The notes under the pieces were generated by a model. It worked only from the letters and a program-made list of their open reading frames with translations. It was not told the DNA's origin and searched no databases. The position numbers were made by a program, and so were the translations under genes. From contig JBDKSB010000009.1 in the NCBI GenBank assembly GCA_039683095.1, positions 1-64,000 on the forward strand: a stretch of DNA of 64,000 nt, written 5' to 3'. This document shows, one piece after another, positions 1-64,000 of the stretch; the stretch's first letter is position 1; the number at the start of each line of letters is the position of its first letter. Origin of the DNA: Acidobacteriota bacterium (lineage in GTDB: Bacteria; Acidobacteriota; Aminicenantia; Aminicenantales; Saccharicenantaceae).

Positions 1-3000
1 CTCCAATAATAGAACGGCCGCCCGCCCGAGCCGGCCAGGGCGCCGCTGTAAGCGACCCCCAGCTCCCCGGCGGCCAGCGACTCGGTCGTCACGGCCAGGG
101 CCGGCCGTTCGGCCAGCACGGCGTCGATTCCCGAGGTCGTATTGCCGACCGTCACCTCGACGGCGTCGGCGGAGCCGTGGCCGCCCTTGTCATCGTAGTA
201 TTCTGACAGATAGTTGCGATAGGCGGCATCGGCGTTGAACCAGACCTTGTACGAGCCCGTCGGCAGCCGCCGGAGGGTGTACGCGCCGCTCGCGTCCGTC
301 AGCGCCGAATAGCACGCGGCCGGGATCGCGGCGTCCTGGGCAACGACCGTGAGGCCCTCGACGGGGTCGCCCGATCCGTTCGTCACCAGGCCCGTGATCA
401 GGCCGGTCTCGCTCGAGAAGGCGGCGTCGAGGCCCGAAACGGTGGCCCCGGCCGCGACCGTGACGACGTCCGCGGCCGTGAAGTCGGCCCGGTCGTTGTA
501 CCACTCGACCGTCATGTTCTCCGTGGACGGCCGGAACCGGACCCGGTAATCGCCGGGCGGCAGGTTCCGGATGGCGTAGGCGCCCGCCGCATCGGTCGTC
601 GCCGACAGCGAAAAAGAGCCGTCCGGGCTGAAGGCGTAGACGTTGGCCGAGACACAGGCCTGCCCGCCGCTGTCCGTTATGGTCCCGCTGATCGCTCCGG
701 CTTCGGCCAGGACGCCGTCGATCCCGCTGGTCGAATTCCCCGCGGTGACGGCGATCTCCTGGGCCTCATTCAGGCCGAGGACGTCCGGGTAGTATTCCGA
801 GATATAGTTCGCCGACGCGACCGTCGCCGCGTTGAACCGGATCTTGAACGTGCCCGTCGGCAGCCGGCCCAGGGAATAGTTGCCGTCCGCGTCCGTTGAC
901 GCGGATTGGAGGGCCATCCCCGCCGGGTCGCAAGCCGTCACTTGGACGCTTTCGATCGGGTTCCCTTCCCCGTCCGTGATCCGTCCGGCGATCACGCCGG
1001 CCGTTCCCAGGGCGGCGTCGATCCCGCCGGTCGTCGCCCCGGCGGCCACGGCCACGGGCATCGCCGAAGCGAATGAAGTCGCGTCGCTGTGCCACTCCGT
1101 CGCCAGGGCGTATCCGCCCGGGGCCCGGAAGCGCACCGCATAGTTGCCCGCCCGCAGGCGGTCGATCTCGTATCGGCCGTCGGCGTCGCAGACATCACCC
1201 GCGGCTTGGACCGCGTCGCCCGCGTAAGCGAAGGCTGCGGCATAGCCGAGCGGGTCCCCCGACGCGTCCGTGATCCGGCCGCTGATGACGCCGCCCGGCG
1301 TGAGCTGGCCGTCGATATCCGCCAGCGTCTCCCCCGCCACGAGGGTCAGGACCTCGCCGCCGTGATAGGCCTCGCCGAGGAAATTGACGTCCGGCGTCCA
1401 GTCTAAATCGTCGTTGAAGTCGCTGACGTTGAACTGGACCGTATAGAGGCCGGGCGTGTAGCCTGTCCGGTAGGTGCCGTCCTCGCCGGTCACGACCAGC
1501 GGCCGGCTGACGTTCCAGTCGAACGGCGAGCCGTAGAGCTCGACATAGGCCCCGGCGATCGGGTTCCCCCCGTCGTCCGTCAACGTGCCCGTGACGAAGG
1601 CCAGGCCGAAGTCGGCGTTGGCGTCGATCGTCAGCGCATAAACGACCCCCGGCGCCTCGTAGTAAACGTTCGAGATGTAATACCAGCCTTCGGCCGCGCC
1701 GTAGATGTAGGCCGTTTCGTCATCGCAGCCGCTGGTGTTATAGCCCAAAAGACGCTTGTCGGCGTCGAGGATGGCGAAATCCATGTCCTGGCGTATCGTC
1801 GGATCGGGATAGGCGGTCCCGCTCAGGACGACCCGGATGTCCTTGCCGGCGTCGGCCGCCGAGACGTAGAACTTGAACCAGTCCTCGTCGCGGATGATGA
1901 GGCCCGAGGTCCTCCCCATCGGCAGGACGGCCGCCGTCTCGAAGCTGTCGTTGTCCTCGAAGGCGTCGTCGACGCCGCCGGCGAAGGCCGCCGCGTAATC
2001 CTCGGCCGTCGCGTCCGCCGCGATCGCGTCATAGGTCCGGTCCGCCGGAGTGAAGCTGAAGCCCGGCAGGGTCGGCGTCGCCGTCCCCGACCAGCCGGCC
2101 GGAACGGCCGCCGCGTAGGCGCCGGCCGCATCGGTCGTCGGGGCGCCGGGAAGCCCGGCCATCGTGACGCCGGCCAGCCCGGCGCCGTCGCGCGTCACGG
2201 TCCCCGCGATGCGGTATCCGGCCGCGGCCGCATAGTCTTGTCCCGCGGCGTCGGCCGTGACATTGGCGTAGGTCCGGGTCGCCGGTGTGAAGGAATTGCC
2301 GGAGCGGACCGGCGTCACCGTCCCCGACCAGCCCGAAGGAACGGGCACGATATAGGTGCCGTCGGCGTTCGTCGCCGGGTTCCCCGGCAGCCCGCTCATC
2401 GTCACTCCGGCCAGCGGCGTCTGTCCCGAAAGCACCGTTCCGGAGATCATATAGCCGGACCCGGTGTACTCGCCGATCGTGATGGACAGCTCCCTGGTCG
2501 CGGACATCTGCCCCGAGGACGAATCGGTCACGGTGACCATGAAGCTGAACGTGCCCGCCGTCGTCGGCGTGCCGGAGATCGCCCCTCCAGCGCTCATCGC
2601 CAGGCCCGGCGGCAGGGCCCCCGAATAGAGCGTCCAGCGATAGAGCGGCCAGCCGCCCTCGACGCCGAGCTGCTGGCTGTAAGCCACGCCGATCTCCCCG
2701 CCCGCAAGCGAGGTCGTCGAGATCGCCAATTCCGGCCGATTGGCCAGCTCGGCGTCGCTGAGCGGCGTCGATTCGCTTTCGTTGACCGTGATCGTATCGG
2801 CGGCGGCGAAGCTCGTCTTGTCGTTATAGTATTCGGAGACGTAGCCCAGCCAGTTCGCGTCGGCGTTGAAATAGACCTTGACCGAGCCGGGCGGCACCTG
2901 CCGGATCGTGAAGTAGCCGTCGCCGTCCGAGATCGCGCTGGAATAGGCGGATTCCTTCGACGCGTCCTGGGCGATGACACGGACCGAGTGGATGGCGTAG

Positions 3001-4700
3001 CCGTAGGCGTTGACCACCCGGCCGATGATCATGCCGCCTCCTCCGGGGAGGGTGACATCGATGTTCTCGGTGGTCGCGCCGGCCGCGACCGTCACGGTGC
3101 CGGCCGCGGCGTAGGACGTCGCGTCCGGATACCAATGAGGGATGCGGTCGCCCTGCTGGCTGGGACGCGCCAGGACCTTGTAGGTCCCCGGCGGCAGGTT
3201 ATTGAGGATATAGGTCGTCTCCCCAACAAGGGGAACGGCCGGCGAGACGCTCCACTGGAAATTGCTGGCCGTGTCGAAGGCGATGACGGCCACGCTGCCG
3301 TTGTTGTTGAGGATCCGGCCGGAGATGGACCCGGCGGCCGGAAGCACGGCGTCTATGCCTTCGGTCACCGCGCCGGCGACGACATGGGCCGTCGTCGCAT
3401 CGGCCAGGAAACGCGTGCCCGGGTAATACTGGGAGACCAGGGAGATGGTGCCCACCGAGGCCGCATTGAACAGGACCTTCCAGTCGCCGGCCGGCACGGC
3501 CGAATGGGTGTAGTAGCCGTCCCCGTCCGTCCGGACGGTCCACAGCGTCAGTCCCACCGGATCCACGATGGAGACCTGCAGGTCGCCCACGGGATTCATG
3601 TCGGCATCGAGGACGCGGCCCGTGATCGCGCCCCAGGTCTTCACGTCGAGCGACGCGTCGATGCCCGATGTCGTCCCGGCGGCGGCGGCCCCGACCGGGT
3701 CGGCCGAAGCGAAAAGCGCTTTGTCGTCGAACCACTCGTTGATCAGGTCGCCGGACCCCGTCCGGGCGCGGACCGCGTAGTTGGCGGCCCGCAGCCGATC
3801 GACGCGGTAAACGCCGCTGGAATCGGTGAGAACGGCGGCGACCCGCGACCAGTTGCCGAGATAGACCTGCGCGCTCGCGCCGCCGAGCGGCGCCCCGCTT
3901 CCGTCCGTGATCTGCCCGGTGATCGTCCCGCCGGGGATCAGGTACATATTGACGTTCTCGAGGGACGCCCCGCCGGTCAGCGTCAGGACGTGGTTGTACT
4001 GATAGACATCCCCGAGGTAGTTCGCGTCGGGCGTCCAGGCGAGACCGTCGTCGCCGAAATCCTGCGTATTGAACCGGAGCGTGAAATCACCGGGAAGCCA
4101 GCCGATCTTGTAATAGCCGTTCGCGTCCGTGAAGACCATGGGCCGGGTGACGTTCCAGTCGAACGGCATGGCGTAGAGCTCTACGGACGCCCCGGCGACC
4201 GGGGACTCCTCCTCATCGTCCAGCACCTGCCCGCTGATATAGGCGAGGCCGAAGGTGTCGCTCAGCTCGGCCGACAGGGAGTAGACCGTTCCCACGGCCC
4301 CGACGTAGTTCTGGACGACGTAGTACCATCCCTCGGCGACGCCGCAGACGTAGGCCGTTTCGTCCGGCGCGCCGCTCAGGTTGTAGCTCAGGAGCCGGCC
4401 GGAGGCGTCCAGGATCCCGAAGTCCAAGTCCCGGCGCGTCGTCGCGTCGGGGAAGCCCGTCCCCCAGACCCGGACCTTGAGGTCCTTGCCGGCGTCATCC
4501 GCGGGAACATAGAACTTGAACCACTCCTCGTCGCCGAGCACCAGGTCGTGGGTCGTTCCGAGCGCGAGGGAAGCCGCCGTTTCGAAGGTATCGTTCTCCT
4601 CGTAGGCGTCGTCGACGCCGCCGGCGAAGGCCGCGACGTAATCCTGCGCGCTCGCGTCGACGGCCTGGTTCGAATAGGTCCGGCTGGCCGGGCTGAACGT
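1..4700 (-). repeat. Collinear internal duplication (about 2.6 kb period) inside the giant repeat protein
   Basis: Two long units have the same order of modules. Each has a GW-G-TVTP Ig-like module, a PPC-like segment (GGVDDAYEENDTFETA versus GGVDDAFEDNDSFETA), a regulatory module with PFDWNV (PFDWNVTRP versus PFDWNVSRP), then further regulatory modules with the YRVDRLRAANYAVR and YEIDRLRAGNYAVR variants, and finally a He_PIG-type Ig module. Equivalent points lie about 2.6 kb apart (for example near nt 4620 and 1990). The second unit runs off the left edge. Confidence 0.85.
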
Positions 4701-6110
4701 GAAGCCGGGCTGGACCGGGGTCACCGTCCCGGTCCATCCGGTCGGAACCATCGCCGCGTAGAAGCCGAGCGCGTCGGTCCTGACGGTGCTCGGAAGCCCG
4801 CCGATGAGGACATCGGCCTGTCCCAGGCCGTCGAACGTGACCTGTCCCGAGATCGTGATGTCGGCCAGGGGGACGATCGGACCGTTGGCGGCGACGACCG
4901 CCGCCGTGGAGGCCTCCTGCCAACCCCTGGAAAAGAGCTCCGTCCCTTCCCCTTCCCTGACGTCCCAGACGATGATCCCGCGCCCGTCGGCCCCCGCGGC
5001 CCGGACGATGGCGGGATTGCCGCCGCCGCTCCGGTCCTCATCGAGAACGATCTCGGCCGAGGCGGCCGTATCGCCCCAGCCGATGGTCCTGGCCGCGATG
5101 TCCCGCGCGGCCGGGGCCTCGACGCCGGCCGCCTGATAGGTCACGAGGATACGGCCGGCCAGCCCGGCCGCGAAGGCCGCCGGACGGGACTCGAGCCGCG
5201 ACTCCGTCGCGGTCAGGTCGCCGGCCAGGAGGACCTGGTCGCCGCCGATATCGGCGAAGGCGATCTCCGAGCGGCGAGCCCCGCGCTGGGCCTGCCAGAC
5301 TACGAAATATCCCGCCGTTCCGGGCACTCCGGTCACGCTCGGGGCGGTATTCCGGGCTCCGTCGGCGGCGACGGCGACCACGCTTCCGAGCGCGTCGGCC
5401 GACGCCGCGCCGGCCGGGACCTCCCGGCCTTCGATGTCGATCCGGCCGGCCGCGACCGGCTTTTCCCAGGCCACGAAGAACTTGCCCCCGGCCTGGTTGA
5501 TGGAGGGGGCTTGAAGGTTGTCGTAGGCCGATCGGCCGAGAACGACGGCGTCCCGGGCCTCTTCTCCGGGTCCGCCGATGCTCCGGCCCTTGATCACGTT
5601 GAGGCCGGACTCGTCGAGCTCTTCCCAGACGACGAAGAACCGGCCGTCCAGGCTGGAGAAGCCGATGTCGGGATGATCGACGGGCCTCCCCGCGTTCGCC
5701 GTCACGCTCCTGAAGCCGTCGATCCTGCCCTCGGCGTCGACGGCACAGGCTTCGATCGACCGCCCCGTCGACCAGACGACCAGCCAAGAGCCGGCGCCCG
5801 TGGCCGCGGCCCGGGGATGCCGCTCATCGCCGGCCGAGGAAGCCAGATGCATCACCCGGCCCGCGGGATTCCCGTCGCTGTCGAGCATCCGGGCCTGGAT
5901 GTCCCAATCCCCCGAGCTCCGCCCGGTCCGGTCCTGCCAGACGACCAGGTATTTTTGGGCCTGCGCGTCATAGGCGATGCCGGGCCTGGCCTTGATCGTC
6001 CCGCCGCTCGCGACGGGCTGTACTTTTTTCTGAAATTCCGCGGCCGCGAAAGTCAGGGCGATAACGAGGAAGAAAGAAAAGAGGATAGGAAAGAGGCGCG
6101 ACTTTTTCAT
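1..6110 (-). CDS. Giant secreted carboxypeptidase-regulatory/PPC repeat protein, C-terminus beyond window
   Basis: The reading frame is open from ATG 6110 to the left edge, at least 2036 codons, with no stop seen. A GGAGGGAAGG ribosome site precedes the ATG. The first 25 or so residues (MKKSRLFPILFSFF...) form a signal peptide. Residues about 30-400 carry repeated blade-like segments ending in motifs such as YLVVWQD, FFVVWEE and YFVVWQA, which suggests a beta-propeller. After that come carboxypeptidase-regulatory/Ig modules (G.I.G.V.D..G.P..G), pre-peptidase C-terminal-like segments (GGVDDAYEENDTFETA, near residue 495, and again near 1370) and a putative-Ig (He_PIG) module with the signature GTPTTAGTF near residue 1180. 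No catalytic domain is visible in the part present. The protein is probably surface-exposed or secreted; its role is unknown. The block from about nt 4700 to 2470 is duplicated from about nt 2080 to the edge. Whether it carries the shared C-terminal tail of its neighbours cannot be seen. Confidence 0.9.
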   Translation of the reverse strand, partial: MKKSRLFPILFSFFLVIALTFAAAEFQKKVQPVASGGTIKARPGIAYDAQAQKYLVVWQDRTGRSSGDWDIQARMLDSDGNPAGRVMHLASSAGDERHPRAAATGAGSWLVVWSTGRSIEACAVDAEGRIDGFRSVTANAGRPVDHPDIGFSSLDGRFFVVWEELDESGLNVIKGRSIGGPGEEARDAVVLGRSAYDNLQAPSINQAGGKFFVAWEKPVAAGRIDIEGREVPAGAASADALGSVVAVAADGARNTAPSVTGVPGTAGYFVVWQAQRGARRSEIAFADIGGDQVLLAGDLTATESRLESRPAAFAAGLAGRILVTYQAAGVEAPAARDIAARTIGWGDTAASAEIVLDEDRSGGGNPAIVRAAGADGRGIIVWDVREGEGTELFSRGWQEASTAAVVAANGPIVPLADITISGQVTFDGLGQADVLIGGLPSTVRTDALGFYAAMVPTGWTGTVTPVQPGFTFSPASRTYSNQAVDASAQDYVAAFAGGVDDAYEENDTFETAASLALGTTHDLVLGDEEWFKFYVPADDAGKDLKVRVWGTGFPDATTRRDLDFGILDASGRLLSYNLSGAPDETAYVCGVAEGWYYVVQNYVGAVGTVYSLSAELSDTFGLAYISGQVLDDEEESPVAGASVELYAMPFDWNVTRPMVFTDANGYYKIGWLPGDFTLRFNTQDFGDDGLAWTPDANYLGDVYQYNHVLTLTGGASLENVNMYLIPGGTITGQITDGSGAPLGGASAQVYLGNWSRVAAVLTDSSGVYRVDRLRAANYAVRARTGSGDLINEWFDDKALFASADPVGAAAAGTTSGIDASLDVKTWGAITGRVLDADMNPVGDLQVSIVDPVGLTLWTVRTDGDGYYTHSAVPAGDWKVLFNAASVGTISLVSQYYPGTRFLADATTAHVVAGAVTEGIDAVLPAAGSISGRILNNNGSVAVIAFDTASNFQWSVSPAVPLVGETTYILNNLPPGTYKVLARPSQQGDRIPHWYPDATSYAAAGTVTVAAGATTENIDVTLPGGGGMIIGRVVNAYGYAIHSVRVIAQDASKESAYSSAISDGDGYFTIRQVPPGSVKVYFNADANWLGYVSEYYNDKTSFAAADTITVNESESTPLSDAELANRPELAISTTSLAGGEIGVAYSQQLGVEGGWPLYRWTLYSGALPPGLAMSAGGAISGTPTTAGTFSFMVTVTDSSSGQMSATRELSITIGEYTGSGYMISGTVLSGQTPLAGVTMSGLPGNPATNADGTYIVPVPSGWSGTVTPVRSGNSFTPATRTYANVTADAAGQDYAAAAGYRIAGTVTRDGAGLAGVTMAGLPGAPTTDAAGAYAAAVPAGWSGTATPTLPGFSFTPADRTYDAIAADATAEDYAAAFAGGVDDAFEDNDSFETAAVLPMGRTSGLIIRDEDWFKFYVSAADAGKDIRVVLSGTAYPDPTIRQDMDFAILDADKRLLGYNTSGCDDETAYIYGAAEGWYYISNVYYEAPGVVYALTIDANADFGLAFVTGTLTDDGGNPIAGAYVELYGSPFDWNVSRPLVVTGEDGTYRTGYTPGLYTVQFNVSDFNDDLDWTPDVNFLGEAYHGGEVLTLVAGETLADIDGQLTPGGVISGRITDASGDPLGYAAAFAYAGDAVQAAGDVCDADGRYEIDRLRAGNYAVRFRAPGGYALATEWHSDATSFASAMPVAVAAGATTGGIDAALGTAGVIAGRITDGEGNPIESVQVTACDPAGMALQSASTDADGNYSLGRLPTGTFKIRFNAATVASANYISEYYPDVLGLNEAQEIAVTAGNSTSGIDGVLAEAGAISGTITDSGGQACVSANVYAFSPDGSFSLSATTDAAGAYAIRNLPPGDYRVRFRPSTENMTVEWYNDRADFTAADVVTVAAGATVSGLDAAFSSETGLITGLVTNGSGDPVEGLTVVAQDAAIPAACYSALTDASGAYTLRRLPTGSYKVWFNADAAYRNYLSEYYDDKGGHGSADAVEVTVGNTTSGIDAVLAERPALAVTTESLAAGELGVAYSGALAGSGGRPFYYW

Positions 6111-6153
6111 AGGACCTTCCCTCCGATGCGTTCCCGGCGGCCTTATCAGAAGC

Positions 6154-6173
6154 GGGCCGGCTTCGGCCGGCCC
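6154..6173 (-). other. Perfect 8-bp stem with TTCG loop in the leader of the giant repeat gene
   Basis: GGGCCGGC, TTCG and GCCGGCCC form a perfect hairpin 44 bp upstream of the ATG at 6110 and about 180 bp past the C25 peptidase stop. There is no T-run after it on the minus strand, so a Rho-independent terminator is not supported. It could be a leader or mRNA-stability hairpin. The rest of 6111-6353 shows only the ribosome-binding site. Confidence 0.45.
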
Positions 6174-6353
6174 GTCCTCAACGAGACAGGAACGGAGAAG
6201 GAAGGAAGTGATCGGCGGTCATCGATAGAGCGTTAGGAATTCCCCTGCGGCTTCCCGTTTCTCCGCTGTTACTCCAAAGATGAATGGATTCTCCGACAAG
6301 CGCCCTATTATTGCAAGGACTTTTTATGATGCCGCGAACATCTCTGGAGTCGG

Positions 6354-9300
6354 CTATTTAAGTTTCCTCTTTTGGCCATTCCGCCCGGTCGCCGGCTTCT
6401 CGACGGCGGACTCGCCGGGTTGGCTGTTCTTTTGTTCCGTCCAGACGAAGCCCGGCTCGCCGGGACCGGGCGCGCGGAGGTCCCGGGCCCGCTCGTTTTC
6501 CTTCGGTTCCAGGTTGACGTCCTCGAAATAAGCGAACCGGGCGCCGCCGGGGCCGCGGTCGGAATCGTCCAGCTTCAGCCCGGACACTCCCGGCTTCACT
6601 CCGTTCCCCGCGCCCCGGAAGGTCTGGGCCGGGGCCGTTCGTGCGGCCGCAGCGAGCCCGCCCGCCTCGGCGATCGTCCCCTGCGCCCGCATCGTTCCGG
6701 CGGCGATGTCCCGCGCGGAAGAGGACAGCCGGGCCCAGGCGCTGCCGTTCGAGTACTTGACCCAGACGCCGCCCTGAGAGGGCCAGATGCCGATGAGATC
6801 GGCCGTGCCGTCGGCGTCGATGTCACCGCCGGCGACCTGGCTGGCCTGGGAGGCCATCCTGACCCAGGCCCCGTTCATGGAATTCCTGTAATAGACGCCT
6901 TGCCCGTCCCAGGTCGCCAGGAGGTCGTCCCGCCCATCGCCGTTCATGTCCGCCACGGCGATATCGGCGGCCGTCGACGACAGCCGGACCCACGCCCCGC
7001 TCTGGGAATATTTCACCCAGACCCCGCCCTGGGAAGGCCAGATGCCGACGAGATCGTCCGTCCCGTCCCCGTCGATGTCGCCGGTCGTGATCATCGTCGC
7101 CGGCGAGGCCAGCTTGACCCAGGCGCCGGAGACGGAGCTCCGGTAGAAGACGCCCTGACCGTCCCAGGTCCCGAGGAGGTCCGCGCGGCCGTCGCCGTTC
7201 ATGTCCCCGGCGGCGATGTGCACGGCCGTCGAAGAGAGCTTGGCCCAAGCGCCGCTCTGCGAGTACTTGACCCAGATCCCGCCCTGGCTCGGCCAGAGCC
7301 CGATGAGATCGTCGATCCCGTCCCCGTCGAGGTCCCCGGCCGCTATCATCGTGGCCGGCGAGGACAGCGCGACCCACGCCCCGGTATCCGAATTCCGGTA
7401 ATAGACCCCCTGCCCGTCCCACGTCCCGACGAAATCGTCCGGATAGATCGTCACGACGCCGAAGTTCGCCGTGACGCTCTTTGGCCCGTCCATGGTGACG
7501 GTCGCGGGATTGTCCGCGGAATTGAAGTCCCCGCTCCACCCGGCGAACACGCTGCCGGCCGCGGGGACAGCTTCTATGACTGCCTGACTCCCCGCCGCGA
7601 AGCCCTCTTCGTACGGCAGGTCATGGGAGGTCCCGCCGACCTTCACCGCGCCGCCGCCGGCCCCGCCCGCCGCCAGGGACAGCGTGTAGACGAGCTGGGC
7701 GGTGGTGAAAGCCAGTTCCTCGCCGTAAGCCGTTCCGTGCGAATTCGTCGCGTAAGCCCGGACATAGTACAGCGTGGACGGGACGAGGCCGGTCAGGCTG
7801 CTCGTGAACGCCCCGGTCCCGCTTCCGTCCGTCGTGTGAGAGCCGGCGGCCGTCGGATGCTCGGCGGTGCTCCAGCAGACCCCTCTCGCCGTGACCGCGG
7901 CCCCGCCGTCCGCGAGGACGACGCCGCCGCTCGCCGCGGTGGTGGTCGAGATGCCGCTGACCGCGGCGGTCGTCACGCCGGGGGTCGTGTTCGTCCGCGC
8001 GTAGTCCTGGTTGAGGCTGCTCGCCGCCAGGCCGGAATAGGTCCGCGAGGCGGGCAGGAATTCGTAGCCGGACTTGGAGGGGGTCAGCGTGCCCGACCAG
8101 CCGGGGGCGACGCGGACGCTGTAGAAGCCGGAAGCGTCGGTCGTGACGGAGCCGGCGCCGTAATTCACGGCCGCCCCGGCGATGGGGCTGTTGTTCGTGT
8201 CGCGGATGGAACCGGCGACGACGAGGTCGGAGAAGAGCCGGCTCGCGGGATCGCCGAAGAGGTTGAAATCGAACAGGTTCATCCACGAGGCCCCGGTCCA
8301 GGCGGAGTACATGTTGACGCCCATGTCGCTCTTGACGGCGAAAAGGGCGTCGCCGGCCGGCTTGGCCCCGGTCACCAGCTGCTCGGCGTAGTAGTAGCCG
8401 ATGCTGGCGTTGTCGGCGTAATACTTGAGGGACAGGCGCCACGACGTCACGGCGTACCAGCTCACCCGGCTGGCGGCCACGGTGGCGACCGCGCCCCGGA
8501 TGAGGAGGAGGGAGCCGAGATTGGACGGCTCCTCGGGCGTCCCGTTCGAACAGGAGCACTGATAGACGAAAGCCGGGCGGCTGTCGTCCAGGGAAGAGAC
8601 GTCGTTCGCGTTGAGGATGTAGCCGGTGCCGCAGTCGGTGTATCCGAGGTAGGCGCCGAACCAGTTCCCGTGGCCCCACCAGAGCACCAGGCCGTAGGGA
8701 TTGGCGTCCCAATGGGCGGCGGTCGCGCCGCTGAGGAGCTCTTCCTCGCTGTCGAAGACGGAGTTCGCGGCCGCGCAGAAATTGCCCTGCATATAGAGCC
8801 GGTGGTAGCCCATTCCGGAGGGGGCGACGTAATTGTTGACCATCGCCTCTCCGAGGTAGGCCCCGTCGGTGGTGGCGTCGCTGAAGCTCTCGGGCAGGAG
8901 GGCCTTCCGCCTCCAGGCCGTGTCGGATGAGCTGCCGTAGGCGATGATCTTGGCCAGGACGTCGTCCAGGTAGGGATATTCCTCATAGACGGGGATCCGG
9001 CCGACGTACACCTCGTTGACGAAATCGACGCCCCCGGTACCCCGGTCGCCTGCGTACTCGCCGAAATTCCCGTCGGCGTCGAGGTCCCAGTTGCCGGTCA
9101 GGTCGGCATAGAAGTAGTCCGTCGGCGATTCCTGATAGGACGATTGGTCCGATCTCGGCCAGCACATCTTCATCGGGATGTCGCCGGCGGCGGGGTCCGG
9201 ATTGCCGATGAGCAGGACGTACTTGACGGCCAGGGCGGCGTAGTTGTCGATCAGCCATTGGCGGATCTTTTCCGCGGTCCCATCGGGGGACTGGCCCGTC

Positions 9301-10100
9301 AGGCCGCCGAACTCGTCCTCGGTGATGACGAGCGGCGTGTGCCCCTGGCCCGTCAGGTAGGCCGTGAAATCGGCCAGGGCGGCGGCATGGGCCGACTCGA
9401 TGGCGTTGGTCGTTATGATCACGTAGTCGTTGGTCGCCTGGGCCTGGGGCACGACGACGGCGGGCCGGTACCATTCGGCGGCCGACGAATAATTGAGGAG
9501 GAGGCCGCGGGCCCGGTCGTCCATGGCCCCGTCCGCCAGCTGGGCGTCGGAAGCCAGCCGCACGGCGGCGAGGCTATAGCTGATGCGGACGGTCGCGCCG
9601 GGGACGAACACCAGGTCCTTCGTCACGGGGTTGTAGCGGAACGGCGAGTAGGCTATCTTCGCGATCCGCCATTTCCTCAACCGCGAAAAGCCCGCGTACT
9701 CGACGGTCTTCTCCGGGAAGTAAGCATCCCGGCCGTACACGCTCTGATAAGGATCCAGGACCCTGTCCTTCCCGTCCCAGGCGGCCAGAGGAGGCATCTC
9801 CGGGATCACGAACCGGCCGAGGCTGACCGGCGCGGTTTCGTCCGAGGCGACGGAGATCGTCCCGATCTCGACATCCGGGGGCAGGGCCACATAGAAGACG
9901 CGCACGGGCAGATCGGGGTATCCGGGGACGCCCAAGCTCGCATAACCGGGCATGACGATCCGGTGCGATCCGTCCGCGCCCGGAGTGATCTGATAGGACG
10001 GGGCGGTCAGCACGATCTGCTGCTGGGCGGCCGGCAGGGAGGCGATGCCCAGAGCGCCCGCGAACAAGATGCCGAGAGCGATGATCCGGATGGATTTCAT
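6354..10100 (-). CDS. Gingipain-like C25 family cysteine peptidase with shared C-terminal cassette
   Basis: The protein is 1248 aa. I chose ATG 10100 because it begins a clear signal peptide (MKSIRIIALGILFAGALGIA) and has AGGGGG upstream; an in-frame start 20 codons earlier has no signal-like sequence. An N-terminal propeptide-like region is followed by the C25 caspase-fold domain (about residues 230-560). This has the catalytic His in WWGHGNW (H477) and Cys in QCSCSNG (C517), matching the GHG/CxNG pair of gingipains. C-terminal to it are a regulatory/Ig module (about 620-690), an FnIII-like module, and a short Gly-rich module with GWSGD. The protein ends with six propeller-like units (nt 7439-6680) and a GPGGARF...PGPGEP tail with a basic end. 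It is presumably an exported endopeptidase. The same cassette ends three other proteins here. Substrate specificity cannot be read from the sequence. Confidence 0.9.
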   Translation of the reverse strand: MKSIRIIALGILFAGALGIASLPAAQQQIVLTAPSYQITPGADGSHRIVMPGYASLGVPGYPDLPVRVFYVALPPDVEIGTISVASDETAPVSLGRFVIPEMPPLAAWDGKDRVLDPYQSVYGRDAYFPEKTVEYAGFSRLRKWRIAKIAYSPFRYNPVTKDLVFVPGATVRISYSLAAVRLASDAQLADGAMDDRARGLLLNYSSAAEWYRPAVVVPQAQATNDYVIITTNAIESAHAAALADFTAYLTGQGHTPLVITEDEFGGLTGQSPDGTAEKIRQWLIDNYAALAVKYVLLIGNPDPAAGDIPMKMCWPRSDQSSYQESPTDYFYADLTGNWDLDADGNFGEYAGDRGTGGVDFVNEVYVGRIPVYEEYPYLDDVLAKIIAYGSSSDTAWRRKALLPESFSDATTDGAYLGEAMVNNYVAPSGMGYHRLYMQGNFCAAANSVFDSEEELLSGATAAHWDANPYGLVLWWGHGNWFGAYLGYTDCGTGYILNANDVSSLDDSRPAFVYQCSCSNGTPEEPSNLGSLLLIRGAVATVAASRVSWYAVTSWRLSLKYYADNASIGYYYAEQLVTGAKPAGDALFAVKSDMGVNMYSAWTGASWMNLFDFNLFGDPASRLFSDLVVAGSIRDTNNSPIAGAAVNYGAGSVTTDASGFYSVRVAPGWSGTLTPSKSGYEFLPASRTYSGLAASSLNQDYARTNTTPGVTTAAVSGISTTTAASGGVVLADGGAAVTARGVCWSTAEHPTAAGSHTTDGSGTGAFTSSLTGLVPSTLYYVRAYATNSHGTAYGEELAFTTAQLVYTLSLAAGGAGGGAVKVGGTSHDLPYEEGFAAGSQAVIEAVPAAGSVFAGWSGDFNSADNPATVTMDGPKSVTANFGVVTIYPDDFVGTWDGQGVYYRNSDTGAWVALSSPATMIAAGDLDGDGIDDLIGLWPSQGGIWVKYSQSGAWAKLSSTAVHIAAGDMNGDGRADLLGTWDGQGVFYRSSVSGAWVKLASPATMITTGDIDGDGTDDLVGIWPSQGGVWVKYSQSGAWVRLSSTAADIAVADMNGDGRDDLLATWDGQGVYYRNSMNGAWVRMASQASQVAGGDIDADGTADLIGIWPSQGGVWVKYSNGSAWARLSSSARDIAAGTMRAQGTIAEAGGLAAAARTAPAQTFRGAGNGVKPGVSGLKLDDSDRGPGGARFAYFEDVNLEPKENERARDLRAPGPGEPGFVWTEQKNSQPGESAVEKPATGRNGQKRKLK
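6680..7439 (-). repeat. Six-unit alternating propeller cassette of the C25 peptidase
   Basis: Six consecutive units of about 41 residues alternate between a WDGQGVYYRNS type and a WPSQGGVWVKY type. Each unit but the last closes with a GDxDGDGxxDL or DMNGDGRxDL loop that resembles FG-GAP/VCBS calcium-binding blades. The last unit ends DIAAGTMRAQG. It is followed by an Ala-rich linker and the GPGGARF/PGPGEP tail (about nt 6565-6357). Confidence 0.9.
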
Positions 10101-10208
10101 GGCCTGGTCCCCCTGAGGTCCGTTTGACCCGAATCTACGGATTATCTCCGGCAAAGTCAAGGTCCGCCGTTCGTTCCCCGGGCCGGAGAACGGCGCCCCG
10201 CCGGGCGG

Positions 10209-13200
10209 CTATTTTTGAGAACGTCGCGGGTTCTCCTTTTTCCTGTCCGCGGTTCTTGTCTCGCCCGGGAAGGCGTTTTTCTGCTCGGTGCAGGCGAATC
10301 CCGGCTCCCCGGGACCGGGGCGCGACGCCCCGGCGCCAAGCGCCTCGCGAGGCTCGAGGTTGATGTCTTCGATGTGGACGAAGCGCGCCCCGCCGGGGCC
10401 GTCGGCCGCGAGGTCCTTGCGGACGGCCGCCGCCCCGGGACCTTCGGCCGCCCCGCCGACCGGCCAGGAAAGCTCCTCGGTCTCCTGGACGCCGGTCCGG
10501 ACCGAGGCCGCGGCCGCCGCGCCGCCCTCGTCCCCCGCCTCGGCGACCGGCCTCATCTTCCCCGCGGCGATGTCCCGGGCGGTCGCGCCCAGGAGCTGCC
10601 AGGCCGCCGTGCTTGAGGATTTCGCCCAGACCCCGCCCTGCGACGGCCAGACGCCCATCAGGTCGTCGGCGCGGTCGCGGTCGATGTCGCCGGCCGTGAT
10701 GAGCGTCGCCGGCGAGGCCATCTTGACCCAGGCGCCCGTGATGGAGTCCCTGTAGAACACGCCCTGCCCATCCCACGTGCCGAGGAGATCGACCCGGCCG
10801 TCGCCGTTCATGTCCCCGGCGGCGATGTGCACGGCCGTCGAGGACAGCCGGGCCCACGTGCAGGTCTTCGAATATTTGACCCAGATCCCGCCCTGGGCCG
10901 GCCACAGCCCGATCAGATCGTCCGTGCCGTCCCCGTCGATGTCGCCGGCGGTCACCATCGTCGCCGGCGAGGCCATCTTGACCCAGGCGCCCGTGACCGA
11001 GTTCCTGTAGAACACGCCCTGCCCGTCCCACGACCCGACGAGGTCGACCCGGCCGTCGCCGTTCATGTCCCCGGCGCCGATATAGGCGGCCGTGGAGGAC
11101 AGCCGGGTCCACGCGCCGGTCGCGGAGTACTTGACCCAGACACCGCCCTGGCTCGGCCAGATCCCGATGACGTCGTCGATGCCGTCGCCGTCCAGGTCCC
11201 CCGCCCTGACCATGTTCGCGGGCGAGGCCATCCGGACCCATCCGCCGGTATCCGAATCCCGGTAATAGAGCCCCGTGGCGTCCCAGGTGACGACGAGGTC
11301 GTCCTTCCGGACGGCGGCCGCCTCGATGGCGAAGTCGGCGTCCGAATCGTCCGAGACGCCGCCCTGCCAGACAAGCACGCGGCAGTTCGTCGCGACCGTC
11401 TCGTCAGAGGCGATCTTCCAGGAGAATGTGCCGGCCGTGACATCGGCCGTGCCGAGGGTCTTCTGATAGACCCCTCCCTCATAAAGGTCGATGGTCACCG
11501 TGTCCGCCAGGCCCGTCTCCGCCCAGGTGACGGCCTGGGTCGAGCCGGCCTTCCAGGTCTCTCCCCCGTTGGGCGCGATGACCGTGATCCCCGCCGGCAC
11601 GACTTCCGCGGCCGCATAGTCCTGGCCCGTCTTGTCGGAGGTCAGATCGGCATAGGTCCGCGAGGCGGGCTCGAAGGAATAGCCCTCCAGGACCGGGGTC
11701 ACGACGCCGGACCAGCCGGCATCGACGGAAACGCCGTAGGCGCCCGCTTCGTTCGTCACCGGGCTCCCGGGGAGTCCGGAGAGGGTGACGCCGGCCAGGG
11801 GCAGGCCCTCGGCCAGGACGGTTCCCGAGATCGAGACGACGGTATTGATGCTGGCCACGGCCGACACTTCGGCGCTTTCGCCGCTGTCGACCGCGTTCGA
11901 GTTGCCGGCGTTGGCGTCCGTGTGCGTCCGGACGACGAAATAATATCTCTGGCCCGGCGTGAGCCCGGTCACCTGCAGGAACGCGGCCTTTTTGTCCACC
12001 GTGTGCCCGGCCGACGCATAGGGCCCACCGGAGGCCTGCGAGACGAGAACGTCATAGTAGCCGCCATAGGTCGTGAAGGCGATCGGCGTCCACGAAACGA
12101 GGATGTTGCCGCCGGCCTGGGTGGCGGCCGTCACGCCGGAGGGGGCGACGGTCTGCAGGCTGGCCCAGTCCGAATCCTTGGAATCCAGGAACGCGGCCAG
12201 CGACGAGTCCGACGTATAGAGCGCGTTGAAGCTGAGGTCCGTCGTCGCCGGGACCAGGGCCGTCAGGTTCATGAGGGACGCCGGCAGGGGCCCGGCCAGC
12301 ATGTTCGAGGAGATCCGGAAGGCCTGGAGCTTGGTCAGGCTGCCCAGCTCCGCCGGGACCGTCCCGGCAAGGTGATTCCCATTGACGCTGAGGTCGATCA
12401 GGTTGGTCAGGGACCCGAGCTCGGCCGGGATGGACCCGGTCAGCTGGTTGGAATACAGGTGGAGATACGCCAGCTTGGTCAGGTTTCCCAGAACGGCGGG
12501 GATGGGGCCGCTGAGCTGGTTCAGGTGGATATAGAGCGTGACCAGGTTGGCCAGATTGCCCAGCTCGACCGGGATCGGCCCGGTCAGGGAATTGGATTGC
12601 ATCCGCAGATCGGTCAGGGCCGCCAGGTTCCCGAACTCCGGGGGGATCGTCCCGCTCAGGTCGTTGAACTGGAGGAGCAGGGTCCGGACCGAGGTCAGAC
12701 CGCTCAACGCGGCCGGGATGGACCCGGTCAGGGAATTGAAGCGAAGGTCGAGCATGATCAGTGAATGGAGATCGCCCAGTTCCGACGGGATCGAGCCGCT
12801 CAGCTGGTTGTTGCCGGCGACGAACTCCTGGAGATCGGCCAGGCTGCCGAGGCTCGCCGGGATCGAACCGCTCAGCTGGTTGTACTGGATGTAGAGCTTC
12901 TGCAGGGCCGTCATATTCCCCCATTCCGTGGGGATCGATCCGGTCAGGGCGTTGGTCTGGAGAAGGAGGTCCCGGAGGGCCGTCAGGTTGCCCAAACTCG
13001 CCGGCAGGGAGCCGCTGAGCCGGTTGTCGTGCAGGTCGAGCGTCGTCAGGCCGGTGAGGCTGCCCAGCTCGGACGGGATGGCCCCGTCGAACAGGTTGGA
13101 ATAGAGGGACATGGTCTGGAGGCCGGTCAGTCCGCCCAGGCTCGACGGCAAGGAGCCGCTGAACTGGTTGTAGTAGAGATTGAGCGTCGTGAGCTGGGTC

Positions 13201-13649
13201 AGGTTGCCCAGCTCGGCCGGCAGGCTGCCGCTGAGCTGGTTTTCGCTCAACTGCAGCGTGGTGAGATTTACGAGGTTCCCCACGCTCGACGGCAAGGAGC
13301 CGCTGAGCTCGTTGTGGCGGAAGTTCAGGACGGTCAGGTTCGTGAGATCGCCGATCGCCGCGGGCAGGCTGCCGATCAGGTTGTTCGTCGGGAGGCTGAT
13401 GCCGGTCACGGTGGTGTTCGAGGCCCCGACGGTGACGCCGTACCAGGTGTTTTCCGTGCCGGGCATGGCGAACCCGTCGGCATCGAGCGGCGGCGTTTTC
13501 CAGCCCGAGTTGGTGCCCCAGGAATCGCCGCCGGTCGCGTTGTAGAAGGCGATCAGGGCCTGCCTCTCGGAGGCCGGGATGGCGCCTTCGAGAGCGGACG
13601 TCAAAGCGAGCAGGGCGAATAGCGTGAGAACGGCACTCGATCTTCTCAT
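10209..13649 (-). CDS. Secreted plant-type leucine-rich-repeat protein (LRR1) with shared C-terminal cassette
   Basis: The protein is 1146 aa from ATG 13649, which starts a signal peptide (MRRSSAVLTLFALLALTSA) and has GGGAAG nine bases upstream; another in-frame ATG lies at 13673. After an LRR N-terminal cap-like segment (ALIAFYNATGGDSW), about 17 repeats of 24 residues follow to residue 480, in the plant receptor style (GSIPxELGxLxxLxxLxLxxNxLxG). Then come an FnIII-like module (about 495-585), a regulatory module (SGTVLAEGLPLAGVTL), a PNGGE Ser/Thr-rich module with GETWKAGSTQAVTWAETG, the six-unit cassette and the GPGGARF/PGPGEP tail. It has no enzyme domain and is likely a surface binding or scaffold protein. 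The architecture is nearly the same as in LRR2 at 39.6 kb. Confidence 0.9.
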   Translation of the reverse strand: MRRSSAVLTLFALLALTSALEGAIPASERQALIAFYNATGGDSWGTNSGWKTPPLDADGFAMPGTENTWYGVTVGASNTTVTGISLPTNNLIGSLPAAIGDLTNLTVLNFRHNELSGSLPSSVGNLVNLTTLQLSENQLSGSLPAELGNLTQLTTLNLYYNQFSGSLPSSLGGLTGLQTMSLYSNLFDGAIPSELGSLTGLTTLDLHDNRLSGSLPASLGNLTALRDLLLQTNALTGSIPTEWGNMTALQKLYIQYNQLSGSIPASLGSLADLQEFVAGNNQLSGSIPSELGDLHSLIMLDLRFNSLTGSIPAALSGLTSVRTLLLQFNDLSGTIPPEFGNLAALTDLRMQSNSLTGPIPVELGNLANLVTLYIHLNQLSGPIPAVLGNLTKLAYLHLYSNQLTGSIPAELGSLTNLIDLSVNGNHLAGTVPAELGSLTKLQAFRISSNMLAGPLPASLMNLTALVPATTDLSFNALYTSDSSLAAFLDSKDSDWASLQTVAPSGVTAATQAGGNILVSWTPIAFTTYGGYYDVLVSQASGGPYASAGHTVDKKAAFLQVTGLTPGQRYYFVVRTHTDANAGNSNAVDSGESAEVSAVASINTVVSISGTVLAEGLPLAGVTLSGLPGSPVTNEAGAYGVSVDAGWSGVVTPVLEGYSFEPASRTYADLTSDKTGQDYAAAEVVPAGITVIAPNGGETWKAGSTQAVTWAETGLADTVTIDLYEGGVYQKTLGTADVTAGTFSWKIASDETVATNCRVLVWQGGVSDDSDADFAIEAAAVRKDDLVVTWDATGLYYRDSDTGGWVRMASPANMVRAGDLDGDGIDDVIGIWPSQGGVWVKYSATGAWTRLSSTAAYIGAGDMNGDGRVDLVGSWDGQGVFYRNSVTGAWVKMASPATMVTAGDIDGDGTDDLIGLWPAQGGIWVKYSKTCTWARLSSTAVHIAAGDMNGDGRVDLLGTWDGQGVFYRDSITGAWVKMASPATLITAGDIDRDRADDLMGVWPSQGGVWAKSSSTAAWQLLGATARDIAAGKMRPVAEAGDEGGAAAAASVRTGVQETEELSWPVGGAAEGPGAAAVRKDLAADGPGGARFVHIEDINLEPREALGAGASRPGPGEPGFACTEQKNAFPGETRTADRKKENPRRSQK
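10548..11307 (-). repeat. Six-unit alternating propeller cassette of LRR1
   Basis: This has the same order and length (760 bp) as in the C25 peptidase. The first unit is slightly diverged (WDATGLYYRDS) and the last has AKSSSTAAW in place of the usual VKYS..GAW. The tail that follows ends in the basic string KKENPRRSQK. Confidence 0.9.
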
Positions 13650-13834
13650 GGCATACATCTTCCCGCGCAACATGAACGGCTCATCGCGATTTAAATTTAT
13701 CCATTTATTTTCAACGATTTGCTAAAGCGTTTACTATCGCCCCCAAAGGGGATTTTTGTTTCCCCTCCAGCGATGAGGCGCCTCCCCTCTGGCGGGGGCT
13801 CTTGGGACGCGCCCCAGGCAGGATAGAGGTCTGC

Positions 13835-13873
13835 CGGCGGCCAGTCAAGCCATCTGCTCTCTGCTGGCCGCCG
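13835..13873 (-). other. Inverted repeat downstream of the M4 peptidase gene
   Basis: CGGCGGCCAG and CTGGCCGCCG (10-bp perfect arms, 19-base loop) lie 45-83 bases past the stop of the M4 gene. They may help end transcription, but no T-run follows on the minus strand. The remainder of 13674-13917 shows an AT-rich stretch next to LRR1 and nothing else that I recognise. Confidence 0.4.
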
Positions 13874-13917
13874 ACAGGCCGAGATGGCCCGAGCCGTACC
13901 ATGGTCCGGGCCAGCGA

Positions 13918-16900
13918 TTATTTCATGATCTTCTTGCCTTTGTTGTTCGGCTCCCTCGGATCATTCCGGGCGCGATCATCCATCTTCTCGCCCGGGATCA
14001 GGTTCTTCTGGTCCTCGGCGACGAAACCGGGCTCCCCGGGTCCGGGAATACGCGTCAGCGCCGCGGCCGGGTCCTCGGTCGGCTCGAGGTTGACGTCCTC
14101 GATGTAGATGAAACGTGCGCCGCCGGGCCCGTCACCCGATAGATCGGTCTTGAGGACCGCCGTTTCGATCCCTTCGGTGTCGCCCGCCGCCATCGGCAGA
14201 TCGACCGCGACTCCGGCGGCCATCGGCGTGCTTTCCGATTCCTGGAGCCTCATCAGCCCTGCCGAAATGTCGATCGCGGTCGAGGAGATCTTCGCCCAAG
14301 CCCCGGACGTCGAGTACTTCACCCACACGCCGCCCTGCGTGGGCCAGATGCCGATCAGGTCATCGAGCCCGTCGCCGTCGAGGTCGCCGCATGTGACCTG
14401 GGTGGCCTCCGAGGCCATGCGCGTCCAGGCCCCGGTGAACGAATCCCTGTAGTACACACCCTGCCCGTCCCAGGTCGCCAGCAGCTCGTCCCTTCCGTCG
14501 CCGTTCATGTCGCCGGCGGCGATGTCGCGCGCGGTCGAGGAGATCTTGGACCAAGCGCCCGTCCGCGAATACTTCGCCCAGACCCCGCCTTGGCCGGGCC
14601 AGATGCCGATCAGGTCATCCGTCCCGTCTCCGTCCAGGTCGCCGGCCGTGATCAGGGTTGCGGGAGACGCCAGCTTGACCCAGGCGCCGTTGGCCGAGTT
14701 CCTGTAGAAGACGCCCTGGCCGTCCCACGTCCCGACGAGATCGACGCGCCCGTCGCCGTTCATGTCTCCCGCGGCGATGTGCCGGGCCGTCGACGACAAC
14801 TGGGCCCACGCCCCGTTGGACGAATACCTTGCCCAGATCCCTCCCTGTGACGGCCACAGGCCGAGGATATCGTCGATCCCATCGTTGTCGATATCGCCGC
14901 CCGCGATCATCGTCGCCGGCGAGGCCAGCCTGACCCAGGCGCCGGTGTCCGAGTTCCGGTAGTAGACGCCCTGGCCGTCCCAGGTGGCCAGGAGATCCTT
15001 CTTTTTCGGGGCCGGCGTGGTCGTGACCTTGATATCGTCGATGTAAGCGAATGTCCCGACGGACGACCAGCTCCCCTTCATGAAGGCCAGCTGGCAGATC
15101 GGGCCGCCGGCGTTCGTCGCCGGGGCGACCCCATAGTTCACGCCGTTGATCCTCAAGACCAGCTTGTCCGTGATCGTATTCCAGGTAAGCGAGATCTTGC
15201 TCCACACGTCGAACGTCAGCTTGGGGAGAGAGGTGAAGTCGGTCCACTCCGTGCCGTTCACATAGTACTTGACGGTCCCGTCCGCGGAGATCCAGAGCCA
15301 GAACCTTACCGTGGGGTTTTTGTACCAGGAATCCTGAGAGGACAGGTAGATACAAGCGGTCTCAGGTCTCGTCGAAGGGGCGTAGTACCAGAATTCCGCC
15401 GTCCCCTTCTCAATGGGAGAAAAGATCTTATAGCACTCCGCCTCATCCTGATTGGCATAGCCGCTATAGTTCCTGATGGAATTCGGCGCGCTATGGGCGT
15501 TATCCGAGGTCAGTCCGGACTGATCCCGGAAACCCCAGCCCTGCGTCGTGCCGTCGTCGAAGTCGGAGAAGAAGGCGATGCCCGTCCCAAAGCTGAAGGG
15601 CCCGCTCGTCGAATATGTGGTTCCTCCGGAATTAACCGCCACGACGTTCCAATAATAGAGCTGGTCTTTGGCGACGTTCACCGAGAGGCTGGTTTCCGTC
15701 GTGTTTGCGTGGAAGCCCGGGGTGCGGCTCGTGCCGAAATAGATGTCATATGAGGTTGCGTTAGCCGAGGCCGTCCAGGTCAGTGTCACGGATGGCGTCA
15801 GTCTGGGGACCGCCGTGACGCTGGCTGGCGACGTGAGATCGAATGCCCCCGGCGGAGGCACCGTCGTGAACGACCAAGCTGCCGACCATTCGCTCCAAGC
15901 ATCGTGGATGTCCTTGTAGCGGACACGCCAGAAATATGTCGTCTCTACCGCAAGGGTGCCGGCAGGAATCGTGACCTGGATCCCAGCGATATAGCCCTCG
16001 CCGCTGTCCCATACGGGGGTCGAGAAATCCCCATTGTCATCCACCTGCCACTGGCTGTTCGAATGTTCATCCCCCTCCGGGTCGCTGAAGGCCGACGCTG
16101 TAAGGATCGGCTGGAGGCCCTGGTCCGTCGCCGCGTCGGCCGGGCTGACCGGAGACGGCGTTTCGGGCGGCGAGTTCGCCCCCGAAATCTCATAGACACC
16201 GCTTGCGATCTCGCTCGGCTGCATCGAGGAATGATAGGCTCTCGCCTTTAAGGTCGTCGTGGCGTCGATATGAACTGGGGACGCATAGGGCGTAGAGCTT
16301 TGCGTCGGATCCAAGCCGTCGGTTGTATAGAAGATCGTCGCATCGGCGGTCGCACAGCTGATCGTAATGTTCTGGGCGGACGAATAGGTGCCGGGTTCGG
16401 GGGTAAAGACGGGAGTCGCCGCTTTCCCGATATTGACGACCACCGAGTCTTCGACCTGGACCGAGGCCGGAGGATCTTCCAGGACGACCAACTTGACGGT
16501 GTATTGTCCGGCCCCCAGCGCGGACGTGTCCCATTGACACAGCAGGCTTCCCGTCACCGGGACCGTGATCGCGGATGTGATCTCGGTCCATGCCGACGGA
16601 GCCGCGCCTTCACCATAAAAGACCTGATACTGCAGGAAATTGAGGTCCCAGGCGGTCCCGCGGATATCGACGATCCCACTGACGTTCTGACCGGCCGTCG
16701 GACTGGAAAGGACGGCGATAGGAGCGGTCACATCGGGCTCGACCGTAAACGTCCAGGAGTAGGATTCCACGAGCCCGTTCCCGGTCTCCGAAAGGATCCC
16801 GGCGGAGCCGCCGACGAGAGTCAAGGAATAGACTGCGGAGTTCGTCAAATCCCGCGAGGGGATGAAGGTGATCTTATTGCCAACGGGCGTATAGGAAATG

Positions 16901-19900
16901 CTGCCCGGAATGACCTGCAGTCCGGAATCCCGGAGGATGACCGTAGAGCTTGTGATCGTGGAGAGGTTGAGCGAGCTGTCGAAGAAAGCTTCCACCGCCG
17001 GGCGGACCGACACATTGATCGCTCCGTTCACGGGAGACACCCCCGTGACGGTGATGGCGAAGGAACTCACGCTGAAGGAACCGGACTGCTGGGTGCCGGC
17101 GGGGGAATTATCGCCGTCCTGCACGGTGATCGTGTAATTATGGATGCCCTGATTAAAAGGACCCGCGATAACCTCATAGGAGCCGGCGGCGGCATAGACC
17201 GTTCCATCGATATCGCAGACGCTTGTTCCGATCCCCGATGCGTCACTGGCCGACCAGGAGATGCGGACTTGTTCGTTGGCCTCGATAGCGCCGTCGCCGT
17301 CGCCCCCGTATTCCGCAACCGCGATGTTGGATATCTGTGGACCCGAGATATCGTTGTCGAGGACGACATACGTCTTCGCGGCCTTATTGTTGGCCGTATT
17401 GTCCGACTCTGGAATGGCGTCGTCGGGATCGACGACCACGTAGATCTGATAAGTTTGGGCCAACAAGGGTTGCCAATCGACCTGGACGGCGGCGTTGCCG
17501 CTCTCGGAAATCGATGCGATCGTCTGATCGGCGCCGATCTGTGTGCCGCCCGAGGCGGGGTCGCCGCTGTAGAAGCGAACCACCACGTTGGCTAGGGGCG
17601 ATGGGCTCAGGTTCTGGACCAGGGCCGAGATCGAGACGGTCCCGCTCTCGAGAACCGTTTCGGGATCGAATGTGATGTTGTTGGAGACGACCTGGATGTC
17701 GACCGATTCCTGGTGCGCAAGAACGGGAAATGCGGCCGGATCGGAATTCTCGGTGGCGATCACGATCTCGTTGACCGGCGTGGAATTCGTATTAATCAGA
17801 GCGACCGCGTCGGGCTCGCTATCGACTTCAGCTTCGGTGCTCTGCCAGGAAACAGCATGTGAATTGTCCGCGATGGTTTCATAGATGCAAAGATGCGAGT
17901 CCGCCGCGCCGCCGAGCCCCCCCACGACGATCTCGGTCGCTCCGTCGTTATCGGTATCCCCAGCCGCGACGCAGTACCCGTTCATGGATCCGGGCAGAAG
18001 GTAGTGTTCAGGGGCCGCCGTATTCCAGGAGTCGGGCCCCGGCGATTCTATGATGAGGAGATACCCGTCCTCCGAAACGTGAATGATCTCCTTCCTGGTA
18101 TCTCCGTCAGTATCGGCAACGACGAGATCCTTGAGTGAACAGTATCCCAGATAATCCCCGATGGAGGGCTCGTACTTGAGAACCGGCGTCAAGGGGGGAT
18201 AACTGTTGACCGCCGGGCTTTCATAGATGTACAGCTGGGCGTCATCGGTACCGAAGATGATCTCGCTATGGTTATCTCCGTCCGAATCCGCGACCTTGAC
18301 CACGGGGATCGACGTGACATTGAATCCGTTCCGATCCAGGACGACGGGGCTGGTCCATCTAAGCGAGAAGCTGCTGCCATTCCATTCATATACCAGGACC
18401 CGGGGATCCGCGTCGCCTTCGCGAGCGACGATGATCTCCTGATTGCCATCATCATCCGCGTCCCCTACGGTCATGGCCGTATAGCCGTAGGTCGTGCCCC
18501 CGTTAAAGGCAACGGTTCGGGCGACCCAAGTATCGTTCCCGGTGGCTTCGTACCGGAGAACCCTGAATGGCAGTTTGCTGCCGGAAATATACAGGGAATT
18601 CGCGAGGACGACGATGTCGGTGTAGCCATTCTTGTTGAAGTCCGCCAATGCCAAAGAATGGGTTGCCGGGACGCCGCCCAGATCAGGAATGGTGCCCGTC
18701 GGGACCAGCTCGAAATCATCGTCCGCCACTTTTTCATGGATCTGGATATGGGCCGGAACGGGGACATAGTTATCCGTTACTCCGGCCGAGGTCGCGACGG
18801 CCTCGATCTTGCCGTCATTGTCCGTATCGCCCACCGCGATATTGTTGAAATCCCGGTCGATGAGCTTCTCCCAAAGCTTCGTGTAGCTTGCGGCGGGATT
18901 GGCCGCGGTCACCGTTCCGGTTAGGACGAACTCCACGGTGGCCTGTCCATGAGCGTTCGAATGGATCGACAGGGTCCTGGTAATGAAGCCGTCCAGGGCA
19001 CTGGTATCGACGTTCATCGTGAAGGTCGTCGTAGCTCCCGGCGCGACCGTACACGGATAGGTTATGTCCGTAATGGTTGTATCAGAGAGATTCGGATCTA
19101 TGCCGCTTATGACCAGATCCCCGCTGCCGCGGTTCCGGACGGTGACCACATGGGCAAGAGGCGTCCCTGGAGTTATGAGACCGAAATCATAAGTTGAAGG
19201 CGACAGCCGAATATAGGGCGTCGGCACGACCGTAAGAGTGATGCTCAGATCCTGGTACTTGTCTTGGTCTGGGCCGTACCATACCCGAAGAGGGGTCGTT
19301 ATCGCGCCGGCGAAGCTCATTGGCGCCTGGTCCGTATCAAAGGCGGCAGTGTCGGCCTCGGTGCTCCCGGCCAGGATATCCGGATAATTCCCATTCAGAT
19401 CCGTGAACACATTAGTACCCCAGGCCGTGCTCTGTTCGAGGATCCCCTTGGGATTGACGCAGGCCGCAGTGCCCATGTTTCTCAAGTGTATGAAGAAGTC
19501 GATCTCCTCGCCGCTTTCGAATACGCCATCCCCGTCCCCGCTGGATGAATCGACGATCTGAATATGGTCGACGACGAGATTCGGGGTCAGAGCGCCCGGG
19601 GCCGGGAAGGTATAGGTGAAGTAAAATGTCTGATAATAATGGTTACCGGATAGGTCCTGGTATTCTAGGCGCAGGGTGAATGGCGCGCTCGAAAAAGACG
19701 TCGCGTTGACATAGAAGCAGAATTCCGCGTCGGGGACGACATATTGACCGGAGGAGATGTTCCCGTAATAGATGAAGTTATCACCTTCGCTGAAGTCGAT
19801 CTGAGACGCCGACGAACTAAGGGTCCCATATACAAATTTGATGTCTTGCCCTGACGTGTTTCTAATTGGGATGGTGACCCTCAGGGTTTCCAACCCTTCG

Positions 19901-22704
19901 GGTATGCCGTTGACATAGGTCTGATTGTTCCCGGGGTTTTCATCATCCCAGACCCAGCTGGCTTGGCTGGACAATTCGAACTGGGTTCCGGACGCCGGCA
20001 GGCGCACCTCGACTGTCCCAGTGCTGTATTTGATCACGGGGGGATTGACCTGATCCTCCAGGACGGCGACTATATAATAGGTTCCGACACTGACCGAGCT
20101 CGTGTCCCAGAAGAAAGAATTTTGGTTGCTGTCTTCGTATATGCTTGCCGCTATTCCGTTCTCATCTCTGATAGCGGCATGTCCATTCCCAAAGTTTGTA
20201 TCGGTGTCGTAATAGAGCGTGATCAGCGCGTTGCTGTCTGGATCCGCGTCCGTCCAGCGGACAACGTAATAGCCCGATTCCGTGCTTTCTGCGCCCGTCG
20301 GTGCGGTGAAATCTAAACTCGGAGGCACATTATCTTCAGTAGGCACGTCCTCTATACTGAAGCTAAACTCGTAAGGACTGGGGAGATTATTTCCAGAGAC
20401 ATCTTTCACTCCAGTTCCTATGGTTACAGTTATAGTTTCTCCGAATTCAAAAGCTGCAATTGAATCAATGACAAGCGTGTCGCTCGGCGAATCAAATCCA
20501 TAATAGCAGGCGTGTGTCCCGCTGGCCGAGCCAACGACGTGCACTGCCGAGTCCGAAAAGGACGCGTTATCCATATCCTCATCGAACTTGACAGTTATCA
20601 GCCCATACCTGCTAATTCCAAAAGAATATGACAATACTGAAGGCGGATCCGACTCGGGCTCCTGAGCCGTAAAAGTGACAAGTTGGGAATCCACTTCTGT
20701 ATCAGCAAGTATGCTGAATACGCTTTTCTTAAGGACTATTTCAAATGGTTCGTCCAAATCAGTAGGAGTTACCCAGAGCTTAAAAGTGTGTTTATCTAAA
20801 AACCCTAGAGATACGGGCGACGATTCAGTAAATGGCCATGTCCATCCCATATCTTCGCCCCCGTCCCCAGCCCGAATTCCCACATAGAAATCACCAGCAG
20901 ACGGGGCGACAATATCGACATCGACTGTACCCTGCCTGTCCTGAATGAGGCTGGACGTGGTTATGTCCATAATTCCATGCGATATTTCCACAGCCCGACA
21001 GGCATTCTCGAGGTTTTCGCATTCCGCATCGCTCCAACCATTGATGATTGCCGCCCTCGCCAAGGCATCACTTAAATCCCAGAAATCTGCAGAACTGGGC
21101 AAACCCGCATCTTCCACCATATAGAAGAGATCCGCGGTTTTAGAAAGCCCCATCTTGTCAATTACGTACCCATAGAAGTCATCCCCCGGAGCCGTTCCTT
21201 CAGCGAGGAGATAGGCCAGCTTGGATATGATTGTCGAATTAATATGCACCCCACCGTTATCCAATTCTCCTGTATAGAAACCGGTGTCACTCATCCTATC
21301 AGGGTAATGAGACGAATAAACTATGTTTCCATTCTTGTCTTTGATATTAATATCTATCACTGGCGGGTCAGCAAGGTATCGAAGAGCCAATACGGGAAGA
21401 CCCTCTCCAATCCACCAGTCGCCGTCCCCATTATCAAAGTCGACAAACGTGGCAAATATATCCGAGAACGCTTCATCAATTGCACCAGATTGATTCAGAT
21501 AAGTTAAGTTAGACTCGCAGTATGTCACCCAATGCGTATATTCATGGGCAACCATATCGTCTGTCAGATAATCATCACCGAAATGAAGCCGTTCGGTATA
21601 AAGAACGCCTCCGTCGCTAAACTCAGCATCTCGCCAAGGGGGAATCTCATCCGATGGGCAGTATCTTACCGTAGCTCTGATAACATGACCGTTGTTATCT
21701 ACGCTATCACGTCCATGGTGGTCTTTATAATAATTATAAGCATCAGCTAAGAGGCTATATACTTTATTAATATCATCTGATCCTTCGCCAATATACTCAG
21801 GATCGTTTTCAGAGCGTCTCACTATTCCATTTGATTCTGTATTACTTGCATCACTAATCTCTCTATTTATTGCACTACGTATGTTTGATAAATGGAGCTC
21901 TACCTTGCCGCTATGAGCATTAACTAGGACGAGTTCGTTGACCCCGCTAGCCTTTTTATCCACTATTCTTGTTTGCCAAACTAGCTCAACAGGACCAGTG
22001 TTGCCCACGATTGACGGCCCATAGATTGTAAGCTCTGCAGGCGAGGCCTCTAACCCTGATATATTCTCTTCATCAGAAACAAAATTAATGGCCGCCTTTT
22101 GGGCATCATTTTTTGAAAGCGTGGGCGCGATTGATAAAATGCCATCATCAAGAACTCTCGTATCTCTCAATATATCGCTTGATAGGTACTCAATGCCGCC
22201 TTGACTATTAATGTGTGTTATAAGCTCTCCGGAAAAAATAGGGACGTTATGGTATTCTTGCTGAAGACGAACGATATTGCGACCGTTTCTTTTTTTCTCT
22301 TTAAGAAGCTTGAAATCGACATATGGGCTATTAATGCCTAACGCATATCCATTCTCGGTTATAAAGTTCTTCGTGGTCTGAACATGATCACCCTTAACAA
22401 CGTCAAGAGCTGCAAAGGAATGATTCGCAGGCGCAACCAATGACCTGATACAACCATCTTCGGACATTGAATATCGTGGCGCCCTCTCTGCATTCAAATT
22501 CGATCCGACTTCTCCCGGAGTTGATTGTCTTAAGCGTTTTAAAAGCGTTTCAATGTATTGTTTCCTGTTATCGTCATTCAGAGTCGAGAGCTTTTTCCCC
22601 TGCTCACGGGTCTGCTGTCCGAGAAAATTGCCAGAAAGTAAAACCATAACCAGGGACAGAAACAGCAACCTCAGCAGGTTCTTTTCAGCTCTGGCTTTTT
22701 TCAT
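13918..22704 (-). CDS. Giant M4 (thermolysin-like) metallopeptidase with multidomain C-terminus and shared cassette
   Basis: The protein is 2928 aa with a signal peptide (MKKARAEKNLLRLLFLSLV) and AGGAGAAAG before the ATG. An FTP/PepSY-type propeptide (about 40-280) precedes the M4 catalytic domain. Its zinc site is HEYTH (H387, H391) with GAIDEAFSD about 20 residues later supplying the Glu ligand. Beyond about residue 600 lie Ig and SbsA-like modules, a choice-of-anchor segment (LSPSTYDFGLI), an FG-GAP-like propeller (about 1270-1640), a CARDB domain (DIQVVSNNITF), a second SbsA-like module, a chitobiase C-terminal-like module (FYTTDGLDPTQSS), FnIII-like modules and a LamG-like lectin domain. 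The six-unit cassette and GPGGARF/PGPGEP tail finish it. It is a secreted protease that probably stays on the surface. The first 2.3 kb is clearly AT-richer than the rest, which suggests a composite origin. Confidence 0.92.
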   Translation of the reverse strand: MKKARAEKNLLRLLFLSLVMVLLSGNFLGQQTREQGKKLSTLNDDNRKQYIETLLKRLRQSTPGEVGSNLNAERAPRYSMSEDGCIRSLVAPANHSFAALDVVKGDHVQTTKNFITENGYALGINSPYVDFKLLKEKKRNGRNIVRLQQEYHNVPIFSGELITHINSQGGIEYLSSDILRDTRVLDDGILSIAPTLSKNDAQKAAINFVSDEENISGLEASPAELTIYGPSIVGNTGPVELVWQTRIVDKKASGVNELVLVNAHSGKVELHLSNIRSAINREISDASNTESNGIVRRSENDPEYIGEGSDDINKVYSLLADAYNYYKDHHGRDSVDNNGHVIRATVRYCPSDEIPPWRDAEFSDGGVLYTERLHFGDDYLTDDMVAHEYTHWVTYCESNLTYLNQSGAIDEAFSDIFATFVDFDNGDGDWWIGEGLPVLALRYLADPPVIDINIKDKNGNIVYSSHYPDRMSDTGFYTGELDNGGVHINSTIISKLAYLLAEGTAPGDDFYGYVIDKMGLSKTADLFYMVEDAGLPSSADFWDLSDALARAAIINGWSDAECENLENACRAVEISHGIMDITTSSLIQDRQGTVDVDIVAPSAGDFYVGIRAGDGGEDMGWTWPFTESSPVSLGFLDKHTFKLWVTPTDLDEPFEIVLKKSVFSILADTEVDSQLVTFTAQEPESDPPSVLSYSFGISRYGLITVKFDEDMDNASFSDSAVHVVGSASGTHACYYGFDSPSDTLVIDSIAAFEFGETITVTIGTGVKDVSGNNLPSPYEFSFSIEDVPTEDNVPPSLDFTAPTGAESTESGYYVVRWTDADPDSNALITLYYDTDTNFGNGHAAIRDENGIAASIYEDSNQNSFFWDTSSVSVGTYYIVAVLEDQVNPPVIKYSTGTVEVRLPASGTQFELSSQASWVWDDENPGNNQTYVNGIPEGLETLRVTIPIRNTSGQDIKFVYGTLSSSASQIDFSEGDNFIYYGNISSGQYVVPDAEFCFYVNATSFSSAPFTLRLEYQDLSGNHYYQTFYFTYTFPAPGALTPNLVVDHIQIVDSSSGDGDGVFESGEEIDFFIHLRNMGTAACVNPKGILEQSTAWGTNVFTDLNGNYPDILAGSTEADTAAFDTDQAPMSFAGAITTPLRVWYGPDQDKYQDLSITLTVVPTPYIRLSPSTYDFGLITPGTPLAHVVTVRNRGSGDLVISGIDPNLSDTTITDITYPCTVAPGATTTFTMNVDTSALDGFITRTLSIHSNAHGQATVEFVLTGTVTAANPAASYTKLWEKLIDRDFNNIAVGDTDNDGKIEAVATSAGVTDNYVPVPAHIQIHEKVADDDFELVPTGTIPDLGGVPATHSLALADFNKNGYTDIVVLANSLYISGSKLPFRVLRYEATGNDTWVARTVAFNGGTTYGYTAMTVGDADDDGNQEIIVAREGDADPRVLVYEWNGSSFSLRWTSPVVLDRNGFNVTSIPVVKVADSDGDNHSEIIFGTDDAQLYIYESPAVNSYPPLTPVLKYEPSIGDYLGYCSLKDLVVADTDGDTRKEIIHVSEDGYLLIIESPGPDSWNTAAPEHYLLPGSMNGYCVAAGDTDNDGATEIVVGGLGGAADSHLCIYETIADNSHAVSWQSTEAEVDSEPDAVALINTNSTPVNEIVIATENSDPAAFPVLAHQESVDIQVVSNNITFDPETVLESGTVSISALVQNLSPSPLANVVVRFYSGDPASGGTQIGADQTIASISESGNAAVQVDWQPLLAQTYQIYVVVDPDDAIPESDNTANNKAAKTYVVLDNDISGPQISNIAVAEYGGDGDGAIEANEQVRISWSASDASGIGTSVCDIDGTVYAAAGSYEVIAGPFNQGIHNYTITVQDGDNSPAGTQQSGSFSVSSFAITVTGVSPVNGAINVSVRPAVEAFFDSSLNLSTITSSTVILRDSGLQVIPGSISYTPVGNKITFIPSRDLTNSAVYSLTLVGGSAGILSETGNGLVESYSWTFTVEPDVTAPIAVLSSPTAGQNVSGIVDIRGTAWDLNFLQYQVFYGEGAAPSAWTEITSAITVPVTGSLLCQWDTSALGAGQYTVKLVVLEDPPASVQVEDSVVVNIGKAATPVFTPEPGTYSSAQNITISCATADATIFYTTDGLDPTQSSTPYASPVHIDATTTLKARAYHSSMQPSEIASGVYEISGANSPPETPSPVSPADAATDQGLQPILTASAFSDPEGDEHSNSQWQVDDNGDFSTPVWDSGEGYIAGIQVTIPAGTLAVETTYFWRVRYKDIHDAWSEWSAAWSFTTVPPPGAFDLTSPASVTAVPRLTPSVTLTWTASANATSYDIYFGTSRTPGFHANTTETSLSVNVAKDQLYYWNVVAVNSGGTTYSTSGPFSFGTGIAFFSDFDDGTTQGWGFRDQSGLTSDNAHSAPNSIRNYSGYANQDEAECYKIFSPIEKGTAEFWYYAPSTRPETACIYLSSQDSWYKNPTVRFWLWISADGTVKYYVNGTEWTDFTSLPKLTFDVWSKISLTWNTITDKLVLRINGVNYGVAPATNAGGPICQLAFMKGSWSSVGTFAYIDDIKVTTTPAPKKKDLLATWDGQGVYYRNSDTGAWVRLASPATMIAGGDIDNDGIDDILGLWPSQGGIWARYSSNGAWAQLSSTARHIAAGDMNGDGRVDLVGTWDGQGVFYRNSANGAWVKLASPATLITAGDLDGDGTDDLIGIWPGQGGVWAKYSRTGAWSKISSTARDIAAGDMNGDGRDELLATWDGQGVYYRDSFTGAWTRMASEATQVTCGDLDGDGLDDLIGIWPTQGGVWVKYSTSGAWAKISSTAIDISAGLMRLQESESTPMAAGVAVDLPMAAGDTEGIETAVLKTDLSGDGPGGARFIYIEDVNLEPTEDPAAALTRIPGPGEPGFVAEDQKNLIPGEKMDDRARNDPREPNNKGKKIMK
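14245..15003 (-). repeat. Six-unit alternating propeller cassette of the M4 peptidase
   Basis: Three WDGQGVYYRNS-type and three WPSQGGIWARY-type units alternate, each but the last closing with a GDMNGDGRxD or GDxDGDGxDD loop. The tail (about nt 14150-13921) carries GPGGARF, EDVNLEP, PGPGEP and a Lys-rich end (NNKGKKIMK). Confidence 0.9.
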
Positions 22705-23136
22705 CTAGCTTTCTCCTGTTCCTTAGAGTTTCCCAATCATCATAGGTAAGTGTCCCAGCATCCAATCAAGTGGATTTCATACTGGCAAATCGCCGAAAGA
22801 GGAATTGATAAAGGCCTCACGTTTAGCTGAGATCTTCGCCGTCGCCCCGGGTCTTCCTTGTTGAAGAAGAGCATATTCTGACTATGCACTCTGTCCGATC
22901 GCTTTTCCTTTAAGATACCCCTGGGCCAAAGTCAATATGCTTCTTTTCAATGTCAGATAAAGTCATGATTTGTCACGTAACGGGCGAGCGAAGCTCTTCG
23001 CCCGCAGCTGACAGGCCCTTGCATATCAAATAAATAATGGCCCGTTCGAGTCACTATTTGTCAGACCCCAAGGAACAGACCGCCCCTGCCTTTAGGAAAA
23101 TGGGAGGTTCAATAAGAAAGAAGACCTAATGATACT
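22705..23136. other. 432-bp intergenic region between the M4 peptidase and the glycan locus
   Basis: The region holds the ribosome site and possible promoter of the M4 gene, and a hairpin at 22980-23003 (CGGGCGA and TTCGCCC arms) about 135 bp past the DegT gene stop. No T-run follows the hairpin on the minus strand. Two ATTTGTCA words flank it (near 22972 and 23061). I see no gene and no complete tRNA. Confidence 0.5.
22739..22769 (-). promoter_or_regulatory. Possible promoter of the M4 peptidase gene
   Basis: On the minus strand TTGATT and TATGAT are separated by 19 bases, about 35 bp before the ATG. The -10 matches the consensus at five of six positions, but the spacer is long, so this is only a candidate. 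Confidence 0.3.
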
Positions 23137-24324
23137 TCAAAAAGAGCTCTTGAGCTTCTGAACTACAATGTCAACCTGCTTTTCCCTTAGGCCATTATAG
23201 AACGGCAGCGCGATCGTCCGGGCCGAGACGCTCTCCGTCACCGGGAAATCGCCTTCCTTGAAGCCGAACATCTTCCGGTAGAACGGCTGCAGGTGGATGG
23301 GCGTGAAGTAGTTGCCGCAGATGATCCCCTTCTCCCTCATCCCGACGATAATCCGGTCCCGGTCCTGCCTCGAGAAGCGCTCTGAAAGCCGGACTACATA
23401 GACGAACCAGCTGATGCGCTCCCCGTCCCTGGCCAGGGGAACGACGACATCCTTCAGGCCCTTCAGCCGCTCGGCATACCAGCCGGCGACGCGTTCCCGT
23501 TTGGCCAGCATCGCCTCTATCCGGGAGAGCTGCCCGATCCCCAGGGCGCAGTTGATGTCGCTCAAGCGGTAGTTGAACCCCAATCGCTCGTGCTGGAGCC
23601 AGGCGGCGGTCTCGCCCCGCCCCTGGTTCCTCATGCTCCGGCACAGGCTGGCGATGCCGTCCTCGTTCGTGACCAGCATCCCGCCCTCGCCCGTGGTCAT
23701 CTGCTTGTTGGGGTAGAAGCCGTAGGCGGCCCAGCGCCCGAAGGTCCCCGCCTTGCGCCAGACGGCGTCATGTCCCGCCCCCCCCGCCTCGACCCTGATC
23801 TCGGCGCCCAGGGCCTCGCAGGCGTCCTCGATCACGCCGAGCTCGTACTTCCCGGCTATGTCCATGATCGCCGGCATGTCGCACGGACGGCCGAAGACAT
23901 GGACGGGAAGCAGGGCCTTGAGGGCGCCCTCGCCCTTCGCAGCGCCCTTGCTCCTCAACTCCTTGACCTTTTCTTCCACCTTCCCGGCGTCGACATTGAG
24001 CGTCACCGGGTCGATGTCGACGAAGACCGGCTTCGCCCGCTCGAAGAGCAGGCAGTTCGCCGAGGCCACGAAGCTGAACGGACTGGTGATGACCGCGTCC
24101 CCCTCCCCTATCCCGAGCGCCCTCACGCCCAGGTGCAGCGCGCTCGTGCCGCTGTTGACCGCGACGGCGTGCTTGACGCCCAGGAACGAGGCGAACTTCT
24201 CCTCGAACTCAGGGAGCCGCGGCCCCAGACTCAGGTTGGGCGTCCGCAGCGTCTCGAGAACGAGCTCGCGGTCCGCGTCCGTGATGTCCGGCCGCGAGAG
24301 GGGGATTCTGACGGGGATCTTCAT
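23137..24324 (-). CDS. DegT/DnrJ/EryC1/StrS-family PLP sugar aminotransferase
   Basis: The protein is 395 aa, normal for the family. The fold-type I signature is complete: NSGTSALHLG near residue 58, PFSFVASAN near 82, the acidic PLP-N1 partner in VIEDACEALGA (about 165-174) and the Schiff-base lysine K207 in YPNKQMTTGEGG. The family transfers an amino group from glutamate to a keto-sugar nucleotide. An AAGGATG ribosome site precedes ATG 24324. It is the last gene of the glycan locus, 56 bp after the PglC-like gene, which fits amino-sugar formation for the first residue of the repeat unit. The exact keto sugar cannot be told. An insertion-like charged stretch (KVKELRSKGAAKGEGALK) sits at about 118-135. 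Confidence 0.9.
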   Translation of the reverse strand: MKIPVRIPLSRPDITDADRELVLETLRTPNLSLGPRLPEFEEKFASFLGVKHAVAVNSGTSALHLGVRALGIGEGDAVITSPFSFVASANCLLFERAKPVFVDIDPVTLNVDAGKVEEKVKELRSKGAAKGEGALKALLPVHVFGRPCDMPAIMDIAGKYELGVIEDACEALGAEIRVEAGGAGHDAVWRKAGTFGRWAAYGFYPNKQMTTGEGGMLVTNEDGIASLCRSMRNQGRGETAAWLQHERLGFNYRLSDINCALGIGQLSRIEAMLAKRERVAGWYAERLKGLKDVVVPLARDGERISWFVYVVRLSERFSRQDRDRIIVGMREKGIICGNYFTPIHLQPFYRKMFGFKEGDFPVTESVSARTIALPFYNGLREKQVDIVVQKLKSSF

Positions 24325-24380
24325 GAAAACATCCTTGGTATCTTGATGGCCAGTTCAGTCTCGGCGATATGCCGGAGATT

Positions 24381-25028
24381 CTATTCGATATCGCCCGGAG
24401 ATGCAAAAGGCGGGCTTCCGGCCTTCTCGCCCCGGAACGGCGCCCGTGCCGTCCGCCAGAGCCAGCCGATATCCCCGGCGAAGGTGCAATGGTCCAGGTA
24501 TTCCAGGTTGATCCGAACCTTGTCGGGGAAGATCACGTCGTCGTTGAAGCGGGCCGGGTCCGGCTGCGCCGCCAGGAGCTCTTCTTCGGCCGCATACTTG
24601 ATGGTCGCCGGGCCGGTGATGCCCGGCCTCAGGTCCAGAACGCGCCGGTCCGCGCCGGCGAGCCGGTCATAATACCCCGGCACGTCCGGACGCGGTCCGA
24701 CCAGGCTCATCTCCCCCACGAGCACGTTCCAGAGCTGCGGGTACTCGTCGAGCTTGAACCGGCGCAGGACCTTCCCCAGCGGCGTGATCCGGCTGTCGCC
24801 CCTGACCGTGACCGGCGACGGATCGCCGTGCCCGGCGCTCATCGTCCGGAACTTGCGCACAGTGAACAGGGCGCCGCCCTTCCCGACCCTTGGCTGGCGG
24901 AACAGCGCCGGGCCCGGCGAGGTCGCTCTCACCAGGACGGCGATGAGGCCCATGGGGATCGCCAACACGACGAGACCGGCGGCCGAGGCCGCGAGATCGA
25001 ACGCTCTTTTCCCGAACTTCCGGTACAT
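24381..25028 (-). CDS. PglC/WcaJ-type phosphoglycosyl transferase (initiating sugar transferase)
   Basis: The protein is 215 aa, the size of the short single-domain (PglC-like) monotopic PGTs. The N-terminal KRAFDLAAS followed by a hydrophobic re-entrant helix, then RQPRVGKGG, FRTM, KLDEYPQLWNVL and SLVGPRPDVPGYYD, are the hallmark motifs. It includes the catalytic Asp-Glu pair (DE in KLDEYPQ). The enzyme loads a phospho-sugar from a UDP-sugar onto undecaprenyl phosphate at the inner membrane and so starts the repeat unit. It lies between the ATP-grasp and DegT genes on the same strand. A GAGG motif precedes the ATG. Confidence 0.93.
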   Translation of the reverse strand: MYRKFGKRAFDLAASAAGLVVLAIPMGLIAVLVRATSPGPALFRQPRVGKGGALFTVRKFRTMSAGHGDPSPVTVRGDSRITPLGKVLRRFKLDEYPQLWNVLVGEMSLVGPRPDVPGYYDRLAGADRRVLDLRPGITGPATIKYAAEEELLAAQPDPARFNDDVIFPDKVRINLEYLDHCTFAGDIGWLWRTARAPFRGEKAGSPPFASPGDIE

Positions 25029-25148
25029 GCGGCCTCATTATACAAAATCCCCCCGAAAAAGAACCGAGGGAACTTGACAGGCCTCCGGAACGGAGGACTT
25101 CGGGGAATTTAGGGAGGGACCCGCCGAGCGGCTGGAGGGCCGGCCTGC

Positions 25149-26384
25149 CTAGCCGACCATCCCCTCTTCGGCGGGATTCGAGGAGCGGGTCGATCGATAG
25201 CGGCGGAAGTAGTCGTACATCTCCATCACGAACGGCAGCGGGTCGCTCAGCCGGAAATCGTCCGTCGTGCCCTTGAACGGCGAGCGGACGATCTCCCCGA
25301 GCTCCCGGAGCTTCTCGCCGGCCGGGGCCTTCCGCTTGGCGAGGTTCAGGAGGCCGATGAGCTCGCCCAGGACCCAGCGGGCGTAGACGCCGTCACGGTA
25401 CGTCGCCGGCGGGGCGGCGATCTTCCCGGTCAGCGCCAGCTCGTAAAGCATGTAGGGGAAATCGACCCCCGCCGCGATCGCGACGCTCAGGCCGCCCCAG
25501 AACCTGGGATTGATCTCGGTGATCTTGCCGACCCCGGTCTTCGGGTCCCTGATGAGATCGAAGTGAAGCACCCCGTGCCAGCCGAGCGCGTCAGCGACCT
25601 TCTTGCAGTTGGCCAAGCCTTCGGGATCATAGGCGCTGCGCCTGTAGACCGAGGTGCTGAACCGGTTGCCTTCCTTGCAGCGAAGATAGGTCTCGGCGCT
25701 GGCCGCCGCGAGCCGTCCGCGGTCATAGATCATGCAGACGCCGGAGACGTCCGAGCCTAGGAACTCCTGGACCATCGGCCACTTCTCCGCCGGGATCGAG
25801 AAGCGGTCGACGATCTCGGCGAACCTGGCCACGAGATCGTTCTCGTCCTTCACGAAGACGACGCCCTTGCCGGCGTTCCCCAGCCTGGTCTTGACGACCG
25901 CCGGGTACTCGAGCGCGCCGGCCCGGCTTCGCAGCTCGTCGAGCGATCCCGGGACGAAGCTGGCCGCGCAGGGCACGCCAAGCCGTTCACAGAGCTTCGT
26001 GACTTCCCATTTGTCGTTCGCCAGCCGGAGCGCCCCGACATCGGCATGGACAAATGCCAGGCCCTCGGGCAGCACGTCCTCGTGGGCCGCTAGCGCGATG
26101 ACATCCTCGAGCACCGGGATGAGCACGCGGGCCCCGACGCGGCGGGCGACGTCCCCTACGGCCTGGGCGTAGGCCTCGGGCTCATCGAAGAAATTCGGCA
26201 CGCGATGGAAGGACTTCGCCCATCGCGAAGCCCGGCACATGGCCCGCAGCGAGCGGTCGACGACGTGGACCGGGATGCCCCGCCGGCCGAGCGATTCGAC
26301 GACATTGTAGGCGGTCCTCACCCAGCCGTTCGTGACGAGGACGGGCGCTTTCTCGGTTCTATCGGACAATCCGGTCTTCTCCAA
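25149..26384 (-). CDS. ATP-grasp family carboxylate-amine ligase-like protein
   Basis: The protein is 411 aa. An N-terminal Rossmann-like pre-ATP-grasp domain (VLVTNGWVRTAYNVVESLG) precedes an ATP-grasp fold with VVKTRLGNAGKGV for nucleotide binding (about 160-175), EFLGSDVSG and the Mg-binding EINPRFWGG (about 310-318). Members of this group resemble carbamoyl-phosphate synthase and often sit in polysaccharide or peptide-ligase loci, joining an acid to an amine. The substrate is unknown; a role in adding an amino acid to a uronic acid is one guess. The start overlaps the end of the upstream methyltransferase gene by 26 bp, consistent with co-translation. Confidence 0.85.
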   Translation of the reverse strand: MEKTGLSDRTEKAPVLVTNGWVRTAYNVVESLGRRGIPVHVVDRSLRAMCRASRWAKSFHRVPNFFDEPEAYAQAVGDVARRVGARVLIPVLEDVIALAAHEDVLPEGLAFVHADVGALRLANDKWEVTKLCERLGVPCAASFVPGSLDELRSRAGALEYPAVVKTRLGNAGKGVVFVKDENDLVARFAEIVDRFSIPAEKWPMVQEFLGSDVSGVCMIYDRGRLAAASAETYLRCKEGNRFSTSVYRRSAYDPEGLANCKKVADALGWHGVLHFDLIRDPKTGVGKITEINPRFWGGLSVAIAAGVDFPYMLYELALTGKIAAPPATYRDGVYARWVLGELIGLLNLAKRKAPAGEKLRELGEIVRSPFKGTTDDFRLSDPLPFVMEMYDYFRRYRSTRSSNPAEEGMVG

Positions 26385-27210
26385 CGTTCTCTTTGACCAG
26401 GTAAACCCCGATCAGGCTCGAGATGTGCGCTTTCGCGAAAAGCCGGAACAAGAGCCGGTATTGAGGCCGGTTGTCCAGGGGGTAATAGACGCTATCCCCG
26501 GGATAGGGGAAGACCCGTCTGACGATTATCAGCCCCGTCCGGCAGCAGAGATCGGAGAGCGCCCGGAAGTTGTAGGCGCCGCGCCTCAAGGGAAGCTGAA
26601 GCTGGCCGTACGACCGGCGGTCCCGCAGGATCCTCAGCCCGGAGAACAGGCTTCCCTGGTTGGGAACGTCGATATACATTACGCCGCCCGGCGCGAGGAG
26701 CGAGGCCGCCTTGGCGACCAAGGCGGACGGGTCGGGGACCAGGTGGATGACCGCCTTGAGATGGACGAAGTCGTACTTCTCCGCGAGCTCCATTTCTTCG
26801 ATGGCGCCGGCGACCGCGTTGAGCCCCTTTCCCCTGGCGAAATCGACGTTGACCCGATCGACATCCGTGCCGAGGTTCCGCAGGCCCAGCTCGGAAGCTG
26901 CCTTGAGATAGAGCCCGTTCCCGCAGCCGACGTCAAGGAAGGACGCCGGCCTGCGGCCCGCGAGCGCCTCGACGTCCTTGATCTTCCCGGCCAGCGATTC
27001 GGTGACGGGTGCGACGTAGCGGTCGTAATTCTCCGTGTATTCCTTCGTCCAGGGATAATCGTCGAAGGCTTGGCGGCTTTCGACATAAGGATGGATGAAC
27101 TGGAAAGAACAGACCGGGCAAGCCAGGACCTTGTAGTTTTCGACGGTCCTGAGCAGCTTCTTCGGCCCTGTATGCTGGCAAACCGGACAGGCAATGTTGT
27201 CGATAATCAT
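26359..27210 (-). CDS. Class I SAM-dependent methyltransferase with N-terminal zinc-ribbon-like motif
   Basis: The protein is 283 aa. The N-terminal pair CPVCQHTG and CPVCSFQF (residues 8-36) looks like a small zinc ribbon, common in the Methyltransf_23 group of polysaccharide loci. SAM-binding motif I is FLDVGCGNGLYL (about 95-106), followed by GTDVD and the FVHLKAVIHLVPDPSALV and APGGVMYIDVP segments. It is likely a cytoplasmic sugar or chain-end methyltransferase; the acceptor is unknown. It overlaps the ATP-grasp gene downstream and is preceded by a 70-bp gap after the GT4 gene. Confidence 0.88.
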   Translation of the reverse strand: MIIDNIACPVCQHTGPKKLLRTVENYKVLACPVCSFQFIHPYVESRQAFDDYPWTKEYTENYDRYVAPVTESLAGKIKDVEALAGRRPASFLDVGCGNGLYLKAASELGLRNLGTDVDRVNVDFARGKGLNAVAGAIEEMELAEKYDFVHLKAVIHLVPDPSALVAKAASLLAPGGVMYIDVPNQGSLFSGLRILRDRRSYGQLQLPLRRGAYNFRALSDLCCRTGLIIVRRVFPYPGDSVYYPLDNRPQYRLLFRLFAKAHISSLIGVYLVKENVGEDRIVR

Positions 27211-27280
27211 CTTGATCTTGATCGGCCTCCCGTATCTACAATCAGCAGAAGGATAGCATCGGCTTTAGCCAGTGCTTGGT

Positions 27281-28432
27281 CTATGCGCACGAAATCAACC
27301 CCGAATACAATTCTTCATGCAGGGCTATTATTCGATTGACATCGTAAATTGTCGAAGTCTCTCGCCCCCGAAGGCCAAGATCTTCCGCTTCTTTAGGATG
27401 GGAAAGAACCCATTCCATTCTGCTTTGAAGCGCGGCCGGGCATCGGGGCGGAACCAACAGCCCTCCCGCGGGCTCCAAGATATCGCGGATGCCCCGGATG
27501 TCGGTCCCAATGACGGGCACTCCCAGGCATAGCGATTCGATGACGCTTCGCGATAGGCCCTCCCGGATGGAGGGCATGATCGTTGCAACGGAACTGCGGA
27601 TCAACACCGGTATATCGTTGCGGAGCCCCAGAAAGTGCACGCGGTCTTCCAGGCCCAACTCCCGCACCAGCTTCTTCATCTTTCTGGACCGATTTCCGAT
27701 GCCGGCAAAAGCCAGATGGGCATCCCGGCGAACTCCGCGAAAAGCCCTTATAAGGTCTTGATGGCGTTTGCCCGGCATAAAATCTCCAATCATTAAGAAA
27801 AGAGGAGTGCCGTCGCCGATTCCCATATCTTTGCGAACTTTCGCGATCCCCTCGGGGCTGACTCTGTCTGGGCTGTAATAAGCACGGTCGACGCCTATTC
27901 CCGGCATATATGCCAGATGAGCGGACGGAACGATCTTCTTCTTCTCCGCGACCGTCTCATCATGACGATTGATGACGATCAGGCGATCGGTCCATCGCCC
28001 CGCCATTTTTTCCAGGCCAAGGAAAAACGCGTTGGAAAAGGGATTCCCCTCTGGATGCGAATGAAAGCCGTGGGCCGTATAGACAACCTTCGGCCTCCCC
28101 CCTCGCCTCAGACGTCTGAGGGCAAAGCGAACGGCAAACGCCGCCAGAGGCGTATGGACATGAACGATATCATAGGATTCCGAGGTCGCTAGAAAGCGAA
28201 TCCGGCGGGCCGAAGAAATCAGATGCCCAAGATCCAGTGGATGCCTGGACCAGTTCAATTCAAAGACGCGCTCATAGGCTTCCCGGCATTCTGAGCTTTT
28301 AGATATCCCTGCGGCAGCCGCGTCAATCCTCCAACCCTTCTTGCGGAAATGGCGGGCCAGGGGGAGAAGAAATGATCGGTGCGTTCCCGCGATCGTGCTG
28401 ACCATAAGGACGCGGGCCATCGGCCTAATCAT
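27281..28432 (-). CDS. GT4-family glycosyltransferase
   Basis: The protein is 383 aa with a GT-B fold. The N-terminal domain begins VLMVSTIAGTHRSFLLPLARHF and includes YDIVHVHTPLAAF. The C-terminal nucleotide-sugar domain carries IGDFMPGKRHQDLI, the PSIREGLSRSVIESL EX7E motif and the GVPVIGTD segment. It resembles capsular enzymes of the CapM/EpsD kind that transfer the second or later sugar at the cytoplasmic side of the inner membrane. The ATG overlaps the GT2 gene end by 8 bp; a second ATG at 28420 is also possible. Confidence 0.9.
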   Translation of the reverse strand: MIRPMARVLMVSTIAGTHRSFLLPLARHFRKKGWRIDAAAAGISKSSECREAYERVFELNWSRHPLDLGHLISSARRIRFLATSESYDIVHVHTPLAAFAVRFALRRLRRGGRPKVVYTAHGFHSHPEGNPFSNAFFLGLEKMAGRWTDRLIVINRHDETVAEKKKIVPSAHLAYMPGIGVDRAYYSPDRVSPEGIAKVRKDMGIGDGTPLFLMIGDFMPGKRHQDLIRAFRGVRRDAHLAFAGIGNRSRKMKKLVRELGLEDRVHFLGLRNDIPVLIRSSVATIMPSIREGLSRSVIESLCLGVPVIGTDIRGIRDILEPAGGLLVPPRCPAALQSRMEWVLSHPKEAEDLGLRGRETSTIYDVNRIIALHEELYSGLISCA

Positions 28433-29312
28433 CCCAGCCCGGGACGGGCGTGTTCAGCACGGCCTGGATATCGTGCTCCGCCATTTCCTTCTCGAGTGGA
28501 TCGATGGGTGAATATTTCTGTTGCATCAAACGATCCGAAAGGCCGGTCAGTACGGCGCTTCGGAGGACGGCGGATTTAGCATAGGATCGAAGGATCAGGC
28601 GAGAATTCCGAATCCGGCCGACAAGCCGCGGCCCATATTTACGCAGGAGTTTCCTTTCGGACCTATAGCCTTGCAGACAAGATCTCGCTCGTTGCCTTCC
28701 CGTATACCGATAAAATAACAAGTTTTCGTTGAGGTCGTAAAAATTACTCTTATCAAAAGTCCGTATAAAGAGCTCCCTGTCTTCAGCCCGCGCGTATGTC
28801 GTCGCATACGGATTGTCAAGGAACCAGGTCCGTAACGCGATCAATGTCGGGTGGATGAATCCTCCTGTTTTGATTACGGAAAGAACATCCAGTCTCTTGC
28901 CCGAATCACTGTTCCGCCGGCTCTTGCCAATGACTACGTTCTCATCGTCGATCATCCAGGCCGCGGTGCCCACGGGACCGTAGGAGTTTGATTCCATGAA
29001 TGTAAGCTGCCGCTCCAGTCGGCGCGGGTGCATGAGATCGTCCGCGTCCATTCTAGCCAGGTATGTCCCCTTGGCCAGATGGGATATCTGATTAAGCCTC
29101 GCAGGCAGCCCCTCCCTTCGCCCATCGACATGAACCGTGACCCGATCCGACCTGATCGATCTGGCGATCTCCGGCGATCCGTCCGTCGAACCGTCGTCCA
29201 TAAGGATGAGATCCCAATCCCGGAGGGTTTGCGAAAAGACGGACCTGACCGCGTCTTTGAAGTGCCGGCCCGGATTCAGGAAGGGAATGCCGACCGTGAC
29301 TAATGGACGCAT
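28425..29312 (-). CDS. GT2-family (GT-A) glycosyltransferase
   Basis: The protein is 295 aa. It has the GT2 start VTVGIPFLNPGRHFKDAVRS, the nucleotide-binding MDDGSTDGSPE (about 37-47) and the metal-binding ARMDADD (DxD) near residue 93, with RTFDKSNFYDLNENLLFYR later in the acceptor region. It is a cytoplasmic inverting transferase of the repeat-unit assembly line. It begins one base after the upstream GT4-like gene stop and overlaps the next gene by 8 bp. Base composition here is AT-richer than at the locus ends. Confidence 0.92.
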   Translation of the reverse strand: MRPLVTVGIPFLNPGRHFKDAVRSVFSQTLRDWDLILMDDGSTDGSPEIARSIRSDRVTVHVDGRREGLPARLNQISHLAKGTYLARMDADDLMHPRRLERQLTFMESNSYGPVGTAAWMIDDENVVIGKSRRNSDSGKRLDVLSVIKTGGFIHPTLIALRTWFLDNPYATTYARAEDRELFIRTFDKSNFYDLNENLLFYRYTGRQRARSCLQGYRSERKLLRKYGPRLVGRIRNSRLILRSYAKSAVLRSAVLTGLSDRLMQQKYSPIDPLEKEMAEHDIQAVLNTPVPGWDD

Positions 29313-29313
29313 C

Positions 29314-30387
29314 TTATCGATTCCCCAGAACGCACCTAAAAAATTCCACCCTTTCCCTTTCTTTCTCGTTGATATCTATCCGACGGACCCTTTCCCGGGG
29401 CACTCTCTTTCCCTTCCATCGCAGTACAAAATCACGGATCCTCGCAATATTCATCCCGATATTATCTTCCCGGTTTTCAAGCCGGAGAAGGAAGTCGGTT
29501 TCCTCCGGGAAATCCGTGTCCTGATAGCCAATGATCACCGGCAACCCGTAAGCGAGATATTCCCGCGTCTTGAGAGGGCAGGCCTCGTCCATGCTTTTCC
29601 GATGCAGGGCGAGCGTCGAGACGGCCACATCCGAGGCCGCTAAATAGGGCAAGTATTCGCTCTCGACCATGAGACCGTGAGGATAGACGTTGGGAAGATC
29701 ATAGGGGCAGGATGATACATCCTGCCCAACAAGATGGAAGATCCAATTAGGAAATTCCTTTGCCAATTGGAATATCTTATCTATGCCATGCCATTTCATC
29801 CCCGGAGAACCAATAAAAAACAGGGTTGGCGGCGAGTCTTTCGGCGGAGCATTCAGAGTAGTGCGACCGCCTAGCGAGGCTCCGTTCGCAATGACCTTGA
29901 TCGGCAATCGTCCGATATGCCTCCGCTTTTCCCTGGCTAATTCGTTGGTGACCAGAACGGCTCCGGAGCTGGCTCTCCAGAGCGAATCTTCCGTGACCCA
30001 GTTGTAGAGCCATTGCACTTTGGAATATCGCCAGAGCTCCTGACCGACCAGGGAATTGATCTCGATGACCAGGGGCCGCGCTCTCCCCAGCCGGCCGTGT
30101 GCGGCGTAATAATGATCTTGGCGCATATATACGATATCGGGCTGGTCCTTGATAATCTCGGCAACAAGATCCTGCATCTGTGTCAAGCGATCCCGCCAGG
30201 AGTCCTCCCGATAGACGCCGCAGAAAGAGTCCGTGGGCAGGGCTTCCTTGATTCCATTCAGACGGGTCAGGACATACAACCGGCCCTCTTCTCCATTTCT
30301 TATCCAGGCGGCATGTTGGTCCAAGACCTTCTTGAGGACGCCGGACTCCGGGCCGACATTAAGATGCGCCAGATAGGCTATTTTCAT
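29314..30387 (-). CDS. GT4-like glycosyltransferase
   Basis: The protein is 357 aa and a GT-B-like enzyme. MKIAYLAHLNVGPESGVLKKV is a typical opening. YLPYLAASDVAVSTLALHRK and CPLKTREYLAYGLPVIIGYQD stand where the EX7E and GVPVI region of GT4 enzymes would be. Motifs are less canonical than in the neighbouring GT4, so the donor cannot be guessed. Its ATG overlaps the stop of the Wzy-like gene by 4 bp (ATGA), and it ends one base before the GT2 gene. Confidence 0.85.
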   Translation of the reverse strand: MKIAYLAHLNVGPESGVLKKVLDQHAAWIRNGEEGRLYVLTRLNGIKEALPTDSFCGVYREDSWRDRLTQMQDLVAEIIKDQPDIVYMRQDHYYAAHGRLGRARPLVIEINSLVGQELWRYSKVQWLYNWVTEDSLWRASSGAVLVTNELAREKRRHIGRLPIKVIANGASLGGRTTLNAPPKDSPPTLFFIGSPGMKWHGIDKIFQLAKEFPNWIFHLVGQDVSSCPYDLPNVYPHGLMVESEYLPYLAASDVAVSTLALHRKSMDEACPLKTREYLAYGLPVIIGYQDTDFPEETDFLLRLENREDNIGMNIARIRDFVLRWKGKRVPRERVRRIDINEKERERVEFFRCVLGNR

Positions 30388-31691
30388 CGTTCTCGACTCT
30401 TGAAACTGATTGTGGGCAGCCGCGTAAGCAGGATGAGAATCAAAGGGACGATCAAACCTCCCCGTCCGATATATGTGGATAATCCATCGGAGATCAGGGT
30501 AACGAGCTGGACAGAAGAAAGAGCGAGAGCGAGATAGAACATTTTGCTAGAAACCGAATGATAGAGACGGTCCAGGAGGGTCAAGGATGTGATCAGTGCC
30601 AAAGAGACGACGATGACTCCAAGATATCCAGCGGCGCTCCAAGCCACGGCCAGGAACGACGCATTAGCCGAATATTCCGTGCCGGTTGCAGCCCTGGCGA
30701 TGTCAACGACGCTGACAGCGCTCGTTGGCGAAATTCGCCCCCAGGGAATATTGAAGACCTGCGATATCCCCCTGAAGGGGTAACTATCCGGGAAGATCAC
30801 GAAGAAATTCGTCTCGCTTGACGCGGGGACCAAGAAGGATCGGGAGAAAAAACCTTGTATGGCGTCAAGGAGATTCTGCCCGAAATTGACAATGTATAGG
30901 AATACCGCTCCCACCCCCCCGACCAATGAACCGACCAGGATCATACGCCTCAGGGGGTTCCTTTGCGTGCGGCCCCCGAATGACATAATGGACAGGAAAA
31001 CATAAGTGAGAATCGACCAAAGCAGGGGCGCCTTCTGCCTTGTCTGAAAGGCGTACATCATGGAAAAGAGGCCAGCTAGGGCAAATAAAACTGCATTCAC
31101 CCGCCTTTTTTTCAATGAAATGACGGCAGCGGCCATGGGAAATAGAACGTAAGCCGCAACCGAGGCCATATAACTTCCCTGCCCGAGTCCAGCTTCGAGA
31201 TAGCCAAGGACCCTGTGGGTCACCGCATCCGAAGTGGAAAAAAAGCTCAGCCGTGTTTCTCTTAATAGGGTCCAACCGGGTCCGAAAACGTAGTACTTCA
31301 AGGACAGCAAAACCCCGGCGACAAAGGACATATAGCCCCAAAATTCGGGAGAGCGGACTAACCTGGCCTGTCTGACTCTTAAGGCCGGCCATGCCATTTC
31401 TATTCTAAGGCAGATCAAGGCCATGGCAAGAAATATCCAGTGACTGATACACTGCCGGAGATATAACTCCGGTGTAAGACTGCGTACGAGGGGCATGCTG
31501 TTCGGATTGCCGATATACGCCAAGTTCTCCAGTGGAAAGAAAGGTGCGATCGCAACGCCCAACCCAATAAAGACGACGATGACGATGACATGAGCGGCCA
31601 GCAGGGAAGTCAGGCCGGACTTCAGGCACTTGATGGCATAGAGCAAGACTGCTATGCAGATGAGCGCATGGGTAATCGCCAGCACGATCAT
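30384..31691 (-). CDS. Wzy-like O-antigen/oligosaccharide repeat-unit polymerase
   Basis: The protein is 435 aa, strongly hydrophobic, with about 10-11 predicted membrane segments and a long loop near residues 280-330 (periplasmic if the usual Wzy topology holds; SRSFLVPASSETNFFVIFPDSYPF). This is the usual pattern of Wzy and related polymerases, which have no strong sequence signature. Its place among Wzx, glycosyltransferases and a PGT supports the assignment, and no other candidate polymerase is in the window. It would join undecaprenyl-linked repeat units at the periplasmic face. The 26-bp gap to the deacetylase gene and the ATGA overlap downstream suggest one transcript. Confidence 0.8.
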   Translation of the reverse strand: MIVLAITHALICIAVLLYAIKCLKSGLTSLLAAHVIVIVVFIGLGVAIAPFFPLENLAYIGNPNSMPLVRSLTPELYLRQCISHWIFLAMALICLRIEMAWPALRVRQARLVRSPEFWGYMSFVAGVLLSLKYYVFGPGWTLLRETRLSFFSTSDAVTHRVLGYLEAGLGQGSYMASVAAYVLFPMAAAVISLKKRRVNAVLFALAGLFSMMYAFQTRQKAPLLWSILTYVFLSIMSFGGRTQRNPLRRMILVGSLVGGVGAVFLYIVNFGQNLLDAIQGFFSRSFLVPASSETNFFVIFPDSYPFRGISQVFNIPWGRISPTSAVSVVDIARAATGTEYSANASFLAVAWSAAGYLGVIVVSLALITSLTLLDRLYHSVSSKMFYLALALSSVQLVTLISDGLSTYIGRGGLIVPLILILLTRLPTISFKSRER

Positions 31692-31717
31692 GTAGGTTAC
31701 CTACCGATTCTTTGCCC

Positions 31718-33268
31718 TTATTCCTTACAGAATTCCAGATCGGTTGGGCTCGAGAGATAGGCGGCATACTCTGACTTGTCTTTCCCGCTCAGGAGAGTCG
31801 AATTATGCCACAATAATACGAATTCGCCCTTCATGCGCGCGCAGGTTTGCTTAAGGTCACGAAAAACAAACTTGGCAAGATTCCGGTCTAGGCCAAGGCA
31901 GTCCGCGCTGCGCAAGGTTCGGTCCATTACGATCAGTGGCTTGACCGTGAGGGATAGTTCTTTTCGTAGGAAAACATCAAAGGCCCGATATTCTCGACAG
32001 GTTCCGGCCCGGAACCCAGGCATATCGGCAAAGCCCATGGTAGAATCGAACTCCAGCCCGGCTCTTTCTGACTCTCTCCAAAGAGTCGGCAGCGAACCTC
32101 GAAGAAAGTGTTGCCTGCCTCCTATCCGAGAGGAATCAAATCCGAGCGAGAAAAGTGCCTGTCTAAGATCATCCGTTTCTTCTTTCAGCCGACCGGGAGT
32201 TTCCAGAGAATGATAACTCCCATGGACGCCAACATTGTGACCACGCTTCAAGATACGTTGAAGTATCGTGCTAACCTCAGGCTGTTCGATCCTATAAACG
32301 CCTTCCAGGTTGTGTTCCGTGCCTCCTGTAATAAAGAAAAACGTGCTCTTCAGACCCTGGCTTTCGCTCATGTCCATTATAAAATCATAGGTATACGCTG
32401 GATCATCTTCAGGATTGTCCATCAGCCGGCTTTTCAGCCGAAAAAAGGAAAGACGCAAGTTGCGCCTCTTTACAATATCGCCTAAAGCGTTCCTGACGAC
32501 TCGCCTGAGCGGCATGCCCCACGATACAAAAGGCCAATCAACATCATGCGTCGGAAAAACCTTGAACGAGTGATTTTTAAGGGGAATTCCCGGCCATAAT
32601 GATTTGATCGACCTTCTCAATACCTCTTCATATTCATCTACCAGAGGTCTATGCAGGAGACCATGTCTGGCTGCCCAAGACTGCTTTCCGGGAAAACGTC
32701 CATGGGCGTCAAACGGGCCAGCCAGTTCCTCTATCCTGGAAAGAAATTGGAACACAGCGCCCGGCAGGTCGAATGGCAATATAATCCGATCTGCTTCTCT
32801 CGCCGTTTCCGAAAAATATTTAGAAAAATATATCAGGGGCAAAGCCCCTTCTCGGCAATGCCAGACAACGGGTTCACCCGGATCTGTGAACGGCTCATGG
32901 CGACCATGAACGCCCTCACCGTCCCCTATCTTTGGCTCAGGAATTACACTCCTGTGCTGATCCCAAAAAGGGAAAAAAATATCTGGGATGATGATCTCGT
33001 AATTTCCGGCTTCCGGCAAAGAAAGGCGCGTTTCTTTCGCCCCGTCTTTCACTGCCCAAGCGAAATCAACTCCCAGCCTTCTCTCCAGCAGTTCCCTCCA
33101 TGCATAAAGCCTTTCTGGAAGGGCCGATGGAGGAAGATAAAGATGAAACACTCTTATTGCCTTCTCCACGGCATAAGCCAGGGCAGGTTCCGCCGCCCAT
33201 ATGAAAGCAGGCTCCTCCAGCCTGGGAGGCGGATCATGGGGTAGGCGCGTAGATCTCCTCCCCAGCAT
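31718..33268 (-). CDS. DUF7033/NodB-type polysaccharide deacetylase family protein
   Basis: The protein is 516 aa from ATG 33268. That start overlaps the FemAB-like gene by 115 bp, so a later GTG (about 33169) may be the true start. The N-terminal 200 or so residues resemble the DUF7033 domain of O-antigen-locus deacetylases. The NodB part starts at FPTHDVDWPF with the catalytic or metal Asp pair, then STFFFITGG and VGVHGSYHSLETP, the metal-binding HxxxH motif. GRQHFLRGSLPTLW and FVLLWHNSTLLSG complete the core. It probably removes N-acetyl groups from the exported or lipid-linked glycan. No signal peptide is evident, so its side of the membrane is uncertain. Confidence 0.88.
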   Translation of the reverse strand: MLGRRSTRLPHDPPPRLEEPAFIWAAEPALAYAVEKAIRVFHLYLPPSALPERLYAWRELLERRLGVDFAWAVKDGAKETRLSLPEAGNYEIIIPDIFFPFWDQHRSVIPEPKIGDGEGVHGRHEPFTDPGEPVVWHCREGALPLIYFSKYFSETAREADRIILPFDLPGAVFQFLSRIEELAGPFDAHGRFPGKQSWAARHGLLHRPLVDEYEEVLRRSIKSLWPGIPLKNHSFKVFPTHDVDWPFVSWGMPLRRVVRNALGDIVKRRNLRLSFFRLKSRLMDNPEDDPAYTYDFIMDMSESQGLKSTFFFITGGTEHNLEGVYRIEQPEVSTILQRILKRGHNVGVHGSYHSLETPGRLKEETDDLRQALFSLGFDSSRIGGRQHFLRGSLPTLWRESERAGLEFDSTMGFADMPGFRAGTCREYRAFDVFLRKELSLTVKPLIVMDRTLRSADCLGLDRNLAKFVFRDLKQTCARMKGEFVLLWHNSTLLSGKDKSEYAAYLSSPTDLEFCKE

Positions 33269-34089
33269 AGCTTGGACATGCTCACCGCCGGAAGATTGGC
33301 CCCGGCAAAGTCAAAGGCCGTAGCTCCGATGTGCGATAGGTCTTCAAGGACGAAATTGATGAGCCCTTGCGTAGCCCCTTCCTTCAAGGATTCCCGTTCA
33401 GTCGCCGCAACCCAATCAACGGCTCTCAGGCCCGGCGCCGCAAGAACAAAACGGAAGGATGATATCCTTCCTCGCGTCGTCGCCGTATATACCCTTAAAA
33501 GATCGGCGCCCATCAGATCCAGGGCTAAGCGGATTGCGGTCTCGTCAAGGCTAAAAGAGAACTTTTGCCGTTCTTCGGTATCATCCAACACGTCCACGAT
33601 CTGTCGCGCTTCTCCTTTCCCGGCCCGTCCATAAATAACGCCCGCTCTTTCGGCTTTGTTAATCTGTTTCCGAACCTGATGATCGACATTCTCTCTTTGA
33701 AAAGGCAGAGGGATGTGAAATGTAAACCGCAGTGTGGTTTCGTATCCCAGCCATTGAAATTCCCGGACGTCCAAAGCCTCGGGGGGCAGGATCAGGCCGT
33801 AAGGAAGCCCACGCTTCCTCAGGTCTTTGGCGAATAAGGCCGAGACTTCCTGCCATTGCCTCGTAACCCGAAAGGGCTTGTCTGTTTCCGTTGCGGAAAA
33901 AAGGAGCGCTTGATGAGCCTGAAGAGGCGGCAATGACACCCGGCCCCTTTTATCCAGATAGAGAACGCTTTCCAGGCGAGGGGTCCCGCTGGTTGAAGGC
34001 GAATAGACTACCCTTTCAGCCTCAAAGCCCCATCGTCTTTTATTGTATTCAATCCAGCCATCATGGAAGAACGGATGCGGGATGTTCAT
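33154..34089 (-). CDS. FemAB/BioF2-like GNAT-fold acyltransferase
   Basis: The protein is 311 aa. HQVRKQINKAERAGVIYG (about 140-157) and TQGLINFVLEDLSHIGATAFDFAGAN near the C-terminus match the FemAB-like (Acetyltransf_6) fold. That fold takes aminoacyl or acyl groups from tRNA or CoA donors. Relatives occur in exopolysaccharide loci, including PEP-CTERM ones, where they may aminoacylate a sugar. It overlaps the GNAT gene upstream by 4 bp and the deacetylase gene downstream by up to 115 bp. Confidence 0.8.
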   Translation of the reverse strand: MNIPHPFFHDGWIEYNKRRWGFEAERVVYSPSTSGTPRLESVLYLDKRGRVSLPPLQAHQALLFSATETDKPFRVTRQWQEVSALFAKDLRKRGLPYGLILPPEALDVREFQWLGYETTLRFTFHIPLPFQRENVDHQVRKQINKAERAGVIYGRAGKGEARQIVDVLDDTEERQKFSFSLDETAIRLALDLMGADLLRVYTATTRGRISSFRFVLAAPGLRAVDWVAATERESLKEGATQGLINFVLEDLSHIGATAFDFAGANLPAVSMSKLCWGGDLRAYPMIRLPGWRSLLSYGRRNLPWLMPWRRQ

Positions 34090-34661
34090 GGATGTGCCTT
34101 TTCAAGGTCCCAAACGCCCCATGTCCATTTTTTAATTCTAGGGATGATCAGCTCTTTTGTGCGGATTATGCCGTTGGGGGCGAATCCGACCGAAAGGATG
34201 GCCCTCCGGGATGCGATATTGGCTGGCTCGGTGTCGATCATTATGCCGCTATTTCTTCCGGATTCCAGAGCATCTTGAATGAGCGCTTTCAGGCTTTCTT
34301 TATAAAGCCCTCGTCCCTGATATTCTTCCCGAGTTCGGCAATAATAGATCCAATGGTATGGAGATCGAAGCTTACTCGGGATCTGTTCTGGTCCAACCCG
34401 CGAGCCGGGCGGAGACATCCATGCATACGATATCCATCGTTCGTTATCGACCCGGACCACTCCTCTGCATCCCGCGCTCAGGAACCATCGGAATTTTATA
34501 ATTCTTGCAGAGTCACCATGGAACCATCGACCGATGCTCTCGTGCGTCACGGCAATAAATCTTCCGGGAATCGTTGGATTCTCCTCCCGGGGGATTAGTT
34601 GCCCCTGCGGCCATACAAATACAAGGCTTTCCTTAGATCGGAAGAAGCGCAATTTACGCAT
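34086..34661 (-). CDS. GNAT-family N-acetyltransferase
   Basis: The protein is 191 aa from ATG 34661, whose ATGCGTAA overlaps the Wzx stop codon; an upstream in-frame ATG at 34682 is the alternative. TREEYQGRGLYKESLKALI (acetyl-CoA binding motif A) and NIASRRAILSVGFAPNG define the GNAT fold. The likely function is acetylation of an amino sugar of the repeat unit. The acceptor is unknown. It is translationally coupled to both neighbours. Confidence 0.85.
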   Translation of the reverse strand: MRKLRFFRSKESLVFVWPQGQLIPREENPTIPGRFIAVTHESIGRWFHGDSARIIKFRWFLSAGCRGVVRVDNERWISYAWMSPPGSRVGPEQIPSKLRSPYHWIYYCRTREEYQGRGLYKESLKALIQDALESGRNSGIMIDTEPANIASRRAILSVGFAPNGIIRTKELIIPRIKKWTWGVWDLEKAHP

Positions 34662-35967
34662 TTTTGCTCTTCTTGATCGCATAAAATGCTATCAGGATAT
34701 AAACCAAATATCCGGTCCCGCCCGCTATTCCTAAAACGGTCATGCCGCCGCGAGCCGATAGACCGAATATTTCCATCGTTAGGAAAGCCAAGATTATGAG
34801 TGCAATTCTTACGATCTCCCGCAACAAGAAGAGTCCCTGTTGTTCTAGGATGTCCAGCGTGCACCCAAACGGTAATGAAATAAATTGCGCCACGAATAAC
34901 GGGGCAAGGCGTGGCAGATAGGAACCCGACTCTGCCCACTTCGATCCAAAGACAAATACGAATAGGGACGGGGCGATGAGGACAATAGGTGCCATAATCA
35001 GCAGGCCGATAAAAAGAAGCCTCAGGAATAATGAGCGTGAGAGCCGAGAAAAACTATCTGACGAGGATCTCACCAGTGGCGCCGCTTTGCCGAAATAAAC
35101 TTGCGCAATCGACTGGCCGGCCAAATTGAGCGGCATTCCAATAGCCCGCTGGGTAATTGCGTACCAGCCTGCGACCTGCGGCCCATAAAAGGCCGCAAAT
35201 AGAATCGCGGGCAGATTTACTGTAAATGAATTCAGCAATGCCGCAGGCGCGCCGACAAAAGGAAATCTCTTATATCTAAGCGCTATACGGCGCATTCTTT
35301 CAAAAGAGAGATTCTTGAGGAGGGTCCGATTCTGTTTAAGTAATTGCAGGCCGATGGTAGAAGACCCGGAGGCAAGCCCTATCACCTGGCCTATAAGAAG
35401 GCCAAGCGGTTTGATCTTAAGGATTCCGAGACCAACCTGCGTAAGGACAGAGCCAATTCCTTGATTGACTTTCGTTTTGGCAATCAGGCCGAAGGACTGC
35501 TTCCTGACGGCCCAACTTGCGAAAACTTGATAAGCTCCGATTAAACCCACGCCTATGGGCAGGATCCAAAGGTGAGGACGCAAGCCGGGAGCTTTTACCA
35601 AATCAGCGATCTGTCTCCCCAAAATTAAACATATTCCCCCGACTAACAAACTCGTAATGAAAACAATGCTGAGGGCAAGCCCGAGAATATTAACGGCGTC
35701 TGCTTCTTCCTCGGGCAACGGAATGACGATCTCGTATCTTAAGCTGGCGATTACAGTGAAGATGCTGAGAATTGAGCCATATACAGCCAGGATTCCCAGG
35801 TCCGCCGGGTCGTATAGACGGGTGATAATCGGCGATGCCAGGACAACGATACCTTGCCCGATGACGGTTCCGCTGGCAACGGTAATCACGTTCCTAAGAA
35901 ATCCGCCTCCACTCGATAGAGGCAGGCCGAATTTGCACAAGCCCAACGCGATTTCTTTAGCTTTCAT
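34654..35967 (-). CDS. wzx: Wzx-like oligosaccharide flippase (MOP superfamily)
   Basis: The protein is 437 aa with about 12 membrane segments. The N-terminal GGFLRNVITVASGTVIGQG and ITRLYDPADLGILAVY are the typical polysaccharide-synthase/flippase opening, and FFAAFYGP-like segments (AAFYGPQVAGWYAITQRA) recur in the second half. It would turn undecaprenyl-linked repeat units to the periplasm for the Wzy-like enzyme. It lies between the WbpD-like gene (31-bp gap) and the GNAT gene. It is noticeably AT-richer than the flanking wbp genes, as is common for Wzx/Wzy genes exchanged between strains. Confidence 0.9.
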   Translation of the reverse strand: MKAKEIALGLCKFGLPLSSGGGFLRNVITVASGTVIGQGIVVLASPIITRLYDPADLGILAVYGSILSIFTVIASLRYEIVIPLPEEEADAVNILGLALSIVFITSLLVGGICLILGRQIADLVKAPGLRPHLWILPIGVGLIGAYQVFASWAVRKQSFGLIAKTKVNQGIGSVLTQVGLGILKIKPLGLLIGQVIGLASGSSTIGLQLLKQNRTLLKNLSFERMRRIALRYKRFPFVGAPAALLNSFTVNLPAILFAAFYGPQVAGWYAITQRAIGMPLNLAGQSIAQVYFGKAAPLVRSSSDSFSRLSRSLFLRLLFIGLLIMAPIVLIAPSLFVFVFGSKWAESGSYLPRLAPLFVAQFISLPFGCTLDILEQQGLFLLREIVRIALIILAFLTMEIFGLSARGGMTVLGIAGGTGYLVYILIAFYAIKKSKNA

Positions 35968-35998
35968 TTATGGCAGCCAGGCTTAAGCGCAGTGTAAG

Positions 35999-36589
35999 TT
36001 ATTCAGCAATTTTGCGGATGCCGTCACCCTCAAGCCGATAATGAACCTTGGACTTTGAACAATATGCATGCCCGTCCCTATCAAATTCGAGCCGCTCCCC
36101 CGCCTCGCTGACCCAGCCGGCCTGCTTGGCGGGAACGCCGACGACCAGGGCGAAATCCGGCACATCCTTTGTGACGACGGAGCCGGCCCCGATCATGGCA
36201 TGCCGGCCGATGGTGACGCCGCAGAGGATCGTACAGTTGGCCCCGAGCGAAGCGCCCTCCCGGACCAGCGTCTTCCGGTAGAACTTGGAGCCGACTTGTG
36301 GGTACTTGCAGCGGGGACTCTGGATGTTGGTGAAGACGGCGGACGGGCCGCAGAAGACGTAATCCTCGAGGGTCACGCCCTCGTAGACCGAAACGTTGTT
36401 CTGGATCTTGACGAAATCGCCGATGACGACGTTGTTCGAGACATTGACGTTCTGTCCCAGGACGCAATGCCGGCCGATCCGGGCGCCGCTCTGGATATGG
36501 CTGAAGTGCCAGATCTTCGTCCCCTCCCCGATCCGGACGTTCTCGTCGATGAACGAGCTTCCGTGGACGAAATAGGATGGGTCAGACAT
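35999..36589 (-). CDS. wbpD: WbpD-like UDP-sugar N-acetyltransferase (left-handed beta-helix)
   Basis: The protein is 196 aa. Hexapeptide repeats (IGEGTKIWHFSHIQSGARIG, VLGQNVNVSNNVVIG, GASLGANCTILCGVTIG) form a left-handed beta-helix, and the segment IGAGSVVTKDVPDFALVVGVPAK is the standard coil end of WbpD/WlbB enzymes. The family acetylates the 3-amino group of UDP-GlcNAc(3N)A using acetyl-CoA, following the WbpB and WbpE steps. Its start overlaps the WbpB-like stop by 8 bp. A C-terminal zinc-like or tail segment (YCSKSKVHYRLEGDGI) is also typical of the family. Confidence 0.92.
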   Translation of the reverse strand: MSDPSYFVHGSSFIDENVRIGEGTKIWHFSHIQSGARIGRHCVLGQNVNVSNNVVIGDFVKIQNNVSVYEGVTLEDYVFCGPSAVFTNIQSPRCKYPQVGSKFYRKTLVREGASLGANCTILCGVTIGRHAMIGAGSVVTKDVPDFALVVGVPAKQAGWVSEAGERLEFDRDGHAYCSKSKVHYRLEGDGIRKIAE

Positions 36590-37553
36590 CCGCGCCTCCC
36601 TTCCGGAGAATGGCCCGCGCCTGGGGATGGATCTCCCCGACGGCCGGATCGGCCGCCCGGCCCCGGATCTCCTGGACGATCTCGATCGACCGCCGGCTGT
36701 CCTCGAGGCCGAAGCCGTTGCCCTTCAGGATCTCTTCGTAGCTTCGGGTATGGAGATCGACGAAGCCCTCGGTGAACTCGAGAGGCGCGCCGTCGACGGC
36801 GACGCACCGGTACGTCCGCTTCCCCTCGGCCCGGACCCGGTCGGGCAGATCCCCGTAATCCAGGGAGAGGAACCAGCGCACGTCGGCTTTCTCGAGCTCG
36901 AGGAAGCCGGCGGCCCGGTCGGGGGCCTTCAGATGGACCTGATTCTTTACGGCGGGACCGAAGATCCAGGTCAGCATGTCGAAGAAATGGACCCCGATGT
37001 TCGTTGCGATCCCGCCGGACTTGGCCTCGTCGCCTTTCCAGGAGAAAAAGTACCAGCGGCCGCGTCCGGTGATATACGTCAGGTCGATCTCGTGCCTGGT
37101 CCCGGCCTCTTCGAGCTCGACCTTTTTCTTGAGGGCCTGGATGGCCGGATGGAGCCGGAGCTGGAGGATGGTGAAGACCCGCTGGCCCGACTCCCGCTCG
37201 ATCTCCTCGAGGGCATCGATGTTCCAGGGATTGAGGACGACCGGCTTCTCGCAGACGGCGGCGGCGCCGACCCGGAGAGCGAACCGGATGTGGGCGTCGT
37301 GGAGATAATTGGGAGAGGCGATGCTGACAAAATCGACCGCGTGATCATCCCGGCTTCGGCGGAGCTTCTCGATATGACGGTCGAAGCGCTCGAACTCGGT
37401 GAAGAAATCGGCCTCGGGAAAGTAGCTGTCGAGGATGCCCACGGAGTCCGACGGGTCCAGGGCCGCGACCAGGCGGTTCCCCGTGTCCTTGATGGCCCTC
37501 AGGTGACGGGGCGCGACATAGCCCGCGGCCCCGATCAAAGCGAAGTTCTTCAT
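36582..37553 (-). CDS. wbpB: WbpB/WlbA-like UDP-N-acetylglucosaminuronate 3-dehydrogenase
   Basis: The protein is 323 aa and a Gfo/Idh/MocA oxidoreductase. The Rossmann motif is IGAAGYVAPRHLRAIK (residues 7-22), then CEKPVVLN near 105. GGIATNIGVHFFDMLTWIFG near 190 is a distinctive WlbA/WbpB segment with the catalytic His. The family oxidises the C3 hydroxyl of UDP-GlcNAcA with NAD+. It sits 3 bp after the WbpE-like gene stop and overlaps the WbpD-like gene. The preceding dehydrogenase WbpA is not in this window. Confidence 0.93.
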   Translation of the reverse strand: MKNFALIGAAGYVAPRHLRAIKDTGNRLVAALDPSDSVGILDSYFPEADFFTEFERFDRHIEKLRRSRDDHAVDFVSIASPNYLHDAHIRFALRVGAAAVCEKPVVLNPWNIDALEEIERESGQRVFTILQLRLHPAIQALKKKVELEEAGTRHEIDLTYITGRGRWYFFSWKGDEAKSGGIATNIGVHFFDMLTWIFGPAVKNQVHLKAPDRAAGFLELEKADVRWFLSLDYGDLPDRVRAEGKRTYRCVAVDGAPLEFTEGFVDLHTRSYEEILKGNGFGLEDSRRSIEIVQEIRGRAADPAVGEIHPQARAILRKGGADV

Positions 37554-37556
37554 GGC

Positions 37557-38702
37557 TCAGCCCCTTCTCTCGCGGTAGAATTCTTCAACCTTGCGGACGA
37601 CGTGATCCCGCTGGCCCTCCGTCAGTTCCGGATACACCGGGATGGAGAGGGCCTCGGCCGCGGCCTTCTCCGCTTCGGGGAAGTCCCCCGCCTTGTTGCC
37701 GAGTCCGGCGAAGCACTCCTGGAGATGGAGCGGCACGGGATAATAGATCGCCGTCCCGACGCCGGCGGCTTTCAGGAACTCCCGCAGGCGATCCCGCTCG
37801 CGGACGCGGAGCGTGTATTGATTATAGATGTGATGATGAGCGTCGCCGCTCCTCTCCCGGATGGAGAGCGGGACCCTGAGGCCCGCGCCGTCCCGGAGGC
37901 CCGACTCGGTGAAGCGCTTCGAATAGAACGTCGCGTTCGCGCGGCGGGCCGTCGACCATTCGTCGAGATGTTTCAGCTTGACCCGGAGCACGGCGGCCTG
38001 GATGGCGTCCAGCCGGAAATTCCCGCCGACGAGCTTGTGGTGGTACGTCTTGGCGGAGCCGTGCTGCCGGAGGAGCAGGAGCTTTTCGTTGAGGGCCGCG
38101 TCGTTCGTGACGACCATCCCGCCGTCGCCGAATCCGCCGAGGTTCTTGCTGGGGAAGAAAGAGAAAACGCCGAGGTCGCCGAGCGAGCCCGCCTTGCGGC
38201 CCTTGTATTCGGCGCCGATCGATTGGCAGGCGTCCTCGACGACCGGGATGCCGCGCTCTCGGGCGATAGCCAGGATCCGGTCCATGTCGGCGCACTGTCC
38301 GAAAAGATGGACGGGCAGGATGGCCTTGGTCCTGGGCGTGATGGCCCGTTCGAGCCGGGCCGGGTCCAGGTTGAACGAGACGGGTTCGATATCGACAAAG
38401 ACGGGGACGGCCAGGAGGCGGGCGATGACGCCGGCCGTAGCGAAGAAGGAGAAGGGGGTCGTGACGACTTCGTCCCCCGGCTTGATGCCGAGGGCCATCA
38501 GGGCGACGAGCAGGCCGTCCGTGCCGGACGAGACGCCGACCGCGTGCCTGACGCCGGAATAGGCGGCGATCTCGCGCTCCAGGGCCTCGACCTCCGGGCC
38601 AAGGATAAAGAGCTGCGATTCGATGACCCGGTCCAGGGCGGGGCGGACCTCCTCACGGATGCGGGCGTACTGGGCCTTCAGATCGAGCAGGGGGACGTTC
38701 AT
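37557..38702 (-). CDS. wbpE: WbpE-like UDP-3-keto-GlcNAcA aminotransferase (DegT family)
   Basis: The protein is 381 aa from ATG 38702, chosen because the family sequence begins at NVPLLDLKAQYA. VSSGTDGLLVALMALG, PFSFFATAG, VVEDACQSIGAEYKG and the PLP lysine K186 in FPSKNLGGFGDGG are intact, and the GNFRLDAIQAAVLRVKL segment is typical of WbpE/WlbC. It makes UDP-GlcNAc(3NH2)A from the 3-keto sugar. The ATGA overlap with the upstream IS200-like gene means the two are probably translated in succession. It is 49% or less similar by eye to the DegT gene at 23.1 kb, so the two likely act on different sugars. Confidence 0.93.
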   Translation of the reverse strand: MNVPLLDLKAQYARIREEVRPALDRVIESQLFILGPEVEALEREIAAYSGVRHAVGVSSGTDGLLVALMALGIKPGDEVVTTPFSFFATAGVIARLLAVPVFVDIEPVSFNLDPARLERAITPRTKAILPVHLFGQCADMDRILAIARERGIPVVEDACQSIGAEYKGRKAGSLGDLGVFSFFPSKNLGGFGDGGMVVTNDAALNEKLLLLRQHGSAKTYHHKLVGGNFRLDAIQAAVLRVKLKHLDEWSTARRANATFYSKRFTESGLRDGAGLRVPLSIRERSGDAHHHIYNQYTLRVRERDRLREFLKAAGVGTAIYYPVPLHLQECFAGLGNKAGDFPEAEKAAAEALSIPVYPELTEGQRDHVVRKVEEFYRERRG

Positions 38703-39397
38703 GGGGTCCTCTTCACGGCGCGGGAGTTCCCGGGGCCGGCCTTCCTCGGCCTGCCGCGAGGCCTGGCATCCAGGCGCCGGCCGGCGGTCTCTTCGAGCTT
38801 TCTGACGAAATCCGCGTTCCCCGCTGGCCGCCCGGTTTTCAGCCTTTCGCGGATCTGCAGGACGATGTCGTCCGCGGGCGACTCCGACAGAAACGCCCGC
38901 CAATCCCGGATCTCGTCGACCAACCGGCAGTCCGCGTCCGTCACCGAATCCGCTTCGCCCCTGACGCGCGCCCAGGCGCTCGACCAGGAGTAGTCCTCGG
39001 CGCGGACGACGAGTCCCGCCCGCACGGGGATCGTTTCGACGAACCTGACGTCCTCGCGGGCGGCCGGCCCGTCCAGCGGGCAGGACATGAACCGGGATCG
39101 CCAGAGAGGCCCGGAGGTCGCGCTCCTGGCGTTGACGAGCTGGGCATAGCGCATATGGAGGGAGTTGAAAGCCAGCGCCAGGGACCGCTCGCGGCTCGGA
39201 ACGCAGACGAAATCCACACTGTCGGGCATCAGGCAGTAAGCCCAGATCTCGACGCCGTAGCGCGCGGAATATTGCCGGAGCCATTCGAGATAACGCCGAT
39301 AGTCCGGCTCGCCTTGGAAGATGGTCCTATCGTCTCTCCCCTGCTGGGCGAGGTGATGAGGAACGCCGGGAAAAACGGAACGCGCGAGGCGGGCCAT
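38699..39397 (-). CDS. IS200/RAYT-like Y1 transposase homologue with lost HUH motif
   Basis: The protein is 232 aa with the RAYT layout: PHHLAQQGRDDRTIFQ, then the block where active members have LMPNHVHL, the tyrosine helix (HMRYAQLVNA, Y84), GPLWRSRF and WSSAWARV. The metal-binding H-hydrophobic-H is replaced by S60-V61-D62 (CLMPDSVDFV), so nicking activity is doubtful. The frame is full-length, and its stop overlaps the wbpE start by 4 bp. An Arg/Pro-rich tail (RPRGRPRKAGPGNS) may bind nucleic acid. It may be a decayed transposase or a recruited nucleic-acid-binding protein. Confidence 0.85.
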   Translation of the reverse strand: MARLARSVFPGVPHHLAQQGRDDRTIFQGEPDYRRYLEWLRQYSARYGVEIWAYCLMPDSVDFVCVPSRERSLALAFNSLHMRYAQLVNARSATSGPLWRSRFMSCPLDGPAAREDVRFVETIPVRAGLVVRAEDYSWSSAWARVRGEADSVTDADCRLVDEIRDWRAFLSESPADDIVLQIRERLKTGRPAGNADFVRKLEETAGRRLDARPRGRPRKAGPGNSRAVKRTP

Positions 39398-39557
39398 GGG
39401 ACAGGCTACCGCCGTTGGGCGCCTCAGGGCGCCGGGCGGCCGCGGAAGCTGTGAAGCGGCTCAGACACGTTGGCTCTGCCGGAGGATTTCGATTACCGAG
39501 CGAATTCTCCGTTTTGAGCTAAGGGGATTCTAGTGAAGGGAGACAGGCCAAGTCAAG

Positions 39558-39616
39558 AAAAACGGGGACAGCGGGCGGCCGGCCCCTGGAAAGGCGTTCG
39601 GCCGCTCCCCTGTCCT
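39558..39616 (-). terminator. Rho-independent terminator after LRR2
   Basis: Inverted arms at 39566-39580 and 39600-39615 (GGACAG...CGGCC against GGCCG...CTGTCC) start 10 bases past the LRR2 stop. On the minus strand the stem is followed by CCCCGTTTTTC, a T-run. This isolates LRR2 from the glycan locus. Confidence 0.7.
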
Positions 39617-39625
39617 GAAGTCGCT

Positions 39626-42600
39626 TTATTTCGCCTTTTTCCTATTCGCTTCCTTTCGCAGCGCCTCGCCCGGGATTCTGTTAGGCAGCGTCCGGGGCAC
39701 GAACTGAGGCTCCCCGGGCCCGGGCACCCGCGTCAAGGCGGCCTGCTTGTCCTCCATCGGAACGAGGTTCTTCTCCTCGAGGAAGACGAACCGCGCGCCG
39801 CCGGGGCCGTCCGCCGACAGGTCGGCGCTCTTGACGGCGCTTTCGGGGCCTTCCGCGGCTCCGCCGACCGGCATGGAGAGCTCGAGCGCCGCGGGGCTTT
39901 CGGCAGCGGCGATCGCCGCTTCGGCGGCCGCGCCGGCCCCCTGGGCCCTCATGACGCCCGCGCTGATATCGCGGGCCGTCGACGACAGCCGCGCCCAGGT
40001 GTTGGTGTCGGAGAATTTCGCCCAGACCCCGCCTTGCGACGGCCAGATGCCGACGAGGTCGTGCTTGCCGTCGGCGTCCAGGTCGCCGCAGGTCACCTGG
40101 TCGGCCGGCGAGGCCATCATGACCCAGGCGCCCGTGACGGAGTTGCGATAAAAGACGCCCTGCCCGTCCCAGGTCGCCACCAGGTCGTCCCGGCCGTCGC
40201 CGTCGGCGTCGCCGGCCGAGATATCGCGGGCCGTCGAGGAGAGACGGGCCCAGAGCCCGCTCTGAGAGAACTTGACCCAGACCCCGCCCTGCGACGGCCA
40301 GATGCCGACGAGGTCGTCGGTGCCGTCGCCGTCGATGTCCCCCGTCGTGACCATCGTGGCCGGGGAAGCCATCTTGACCCAGGCGCCGGTGAGGGAGTTG
40401 CGATAAAAGACGCCCTGGCCGTCCCAGGTGCCGACCAGGTCGACCCGGCCGTCGCCGTTCATGTCGCCGGCGGCGATGTGCACGGCCGTCGAGGACAGCT
40501 TGGCCCAGGCGCCGGTCTTCGAATACTTGACCCAGATCCCGCCCTGGCCGGGCCACAGGCCGATGACGTCGGAGATGCCGTCGCCGTCGAGGTCGCCGGT
40601 GGCGACCATCATCGCCGGCGAGGCCATCCTGACCCAGGCGCCGGTGTCGGAGTTCCGGTAATAGACGCCCTGGCCGTCCCAGGTGGCGACAAAATCTTCC
40701 TGGGCGTGGAACGCGGTGATCTCGAAGTCCGCGTTGGAATCGTCCGAAACGGCGCCCTGCCAGACAAGGACCCGGTAGTCCGTGCCGGCCGTCTGGCCGG
40801 AGGCGATCTGCCAGGAGAACGTGCCGGCCGTGACATCGGCCGTGCCCAGGGTCAGCTGATAGACGCCGCCCTTGTAGAGATCGATGGTCGCGGTCCCGGT
40901 CAGGCCCGTCTGCGTCCAGGTGACGGCCTGGGTCGAGCCAGCCTGCCAGCTCTCACCTCCGTTCGGCGACAGGACGGTGATGGACCCGGTCACGATCGCG
41001 GTGGCCGCGTAGTCCTGGGCCGTCTGGTCTTCCGTGACCGACGTGTAGGTCCTGGAGCCGGGAGCGAAGGCGTAGCCTTCGAGCGCCGGCGTAACCGTTC
41101 CGCTCCAGCCGGCCGCTTCCGTCCCGACGTAGACGCCCGAAGCGTTGGTCACCGGGCTCCCGGTGAGCCCGTTCATCGCCACCCCGGCCAGGGGCGCGCC
41201 GTCGACGGTCACCGTGCCGGAGATGGCGACGTTTAGATGCAGCCAGGCCATGGCCGAGGCCTCGTTGCTGTTCTCGCTCTCGAGGGCGCTCTGGTTGTTC
41301 GCGTGGGCGTCGGTGTGCGTCTGGACGACGAAATAGTAAAGCTGTCCCGGCGTGAGGCCGCCGATCTCGAGGGCCGAGGTCGATTTATCCGCGGTCTGTC
41401 CGGCCAGGCTGTAAGGGCCGCCCTGCGTCTGGGAGATCATGACCTTGTAGCAGCCCGTGTCGCCCGTGTAGGCGATCGGCAGCCAGGAGACGAGGATGAC
41501 GGCGTTGTCGAGCGAGGTCGCGGTAGCGCTCGACGGCGCGATCGTCTGGGTCGCCGCCCAGTCCCCGTCCTTCGAGTTCAGGAAGGCGATCAGGCTCGGA
41601 TCGGAAGCATACAGGCTGTTGTATCCGAAGTCCGTGAAGTAGTCGGAGAGGGATGTCAGGTTGACCAGGGAGGCCGGGATCGCTCCAACGAGCTGGTTGC
41701 CGTTCAGGCTCAGGCTGTAAAGGCCGGTCAGATTCCCCAATTCGGACGGGATCCCGCCGCTCAATTGGTTGTTCCCGAGCCTGAGCTCGCTGAGATTGAC
41801 GAGGCTCCCGAATGAGGCCGGGACCGAGCCGGTCAGATGGTTGTTGTCGAGCGTCAGGCGGTGCAGGTTCGTGCAATTTCCGAGCGAGGCGGGGATCGGC
41901 CCGCTGAACTGGTTGTTGTGCAGTTCGAGGTAATACAGGTTCAGCGTGCCGAAAGCATCCGGGATCGGACCGCTCAGCTGGTTGTTGCTGAGCACTATCT
42001 CGGTGTATCCGGAGCCGACCTCTGCGGGGATGGTCCCGGTCAGCTGGTTGCTCTGGACGCGGAAGATGTGCAGGTTAGCCAGGCTCCAGATCCCGGCCGG
42101 GATCTCCCCTGTCAGTTGGTTGGTATGCAGCTCGAGGTCGCCCAGGCTGGTCAGGTTGGCCAGCTGGGACGGGATCGTGCCGGTCAGCTGGTTCTCCTGA
42201 AGCTGCAGGTACTCCAGGTTGGCCAGGTTTCCGAGCTCCGGCGGGATCGGGCCGGTCAGGTCGTTGCTCATCAGGTAGATCTGGGTCAGGGTGGCGATCG
42301 AGCCCAGCTCCGGAGGGATCGAGCCGCTGAGGTGGTTGAAGCCCAGGAACAGGTCCCACAGGCTGGTCATGTTGCCGAACTCGGGCGGGATGGAACCGGT
42401 CAGCTGGCAATCCCTGATGGCCAGCAGTCCCAGGCTGCTCAGGTTTCCCAGGGAGGCCGGCAGCGAGCCGGTGATCGGATTGGTCGAAAGATTGAGCTCC
42501 TGGAGGCTGGCCAGGTTGCCGAGCTCCGCGGGCAGCGAGCCGGCCAGGTTGTTGTCGTTCAAATAGATCTTGGTCACGGCCAGGGTTCCGCTGTCGAGCG

Positions 42601-43471
42601 TGATCCCGTGCCAGCCGCCTTCCGTCCCGGGCATCGCGAAGCCGTCCGAATCGAGCGGCGGGGTCTTCCAGCCGGAGTTGTCGTACCAGCCGTCGCCGTT
42701 CGTGGCGTTGTAGAGTGCGATGAGGGCCTGGCGGTCCGGGGTCGCGGCGACGGCGATGGTGAAGACGGCGTTGCTGGCGTCGGAGACCCCCGGATAGGCC
42801 GTCCCGCTGGCCCGGACGAGGCAGGAGGACGAGCCCGGCGCCGGCACGGTCCAGGAATAGGCGCCGGAGTTGGACGTCGATTCGACGATGAGCGTCCAGC
42901 TCGACCCGCCGTTGATGGAATACTCGAGCCGGGCGTTCGCGAACGTCCCCGTCGAGGTCCAGGTGATGTCGTGGGACGTGCCCGCGGTCCAGGATTCGCC
43001 GCCGTCGGGAGCGGTCACCGTGATCGTCGGCGACATCCCCGTGAACGACGCCGTCCACGTGCCGGAATGCGTGATGTAGTCCGTATGGACGTAAGGGGGG
43101 CCGGGAAGGCCGTGGGTCACCGGATAGCTGGTCAAGGTATAGGTCCCGGAGGCCGAGGCCGGGGAATCGAACGTTCCGGTGAAGGCCAGCGTGGAGCTCG
43201 AGTAGGAGAACGCGCCGTCGGTGATGGCGCCGGGCCCTGATTGGGTGATCGTCGTCGTGACGGTGCCGACATACGGGCACTCGAACTGGATGCCGTAGCT
43301 GAACGCGCTCCACGAGGTCCCGTCGGCCGAGGTCGTGAAGGAGACGGGTCGGCCGGCGCTGTTCGTCCCCGCCCACGTGCCGTTGTACGGCGTGGCGGAG
43401 AAGGCCGGCAGCGCGCCGAGCCCCAAAAGGGCCAGGATCCCCAGAACAAAGCCCAGAGCCTTGCGTTTCAT
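39626..43471 (-). CDS. Secreted plant-type leucine-rich-repeat protein (LRR2) with shared C-terminal cassette
   Basis: The protein is 1281 aa from ATG 43471. It starts the signal peptide MKRKALGFVLGILALLGLG and follows GGAAGGGGGGAAC; the frame extends 63 codons further upstream without signal features. An N-terminal beta-rich module (about 25-145) and a Ser/Thr-rich module (APDGGESWTAGTSHDITW, about 150-240) precede an LRR cap (ALIALYNATNGDGWYDNSGW) and about 17 plant-type LRRs (GSIPPELGSIATLTQIYL style). Then come an FnIII-like module, a regulatory module, a second GGESW module, the six-unit cassette and the GPGGARF/PGPGEP tail with a basic end (KEANRKKAK). It is a paralogue of LRR1 26 kb away with extra N-terminal modules. 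It is probably a surface or secreted binding protein. Confidence 0.9.
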   Translation of the reverse strand: MKRKALGFVLGILALLGLGALPAFSATPYNGTWAGTNSAGRPVSFTTSADGTSWSAFSYGIQFECPYVGTVTTTITQSGPGAITDGAFSYSSSTLAFTGTFDSPASASGTYTLTSYPVTHGLPGPPYVHTDYITHSGTWTASFTGMSPTITVTAPDGGESWTAGTSHDITWTSTGTFANARLEYSINGGSSWTLIVESTSNSGAYSWTVPAPGSSSCLVRASGTAYPGVSDASNAVFTIAVAATPDRQALIALYNATNGDGWYDNSGWKTPPLDSDGFAMPGTEGGWHGITLDSGTLAVTKIYLNDNNLAGSLPAELGNLASLQELNLSTNPITGSLPASLGNLSSLGLLAIRDCQLTGSIPPEFGNMTSLWDLFLGFNHLSGSIPPELGSIATLTQIYLMSNDLTGPIPPELGNLANLEYLQLQENQLTGTIPSQLANLTSLGDLELHTNQLTGEIPAGIWSLANLHIFRVQSNQLTGTIPAEVGSGYTEIVLSNNQLSGPIPDAFGTLNLYYLELHNNQFSGPIPASLGNCTNLHRLTLDNNHLTGSVPASFGSLVNLSELRLGNNQLSGGIPSELGNLTGLYSLSLNGNQLVGAIPASLVNLTSLSDYFTDFGYNSLYASDPSLIAFLNSKDGDWAATQTIAPSSATATSLDNAVILVSWLPIAYTGDTGCYKVMISQTQGGPYSLAGQTADKSTSALEIGGLTPGQLYYFVVQTHTDAHANNQSALESENSNEASAMAWLHLNVAISGTVTVDGAPLAGVAMNGLTGSPVTNASGVYVGTEAAGWSGTVTPALEGYAFAPGSRTYTSVTEDQTAQDYAATAIVTGSITVLSPNGGESWQAGSTQAVTWTQTGLTGTATIDLYKGGVYQLTLGTADVTAGTFSWQIASGQTAGTDYRVLVWQGAVSDDSNADFEITAFHAQEDFVATWDGQGVYYRNSDTGAWVRMASPAMMVATGDLDGDGISDVIGLWPGQGGIWVKYSKTGAWAKLSSTAVHIAAGDMNGDGRVDLVGTWDGQGVFYRNSLTGAWVKMASPATMVTTGDIDGDGTDDLVGIWPSQGGVWVKFSQSGLWARLSSTARDISAGDADGDGRDDLVATWDGQGVFYRNSVTGAWVMMASPADQVTCGDLDADGKHDLVGIWPSQGGVWAKFSDTNTWARLSSTARDISAGVMRAQGAGAAAEAAIAAAESPAALELSMPVGGAAEGPESAVKSADLSADGPGGARFVFLEEKNLVPMEDKQAALTRVPGPGEPQFVPRTLPNRIPGEALRKEANRKKAK
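39943..40702 (-). repeat. Six-unit alternating propeller cassette of LRR2
   Basis: The same six alternating units (WDGQGVYYRNS type then WPGQGGIWVKY type) occupy 760 bp, ending DISAGVMRAQG. One loop is GDADGDGRDDL instead of GDMNGDGR. The GPGGARF/PGPGEP tail is at about nt 39830-39629. Confidence 0.9.
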
Positions 43472-43637
43472 GTTCCCCCCTTCCAGTTGCAGACAGGCCA
43501 TCCCCTCTCGAGGCAGAGAGATGGGAAACAAGAGAAATGAGCCCAGAACTCGGACATGGACGAAAAAATTGCCGACCCCCGGGATGGTTCTTCGTTTAAT
43601 ATTCAGTCCGATCAGCGGCAATGTCAAGCCATTTCGC

Positions 43638-43740
43638 GCCTTGGCTAACGCAAGTACCACATAACTAAATAATTAGGCCGGACTTAGCGCCGCTTCATTA
43701 GTTTTGACGCGTCTTTTTTTCGGCAAAAAACGACAAATTC
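43638..43740 (-). repeat. Intergenic repeat family, copy A
   Basis: On the minus strand this copy ends with TTGCGTTAGCCAAGGC (43653-43638). Its inner part has TTTTTTGCCG and AAAAAAAGACG words shared with copy G. It lies 167 bp upstream of the LRR2 start. The outer boundary is approximate. Confidence 0.7.
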
Positions 43741-43861
43741 GCGCGGGGAAGTTTCGCGGTCCCACGGTCTACAGAATTATGGGAACGGACGGGGGCCTTC
43801 TCCGGCCTCTCTTCCCCTATCGCCTTAACCAGAAACCGCGGTCCGGCGACGTGAATTTCGC

Positions 43862-43890
43862 TTGACAAGGCGCGGTTGTCACGCGATTTT
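43862..43890 (+). promoter_or_regulatory. Possible promoter of the metzincin-like gene
   Basis: TTGACA (43862-43867), a 17-base spacer and GATTTT form a sigma70-like pair. The -10 is weak. The TTG of the -35 is also the first possible in-frame start, which argues for a later start (GTG 43946). Confidence 0.4.
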
Positions 43891-43945
43891 TTCTATTGGG
43901 GGTCAAACCAGGATTGGCCTCGAGGCCTCCGGGGGGTGTTTCTTC

Positions 43946-44887
43946 GTGCGGGATTCCGTTCGGGCCCGGACGCCTGGCCGCTTGGCGGGCGCGCTGGGGA
44001 TGGCTGCGGGGACAGCCCTGACATTGTTGCTGTCGGTTCGCGCGGCTGATCCTCCCGATCCCTCCGGCAAGACTGTCCCGACAAGGAAGATCTCAGTTTT
44101 CGTGGTCGCCGACGCGCCCCTCAGCAGGAATGTGGCTTGGAAAGGGGAGATCCTGCGCGCTTTGTCCGATGCCAACTGGTACCTGCTCGAGGCGGCGGGG
44201 CTCAAGTTCAAGATCGAGGCGTACGGCGGCTGGCAAGCGCGGCCGGCGGCGCGGACGTCCGGAGAGAGCGGCTCGAAGCCGGATGTCACGGCCGAACGGA
44301 CGGCGGTCAAGGCGGGGAGCGCCTACCGCTCGATCTACTCGTTCCTCCACTCTTTCCGGAGGCGGCTGAAGGCCGCGGACGGCGGCGAAAACGGAGCGGG
44401 CCCCGGCTCGAACGGCGCCCGCCGGGCGGCCGGGACCGGGGAACCCGGCGGCTATGAGATCGCCATCGGCCTCGTCGCCCGAGGGCCGGACGGGCCGGCG
44501 GAACCCGGATTGGCCGATTACAATTATGGCATCGTGCTCCTCAGGTACGAGGAGAATCCCAAAGGCCTGACATACGTCGTGCTCCACGAGCTCTGCCACC
44601 TCTTTGGCGCGGTCGACCTGCGGGAGAGCGGGACGGTGATGAGCCGGGAAAGACCGGGCTTCCGGCTCGATCGCTTCACCCAGGACATCATCCGCGTGAA
44701 CAGGGACCGGACGTTCCGCCGGGCCGGGGGCCCGCTCAGCGACGAACGGATCCTGCAGGCCCTGAACCTCTACCGGGAGCGCCGGGCGTTGGGGCTGGAC
44801 GAGGACGGACTGGCGGTCTGCATACGCGAGCTCCTGACGGCGGCGGCGATGCGCGGCCGCTCGGCCTGGCTGGTCGCGCTGCGCTGA
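43946..44887 (+). CDS. Metzincin-like (HExxHxxGxxD) exported putative metallopeptidase
   Basis: The protein is 313 aa if started at GTG 43946, behind a G-rich ribosome site. A basic n-region and GALGMAAGTALTLLLSVRAA then form a signal peptide. An ATG at 44000 and a TTG at 43862 are alternatives. The zinc motif is HELCHLFGAVD (H214, H218, D224) with a likely Met-turn at M232 (GTVMS), as in matrixin- and snapalysin-like metzincins that use Asp as third ligand. The first half (ISVFVVADAPLSRNVAWKG) is not recognised. It is divergent from LRR2, and nothing in its neighbourhood tells the substrate. Confidence 0.75.
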   Translation: MRDSVRARTPGRLAGALGMAAGTALTLLLSVRAADPPDPSGKTVPTRKISVFVVADAPLSRNVAWKGEILRALSDANWYLLEAAGLKFKIEAYGGWQARPAARTSGESGSKPDVTAERTAVKAGSAYRSIYSFLHSFRRRLKAADGGENGAGPGSNGARRAAGTGEPGGYEIAIGLVARGPDGPAEPGLADYNYGIVLLRYEENPKGLTYVVLHELCHLFGAVDLRESGTVMSRERPGFRLDRFTQDIIRVNRDRTFRRAGGPLSDERILQALNLYRERRALGLDEDGLAVCIRELLTAAAMRGRSAWLVALR

Positions 44888-45000
44888 CGCTGACAAAGGC
44901 GCTGACGACGGGCGCGACGCTCGTCGATCGCCGCCGGCTGGGCTGGGCCCGGCCGCTCACGGGCCGCGCGGGCCACGGTGCGGGCCCGGGCGGCGGCTGC

Positions 45001-46134
45001 TCAGGCCCCGTTGATGTCGTTGACCAGGCGCCGCAGCTGGGCGATGCTCTTGCGGTTGAAGGCCAGCGAGAGGCGGGGCAGGTCGGGATACTCGACATCG
45101 TCCCCTTCCGCTTCGAGCGGCCCGGCGTGCTCTTCGATGCGGCCCTCGCTCAACAGGGTCGAGGCGTAGGTGTCGTTGAGGCGCTCGAGCGCGCCGGGCG
45201 GGAGCGGCGAGGAGAGGCGGAGCATGAGGACCGGCCCGACATAGCGCATCGAGTGGAAGCGGCGGTAGAACCCGATGATCTCCCCGACGGCCGTGTCGAC
45301 GTCATCGGTCAGCTTGAACAGGCTCAGGTCATCCTCGTCGATCATGCCGTTGAGGACGAGCTCGGCCTTGACATAGGTCCGCCAGTGCTGCCAGTAGGTG
45401 CCGCCGGGCGCGTCGACCATGACCAGGGGGATCAGGTTGGTCTTGCCCGTCTCGATCATGGTCAGGGCCTCGAAGCCCTCGTCCTGGGTGCCGAAGCCTC
45501 CCGGAAAGAGGGCGATGGCCGAGGCCTCCTTTAGGAAAAGGATCTTGCGGGTGAAGAAGTACCTGAAGTTGATGAGCTTCGGGTCGTCGGCGATGACGAC
45601 GTTGGTCTTCTGTTCGTGCGGCAGGCGGATGGCCACGCCGAAGGACCCGGCCCGCCCGGCGCCGAGCTGGGCGGCGCCCATGATGCCGTCGCCGGCCCCG
45701 GTGATGATCATCCACTGGCGCTCGCGCATGCGGCGGGCGAACTCGACGGCGTGGAGGAACTCGGGATGGCCGGCGGGCGTGCGGGCCGAGCCGAAGACCG
45801 AGACCTTGCGGACGCCGTGGTAGGGGGCGAAGACCTTGAAGGCGTAGCGGAGTTCCTTGAACGAATTGGTCAGGAGCTTGAGGTCGCCGCGGCCGGCGCC
45901 GTCGCGGGCCACGCGCGTGATGGCGACCATGAGGTCGGCCAGGACGTCGTGGTCGGGGCAGCCGGCGGCGAAACGGTCGAGAAATTCGTTGATCGCGGCG
46001 TCGCGGGCGGCGGCCCACCCGGGGGTCGCGGGCTCGCCGGGTACGGGGCCGGGGACGGCGACGGCTGGGGCAGAGCCGGCCGCAACAGGAACGGCTGGAA
46101 CGGAACCAGCGCAGGTTCGGGGATCTTTATCCAT
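45001..46134 (-). CDS. LOG-family (lysine decarboxylase-like) phosphoribohydrolase-type protein
   Basis: The protein is 377 aa. The Rossmann-like LOG signature is present: SVFGSARTPAG (about 110), MIITGAGDGIMGAAQLGA and PGGFGTQDEGFEAL with the catalytic Glu. The family cleaves nucleoside 5'-monophosphates at the N-glycosidic bond. This is a long-type member with an Ala/Pro/Val-rich N-terminus (residues 8-40, VPAVPVAAGSAPAVAV) and a helical extension (about 45-100), and a C-terminal extension of about 100 residues. It is cytoplasmic, and the physiological substrate is unknown. It is transcribed away from the helicase region on the same strand with about 200 bp between. Confidence 0.9.
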   Translation of the reverse strand: MDKDPRTCAGSVPAVPVAAGSAPAVAVPGPVPGEPATPGWAAARDAAINEFLDRFAAGCPDHDVLADLMVAITRVARDGAGRGDLKLLTNSFKELRYAFKVFAPYHGVRKVSVFGSARTPAGHPEFLHAVEFARRMRERQWMIITGAGDGIMGAAQLGAGRAGSFGVAIRLPHEQKTNVVIADDPKLINFRYFFTRKILFLKEASAIALFPGGFGTQDEGFEALTMIETGKTNLIPLVMVDAPGGTYWQHWRTYVKAELVLNGMIDEDDLSLFKLTDDVDTAVGEIIGFYRRFHSMRYVGPVLMLRLSSPLPPGALERLNDTYASTLLSEGRIEEHAGPLEAEGDDVEYPDLPRLSLAFNRKSIAQLRRLVNDINGA

Positions 46135-46151
46135 GCCTCGATTTTACCATT

Positions 46152-46331
46152 AAATGGGGGACATGATACCCGTTTCCTATTTATCCAGGCGGGGAAAACG
46201 CGTGACATGTTACCCTTTCGGCATTCAGGGAACGATGACGGCGGCGACTACGACGGCGATAGCGACGGCGACGCGGCCACAGCCCGTCCCGCCTTTCCGA
46301 GATCCGAAAATGAGAACCGGGTCCCCGATTT
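46152..46331. repeat. REP-like inverted elements between LOG and helicase genes
   Basis: A 31-bp element at 46152-46182 (AAATGGGGGACATGATACCC, then GTTTCCTATTT) and a related inverted one at 46308-46331 (AAATGAGAACC, GGGTCCCCGATTT) bracket this gap. A third weak variant (GTGACATGTTACCC) lies near 46202. The two elements inside the helicase gene have the same core (GGGACAcaATACC..TTTCC). Confidence 0.65.
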
Positions 46332-46340
46332 CCCGGCTTC

Positions 46341-49300
46341 TTAGGCCAGCGCCTCGATCCAGGCGATCTTGCGGGCCAGGCGCACGGCGGAGATGGGGAA
46401 AGCGGTCTTGATCTCCGGGGCGAAGAGGGCCAGCTTGAACTCCTCGATCATCCAGCGCAGCTCTTCGACCGCGGCCCGCCTGGCCTCAAGATCGGCCGGC
46501 AAAATGGGAACCCCTGATCTCGGCGGCGCGGCGAGCCGCGAAAGCTCGAAGACGTAGGGCTCGACCTGGGCGGCCTTGGCCTTGTCCTTGTCGGGGGCGA
46601 TGCGGGCCCGGTCGAGCCGGATGAGCAACCCCTCGAGGTAGCTGCGGATGCGGATGAGCCGGACGACCGGATAGACCGCCAGAAAGTCCTTGGGAACGAG
46701 GCGGTCGAGGTCCGCGCCGACGGCGTCCAGGTACTCCGGTTTGACCCTGTCCTTGAGCCGGCCGAGTTCATAAAGGCTCAATGTCCGGGCCTCGGCTCTC
46801 GTCTTTGACGGCGCGGCCGCGCCTGCCCGCGCGCCCGCCCCTCCGCCCGCGCCCTTGGCCAGCTCGGATCGCAACTTGGCGTGGAGCTCGACGATCTTGA
46901 TGACCGTCTGGGTCAGGGCATGTCCGCGGTCGAAGAGACTCCGGCCGACTTCCGCTTCGTAAGCTCTGTACTCGGCCTCGGCGCGGATGTTGCGCTCGAA
47001 GACGTCCCGGGCCAGGGCCTCTTCGATGGCCCGCTCGAGGGCCTCCCGCCCGCCGAAGTGAAGCGCCGCCTGGTCGAGCTCGGCCGGGATCTTGTGGTAG
47101 CGGCGGACGAAGGCCAGCTCCTTGGCGAACTTCCGCATGAGCAGCTGCCGGACGCCCCTCTTGTGCGCGGCCTCGGCCTCGGCCCGCGTCGGGAACAGGC
47201 GGATGTCGACCGTCCCGGCGGTTCCGGGTTCGCTTCCGGGTTTGGCGGCCGGGGGGGCCGTCTGCGCCTTCGCCCCGCCCTGAGCCGCAGCCGGGCCAGA
47301 AAATTCGGAAATAGGTATTGTGTCCCCCATTTTTAGGGCGGGGTAGGCCGTGAGCGACGTGCCGACGGCGATCTTCTCGGGCAGATCGCCGAAGGTCCAG
47401 TCGGCCAGGCCCGTCTTCTCCCAGGCGCGCCGGGCCTCCTGCCAGGCCGGCGACTCGACCTTGGAGGGGGCCTGGTCCGCGGCCCCGAGCTTCTTGCGCA
47501 GGAGCTCGACGTCGCGGCCGGCGTCGAGGACGCGGCCCGTCGACGGATCGACTACCGCGACGCGCAAGCGCAGGTGCTTAGGCACGTCGGCCAGGGCCCA
47601 TTCGCGGGCGGGGATGTCGGCGCCGTAGCGGCGCCTGACGAAATCGGCCACGGCCTTGAAGAGCGGCACTTCCTCCGGCGCCCGGGGCATGTCGCCGGCG
47701 ATCTCGCGCGCCTTCTCCGCCACCGGCACGAGGAGCTTGCGGTAGCGCTTGGGCAGGCCCTTGATGAGCGCGGCGATCTTGTCCTGGTACTGCCCGGTCA
47801 CGCCCCATTCCAGGCGCTCGGCCGGGATGGCGCTCAGCAGCTCGGGCGGGACCGTCAGCGTGACGCCGTCGTCCTCCTCCCCCGGCGCGAACTTGTAGAC
47901 CGCCGGGAACGGACGGCCGGCCACCTCGACGCGGTCCGGGAAGCCGGCGACGGCGCTCTCGTCCGGCCGGTAATTGAGGAGATCGTCCTCGGACAGGCGC
48001 AGGAACGCGTCGTCGCCGCCGCGGTCGCGCACGTCCCCGAGCAGCTTGCGCAGCGTCCGGACGTCGTGGATGCCGGGGAGCTTGGCCGAGTAGAACTTGG
48101 CGATCTCGCCCTCGGCGACGAGGATGTCCCGCCGCCGCAGCTTCTCCTCCATGGCCTCGACCTGGCGCTGCAGGGCCAGGTTGTGGACTAGGAACGGCGG
48201 CGGGTCGTCGATCTCGCCCTCGACCAGGCCGTTCATGACGAAGATCTCGTGGGCCTCGGCCGGGTTGACGCGCCCGTAGGACACGCGGCGCTCGCGGACG
48301 ATCTCGAGCCCGAACAGGGTGACCCGCTCCTTGGCCGTGACCTCGCCGCGCGAGCGGTCCCAGGCGGCGTCCGAATACGAGCGCTTGCAGAGCGGGCCGC
48401 CGAGCCGCTCGAGCCAGGCGGGGTCGATCCGGGCCGCTTTCCGGGCGAACAGCCTCGACGTCCGGACAACCTCGGCCGAGACGATCCAGCCGGCGCCCTT
48501 GCCGAAGAGGACCGAGCCCGGCCAGAGCGTGACCTCGCGGTTCTTGGCCCCGTTGTAGACGTTCTTCTCCTTGTGCGCGGCGATGTTCGACAGGTACCCG
48601 CTGAGGATGGACCGGTGGATCGCGCCGTAGAGCGCCGGCGATATGTCCGCATGCAAAATGCGGGACACAATACCTGTTTCCGCATTTCCGGTCGCGTCCG
48701 CCGTCCCGCTCCCCCGTTCCTCATTCGATTCGATCCCGGCTCCGCCTTTCGCCGTTTCCGGCGGCGACGTCCGGGCCGCGCCGGCCAAGAGGGGGTCGAA
48801 CCCGCTTTTTGCCCGTTTTTGAGTGAAAAGCAGGTTCGAGCCCTTCTTCATCTTCCCGCGCTCGAGCTCCCGCAGGGCCGACTCGATCTCGGCGTGCAGG
48901 TACGTCCACTCGCGCATGCGCGGGAAGGACAGGAAGTTCTCGTGGCAGAAGCGCCGCTTCTGGACGAGCGAGCCGAGCTTCTCGAAGTCGCCGTGGTAGC
49001 GGTTCCAGATGTTGAGCAGCACCAGGAAATCGGAGTCCGGGTGCTTGAACGCGGCGTGCACCGCGTCGGCCTGCTGGGCCTTGTCCGGCGGCCGCTCGCG
49101 CGGATCGCGGATGCTCAGGGCCGCCGCCAGCACGGCCACCTCGGGCAGGCAGCGCTCCTCGCGCGCCTCGATCAGCATCCGCGACAGGCGCGGATCGAGC
49201 TGCATCCGGGCCATGGCCCTGCCCGTCTCCGTCAGCTCCCAGCGCGAGGCCGCCGGATCCGGCGGCCGGAATTGGGCCGCCTTCCTGACGGCGCCGAGCT

Positions 49301-50678
49301 CGACCAGGGTGTCGTAGCCGTCGTGCACGGCCTTGGCCGCCGGCCGGTCGATGAACGGGAACTGGAGCGGATCGCCCAGGCCCAGGTCGGTCATGCGCAG
49401 GATGACCTCGGCCAGGTCCGAGCGCAGGATCTCCGGCTGGGTGAACTCGTCGCGCGACTCGTAGTCGACCTGGCTGTAGAGCCGCACGCACAGCCCTTCC
49501 AGGACCCGGCCGCAGCGCCCCTTGCGCTGATCGGCCGAGGCCCGCGAGACCGTCGAGATGGGCAGGCTGTTGATCCGCGTCCCCGGCTGGTACTGGGCGA
49601 TGCGGGCCACGCCCGTGTCCACGACGTAGCGGATGCCCGGGATGGTCAGCGACGTTTCGGCGACGTTCGTGGCCACGACGATCTTCGGCGCCGTGACGGT
49701 GTAGACGAGCCGCTGCTGGCCCGCCGGCAGGCGCGAGAAGAGCGGCAGCACCAGCGCCCCGGGCCACTTCCGGCCCTCGAGCATGCGGCAGGTCTCGAGG
49801 ATGTCCTGCTCGGTGGGCATGAACACCAGGATGTCGCCTGGGGGCTTCTCCCGCCGCAGGTACTCGACCGCCTCGACCGCCTGGTCGACGTAGTCCTTGT
49901 CCTCGGCCTCCTCCCGGTCCGGCACGCGGTACTCGACCTCGACCGGGTACATCCGGCCGCTGACCTCGATGACCGGCGCGTTCTTGAAGGCCTGGGAGAA
50001 CTTGGCCGTGTCCAGCGTCGCCGAGGTGATGACCAGCTTCAGGTCCGGCCTCTCGTCCAGGAGCCGGCGCATGATGCCGAGCAGGAAGTCGATGTTGAGC
50101 GAGCGCTCGTGGGCCTCGTCGATGACGATCGTGTCGTACTCGTGGAGGCCGTGGTCGCCCTGGGTCTCGGCGAGCAGGATGCCGTCGGTCATGATCTTGA
50201 TGTAGCCGTCGCGCGAGGTCCGGTCCTGGAAGCGGATCTTGTAGCCGACGGCCCGGCCGACCGGCTGGCCCAGCTCCTCGGCGATGCGGGCGGCGATGGT
50301 CATGGCCGCCAGGCGCCGCGGCTGGGTGACGCCGACGCGGCCGGCGACGCCCCGGCCCGCCTCGAGGCACATCTTCGGGATCTGGGTGCTCTTGCCGCAG
50401 CCGGTCTCGCCCGAGATGATGACGACGCGGCGACGCGGCGACCGCAGGAGCTCGACGATCTCGCCGGCCCGGGCCGTGATCGGCAGCTCCGGCGGGTAGG
50501 AGACGCGCGGCACGTTCCTGGCCCGCGACTCGAGCCAGGCCTCGAAGCGGGCGGGCCGGGCGGCGCGGGCAGCCTGGGCGGCGCGTACAGCCTGGATGGG
50601 GCGGGCAGCCTGGGCGGCTTTGGCGGCCTGGATGGGCCGAACGGGCCGGGCTTTGGCGTCGTCGCTCATACCGTCCAT
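46341..50678 (-). CDS. hrpA: HrpA-type DEAH-box ATP-dependent RNA helicase
   Basis: The protein is 1445 aa, slightly longer than typical HrpA (about 1300). Walker A is GETGCGKST (residues 90-98), the DEAH box is VIDEAHERS (187-190), motif III is SAT (219-221), and motifs V and VI include VATNVAETSLTIPG and QRKGRCGRV. HA2, OB and the DUF3418-like C-terminal region follow. It unwinds RNA or RNP in the cytoplasm, for example in ribosome rescue or mRNA processing. The N-terminus has an Ala/Gln/Arg low-complexity leader (AAQAARPIQAVRAAQAARAA). Two REP-like sequences lie in the reading frame at about residues 664-674 and 1116-1126 without breaking it. ATG 50678 lies 10 bp from repeat copy B; ATG 50669 is an alternative. 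Confidence 0.93.
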   Translation of the reverse strand: MDGMSDDAKARPVRPIQAAKAAQAARPIQAVRAAQAARAARPARFEAWLESRARNVPRVSYPPELPITARAGEIVELLRSPRRRVVIISGETGCGKSTQIPKMCLEAGRGVAGRVGVTQPRRLAAMTIAARIAEELGQPVGRAVGYKIRFQDRTSRDGYIKIMTDGILLAETQGDHGLHEYDTIVIDEAHERSLNIDFLLGIMRRLLDERPDLKLVITSATLDTAKFSQAFKNAPVIEVSGRMYPVEVEYRVPDREEAEDKDYVDQAVEAVEYLRREKPPGDILVFMPTEQDILETCRMLEGRKWPGALVLPLFSRLPAGQQRLVYTVTAPKIVVATNVAETSLTIPGIRYVVDTGVARIAQYQPGTRINSLPISTVSRASADQRKGRCGRVLEGLCVRLYSQVDYESRDEFTQPEILRSDLAEVILRMTDLGLGDPLQFPFIDRPAAKAVHDGYDTLVELGAVRKAAQFRPPDPAASRWELTETGRAMARMQLDPRLSRMLIEAREERCLPEVAVLAAALSIRDPRERPPDKAQQADAVHAAFKHPDSDFLVLLNIWNRYHGDFEKLGSLVQKRRFCHENFLSFPRMREWTYLHAEIESALRELERGKMKKGSNLLFTQKRAKSGFDPLLAGAARTSPPETAKGGAGIESNEERGSGTADATGNAETGIVSRILHADISPALYGAIHRSILSGYLSNIAAHKEKNVYNGAKNREVTLWPGSVLFGKGAGWIVSAEVVRTSRLFARKAARIDPAWLERLGGPLCKRSYSDAAWDRSRGEVTAKERVTLFGLEIVRERRVSYGRVNPAEAHEIFVMNGLVEGEIDDPPPFLVHNLALQRQVEAMEEKLRRRDILVAEGEIAKFYSAKLPGIHDVRTLRKLLGDVRDRGGDDAFLRLSEDDLLNYRPDESAVAGFPDRVEVAGRPFPAVYKFAPGEEDDGVTLTVPPELLSAIPAERLEWGVTGQYQDKIAALIKGLPKRYRKLLVPVAEKAREIAGDMPRAPEEVPLFKAVADFVRRRYGADIPAREWALADVPKHLRLRVAVVDPSTGRVLDAGRDVELLRKKLGAADQAPSKVESPAWQEARRAWEKTGLADWTFGDLPEKIAVGTSLTAYPALKMGDTIPISEFSGPAAAQGGAKAQTAPPAAKPGSEPGTAGTVDIRLFPTRAEAEAAHKRGVRQLLMRKFAKELAFVRRYHKIPAELDQAALHFGGREALERAIEEALARDVFERNIRAEAEYRAYEAEVGRSLFDRGHALTQTVIKIVELHAKLRSELAKGAGGGAGARAGAAAPSKTRAEARTLSLYELGRLKDRVKPEYLDAVGADLDRLVPKDFLAVYPVVRLIRIRSYLEGLLIRLDRARIAPDKDKAKAAQVEPYVFELSRLAAPPRSGVPILPADLEARRAAVEELRWMIEEFKLALFAPEIKTAFPISAVRLARKIAWIEALA
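47301..47332 (-). repeat. REP-like element in the helicase coding sequence (copy 1)
   Basis: AAATTCGGAAATAGGTATTG followed by TGTCCCCCATTT, here on the plus strand. It encodes MGDTIPISEF on the minus strand in frame with the helicase. Confidence 0.7.
48657..48686 (+). repeat. REP-like element in the helicase coding sequence (copy 2, inverted)
   Basis: AATGCGGGACACAATACCTG, then TTTCCGCATT. Perfect 7-base terminal arms (AATGCGG, CCGCATT) make it a small palindrome. It is opposite in orientation to copy 1 and encodes part of ETGIVSRIL in the helicase frame. Confidence 0.75.
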
Positions 50679-50688
50679 TCTATCAAGT

Positions 50689-50790
50689 GCCTTGGCTAAC
50701 GCAAATCGCTGATTACCAATTTATTAGGCTGTCCCGGCAGCTTCGGGTCCAGGTTAGGAACAGCGTTTTTCGCGGGATTTTCGCAAATTC
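50689..50790 (-). repeat. Intergenic repeat family, copy B
   Basis: On the minus strand it ends TTGCGTTAGCCAAGGC at 50704-50689, 10 bp before the helicase ATG. CCTAACCTGGA lies 43 bases inside, the same spacing (within a base) as in copy E. Confidence 0.75.
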
Positions 50791-50843
50791 ATGCTTCGGG
50801 AACAGTCCCATGCCCAATCCCCACGGGCCGACGCGCCGTTTCC

Positions 50844-50868
50844 CCGCCTGAGACGGCCCCTCAGGCGG
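50844..50868 (-). other. Stem-loop over the stop of the class V aminotransferase gene
   Basis: CCGCCTGA and TCAGGCGG arms with a 9-base loop include the TGA stop codon. It could act in termination or mRNA end protection; no T-run follows. Confidence 0.4.
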
Positions 50869-52231
50869 CGAGCTTCCTCAGCGAATCCAGCGCGGCCGTC
50901 ACGTCCTCGTCGCGGTTGTTAAGGTAGAACGAGACGCGGATCGAGTTGAGGCCGCCCTCCGCGACCGGCCGGGCCCGGAGACGGTCCTTGGCCATCTGCG
51001 TCATGATCTCGCCGTTGGCGCGGCCCTTCATCCGGAAGCCGATCATGAGCGTGCGATAGGCCTCCTCCTCAGGCGACAGGCGCTCGACCCCCGGGATCTC
51101 GCCCAAGCCGCGATAGAACCGCTCGGCCATCGGCCGGCAGCGCCGGGCGATGCGGTCGACGCCGATCGTGTCCACCAGGTCGAGGGCCGTGCCCAGGGCG
51201 TAGAACAGCGCGTCGTTCTGCGTCCCGGACTCGTACCGCTCGGCGGTCGTCTTGAGCACGAACTCCCCCTTGGCGACGTCGTAGCGATCCGAGGAGCCGC
51301 CGCCGACCGTGAGCGGCCGCAGGACGTCAAGGAGCCCCTGACGGACATAGATGAACCCCGTGCGCTTCGGGCCCATCATCCATTTGTGCGTCGAGCAGGC
51401 GTAGAAATCGGCCCCGATGTCGGCGATGTCGAACGGCGAGCAGACCGGCGCCTGGGCGCCGTCGAGGGCGAACCATATCCTTTTCGCGCGCGCCAGGGCG
51501 GCGATGTCCTTGACCGGGAAAAGCTGGCCGGTCGTGCAGGTGACGTGGCTGAAGACGACGAGCCGGGTCTTCGGGGTGACGAGCCTGGCGATGCGCTCCA
51601 CGTTGCCGGCGGCGCTGACGATGTCCGGCTCGAACAGCCTGATGACGATGCCGTCGCGCTGCCTGCGATGGAGCAGGGCCGAATGGAGGGCGACGTGCTC
51701 ATGCGTCGAGGTGATGACCTCGTCGCCGTTCTTGAGCGGCAGGCCGTGGACGATGACGTTGACGCCTTCGGTCGCCCCGCCGATGAGGCCGATGTCTTCC
51801 TTGCGGCAGGCCCCGCCGAGGGCCCGGGCCAGCTTGGTCTTGACCTCCTGCCACGGCTTCTCGTCGTGGCCGGCGCTCGGGGCCCGCTCTTCGGCCCGGG
51901 TGAATTCGGCAAGGGCGTTGAGGACGGGCAGGGGGCATGAGCCGAGGCCGCCGAAGTTGAGGAAGGTCCATTCCGGGTCGAGGACAAACTGTTCGCGGAC
52001 GAGCTTCCAGTAGAACTCGTCGTCGCCGGCGGCGGCGGCCCGGGCCAGCCGGCCGGCGAGCGGGGCAGCGAAGGGGGCGACGATGGGGGCGGCAAGCGGA
52101 GCGGCGAAAGGAGCGGCCGGCGGGGCGCCCGACGCTCCCGGCGCTCCCGCCGCGGCCCGAGCAATCAGGGGCAGACCGGCTATGCCGCCGGCCAGACCTG
52201 CCGTCATCTTCAGGAAATCTTTTCTTCTCAT
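50861..52231 (-). CDS. Tat-exported class V aminotransferase-like PLP enzyme
   Basis: The protein is 456 aa. A twin-arginine leader (MRRKDFLKMTAGLAGGIAGL) opens the protein and is followed by a low-complexity Pro/Ala stretch (APFAAPLAAPIVAPFAAPLA). The PLP fold follows with GGATEGVNVIVHGL, THEHVALHSALL, FSHVTCTTGQLFPVKDIA, FALDGAQAP (Asp to the PLP nitrogen) and the Schiff-base lysine in STHKWMMGPKRTGF. It resembles the isopenicillin-N epimerase/cysteine desulfurase-like group. The combination with Tat export means the cofactor would be loaded before export to the periplasm. The reaction is unknown. Confidence 0.88.
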   Translation of the reverse strand: MRRKDFLKMTAGLAGGIAGLPLIARAAAGAPGASGAPPAAPFAAPLAAPIVAPFAAPLAGRLARAAAAGDDEFYWKLVREQFVLDPEWTFLNFGGLGSCPLPVLNALAEFTRAEERAPSAGHDEKPWQEVKTKLARALGGACRKEDIGLIGGATEGVNVIVHGLPLKNGDEVITSTHEHVALHSALLHRRQRDGIVIRLFEPDIVSAAGNVERIARLVTPKTRLVVFSHVTCTTGQLFPVKDIAALARAKRIWFALDGAQAPVCSPFDIADIGADFYACSTHKWMMGPKRTGFIYVRQGLLDVLRPLTVGGGSSDRYDVAKGEFVLKTTAERYESGTQNDALFYALGTALDLVDTIGVDRIARRCRPMAERFYRGLGEIPGVERLSPEEEAYRTLMIGFRMKGRANGEIMTQMAKDRLRARPVAEGGLNSIRVSFYLNNRDEDVTAALDSLRKLAA

Positions 52232-52480
52232 AGCGCTCCTTCTCTCCGTCGATCTCGCCGATCGATCTCGTCGTCGACCTCGCCGGCAATCTCGTCAGCG
52301 ATCTCGACGTCCGATCGAGACGAAACTGGAAAGAAGGATTATTCCGGCTGAGGCGGATAAAGTCAACGGGCGCGATGGAGCGACGAGGGCACGTGGAAGC
52401 AAAGGCACGACGAGGGAGCGAAGAAGAAAACGAAGCGGGGGACGCGGCAGGACGCGCCCCCCGCCCTATACAGGAGGTTT

Positions 52481-52720
52481 CTAGGAGGATACTATCGGCC
52501 CTCGCCCGACGAACGGCGCCTGGGCCTTCCTGCCGGGAAAGGCCAGGGCCGGGAATCCGGGGCTATAGGGGAAAAAGAAGCTGGCCACGGAGATGGCCGA
52601 AGCGCGGGAGGGAACGCGCCTCGACAGCGCCGTGGCCAGCTGGGTCATCGCCGACGCTCCGGGCTTTACCGCGATCCGGAGCGTCTTTATCCGCGAAGCA
52701 CTGTGCGCTCGAGCTTTCAT
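52481..52720 (-). CDS. Possible small hypothetical protein
   Basis: A 79-aa frame (MKARAHSASRIKTLRIAVKP...) with a weak GAAAG site upstream lies on the strand of the aminotransferase gene. The start KTLRIAVKPGASAMTQLATAL looks protein-like, but the second half (SFFFPYSPGFPALAFPGRKA) does not fit any family that I recognise. No upstream promoter is obvious. It may be a chance frame in GC-rich DNA. Confidence 0.25.
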   Translation of the reverse strand: MKARAHSASRIKTLRIAVKPGASAMTQLATALSRRVPSRASAISVASFFFPYSPGFPALAFPGRKAQAPFVGRGPIVSS

Positions 52721-52774
52721 CTTTCGGTCTCCATATAATTAGACGAACTCGCCCCGCGAAAAGTTGCATTTTGC

Positions 52775-52860
52775 GCCTTGGCTAACGTATCCGATTGATC
52801 GGCCATTCATTACGTCGTTTTTACGGGAAACCTTCCACCTGACGCGAGATGTTTTTGGCC
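52775..52860 (-). repeat. Intergenic repeat family, copy C
   Basis: On the minus strand it ends ACGTTAGCCAAGGC (52788-52775). The first two bases of the core differ from the consensus. It is left of the RAYT gene and in inverted orientation to copy D on its right. The outer boundary is approximate. Confidence 0.65.
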
Positions 52861-52928
52861 GCAAAAACGTCATTTTTAATGGCTGGCATTTTTGGCCCGA
52901 TAATTCAGAAAAAGGAGGATGGAACCAA

Positions 52929-53699
52929 ATGCCCCGCGCCCGTCTTTATCTCATCCCCGGCTACGTCTGGCACCTGACCCACAGATGTCATGACCGGTGT
53001 TTCCTGCTGCGGTTCAAGCTCGACCGGGAGAATTGGCTGGATCTGATGTCCGAGGCCGTCAGTCGCTACGGCCTGCGCATCCTTGGCTACGCGATCACAT
53101 CCAACCACATCCACCTCCTCGTCTACGCCGACGGCCGGAGGGAGGCCATTCCCCGTTCGATGATGTTCGCGGCCAGTCGCACGGCGCTCGATTATAATCG
53201 CCGGAAGGCGCGCTCCGGCGCGTTCTGGGAAGGGAACTATCACGCCACCGCCGTGGAGACCGGCGGCCATTTCCTGAACTGCCTTGCCTACATCGACCTC
53301 AACATGGTCCGGGCGGGCGTCGTCGGCCATCCCTCGGATTGGCCGTACTGCGGTTTCCAGGAGATCGCCGGGCGGCGGACCACAAGATGCCTGATCGACC
53401 GCGGCCTCCTCATGGAGCTGACCGGCGCGGCGAGCCCCGAGCAGCTGCGCTCCGTCTATCTGGAATGGATCGATGCGGCACTGCGGGCGGGCAGCGCGTC
53501 GCTGTCGAGGCAGCCAAAATGGACCGATTCCGTGGCAGTCGGGCGGGAGGCGTTCATCGACAGGATCCAGGGAGATCTCGGCCTGAAGGTGGTCCATCGT
53601 GAGAAGGCCGAGGCGGGAGACGGGTTCGTGCTGCGGGAAGCGCCCGCGCGGTACTCGGACCGTGCGCAAGGCATCCTCTGCCGTTTACCGCGCCGGTGA
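52929..53699 (+). CDS. IS200-like REP-associated tyrosine transposase (RAYT)
   Basis: The protein is 256 aa from ATG 52929, with GGAGG eight bases or so upstream; the frame is open further left but without a ribosome site. The HUH motif is intact (TSNHIHLLVY, H60-I61-H62), and the catalytic Tyr is likely Y89 (ALDYNRRK). GAFWEGNYHATAV and LAYIDLNMVRAGVV are the RAYT-specific blocks. These single-strand endonucleases act on REP hairpins. Repeat C and repeat D flank it in opposite orientation with GCCTTGGCTAA termini about 1.04 kb apart, a possible unit of mobility. Confidence 0.92.
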   Translation: MPRARLYLIPGYVWHLTHRCHDRCFLLRFKLDRENWLDLMSEAVSRYGLRILGYAITSNHIHLLVYADGRREAIPRSMMFAASRTALDYNRRKARSGAFWEGNYHATAVETGGHFLNCLAYIDLNMVRAGVVGHPSDWPYCGFQEIAGRRTTRCLIDRGLLMELTGAASPEQLRSVYLEWIDAALRAGSASLSRQPKWTDSVAVGREAFIDRIQGDLGLKVVHREKAEAGDGFVLREAPARYSDRAQGILCRLPRR

Positions 53700-53701
53700 T
53701 C

Positions 53702-53776
53702 CAGCCCCCAAACCGGAGACGAAAACCAGGCCGAAAAGCGCGGCCCCAAACTGGACGATTACCCCAAATTGGGGGC
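53702..53776 (+). repeat. Short CCCCAAA-type repeats after the RAYT gene
   Basis: GCCCCCAAACC, GGCCCCAAACTGGACG and ACCCCAAATTGGGGG follow each other just past the RAYT stop. The last is a 13-bp palindrome (CCCCAAATTGGGG). Such words beside a RAYT gene suggest REP-type sequence, though this is inference. Confidence 0.5.
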
Positions 53777-53800
53777 TATCTCTTTTATACTCTGTCTGTT

Positions 53801-53814
53801 GCCTTAGCCAAGGC
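53801..53814 (+). repeat. Intergenic repeat family, copy D
   Basis: GCCTTAGCCAAGGC, itself a hairpin (GCCTT and AAGGC arms). It differs from the others at the first bases. It ends 3 bp before the DUF5916 gene stop and is the right-hand partner of copy C around the RAYT. Confidence 0.7.
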
Positions 53815-53817
53815 ACG

Positions 53818-56067
53818 CTAGAAACGGAAGAGGTAGCTGACCTTGCAGAAGAAGCCGCGCTTCATCTCGTGGAAGCGGCCGCTCGGCGCGAACCCGGGAA
53901 GGCTCTCGTCCCACTCGGTCTTTTCCAGCGCCGACCCGTAGCCGACGTGGATGACCGTGCCCGGGATGTAGGTGAACGACACCAGGCCGTCCAGAGTCAG
54001 GCGCTTGTAGAAGTCGTTGTACTCGGCGATGCCGCGCACGAACAGGTACTTGTTGATCTGGAACGTGTTCTTGCTGCGGACGATCAGGTAGTCATAGATC
54101 TTGACGTGATCGAGCTTGCGGTAAAAGTCGACGTAATTCAGGCTCAGGGTGAAGTCGAGCTGGCTCGTGGGCTGATAGACGAGCGCGCCCATCACGGTCG
54201 TCCCATAGCCCTGGTAGGGATCGGCCGGGTCGTAGAACGTCTTTGCCAGGCGCCGGGCGAAGGCCTCGATATAGAGCGACTTGGCCAGCTGCGATTCGGC
54301 CCTCAGGCCGAAGCCGCCCTGCCCGAACCGCCGCCCCAGGTAGACCTCGTTGGCCATGATCGTGTCGAAGCGGACCATGGTGTTGCGGGGCAGCCAGAAT
54401 CGGAGGGTGACCAGGTTGAAGGTCTCCCACATGTCGGAGGTCGTGTCGTAGAGGTGGTAGCTCCAATAGAAGGGTTCGATCCTCTGGAAGAACCTGGACT
54501 TGGGGAAGATGCTGTGCATGGCGAAGGCCGAGACGCGCCGCAGCCCGGTCCTGTAGACGAAGCCCGAGTCGACCTGGAAGTCCGGGGAGATGTCCTGGTA
54601 GCCGAGGTCGAGGACCCATTTCCGGTTGGAGAAGTTCCAGTCCAGGCCGAGGGCGTGATCGGCGTTTGTCGCCTCGGCGCCCTCCGGCCGGGTCCACGAG
54701 CCGAGCAGGTGGAACGACGCGACCTGCGTCTTGCTGAGGCGGAAGCGGCCGTCGAAGCCGCCGACCCGGTTCCAGACCGTCCCGGCCTCGCGGCCCGTGT
54801 AGAAAACCCCGATGTAGGCGTCGTCCTTGAGCGAATGCTTGTAGCGGGCGATGGTGAAGTCCGGGTGCGTATCGACGGCGTCGCCGGGCAGGTTGTCCTG
54901 GGCATAGATCGCGGCCACGGTGTCCCGCGGCGTCACCTTGCCGGTCAGGCGGAAGCCGAAGACCGGGTCGACGATCGTCCGGGTGTAAACGATGGCCTGG
55001 AGCGGACCGTCCTCGACGTTGCCGGCGAACTTCCACATGTCGTTCCCTTCGAGGAAGAACGGCCGCTTCTCCTCGTAGTAGAGCGAATAGCGCTGGTTGA
55101 AATCGACCTGGCCGGCGTCGGCCTCGACCTGGCTGAAGTCGGGGTTGTAGGCCCCGTCAAGGGTCAGGTCCGAGGTCAGGCCGAATTTGCCGGTCAGGCT
55201 GACGTCCTTGATGTCGTACTCGGGGTTGTGGGCGGGCCGGCCGGCGCTTGCCTCGGTCGCCTCCTGCGTCCGCCCGTAGGTGAAAGCGGGCAGGAGCTCC
55301 CGGACCTGCTTGTGCTCGAGACCCGCGACCTGGAAGGTCTGGGCCTGGCCCATGATCGAGCCGTAGTTCGGGTCCAGGGGCGGGAACGAGGCTTGCTCCG
55401 AGGTCCGGGTGAAGAAACGGATGAACATGACCCGCATGGTCAGGACGTCGCGGCCGGGAAAGCGGATGCTCTGGAGCGGGACGCGGGCCTCGACCGTCCA
55501 GCCCCGATCGTCGACGCGGCCCTTGCTGTACCAGACGGTGTCGTAGCTCGCGTCGAGGTTGCCGTTGACATCGAGCATGCCGTCGCCCTGGATGCCGAGG
55601 GGATTGAGGACGAAGCAGAAGCCGCTCTGGGCGTCGTTGAAGGGGTCGAGCATGACGAAGACGATGTCGTCCTGAAAGATGCCGTCGCGCTTGCTCAGGG
55701 CCGCCTTGACCTTGGACGGATCGGAGTCGTAGCAACGGAAAGCGAAGTAAAAATTCCTGGAATCGTAGGCCAGATAGGCTTCGGTCTTCTGGCTGGGGTC
55801 CTTGGCGTAGTCGGGCTTGAAGGTCTTGAAGCCGTCGTATTTCCGGCCGGAGGCCCAGACGGCGTCGTCGAGGATGCCGTCGATGACGGGCGGCGTAGCG
55901 GCCTTGGCCAGCGGAGGCGGCGGCGAACCGGCGGCGGCGGCCGTGGCGGCACGGGGCCCGGTCGCGGGCGCGGGCGCGGCGGATCCGGCGGCGGCCGCGG
56001 CCGGGAAAGCCGCTGCGGCGAGGAGGAAGGCGGCGACGGGCCAGGCGAGAATCGCTCTTCGGTTCAT
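53818..56067 (-). CDS. CBM9-like/DUF5916 outer-membrane protein
   Basis: The protein is 749 aa. A signal peptide (MNRRAILAWPVAAFLLAAAAF) is followed by an Ala/Pro-rich linker. A CBM9-like beta-sandwich comes next (PPVIDGILDDAVWASG, YLAYDSRNFYFAFRCYDSDP, GWTVEARVPLQSIRF; about residues 60-230). The remaining 500 residues are the DUF5916 region, rich in alternating aromatic strands (YSLYYEEKRPFFLEGNDMW, IHVGYGSALEKTEWDE) and ending in an aromatic C-terminus (KVSYLFRF), as expected of a beta-barrel. The family's substrate is not established here; a carbohydrate or polymer seems likely. Its stop is 4 bp from repeat copy D. Confidence 0.9.
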   Translation of the reverse strand: MNRRAILAWPVAAFLLAAAAFPAAAAAGSAAPAPATGPRAATAAAAGSPPPPLAKAATPPVIDGILDDAVWASGRKYDGFKTFKPDYAKDPSQKTEAYLAYDSRNFYFAFRCYDSDPSKVKAALSKRDGIFQDDIVFVMLDPFNDAQSGFCFVLNPLGIQGDGMLDVNGNLDASYDTVWYSKGRVDDRGWTVEARVPLQSIRFPGRDVLTMRVMFIRFFTRTSEQASFPPLDPNYGSIMGQAQTFQVAGLEHKQVRELLPAFTYGRTQEATEASAGRPAHNPEYDIKDVSLTGKFGLTSDLTLDGAYNPDFSQVEADAGQVDFNQRYSLYYEEKRPFFLEGNDMWKFAGNVEDGPLQAIVYTRTIVDPVFGFRLTGKVTPRDTVAAIYAQDNLPGDAVDTHPDFTIARYKHSLKDDAYIGVFYTGREAGTVWNRVGGFDGRFRLSKTQVASFHLLGSWTRPEGAEATNADHALGLDWNFSNRKWVLDLGYQDISPDFQVDSGFVYRTGLRRVSAFAMHSIFPKSRFFQRIEPFYWSYHLYDTTSDMWETFNLVTLRFWLPRNTMVRFDTIMANEVYLGRRFGQGGFGLRAESQLAKSLYIEAFARRLAKTFYDPADPYQGYGTTVMGALVYQPTSQLDFTLSLNYVDFYRKLDHVKIYDYLIVRSKNTFQINKYLFVRGIAEYNDFYKRLTLDGLVSFTYIPGTVIHVGYGSALEKTEWDESLPGFAPSGRFHEMKRGFFCKVSYLFRF

Positions 56068-56159
56068 TCCGGACTCCGTACGGATGGGGGCTATGTTCTA
56101 TCCTATCTACGGCTCGGCTTTCTCAAAGGTTCGCTCCTTAGGGGGATGGCAGGAAGTGG

Positions 56160-56259
56160 AAAGACGTTTTTTTCGGGAAAAAGGGCTGCCCTAACCTGGA
56201 AGCCGCCTCGAATATGCCGTATAATCGTTTTGTTATCTATAAGTTGCGTTAGCCAAGGC
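56160..56259 (+). repeat. Intergenic repeat family, copy E
   Basis: It ends TTGCGTTAGCCAAGGC (56244-56259), preceded by TTATCTATAA one base away as in copy G. CCTAACCTGGA lies 42 bases inside. The next gene's ATG is 43 bp downstream. Confidence 0.8.
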
Positions 56260-56301
56260 AGGAAATTAGGGGTTGGGGCGTCTAAAGAGACGGAGGGAGC
56301 G

Positions 56302-57282
56302 ATGAAGCATCGTTCAAGGATATCGAATTCCGAGCCTGTCCGGACCGCTATTTTCGAGCCCCGCCGGACCTCCTGCCGGACCCCCGGCTGGACCTCCCGC
56401 CGGGCACCCGTGACGGCTTTGACCGCCCTGTCCGTCCTGGCGGCGTTCGTCCTCGCCGGCCTGCTGGCCGCCTGCAGGACCAAGCCGCCGGCCGACGTCC
56501 CGGGCGAGTTCACCTTCCACGGCGCGGCCATCCACCCGGCCGCCGTCGCCGCCCTCTACAGGTCGTCGACCGGCCAGCTCGATCTGGCCGCTTTCCAGAC
56601 CCGGCTCGAGATACGCCAATGGGAGGACCAGCCCGGTTGGTGGGTGACGGATTTCGAGACCGACCCCGAGACCGGCCGGTCCCCGTTCTTCGCCTACACC
56701 GCGTTCGCCGGGCCCGTCAACGGCGGCGCCGAGCTCTACGTCCTGGCGGTCATGTTCAATAAGGAAGAGACGAGCGATGTCTCCAATATCGTGCTCCTCC
56801 GGAAGAGCGGCAGCCTGCTCGGCCTCGTCCGCGCCTGGGAGGAGGGCAGCGCCTGCGACGGCGGCATCATCAACCCCCGCATGGACGGTGATAGCTTCAT
56901 GTATTCCCGGGAGCTCACGCCTTCCCGCCTTCTCGGCCTGTCGGTCGGGGTCGATCTCGCGGTCACGCCCCACGAGGACCTCGAGGAGACGGGCGAGAGC
57001 TGCTTCGCCGCGGCCAACTACGTCTACAGCCTGACCCAGGACCGCGAAGACCTAGTCTCGGTCCGGCTCTACGACGAGCCCGTCAATGACGAGAAGGGCC
57101 GGACGGAGCGGTTCCGCTACCAGGTCTGCTTCAACCGCCTGTTCAATGAATACCTGGCCAAGGGCAAGACAGCGCTCCTGCCCAGGGAAGTGGACGAGTT
57201 CGCCGCCCGGTTTCGGGACGAATGCGTGAAGCCGGCCTCGGCCCGGACGGCCCCCGCGGCGGCCGATACGACGGACAAGTAG
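56302..57282 (+). CDS. Putative lipoprotein of unknown function
   Basis: The protein is 326 aa from ATG 56302, behind GGAGGGAGCG. A charged N-terminal stretch precedes a hydrophobic helix and the lipobox LLAAC (ALSVLAAFVLAGLLAAC), so the mature Cys would be about residue 58. The body (FHGAAIHPAAVAALYRSSTGQLDLAAF, FAYTAFAGPVNGGAELYVLAVMFN, SPSRLLGLSVGVDLAV) does not match a family that I know. The Cys-rich positions in the body (SACDGG, ESCFAA, VCFNRL) may form disulfides in the periplasm. Repeats E and F/G flank the gene, which may move as a unit. Confidence 0.8.
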   Translation: MKHRSRISNSEPVRTAIFEPRRTSCRTPGWTSRRAPVTALTALSVLAAFVLAGLLAACRTKPPADVPGEFTFHGAAIHPAAVAALYRSSTGQLDLAAFQTRLEIRQWEDQPGWWVTDFETDPETGRSPFFAYTAFAGPVNGGAELYVLAVMFNKEETSDVSNIVLLRKSGSLLGLVRAWEEGSACDGGIINPRMDGDSFMYSRELTPSRLLGLSVGVDLAVTPHEDLEETGESCFAAANYVYSLTQDREDLVSVRLYDEPVNDEKGRTERFRYQVCFNRLFNEYLAKGKTALLPREVDEFAARFRDECVKPASARTAPAAADTTDK

Positions 57283-57324
57283 AAAGAGCGCCCCGAAGCC
57301 CGCCCGAACCGGGGAGCCGCCTCT

Positions 57325-57370
57325 GTTTTTCGTTTGGTCGTTCTTTTCATTAATATGCGTTGGCCAAGGC
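57325..57370 (+). repeat. Intergenic repeat family, copy F
   Basis: It ends TGCGTTGGCCAAGGC (57356-57370), one base different from consensus, and is followed directly by copy G. It starts soon after the lipoprotein stop. Confidence 0.65.
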
Positions 57371-57379
57371 CAGGAAAAA

Positions 57380-57480
57380 AAAAGAACTTTTTTCCGGCAA
57401 AAAGACGTTCTTAAAGCTGATGGCTGCTTCGAGAATTCATATATACTTATTTATTATCTATAATTTGCGTTAGCCAAGGC
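57380..57480 (+). repeat. Intergenic repeat family, copy G
   Basis: It ends TTGCGTTAGCCAAGGC (57465-57480) with TTATCTATAA just before. On the minus strand the core supplies the last two codons and the TAA stop of the aldo/keto reductase gene. Confidence 0.8.
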
Positions 57481-58372
57481 GAGGCAGCAGGTCGGCGGCG
57501 GAGGCGTTCTCGGCGGCCTGCTCCGGGCTCTTCGCGCCGGGGATGACGGCCGTCACGACCGGATCGCGGAGGCACCAGGCCAGGGCCCAGCGCGCCCTCG
57601 AGACCCCAAGCGGCAGCTCGTCCTCGGCGATCTTCTCCGCCTGGCGGACCCGCCGGGCGATCTCCTCCCGGCCGAGCGTCGAGCGGTAGTCGTCCGGCCC
57701 GAACTTCTCGCCGGCTTCGTGCCGGCCGCCGAGGAGGCCGCTCGCCAGCGGCACCCGGGCCAGGATCCCCAGGTTGTAGCGGCGGGCCGTGGGGAAGACC
57801 TCGGTCTCGGCCCGCAGGTCGAGCCGGTTGTAGATGACCTGGAGGACGCCGTAGCCGCGGGCGAAGGCCTCGCGGACCTGGACCTCGCTCCCGGCGCCGC
57901 GGATGGACACGCCGAGATTGCGGACCATGCCCGCCCGCCGGGCCTCTTCCAGGGCGGCCGTCAGCCCGTCGTCGAGGAATGCCTCGTCGCCCGACGAGTG
58001 GAGCTGGTAGAGATCGATCCGGTCCGTGCGCAGGGCCCGGAGCGAGGCGATCAACTGAGCCCTGACGTCCGCGGCGCCGAAGGCGTTCGTCCGGTCCATG
58101 AAGCCGTTGAAGCGGTGGCCGAACTTGGTGGCCACGACCCAGCGGTCGCGCTCGTGGCGGGACAGGTAGTCGCCGATGAGACGCTCGGCCAGATGGTCGC
58201 CGTAGCATTCGGCCGTGTCGATGAGGTTGACCCCGGCCTCCGCGGCCCGGTCGAGGATGGCGTCGACCTCGGCCTGGGTGAAGGTCTTGCCCCACTCCCC
58301 GCCCAGCTGCCAGGTGCCTATCCCGACGACGGAGACCTTGAGGCTCGTCCGGCCCAGGGTTCGGTATTTCAT
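57470..58372 (-). CDS. Aldo/keto reductase
   Basis: The protein is 300 aa with the AKR (beta/alpha)8 tetrad: Asp in NLIDTAECYG (about residue 51), Tyr in the same segment, Lys in VVATKFGH (about 82) and His in LYQLHSSGD (about 125). The NADPH-binding end GAKSPEQAAENA is present. It reduces a small carbonyl substrate with NADPH in the cytoplasm; the substrate is unknown. The final codons and stop come from repeat copy G, so the C-terminus may have been altered. It is divergent from the BlaI-M56 genes. Confidence 0.93.
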   Translation of the reverse strand: MKYRTLGRTSLKVSVVGIGTWQLGGEWGKTFTQAEVDAILDRAAEAGVNLIDTAECYGDHLAERLIGDYLSRHERDRWVVATKFGHRFNGFMDRTNAFGAADVRAQLIASLRALRTDRIDLYQLHSSGDEAFLDDGLTAALEEARRAGMVRNLGVSIRGAGSEVQVREAFARGYGVLQVIYNRLDLRAETEVFPTARRYNLGILARVPLASGLLGGRHEAGEKFGPDDYRSTLGREEIARRVRQAEKIAEDELPLGVSRARWALAWCLRDPVVTAVIPGAKSPEQAAENASAADLLPRLG

Positions 58373-58537
58373 CGGCGGACCATCCTCTTCATCCCTCCAA
58401 TGCCCGCTATTTTAGTCGAATGACCCGCATCAGACAACCGGTGCCCCGGGGAAGCCGCCACGGGGGGGCCGGATGCAACCTCCGGGCCCGCGCCCGCGTT
58501 GATATCGACGTGGGTGTTAAAATATTAGCATAAGCGC

Positions 58538-58566
58538 TTGACAGCCCCCTGTCGAGGTGCTAATAA
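58538..58566 (+). promoter_or_regulatory. Promoter of the blaI-M56 genes
   Basis: TTGACA (58538-58543), a 17-base spacer, and TAATAA (58561-58566) form a sigma70-type promoter about 60 bp before the BlaI-like ATG. The -10 lies within the first operator dyad. Confidence 0.7.
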
Positions 58567-58589
58567 TTTAGCATGCTAAGAAATTAGCA
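58558..58589 (+). promoter_or_regulatory. Tandem BlaI-type operators
   Basis: Two adjacent 16-bp dyads, TGCTAATAATTTAGCA (58558-58573) and TGCTAAGAAATTAGCA (58574-58589), share TGCTAA/TTAGCA arms. A third half-site ATTAGCA lies at 58524-58530. BlaI/MecI repressors bind such dyads as dimers, so autoregulation is likely. Confidence 0.75.
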
Positions 58590-58624
58590 CTGCAGCCGGG
58601 GCCAACCTGACCGGGGAGACGCGC

Positions 58625-59008
58625 ATGAAGAGCGAGAAAAGCCTGAGCCGCCGTGAGCGCGAGATCATGGACATCGTCTACGAGATGAAGGAGGCCTCGG
58701 CCCAGCAGGTCCTGGAGCGGCTGCCTTCGCCGCCGAGCTATTCGGCCGTGCGGGCCCTGCTCCGCGTCCTTGAGCAGAAGGGACACCTCCTCCACCGGCA
58801 GGACGGCCCCCGCTACGTCTTCGTTCCCTGCCTGCCCAGGGACAAAGCCCGGCGGAGCGCCCTGGCTCACCTCAAGCGGACGTTCTTCGACGGCTCGACG
58901 GCCGACGTCGTCGCCGCCCTGCTCGACATCTCCGAAGAGGACCTGTCCGAGGACGATTACCGGGCCCTGGCCGAGATCATCGACAGGGCCCGCAAGGAAG
59001 GACGCTGA
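58625..59008 (+). CDS. BlaI/MecI/CopY-family transcriptional repressor
   Basis: The protein is 127 aa. The winged-helix part (LSRREREIMDIVYEMKEASAQQVLERL, SYSAVRALLRVLEQKGHL) is typical of BlaI/MecI, and the C-terminal helices form the dimer and cleavage domain. It represses its own operon through the TGCTAA dyads and is released by cleavage when the membrane sensor next to it is triggered. It ends one base before the M56 gene start, so the two are one transcript. The inducer is unknown; it need not be a beta-lactam. Confidence 0.93.
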   Translation: MKSEKSLSRREREIMDIVYEMKEASAQQVLERLPSPPSYSAVRALLRVLEQKGHLLHRQDGPRYVFVPCLPRDKARRSALAHLKRTFFDGSTADVVAALLDISEEDLSEDDYRALAEIIDRARKEGR

Positions 59009-59009
59009 C

Positions 59010-61445
59010 ATGGCCGGTCTCGCCTCCGGAATTCCCGGCCTCGCCGCCGGGTATCTCCTCAAGACCACGGCGGTGATGGCCCTGGCCCTTCTGGCAGCCG
59101 CGGCCGCGAAGAGGCGGTCCGCGGCCTTCCGGCATTTCATCCTGTCAGCGGCCCTGATCGGCCTCGTCCTTCTCCCGTTCCTCTCGCTGGCCCCGGTCGG
59201 CTGGAAGGCCCCTCTCCTTCCCTCCTGGATGGCGGCGCCCTCGTTCACGCCGGCCGAAGCGGCGAAAGAGCCGGGCGGCAGCGGCGCCGTAGGAGTCCCG
59301 ATCCCGGGCATCCCGCTTATAACTGCCGTCGGTCCCGGATCCCAGGCCTTTTCTTCCGGCACGGCGCCCGGCGGCCCCGCGATCGACGCGGCGCCCGGCC
59401 TTTCGCCCGATCCGGCGTCCGGCCGCAGTCCAGCGACGGATCCATCCCTCCTCGCCGCCGGGGCCGCCGATAGATCGAAAACGCCTTCCCCCGCCCTCGG
59501 GCTCCTGCTGGCGATAGCCTGGGGCGCAGGTCTCGCGGCGCTCCTCGTCCGGCTCGCCTTCGGCCTGGCCGGAGCGTCGCGATTGACGGCCCAGGGCGCG
59601 CCCCTCGACGGTCCTTCCTGGCGCGCTCTCCTCGAACGCTTCCTCGCGCTCCTGCCGCTCCGGCGCCGGGTCCGCCTCAAGTCGCATCCCCAGGTCCCGG
59701 TGCCGCTGACCTGGGGCTGGCGCAGGCCGGTCGTGCTCTTCCCGGACGGCGCGGAGGCCTGGAGCGACGACGAGCGATCGTCGGCCCTTTGCCACGAGCT
59801 CGCGCACGTCAAGCGGGGGGATTTCCTGGTCATGCTCCTCGTCCGGGCGGGCCTGGCCCTGTTCTGGTGGAACCCGCTCTGCTGGCTCGCCTACCGCAGG
59901 CTCCTCAAGGAGCAGGAGATCGCCTGCGACCAGCTGGTCCTGCGCGCCGGCATCCGGCCGTCGGCCTACGCCGCCAGCCTGCTCGCCTTCCGGCGCTCGG
60001 CCGGGCTTCGCTGGAGCCCATCGGCGGCCCTGCCGGGCATCCTGGGGCGGTCGCCGTTCCAGGAGCGCCTGGCGGCCATCCTCAAACAAAAAATGACATT
60101 CATGGAGGTCAAGATGAAAACCAAGATCACCGTTGCCCTGGTCCTGGTCGCGGCCGTGGCCCTGGTCGGAACGGCCCGCCCGGCTGCTGGACGCGACGCC
60201 GCGGTCCCGAAGACGGTCCTGGCCGAGACGGCCGCGCCCGCGGCGGTTTCGTTGACGCCCGTCCTCGAAGCCCGGGCGACCGCCGGGACGGCCGCGTCGC
60301 CCGCCGCCGCCCAGGAAAAGGCGAAGGAACAGGAAAAGGCCCAAGCCGCCGCGAAGGCCAAGGAGGCGGAGAAGGCCGAAAAGGAAAAGAAGGTCGTCGA
60401 AGAGACGGTCGTCGTCCGTTCGAAGGGCGACAAGTCGCCGATCCAGATCACCATCAGCGAGGGCGGCCGGGTCAAGAAGCTCCTCCTCGATCACTCGGTG
60501 ACCATCACCAGGAGCGCGGACGGCGATGCCCTCCTGCTGACGCCCGAAGGCAAGGAGCCCATCGTGCTCGAGGGCGAGCCCCTGCGCATCGAGATCATGG
60601 GCGGCCGGCTCGAGTTCGCCAAGGAGGGCCGGCTGCTGGAAGCGAGCGAAGACGGCGGGTTGCGGGTCATCCTGGAGGGCGACGCGAAAGACGGCCGGAC
60701 TGTCTATCGCGCCGCGCCGGGCGCGAAAACCGAGCCCCGGACGGTCAAGATCGTGACCGAGGACGGCAAGACCGTCGTCCTGACGCCCCGGCCCGGGCAC
60801 GCCGAGGGCCAGGCCTTCTCCCTCGCCAAGGAGGCCGGCGGGGTCTGGACCGCGGTCGAGGCCAAGCCGAACAAGGCCGTCTGGATCGCCGAACGCGACG
60901 AGGAGATGCTGAAGAAGATCCAGGCCCTCGAGGAGCAGGTTCAAGCGATCAAAGCCAGGAAGATGGACATCTCGGCCCTCGAGGAATCGCTGAAGAAGCT
61001 CGAGGCCGAGCTCAAGGCCAGGGAAGAGAAGCTGAAGACGCTTGCCCGCAGGATCGAGGAGGAAAACGGCCCGGAGCCGGGCCTCGTCGACGTCAAGAAA
61101 AGGGTTGTCCGCGAGGCGCCGGAGAAAGGCGACGCCTCCGAGATCCGGGAGCGGGACGAGGAGGCCGTCAAGAAAGCCAAGGTCATGGTCACGGCCGGGA
61201 ACGGCGGCGACATCTCCCTGGTTTTCACGGGCCAGGAAGGACCCGAGGGGCGGAAGGCCTATGAGCGGGCCGTCGCCCGGCTGAAGCAGGAGCTTCCCGA
61301 AGGCTGCAGGATCACCTCGCAGGAATACGACCCGGAGACGGGCGCCATGACCTTCAAGATCGGGACGCCCAAGGACAAGAAGACCGACGAGGCGCTCGTC
61401 AGGAAGCTGGTCGACACCGTCCGTTCCGAGATCGAAAAGAAGTAA
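59010..61445 (+). CDS. BlaR1/MecR1-like M56 membrane metallopeptidase with long sensor/coiled-coil domain
   Basis: The protein is 811 aa from ATG 59010. Three N-terminal membrane helices precede the M56 zinc domain with HELAH (H262, H266) and E303 (KEQEIACDQ). A fourth hydrophobic helix (MKTKITVALVLVAAVALVG, about 369-387) leads into a periplasmic region. That region has an Ala/Lys/Glu-rich coiled coil (QEKAKEQEKAQAAAKAKEAE), a beta-rich part with VVRSKGDKSPIQITISEGG, and a second coiled coil (EEMLKKIQALEEQVQAIKARK, about 630-700). It lacks the penicillin-binding transpeptidase sensor of true BlaR1, so the signal is unknown. It would cleave the BlaI-like repressor. An internal GGAGGT-ATG precedes the fourth helix. 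Confidence 0.9.
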   Translation: MAGLASGIPGLAAGYLLKTTAVMALALLAAAAAKRRSAAFRHFILSAALIGLVLLPFLSLAPVGWKAPLLPSWMAAPSFTPAEAAKEPGGSGAVGVPIPGIPLITAVGPGSQAFSSGTAPGGPAIDAAPGLSPDPASGRSPATDPSLLAAGAADRSKTPSPALGLLLAIAWGAGLAALLVRLAFGLAGASRLTAQGAPLDGPSWRALLERFLALLPLRRRVRLKSHPQVPVPLTWGWRRPVVLFPDGAEAWSDDERSSALCHELAHVKRGDFLVMLLVRAGLALFWWNPLCWLAYRRLLKEQEIACDQLVLRAGIRPSAYAASLLAFRRSAGLRWSPSAALPGILGRSPFQERLAAILKQKMTFMEVKMKTKITVALVLVAAVALVGTARPAAGRDAAVPKTVLAETAAPAAVSLTPVLEARATAGTAASPAAAQEKAKEQEKAQAAAKAKEAEKAEKEKKVVEETVVVRSKGDKSPIQITISEGGRVKKLLLDHSVTITRSADGDALLLTPEGKEPIVLEGEPLRIEIMGGRLEFAKEGRLLEASEDGGLRVILEGDAKDGRTVYRAAPGAKTEPRTVKIVTEDGKTVVLTPRPGHAEGQAFSLAKEAGGVWTAVEAKPNKAVWIAERDEEMLKKIQALEEQVQAIKARKMDISALEESLKKLEAELKAREEKLKTLARRIEEENGPEPGLVDVKKRVVREAPEKGDASEIRERDEEAVKKAKVMVTAGNGGDISLVFTGQEGPEGRKAYERAVARLKQELPEGCRITSQEYDPETGAMTFKIGTPKDKKTDEALVRKLVDTVRSEIEKK

Positions 61446-61804
61446 GCGCCTGGACCTGTTCGGGCGGCCCCGGCGCCCTTGATTTTTCGCTGGACATTCG
61501 GGATCCCTTCCATTATTTTATCCATGTTCAGGGGGTGAGATCGCCCGTCGTCGAAAGAAGGGGCGCCTGTCTCATTTTCAGGCTCTATCCAGCCCGGGCG
61601 GCGCCCTGAGCTGATCCGGAGCGAGGGATCTGCCGGGATCGGGATAAGAAGCGAATATCAGGGCGGATATCGCGACGCGAGGAGGTTCTGCGGAGGATTC
61701 TCCATGAGAGGGAGCTTCGCATGAGCAGGGCTCCTTGACGCTGACCTTCGTTGTTCGGCCCTTGATCTTCTTTATGTCATCGAAGAAGGAAAGGAGGCCA
61801 TCAA
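61446..61804. other. 359-bp intergenic region between the M56 and TonB receptor genes
   Basis: It contains the terminator of the M56 gene (61462-61487) and the GGAGG site of the receptor (about 61793). The rest, including reiterated GGGAT/GGGCGC words, shows no gene or RNA that I recognise. Confidence 0.5.
61462..61487 (+). terminator. Rho-independent terminator after the M56 gene
   Basis: GGGCG and CGCCC arms (61462-61478, loop of 7) are followed by TTGATTTTT. It is 16 bases past the stop codon. Confidence 0.6.
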
Positions 61805-64000
61805 TTGAGGATCAAAGCAATATTCGCGATTGCGCTGGCGCTGGCCGTGATATCCCCTCTCGGCGCCCAGCTGAGCAAGCAGACGGGCACGATCACGGGC
61901 TCGATCAGGGACGAGCAGGGCGTCCCCCTGCCCGGCGCCGCCGTCACGGTCGCCGGGCCCAAGCTGCTCGGCCAGGCCACCGACGTCTCCCGCGCCGACG
62001 GCACCTACGTCATCCGGGCGCTTCCGCCGGGCGTTTACACGCTGACCATCGCCCTGCCGGGCTTCGCCACGGCCAAGAAGGAGGGCATCGACGTCCACGT
62101 CGGCATGACCCTCGAGCTCAACTTCAGCATGAAGCAGGGCGCGCTGGCCGAGGAAGTCACGGTCGTCGGCGTCGCGCCGACCGTCGACGTCAGGAGCACC
62201 AAGACGACCCTGATCATGGACGCCTCGTCCCTGACCCAGCTGCCCCTCAACCGCAGCGTCTTCAACGTCATCGCGGCCGCGCCGGGGGCCTACCAGAACC
62301 CGGACGACAGCCAGCAGTTCCTGGTCCACGGCGGCACCGGCATCTCCAACACCTTCGACGTCGACGGCGTCAACACGAACTGGGCGGCCGACTACGGCGT
62401 CTGGTTCAGCGAGATCGGCTATGACTCCATGGACGAGGTCGAGGTCATCACGGGCGGCATCGCCGCCGAGGACACGGTGCCCGGCGGCGCCCTGATCAAC
62501 GTCGTCACCAAGTCCGGCGGCAACGCCTTCCACGGCCAGGTCCAGGCCTACTACACCTCGGAGCACCTCAGCCAGTACCAGTTCACCAAGGAACAGCTCG
62601 ACATCTTCGGCCTGTCCCGGCCGGCCGTGTCCGTCTACGAGGTCGAACCGACCTTCCAGCTGGGCGGCCCGATCATCAAGGACCGGCTCTGGTTCTTCAC
62701 CGACGTCGGCCTGCAGAAGTCCAACCGCCACAGCGGCTTCGTCCCGACGACGATCCTGGGCAATTCCTACTCGCCCTATGACCAGGCCGAGACCTTCACC
62801 AAGGGCTTCCTCAAGCTGACCGGCCGGATCACGGACAAGCTCCGCATCGCGCTCTACGGGTCGTACATCAAGGACCGGGCCCCCCACAACTGGGGCGGCG
62901 AATACACGACCGAAGAGGCTTCGTACGACTACACCGACAAGCGCTGGAAGTTCAACGCCTCGGCCAGCTGGTTCCTCGACAAGAACTCGTTCTTCGAGTT
63001 CCGCAGCGGGGCCAGCGGCATGGTCGATTGGATGCTCCCCCAGCCCGGCACCGAGGACAGCGCCAGCTACTACGACTATTACACCTACTACAGCTGGGGC
63101 CGGAACTGGCGCGAGCGCCACTCGAACAGCACCAACTGGCAGAACACGGTCGACTTCACCCATTTCGCCGATTCCGTCCTGGGCGGCGACCACGAGTTCA
63201 AGGCCGGGTTCATCCACCAGTTCATCTTCTACAACTGGCCCTGGTTCCGGAAGAACCCCCTGGACGCCTACTACTGGGACGGCAGCCCCTACCTCTTCGA
63301 CGCCTGGTACGGCTCGGACGTCTACGGCGACGCGCCCCTGGGCGTCCTCTTCTGCGGCCCCAACGACGGCGACACCTACTCCCGGGGCAACATGCTCCGG
63401 CTGGGCGGCTACGTCCAGGACTCGATGACCATCAAGAACCGGCTGACCCTGAACTTCGGCCTGCGCTACGACCACTACATGGGCTACCTGCCCGCGGCCG
63501 ACAAGAAGGCCGTGGCCGGCATCGGCCTGGCGATCGGCGAGGCCGCCCTGACGCCGCTCTTCGGCTTCAACGCCCTTGACGACATGCACATGAACGCCTG
63601 GAAGCCGGCCCTCCAATGGGGCGCCCTGACGCCCCGGCTGGGCTTCATCTACGATCTCTTCGGCAACGGCAAGACGGCCGTCAAGGGCAGCTTCTCCGTC
63701 TACTCGGACTTCATGTCGACGATGTATTTCGACACCTCCCACCCCTTCCGGGAATGGGAGATCTTCTTCAGCTGGTGGGACGACAACCACAACGGCGACT
63801 ACGACGCGCCGGGGATCGACAGCTATGCCTGGCTCGACGGCTGGGGCAAGAATCCCCTCGAGTTCTCGCCGGACTATTACCAGAAGACCGTGGCCAAGCA
63901 CATCAAGTCCCCGCTCTATTACGAGTACACGGCCGGGCTCGACCACACCCTGGCCCGGGACTGGAGCGTCCGGCTGAAGTACATCCACAAGACCAAGGTC
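61805..64000 (+). CDS. TonB-dependent receptor with carboxypeptidase-regulatory N-terminal domain, partial
   Basis: The frame starts at TTG 61805, 9 bases after AAGGAGG, with a signal peptide (LRIKAIFAIALALAVISPLG). It runs without stop to the right edge (732 codons). A regulatory domain (GTITGSIRDEQGVPLPGAAV, residues about 26-100) precedes a plug with the TonB-like VTVVGVAPTVDVRST and INVVTKSGGNAFHG. The barrel follows, rich in aromatic strands (GGYVQDSMTIKNRLTLNFGLRYD). It is typical of the Oar/Aminicenantes-type receptors. It imports or binds an unknown large substrate at the outer membrane. The C-terminal barrel strands are outside the window. Confidence 0.93.
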   Translation, partial: MRIKAIFAIALALAVISPLGAQLSKQTGTITGSIRDEQGVPLPGAAVTVAGPKLLGQATDVSRADGTYVIRALPPGVYTLTIALPGFATAKKEGIDVHVGMTLELNFSMKQGALAEEVTVVGVAPTVDVRSTKTTLIMDASSLTQLPLNRSVFNVIAAAPGAYQNPDDSQQFLVHGGTGISNTFDVDGVNTNWAADYGVWFSEIGYDSMDEVEVITGGIAAEDTVPGGALINVVTKSGGNAFHGQVQAYYTSEHLSQYQFTKEQLDIFGLSRPAVSVYEVEPTFQLGGPIIKDRLWFFTDVGLQKSNRHSGFVPTTILGNSYSPYDQAETFTKGFLKLTGRITDKLRIALYGSYIKDRAPHNWGGEYTTEEASYDYTDKRWKFNASASWFLDKNSFFEFRSGASGMVDWMLPQPGTEDSASYYDYYTYYSWGRNWRERHSNSTNWQNTVDFTHFADSVLGGDHEFKAGFIHQFIFYNWPWFRKNPLDAYYWDGSPYLFDAWYGSDVYGDAPLGVLFCGPNDGDTYSRGNMLRLGGYVQDSMTIKNRLTLNFGLRYDHYMGYLPAADKKAVAGIGLAIGEAALTPLFGFNALDDMHMNAWKPALQWGALTPRLGFIYDLFGNGKTAVKGSFSVYSDFMSTMYFDTSHPFREWEIFFSWWDDNHNGDYDAPGIDSYAWLDGWGKNPLEFSPDYYQKTVAKHIKSPLYYEYTAGLDHTLARDWSVRLKYIHKTKV

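Follow-up and report, generated by a model that had tools for sequence, protein, structure and literature searches.

A dispersed family of inverted-repeat ends, probably mobilised by a single-copy RAYT, in a bacterium of the Aminicenantales

The described systems that most resemble the locus studied here are the TIRtrons, or TIRYTs, in which RAYT-like genes lie between long inverted repeats (Di Nocera et al. 2013; PMC3733652). Some TIRtron repeats form moderately abundant dispersed families, occurring as singles, dimers or groups, and Acidobacteria are among the hosts, with one dispersed family in the acidobacterium Koribacter (PMC3733652). A GGGGWSAS motif is common to some, not all, of the described terminal inverted repeats (TIRs; PMC3733652). 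When Quentin et al. (2018; PMC6006769) classified these enzymes, most TIRYTs were placed in subclass 2.1, for which a C-terminal domain with DnaA_C/HTH similarity is a criterion; Y---NP is the signature of class-2 TnpAY1 proteins. No REP-like sequences were found in that subclass, and further analysis was urged (PMC6006769). RAYTs are commonly held to be domesticated (PMC8049555). The present locus bears on the question that the 2018 classification left, of whether anything is moved by those RAYT-like enzymes that have long inverted repeats.

The system described below fits the TIRtron/TIRYT type with REPIN-like pairs. It shares with TIRtrons a Y1 RAYT-like gene, long TIRs flanking that gene both here and at most orthologous loci examined, and membership of the TIRs in a dispersed family. 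It shares with the REPIN/REP systems of E. coli and Pseudomonas a single-copy RAYT, inverted pairs together with singlets, and intergenic positions near gene 3' ends, but the element is about 100 bp long where REPs are 20 to 40 bp, it has no GTAG in its core or at the foot of a hairpin, and it does not fold better than control sequence. With the IS200/IS605 family it has in common the HUH/Y1 fold and the absence of a visible target duplication, but its ends are inverted repeats without significant subterminal hairpins, its transposase gene is single-copy, and nonautonomous copies dominate. Relative to the TIRtron and RAYT literature cited here, the composite, non-hairpin end of about 100 bp, the order-wide match between core and RAYT, the clustering around the RAYT and the empty sites in congeners appear to be new.

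The RAYT unit and its dispersed ends

We analysed a window of 64,000 nt (GCA_039683095.1, contig JBDKSB010000009.1, positions 1 to 64,000, forward strand) from an Acidobacteriota bacterium (Aminicenantia; Aminicenantales; Saccharicenantaceae) whose assembly, here G000, comprises 3.29 Mb in 13 contigs and is 95% complete. An initial annotation of this window had described seven copies of a repeat core, three (A, B and C) on the minus strand to the left of a RAYT gene and four (D, E, F and G) on the plus strand to its right, with C and D bracketing the gene as inverted ends. We recovered all seven positions, each with 0 to 2 mismatches, on the strands described (Table 1), together with the 1,040-bp span from C to D and the sequences said to be common to B and E (CCTAACCTGGA) and to E and G (TTATCTATAA). 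At up to 3 mismatches the whole window held 8 matches, compared with 0.35 expected from shuffled sequence, and no shuffle reached 8. The eighth match (15756, plus strand, 1 mismatch) lies within a long ORF and lacks the element body, and we therefore took it to be a chance occurrence. A search of the window against Rfam returned no matches. Copy B stops 10 bp short of the point where a DEAH-helicase-like ORF of 1445 aa starts (46341-50678, minus strand), and the core of copy G contains the stop codon of a gene on the minus strand (57470-58372).

Table 1. Features of the repeat family in the window. The 5' limit of copy A is approximate, taken from the conservation profile.
Feature	Positions	Strand	Remarks
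Copy A, single	43638..43742	-	Core 43638-43653, ~100-bp body
Copy B, single	50689..50793	-	Core 50689-50704
Copy C, RAYT-unit end, 5' side of gene	52775..52879	-	Core 52775-52790, 2 mismatches
RAYT gene, 256-aa Y1 (HUH) tyrosine transposase	52929..53699	+	Pfam Y1_Tnp, alignment, AlphaFold2 model
Copy D, RAYT-unit end, 3' side of gene	53710..53814	+	Core 53799-53814, 1 mismatch
Copy E, single	56155..56259	+	Core 56244-56259; begins just upstream of a plus-strand gene
IHF-like site TATCTATAAGTTG in copy E	56234..56246	+	1 mismatch to WATCARNNNNTTR; fixed family position
Copy F, 5'-truncated element	57316..57370	+	Core 57355-57370, 2 mismatches
Copy G, single, directly behind F	57371..57480	+	Core 57465-57480
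IHF-like site TATCTATAATTTG in copy G	57455..57467	+	1 mismatch

The RAYT protein matched Pfam Y1_Tnp (4.7e-7), while its match to NCBIfam REP_Tyr_transpos fell below the cut-off. A search of the PDB with its sequence gave no matches, and its AlphaFold2 model (pLDDT 89) most closely resembled 4ER8, the structure of E. coli TnpA-REP with a hairpin, followed by ISDra2 and IS608. The catalytic residues are intact: H60-x-H62 and Y121 were invariant in an alignment of 19 orthologues. Around the tyrosine, 18 of these share the motif YxDxNM and the remaining one has YIDLNS, which differs from the Y---NP signature. Y1_Tnp was the only Pfam domain identified in the 19 orthologues, leaving a C-terminal part of about 110 aa which, taken in isolation, folded at low confidence. 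The one other Y1 gene in the genome (38978-39385, minus strand) has lost its HxH motif (PDSVDF), and neither inverted nor comparable flanks accompany it; it is perhaps a decayed or repurposed RAYT.

We then searched the whole assembly with the core, a check that the initial annotation had suggested. At up to 2 mismatches there were 45 matches, of which 25 were forward and 20 reverse; the core pattern read backwards gave none. The copies extend beyond the RAYT region to five contigs. Every match except that at 15756 forms the 3' end of an element of about 100 bp; the core described initially is thus real, but the actual repeat is the longer element, of which copy F is a truncated example. Dropping 15756 and one palindromic double hit, and adding one weaker copy, we counted 45 elements: 13 inverted pairs of 204 to 260 bp with their cores outward, 17 singles, and the C/D pair. 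Among the 14 inverted pairs, the single long one encloses the RAYT, which identifies C and D as the two ends of a RAYT unit, and the 13 RAYT-less pairs look like that unit without its gene. Since an element of about 100 bp is scattered through the genome and also forms both ends of the RAYT unit, the copies are most likely small elements moved by the RAYT. We consider it very probable that they are the nonautonomous mobile elements of one RAYT, with C-RAYT-D (52775-53814) as the autonomous unit.

The outer core of each end is 16 bp long (TTGCGTTAGCCAAGGC) and is preceded in the aligned copies by a TTTATTATCtgtaag stretch; the IHF-like site adjoining the core lies in A/T-rich sequence. Aligning the copies on the core revealed A/T tracts near -91 and -80 and a (C)TAAnCTGA-like block near -66, with no clear conservation past about -100. 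The two inner A/T tracts are 4 to 5 bp long and spaced by about 11 bp. In about one-quarter to one-third of the copies an A tract stands in place of the 5' T tract. Apart from local pairs, the copies have diverged strongly outside the core, and much of the family therefore looks old, despite its absence from congeners; no polymorphic insertion was seen. GCGTTAGCC and CCTAAC within the element presumably recall an integron attC site; we dropped this reading, inverted pairs at convergent gene ends being unsuited to cassettes.

The 13 RAYT-less pairs and 17 single ends would be derivatives of C-RAYT-D, analogous to REPINs and REP singlets, and the 16-bp core would probably serve as the site of both cleavage and specificity. 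The RAYT may act at the core in the manner of Y1 enzymes, cutting a single strand and rejoining it, with a host protein of the IHF/HU type present at the ends. The unit would then be pasted elsewhere, mostly nearby and with its orientation kept. The insertions that survive are intergenic; very often they coincide with a stop codon, and they can supply a new one.

Orthologous RAYTs and their matching ends

Clear orthologues of the RAYT, with 40 to 67% identity, were found across the order; among carriers that have a name, Candidatus Aminicenantes bacterium RBG_19FT_COMBO_65_30 is the nearest, at 65% identity. Most of the orthologous loci examined have inverted flanking ends that share one layout but carry a lineage-specific core, for example ATATGACAGCCAAGGC, TTACACCAGCCAAGGC, AGCTTGGCCCGACCCC and GTCGGTCTGACCCC. 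Extra copies of the RAYT's own core, with the shared body, lay within about 10 kb in 8 of 11 RAYT neighbourhoods, often as inverted pairs, and an extra copy was absent from the other three. In genome G011 the RAYT ends carry a core whose exact sequence was found nowhere else. With about 20 natural RAYT-end combinations in one order, each with a core of its own, these loci form a ready set for studying how Y1 enzymes choose their ends.

The correspondence between core and RAYT is one to one. The core of our genome, with its 45 copies, is represented in 12 congeners only by 0 to 2 chance 11-mers each. The core pattern of G074 gave 44 matches in that genome and 0 to 2 in each of 93 others, and that of G043 occurs 12 times in G043, 4 times in its congener G045, once in G054 and not at all in 35 others. 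Across the three genomes tested (45, 44 and 12 copies), a core is thus multicopy almost only alongside its matching RAYT, and none of the three cores occurred strongly in a genome lacking that RAYT. The matching RAYT of G045 is broken while its 4 core copies have been kept, so core abundance can outlast the enzyme.

The inverted pairs might instead be ordinary MITEs, left by a DDE transposon that has lost its autonomous copy, the RAYT unit being a chance insertion between two ends. Such an origin would account for the TIRs, the 204- to 260-bp size and the MITE-like look of the RAYT-less pairs. However, orthologous RAYTs in many genomes lie between ends that bear their own matching core, which largely refutes it; moreover, no pair in the genome encloses another gene, the only long unit holding a Y1 gene, and no target-site duplication was visible. 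We regard this origin as very improbable and retain mobilisation by the RAYT.

The core of our genome (TTGCGTTAGCCAAGGC; GCCTTGGCTAACGCAA) lacks GGGGWSAS, a motif that does not define all TIRtrons, whereas the ends of several relatives, G043 among them, finish in GGTCTGACCCC, which reversed reads GGGGTCAG and fits the motif.

Several of the orthologous loci have features of their own. At one locus of G045 (L094/L097; C71:6137-7868) the RAYT ends enclose only the first RAYT codons and, on the opposite strand to that fragment, a full, unrelated AAA-ATPase-like ORF with an open frame of 466 codons, an arrangement that may reflect gene loss or cargo capture. At a locus of G013 (L083, 9850-13402) a complete, near-palindromic element of about 110 bp, more compact than the 200- to 260-bp pairs, lies on either side of the RAYT, with two more nearby. 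At RAYT orthologues such as those of L061, L073 and L094, the end that precedes the RAYT start (TAGACGTTTTTGGCCCCAAAAATGCTCATTTAAG) is conserved across genomes much more than other copies are and is perhaps an operator for self-regulation.

Insertion sites, clustering and orientation

We compared sites of insertion with the same genes in congeners. The element at uvrC (C12:19786) is absent from three congeners; in our genome it has replaced the last codons of the gene and supplies the final UvrC residues and the stop codon. The element at pyrE is absent from four congeners, and a pair on contig C1 from two. No target duplication was visible in the 14 pairs, for which the close empty sites do not give exact junctions. 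At the pyrE 3' end two other congeners (L117 in G003 and L118 in G012) have an element with a different core, GGTCTGACCCC, in the same orientation as ours and within about 5 bp of it (C12:918060-918178). The coincidence points either to a shared hot spot or to a change or exchange of core between families.

Gene contexts, counted with a simple ORF caller, were biased toward gene ends: of the 45 cores, 27 point toward the 3' end of a gene, and in 16 cases the stop codon lies inside the element. Because many cores face gene ends rather than starts, we rejected the idea that the core is a promoter motif. More broadly, the elements could be host regulatory sequences (bidirectional terminators, promoters or RIB-like nucleoid-protein sites) that were spread or kept for their function and that the RAYT merely uses or adjoins. 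This would agree with the bias toward gene ends and with the IHF-like site at a fixed position described below, and there is a precedent in the E. coli RIBs, repeats that bind IHF and lie at transcription-unit 3' ends (Boccard & Prentki 1993, summarised in PMC6006769). Our elements resemble RIBs in their 3'-end placement and in an IHF-like site predicted from the consensus. Against a regulatory origin, the elements are absent at the same genes in congeners, both orientations and gene starts are used as sites as well, and throughout the order it is the RAYT and not the host that the core varies with. We find it improbable, and mobilisation by the RAYT remains the preferred explanation.

The elements are clustered. 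The 31 units of our genome have a median distance of 2.0 kb to the nearest other unit, compared with 39 kb under random placement, and 5 of the 30 non-RAYT units lie within 10 kb of the RAYT unit (p~1e-6). In G043, a single contig, the RAYT has 4 of the 8 non-RAYT units less than 35 kb away (p~4e-6). Closely related pairs are near each other and share their orientation in all five comparisons (C11 112225/114588; C12 213145/215105; C4 61193 versus 63564, 65108 and 68183), and they differ in their outer flanks. This pattern fits short-range transposition that keeps orientation, and some local recombination is compatible with it. Alternatively, a few ancient insertions could have been multiplied by recombination or local segmental duplication, with transposition now absent. 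This would equally yield close, like-oriented relatives such as those on C11, on C12 and at C4 61193-68404, and local amplification, probably through the replication machinery, can occur in REPINs (PMC8049555). Differing outer flanks are not, however, expected from tandem duplication, and the copies occupy unrelated intergenic sites on five contigs; we give duplication little credence as the source of the family.

The initial annotation had all copies pointing away from the RAYT, and considered them mobilised or ordered by it. Within the window all five copies outside the RAYT unit do point away, a 1-in-32 chance, although F and G adjoin. Of the 12 single copies that lie close to a RAYT in other genomes, 7 point away, and the genome-wide count is 25 plus to 20 minus. 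We therefore rejected polarity relative to the RAYT as a property of the system; it is local only. The near-even orientation leaves the link to the RAYT intact, and while ordering did not stand, mobilisation is strongly supported by the orthologue-specific ends, the match between core and RAYT, the empty sites in congeners and the clustering. Strand-specific single-stranded insertion, the other mechanism proposed initially, may be involved: the like orientation of locally related pairs and the lack of a visible target duplication agree with it, but the missing hairpin signal does not.

Structure of the ends and a second repeat family

Folding the elements, also suggested initially, gave no hairpin signal above control: single-stranded ends had a mean z of -0.44, against -0.28 for control flanks. 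Although single copies offered stems that looked good by eye, a conserved hairpin is not supported by these values, nor by the A tract found in place of the 5' T tract in many copies.

The IHF consensus is WATCARNNNNTTR. A site with at most 1 mismatch to it was present in 47% of copies and in 4.5% of shuffles, and the best match fell at one fixed position beside the core in 30 of the 45 copies. The same position recurs in most other core families, and the genome encodes two genes of the HU/IHF family. The A/T tracts had a top period of 10.5 to 10.75 bp in three families (block-permutation p of 0.12, 0.07 and 0.009), and a fourth family gave no signal; given these weak p values and the kinship of the families, helical spacing of the tracts is only suggestive. 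The ends thus appear to be characterised by a predicted IHF-like site and by A/T tracts spaced at about one helical turn. Together with the missing hairpins, the IHF-like site casts doubt on whether this clade of RAYTs relies on single-strand hairpins. Conceivably, the clade might recognise not hairpins but double-stranded, bent nucleoprotein ends, in which an IHF/HU-type protein beside the core and A/T tracts one helical turn apart would bring the ends together, and so be Y1 enzymes with TIRs like those of DDE transposons; we hold the idea to be rather unlikely.

A second dispersed family has the core GGAAATAGGTATTGTGTCCC, which was matched 21 times in 424 kb when up to 4 mismatches were allowed, inverted pairs included. 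Its copies lie in the window at 46158 (minus), 47307 (plus) and 48662 (minus) and on contigs C1, C4, C9 and C11. No matching RAYT for this family was found in the genome, although its GGGGACAC agrees with GGGGWSAS, the motif published for TIRs.
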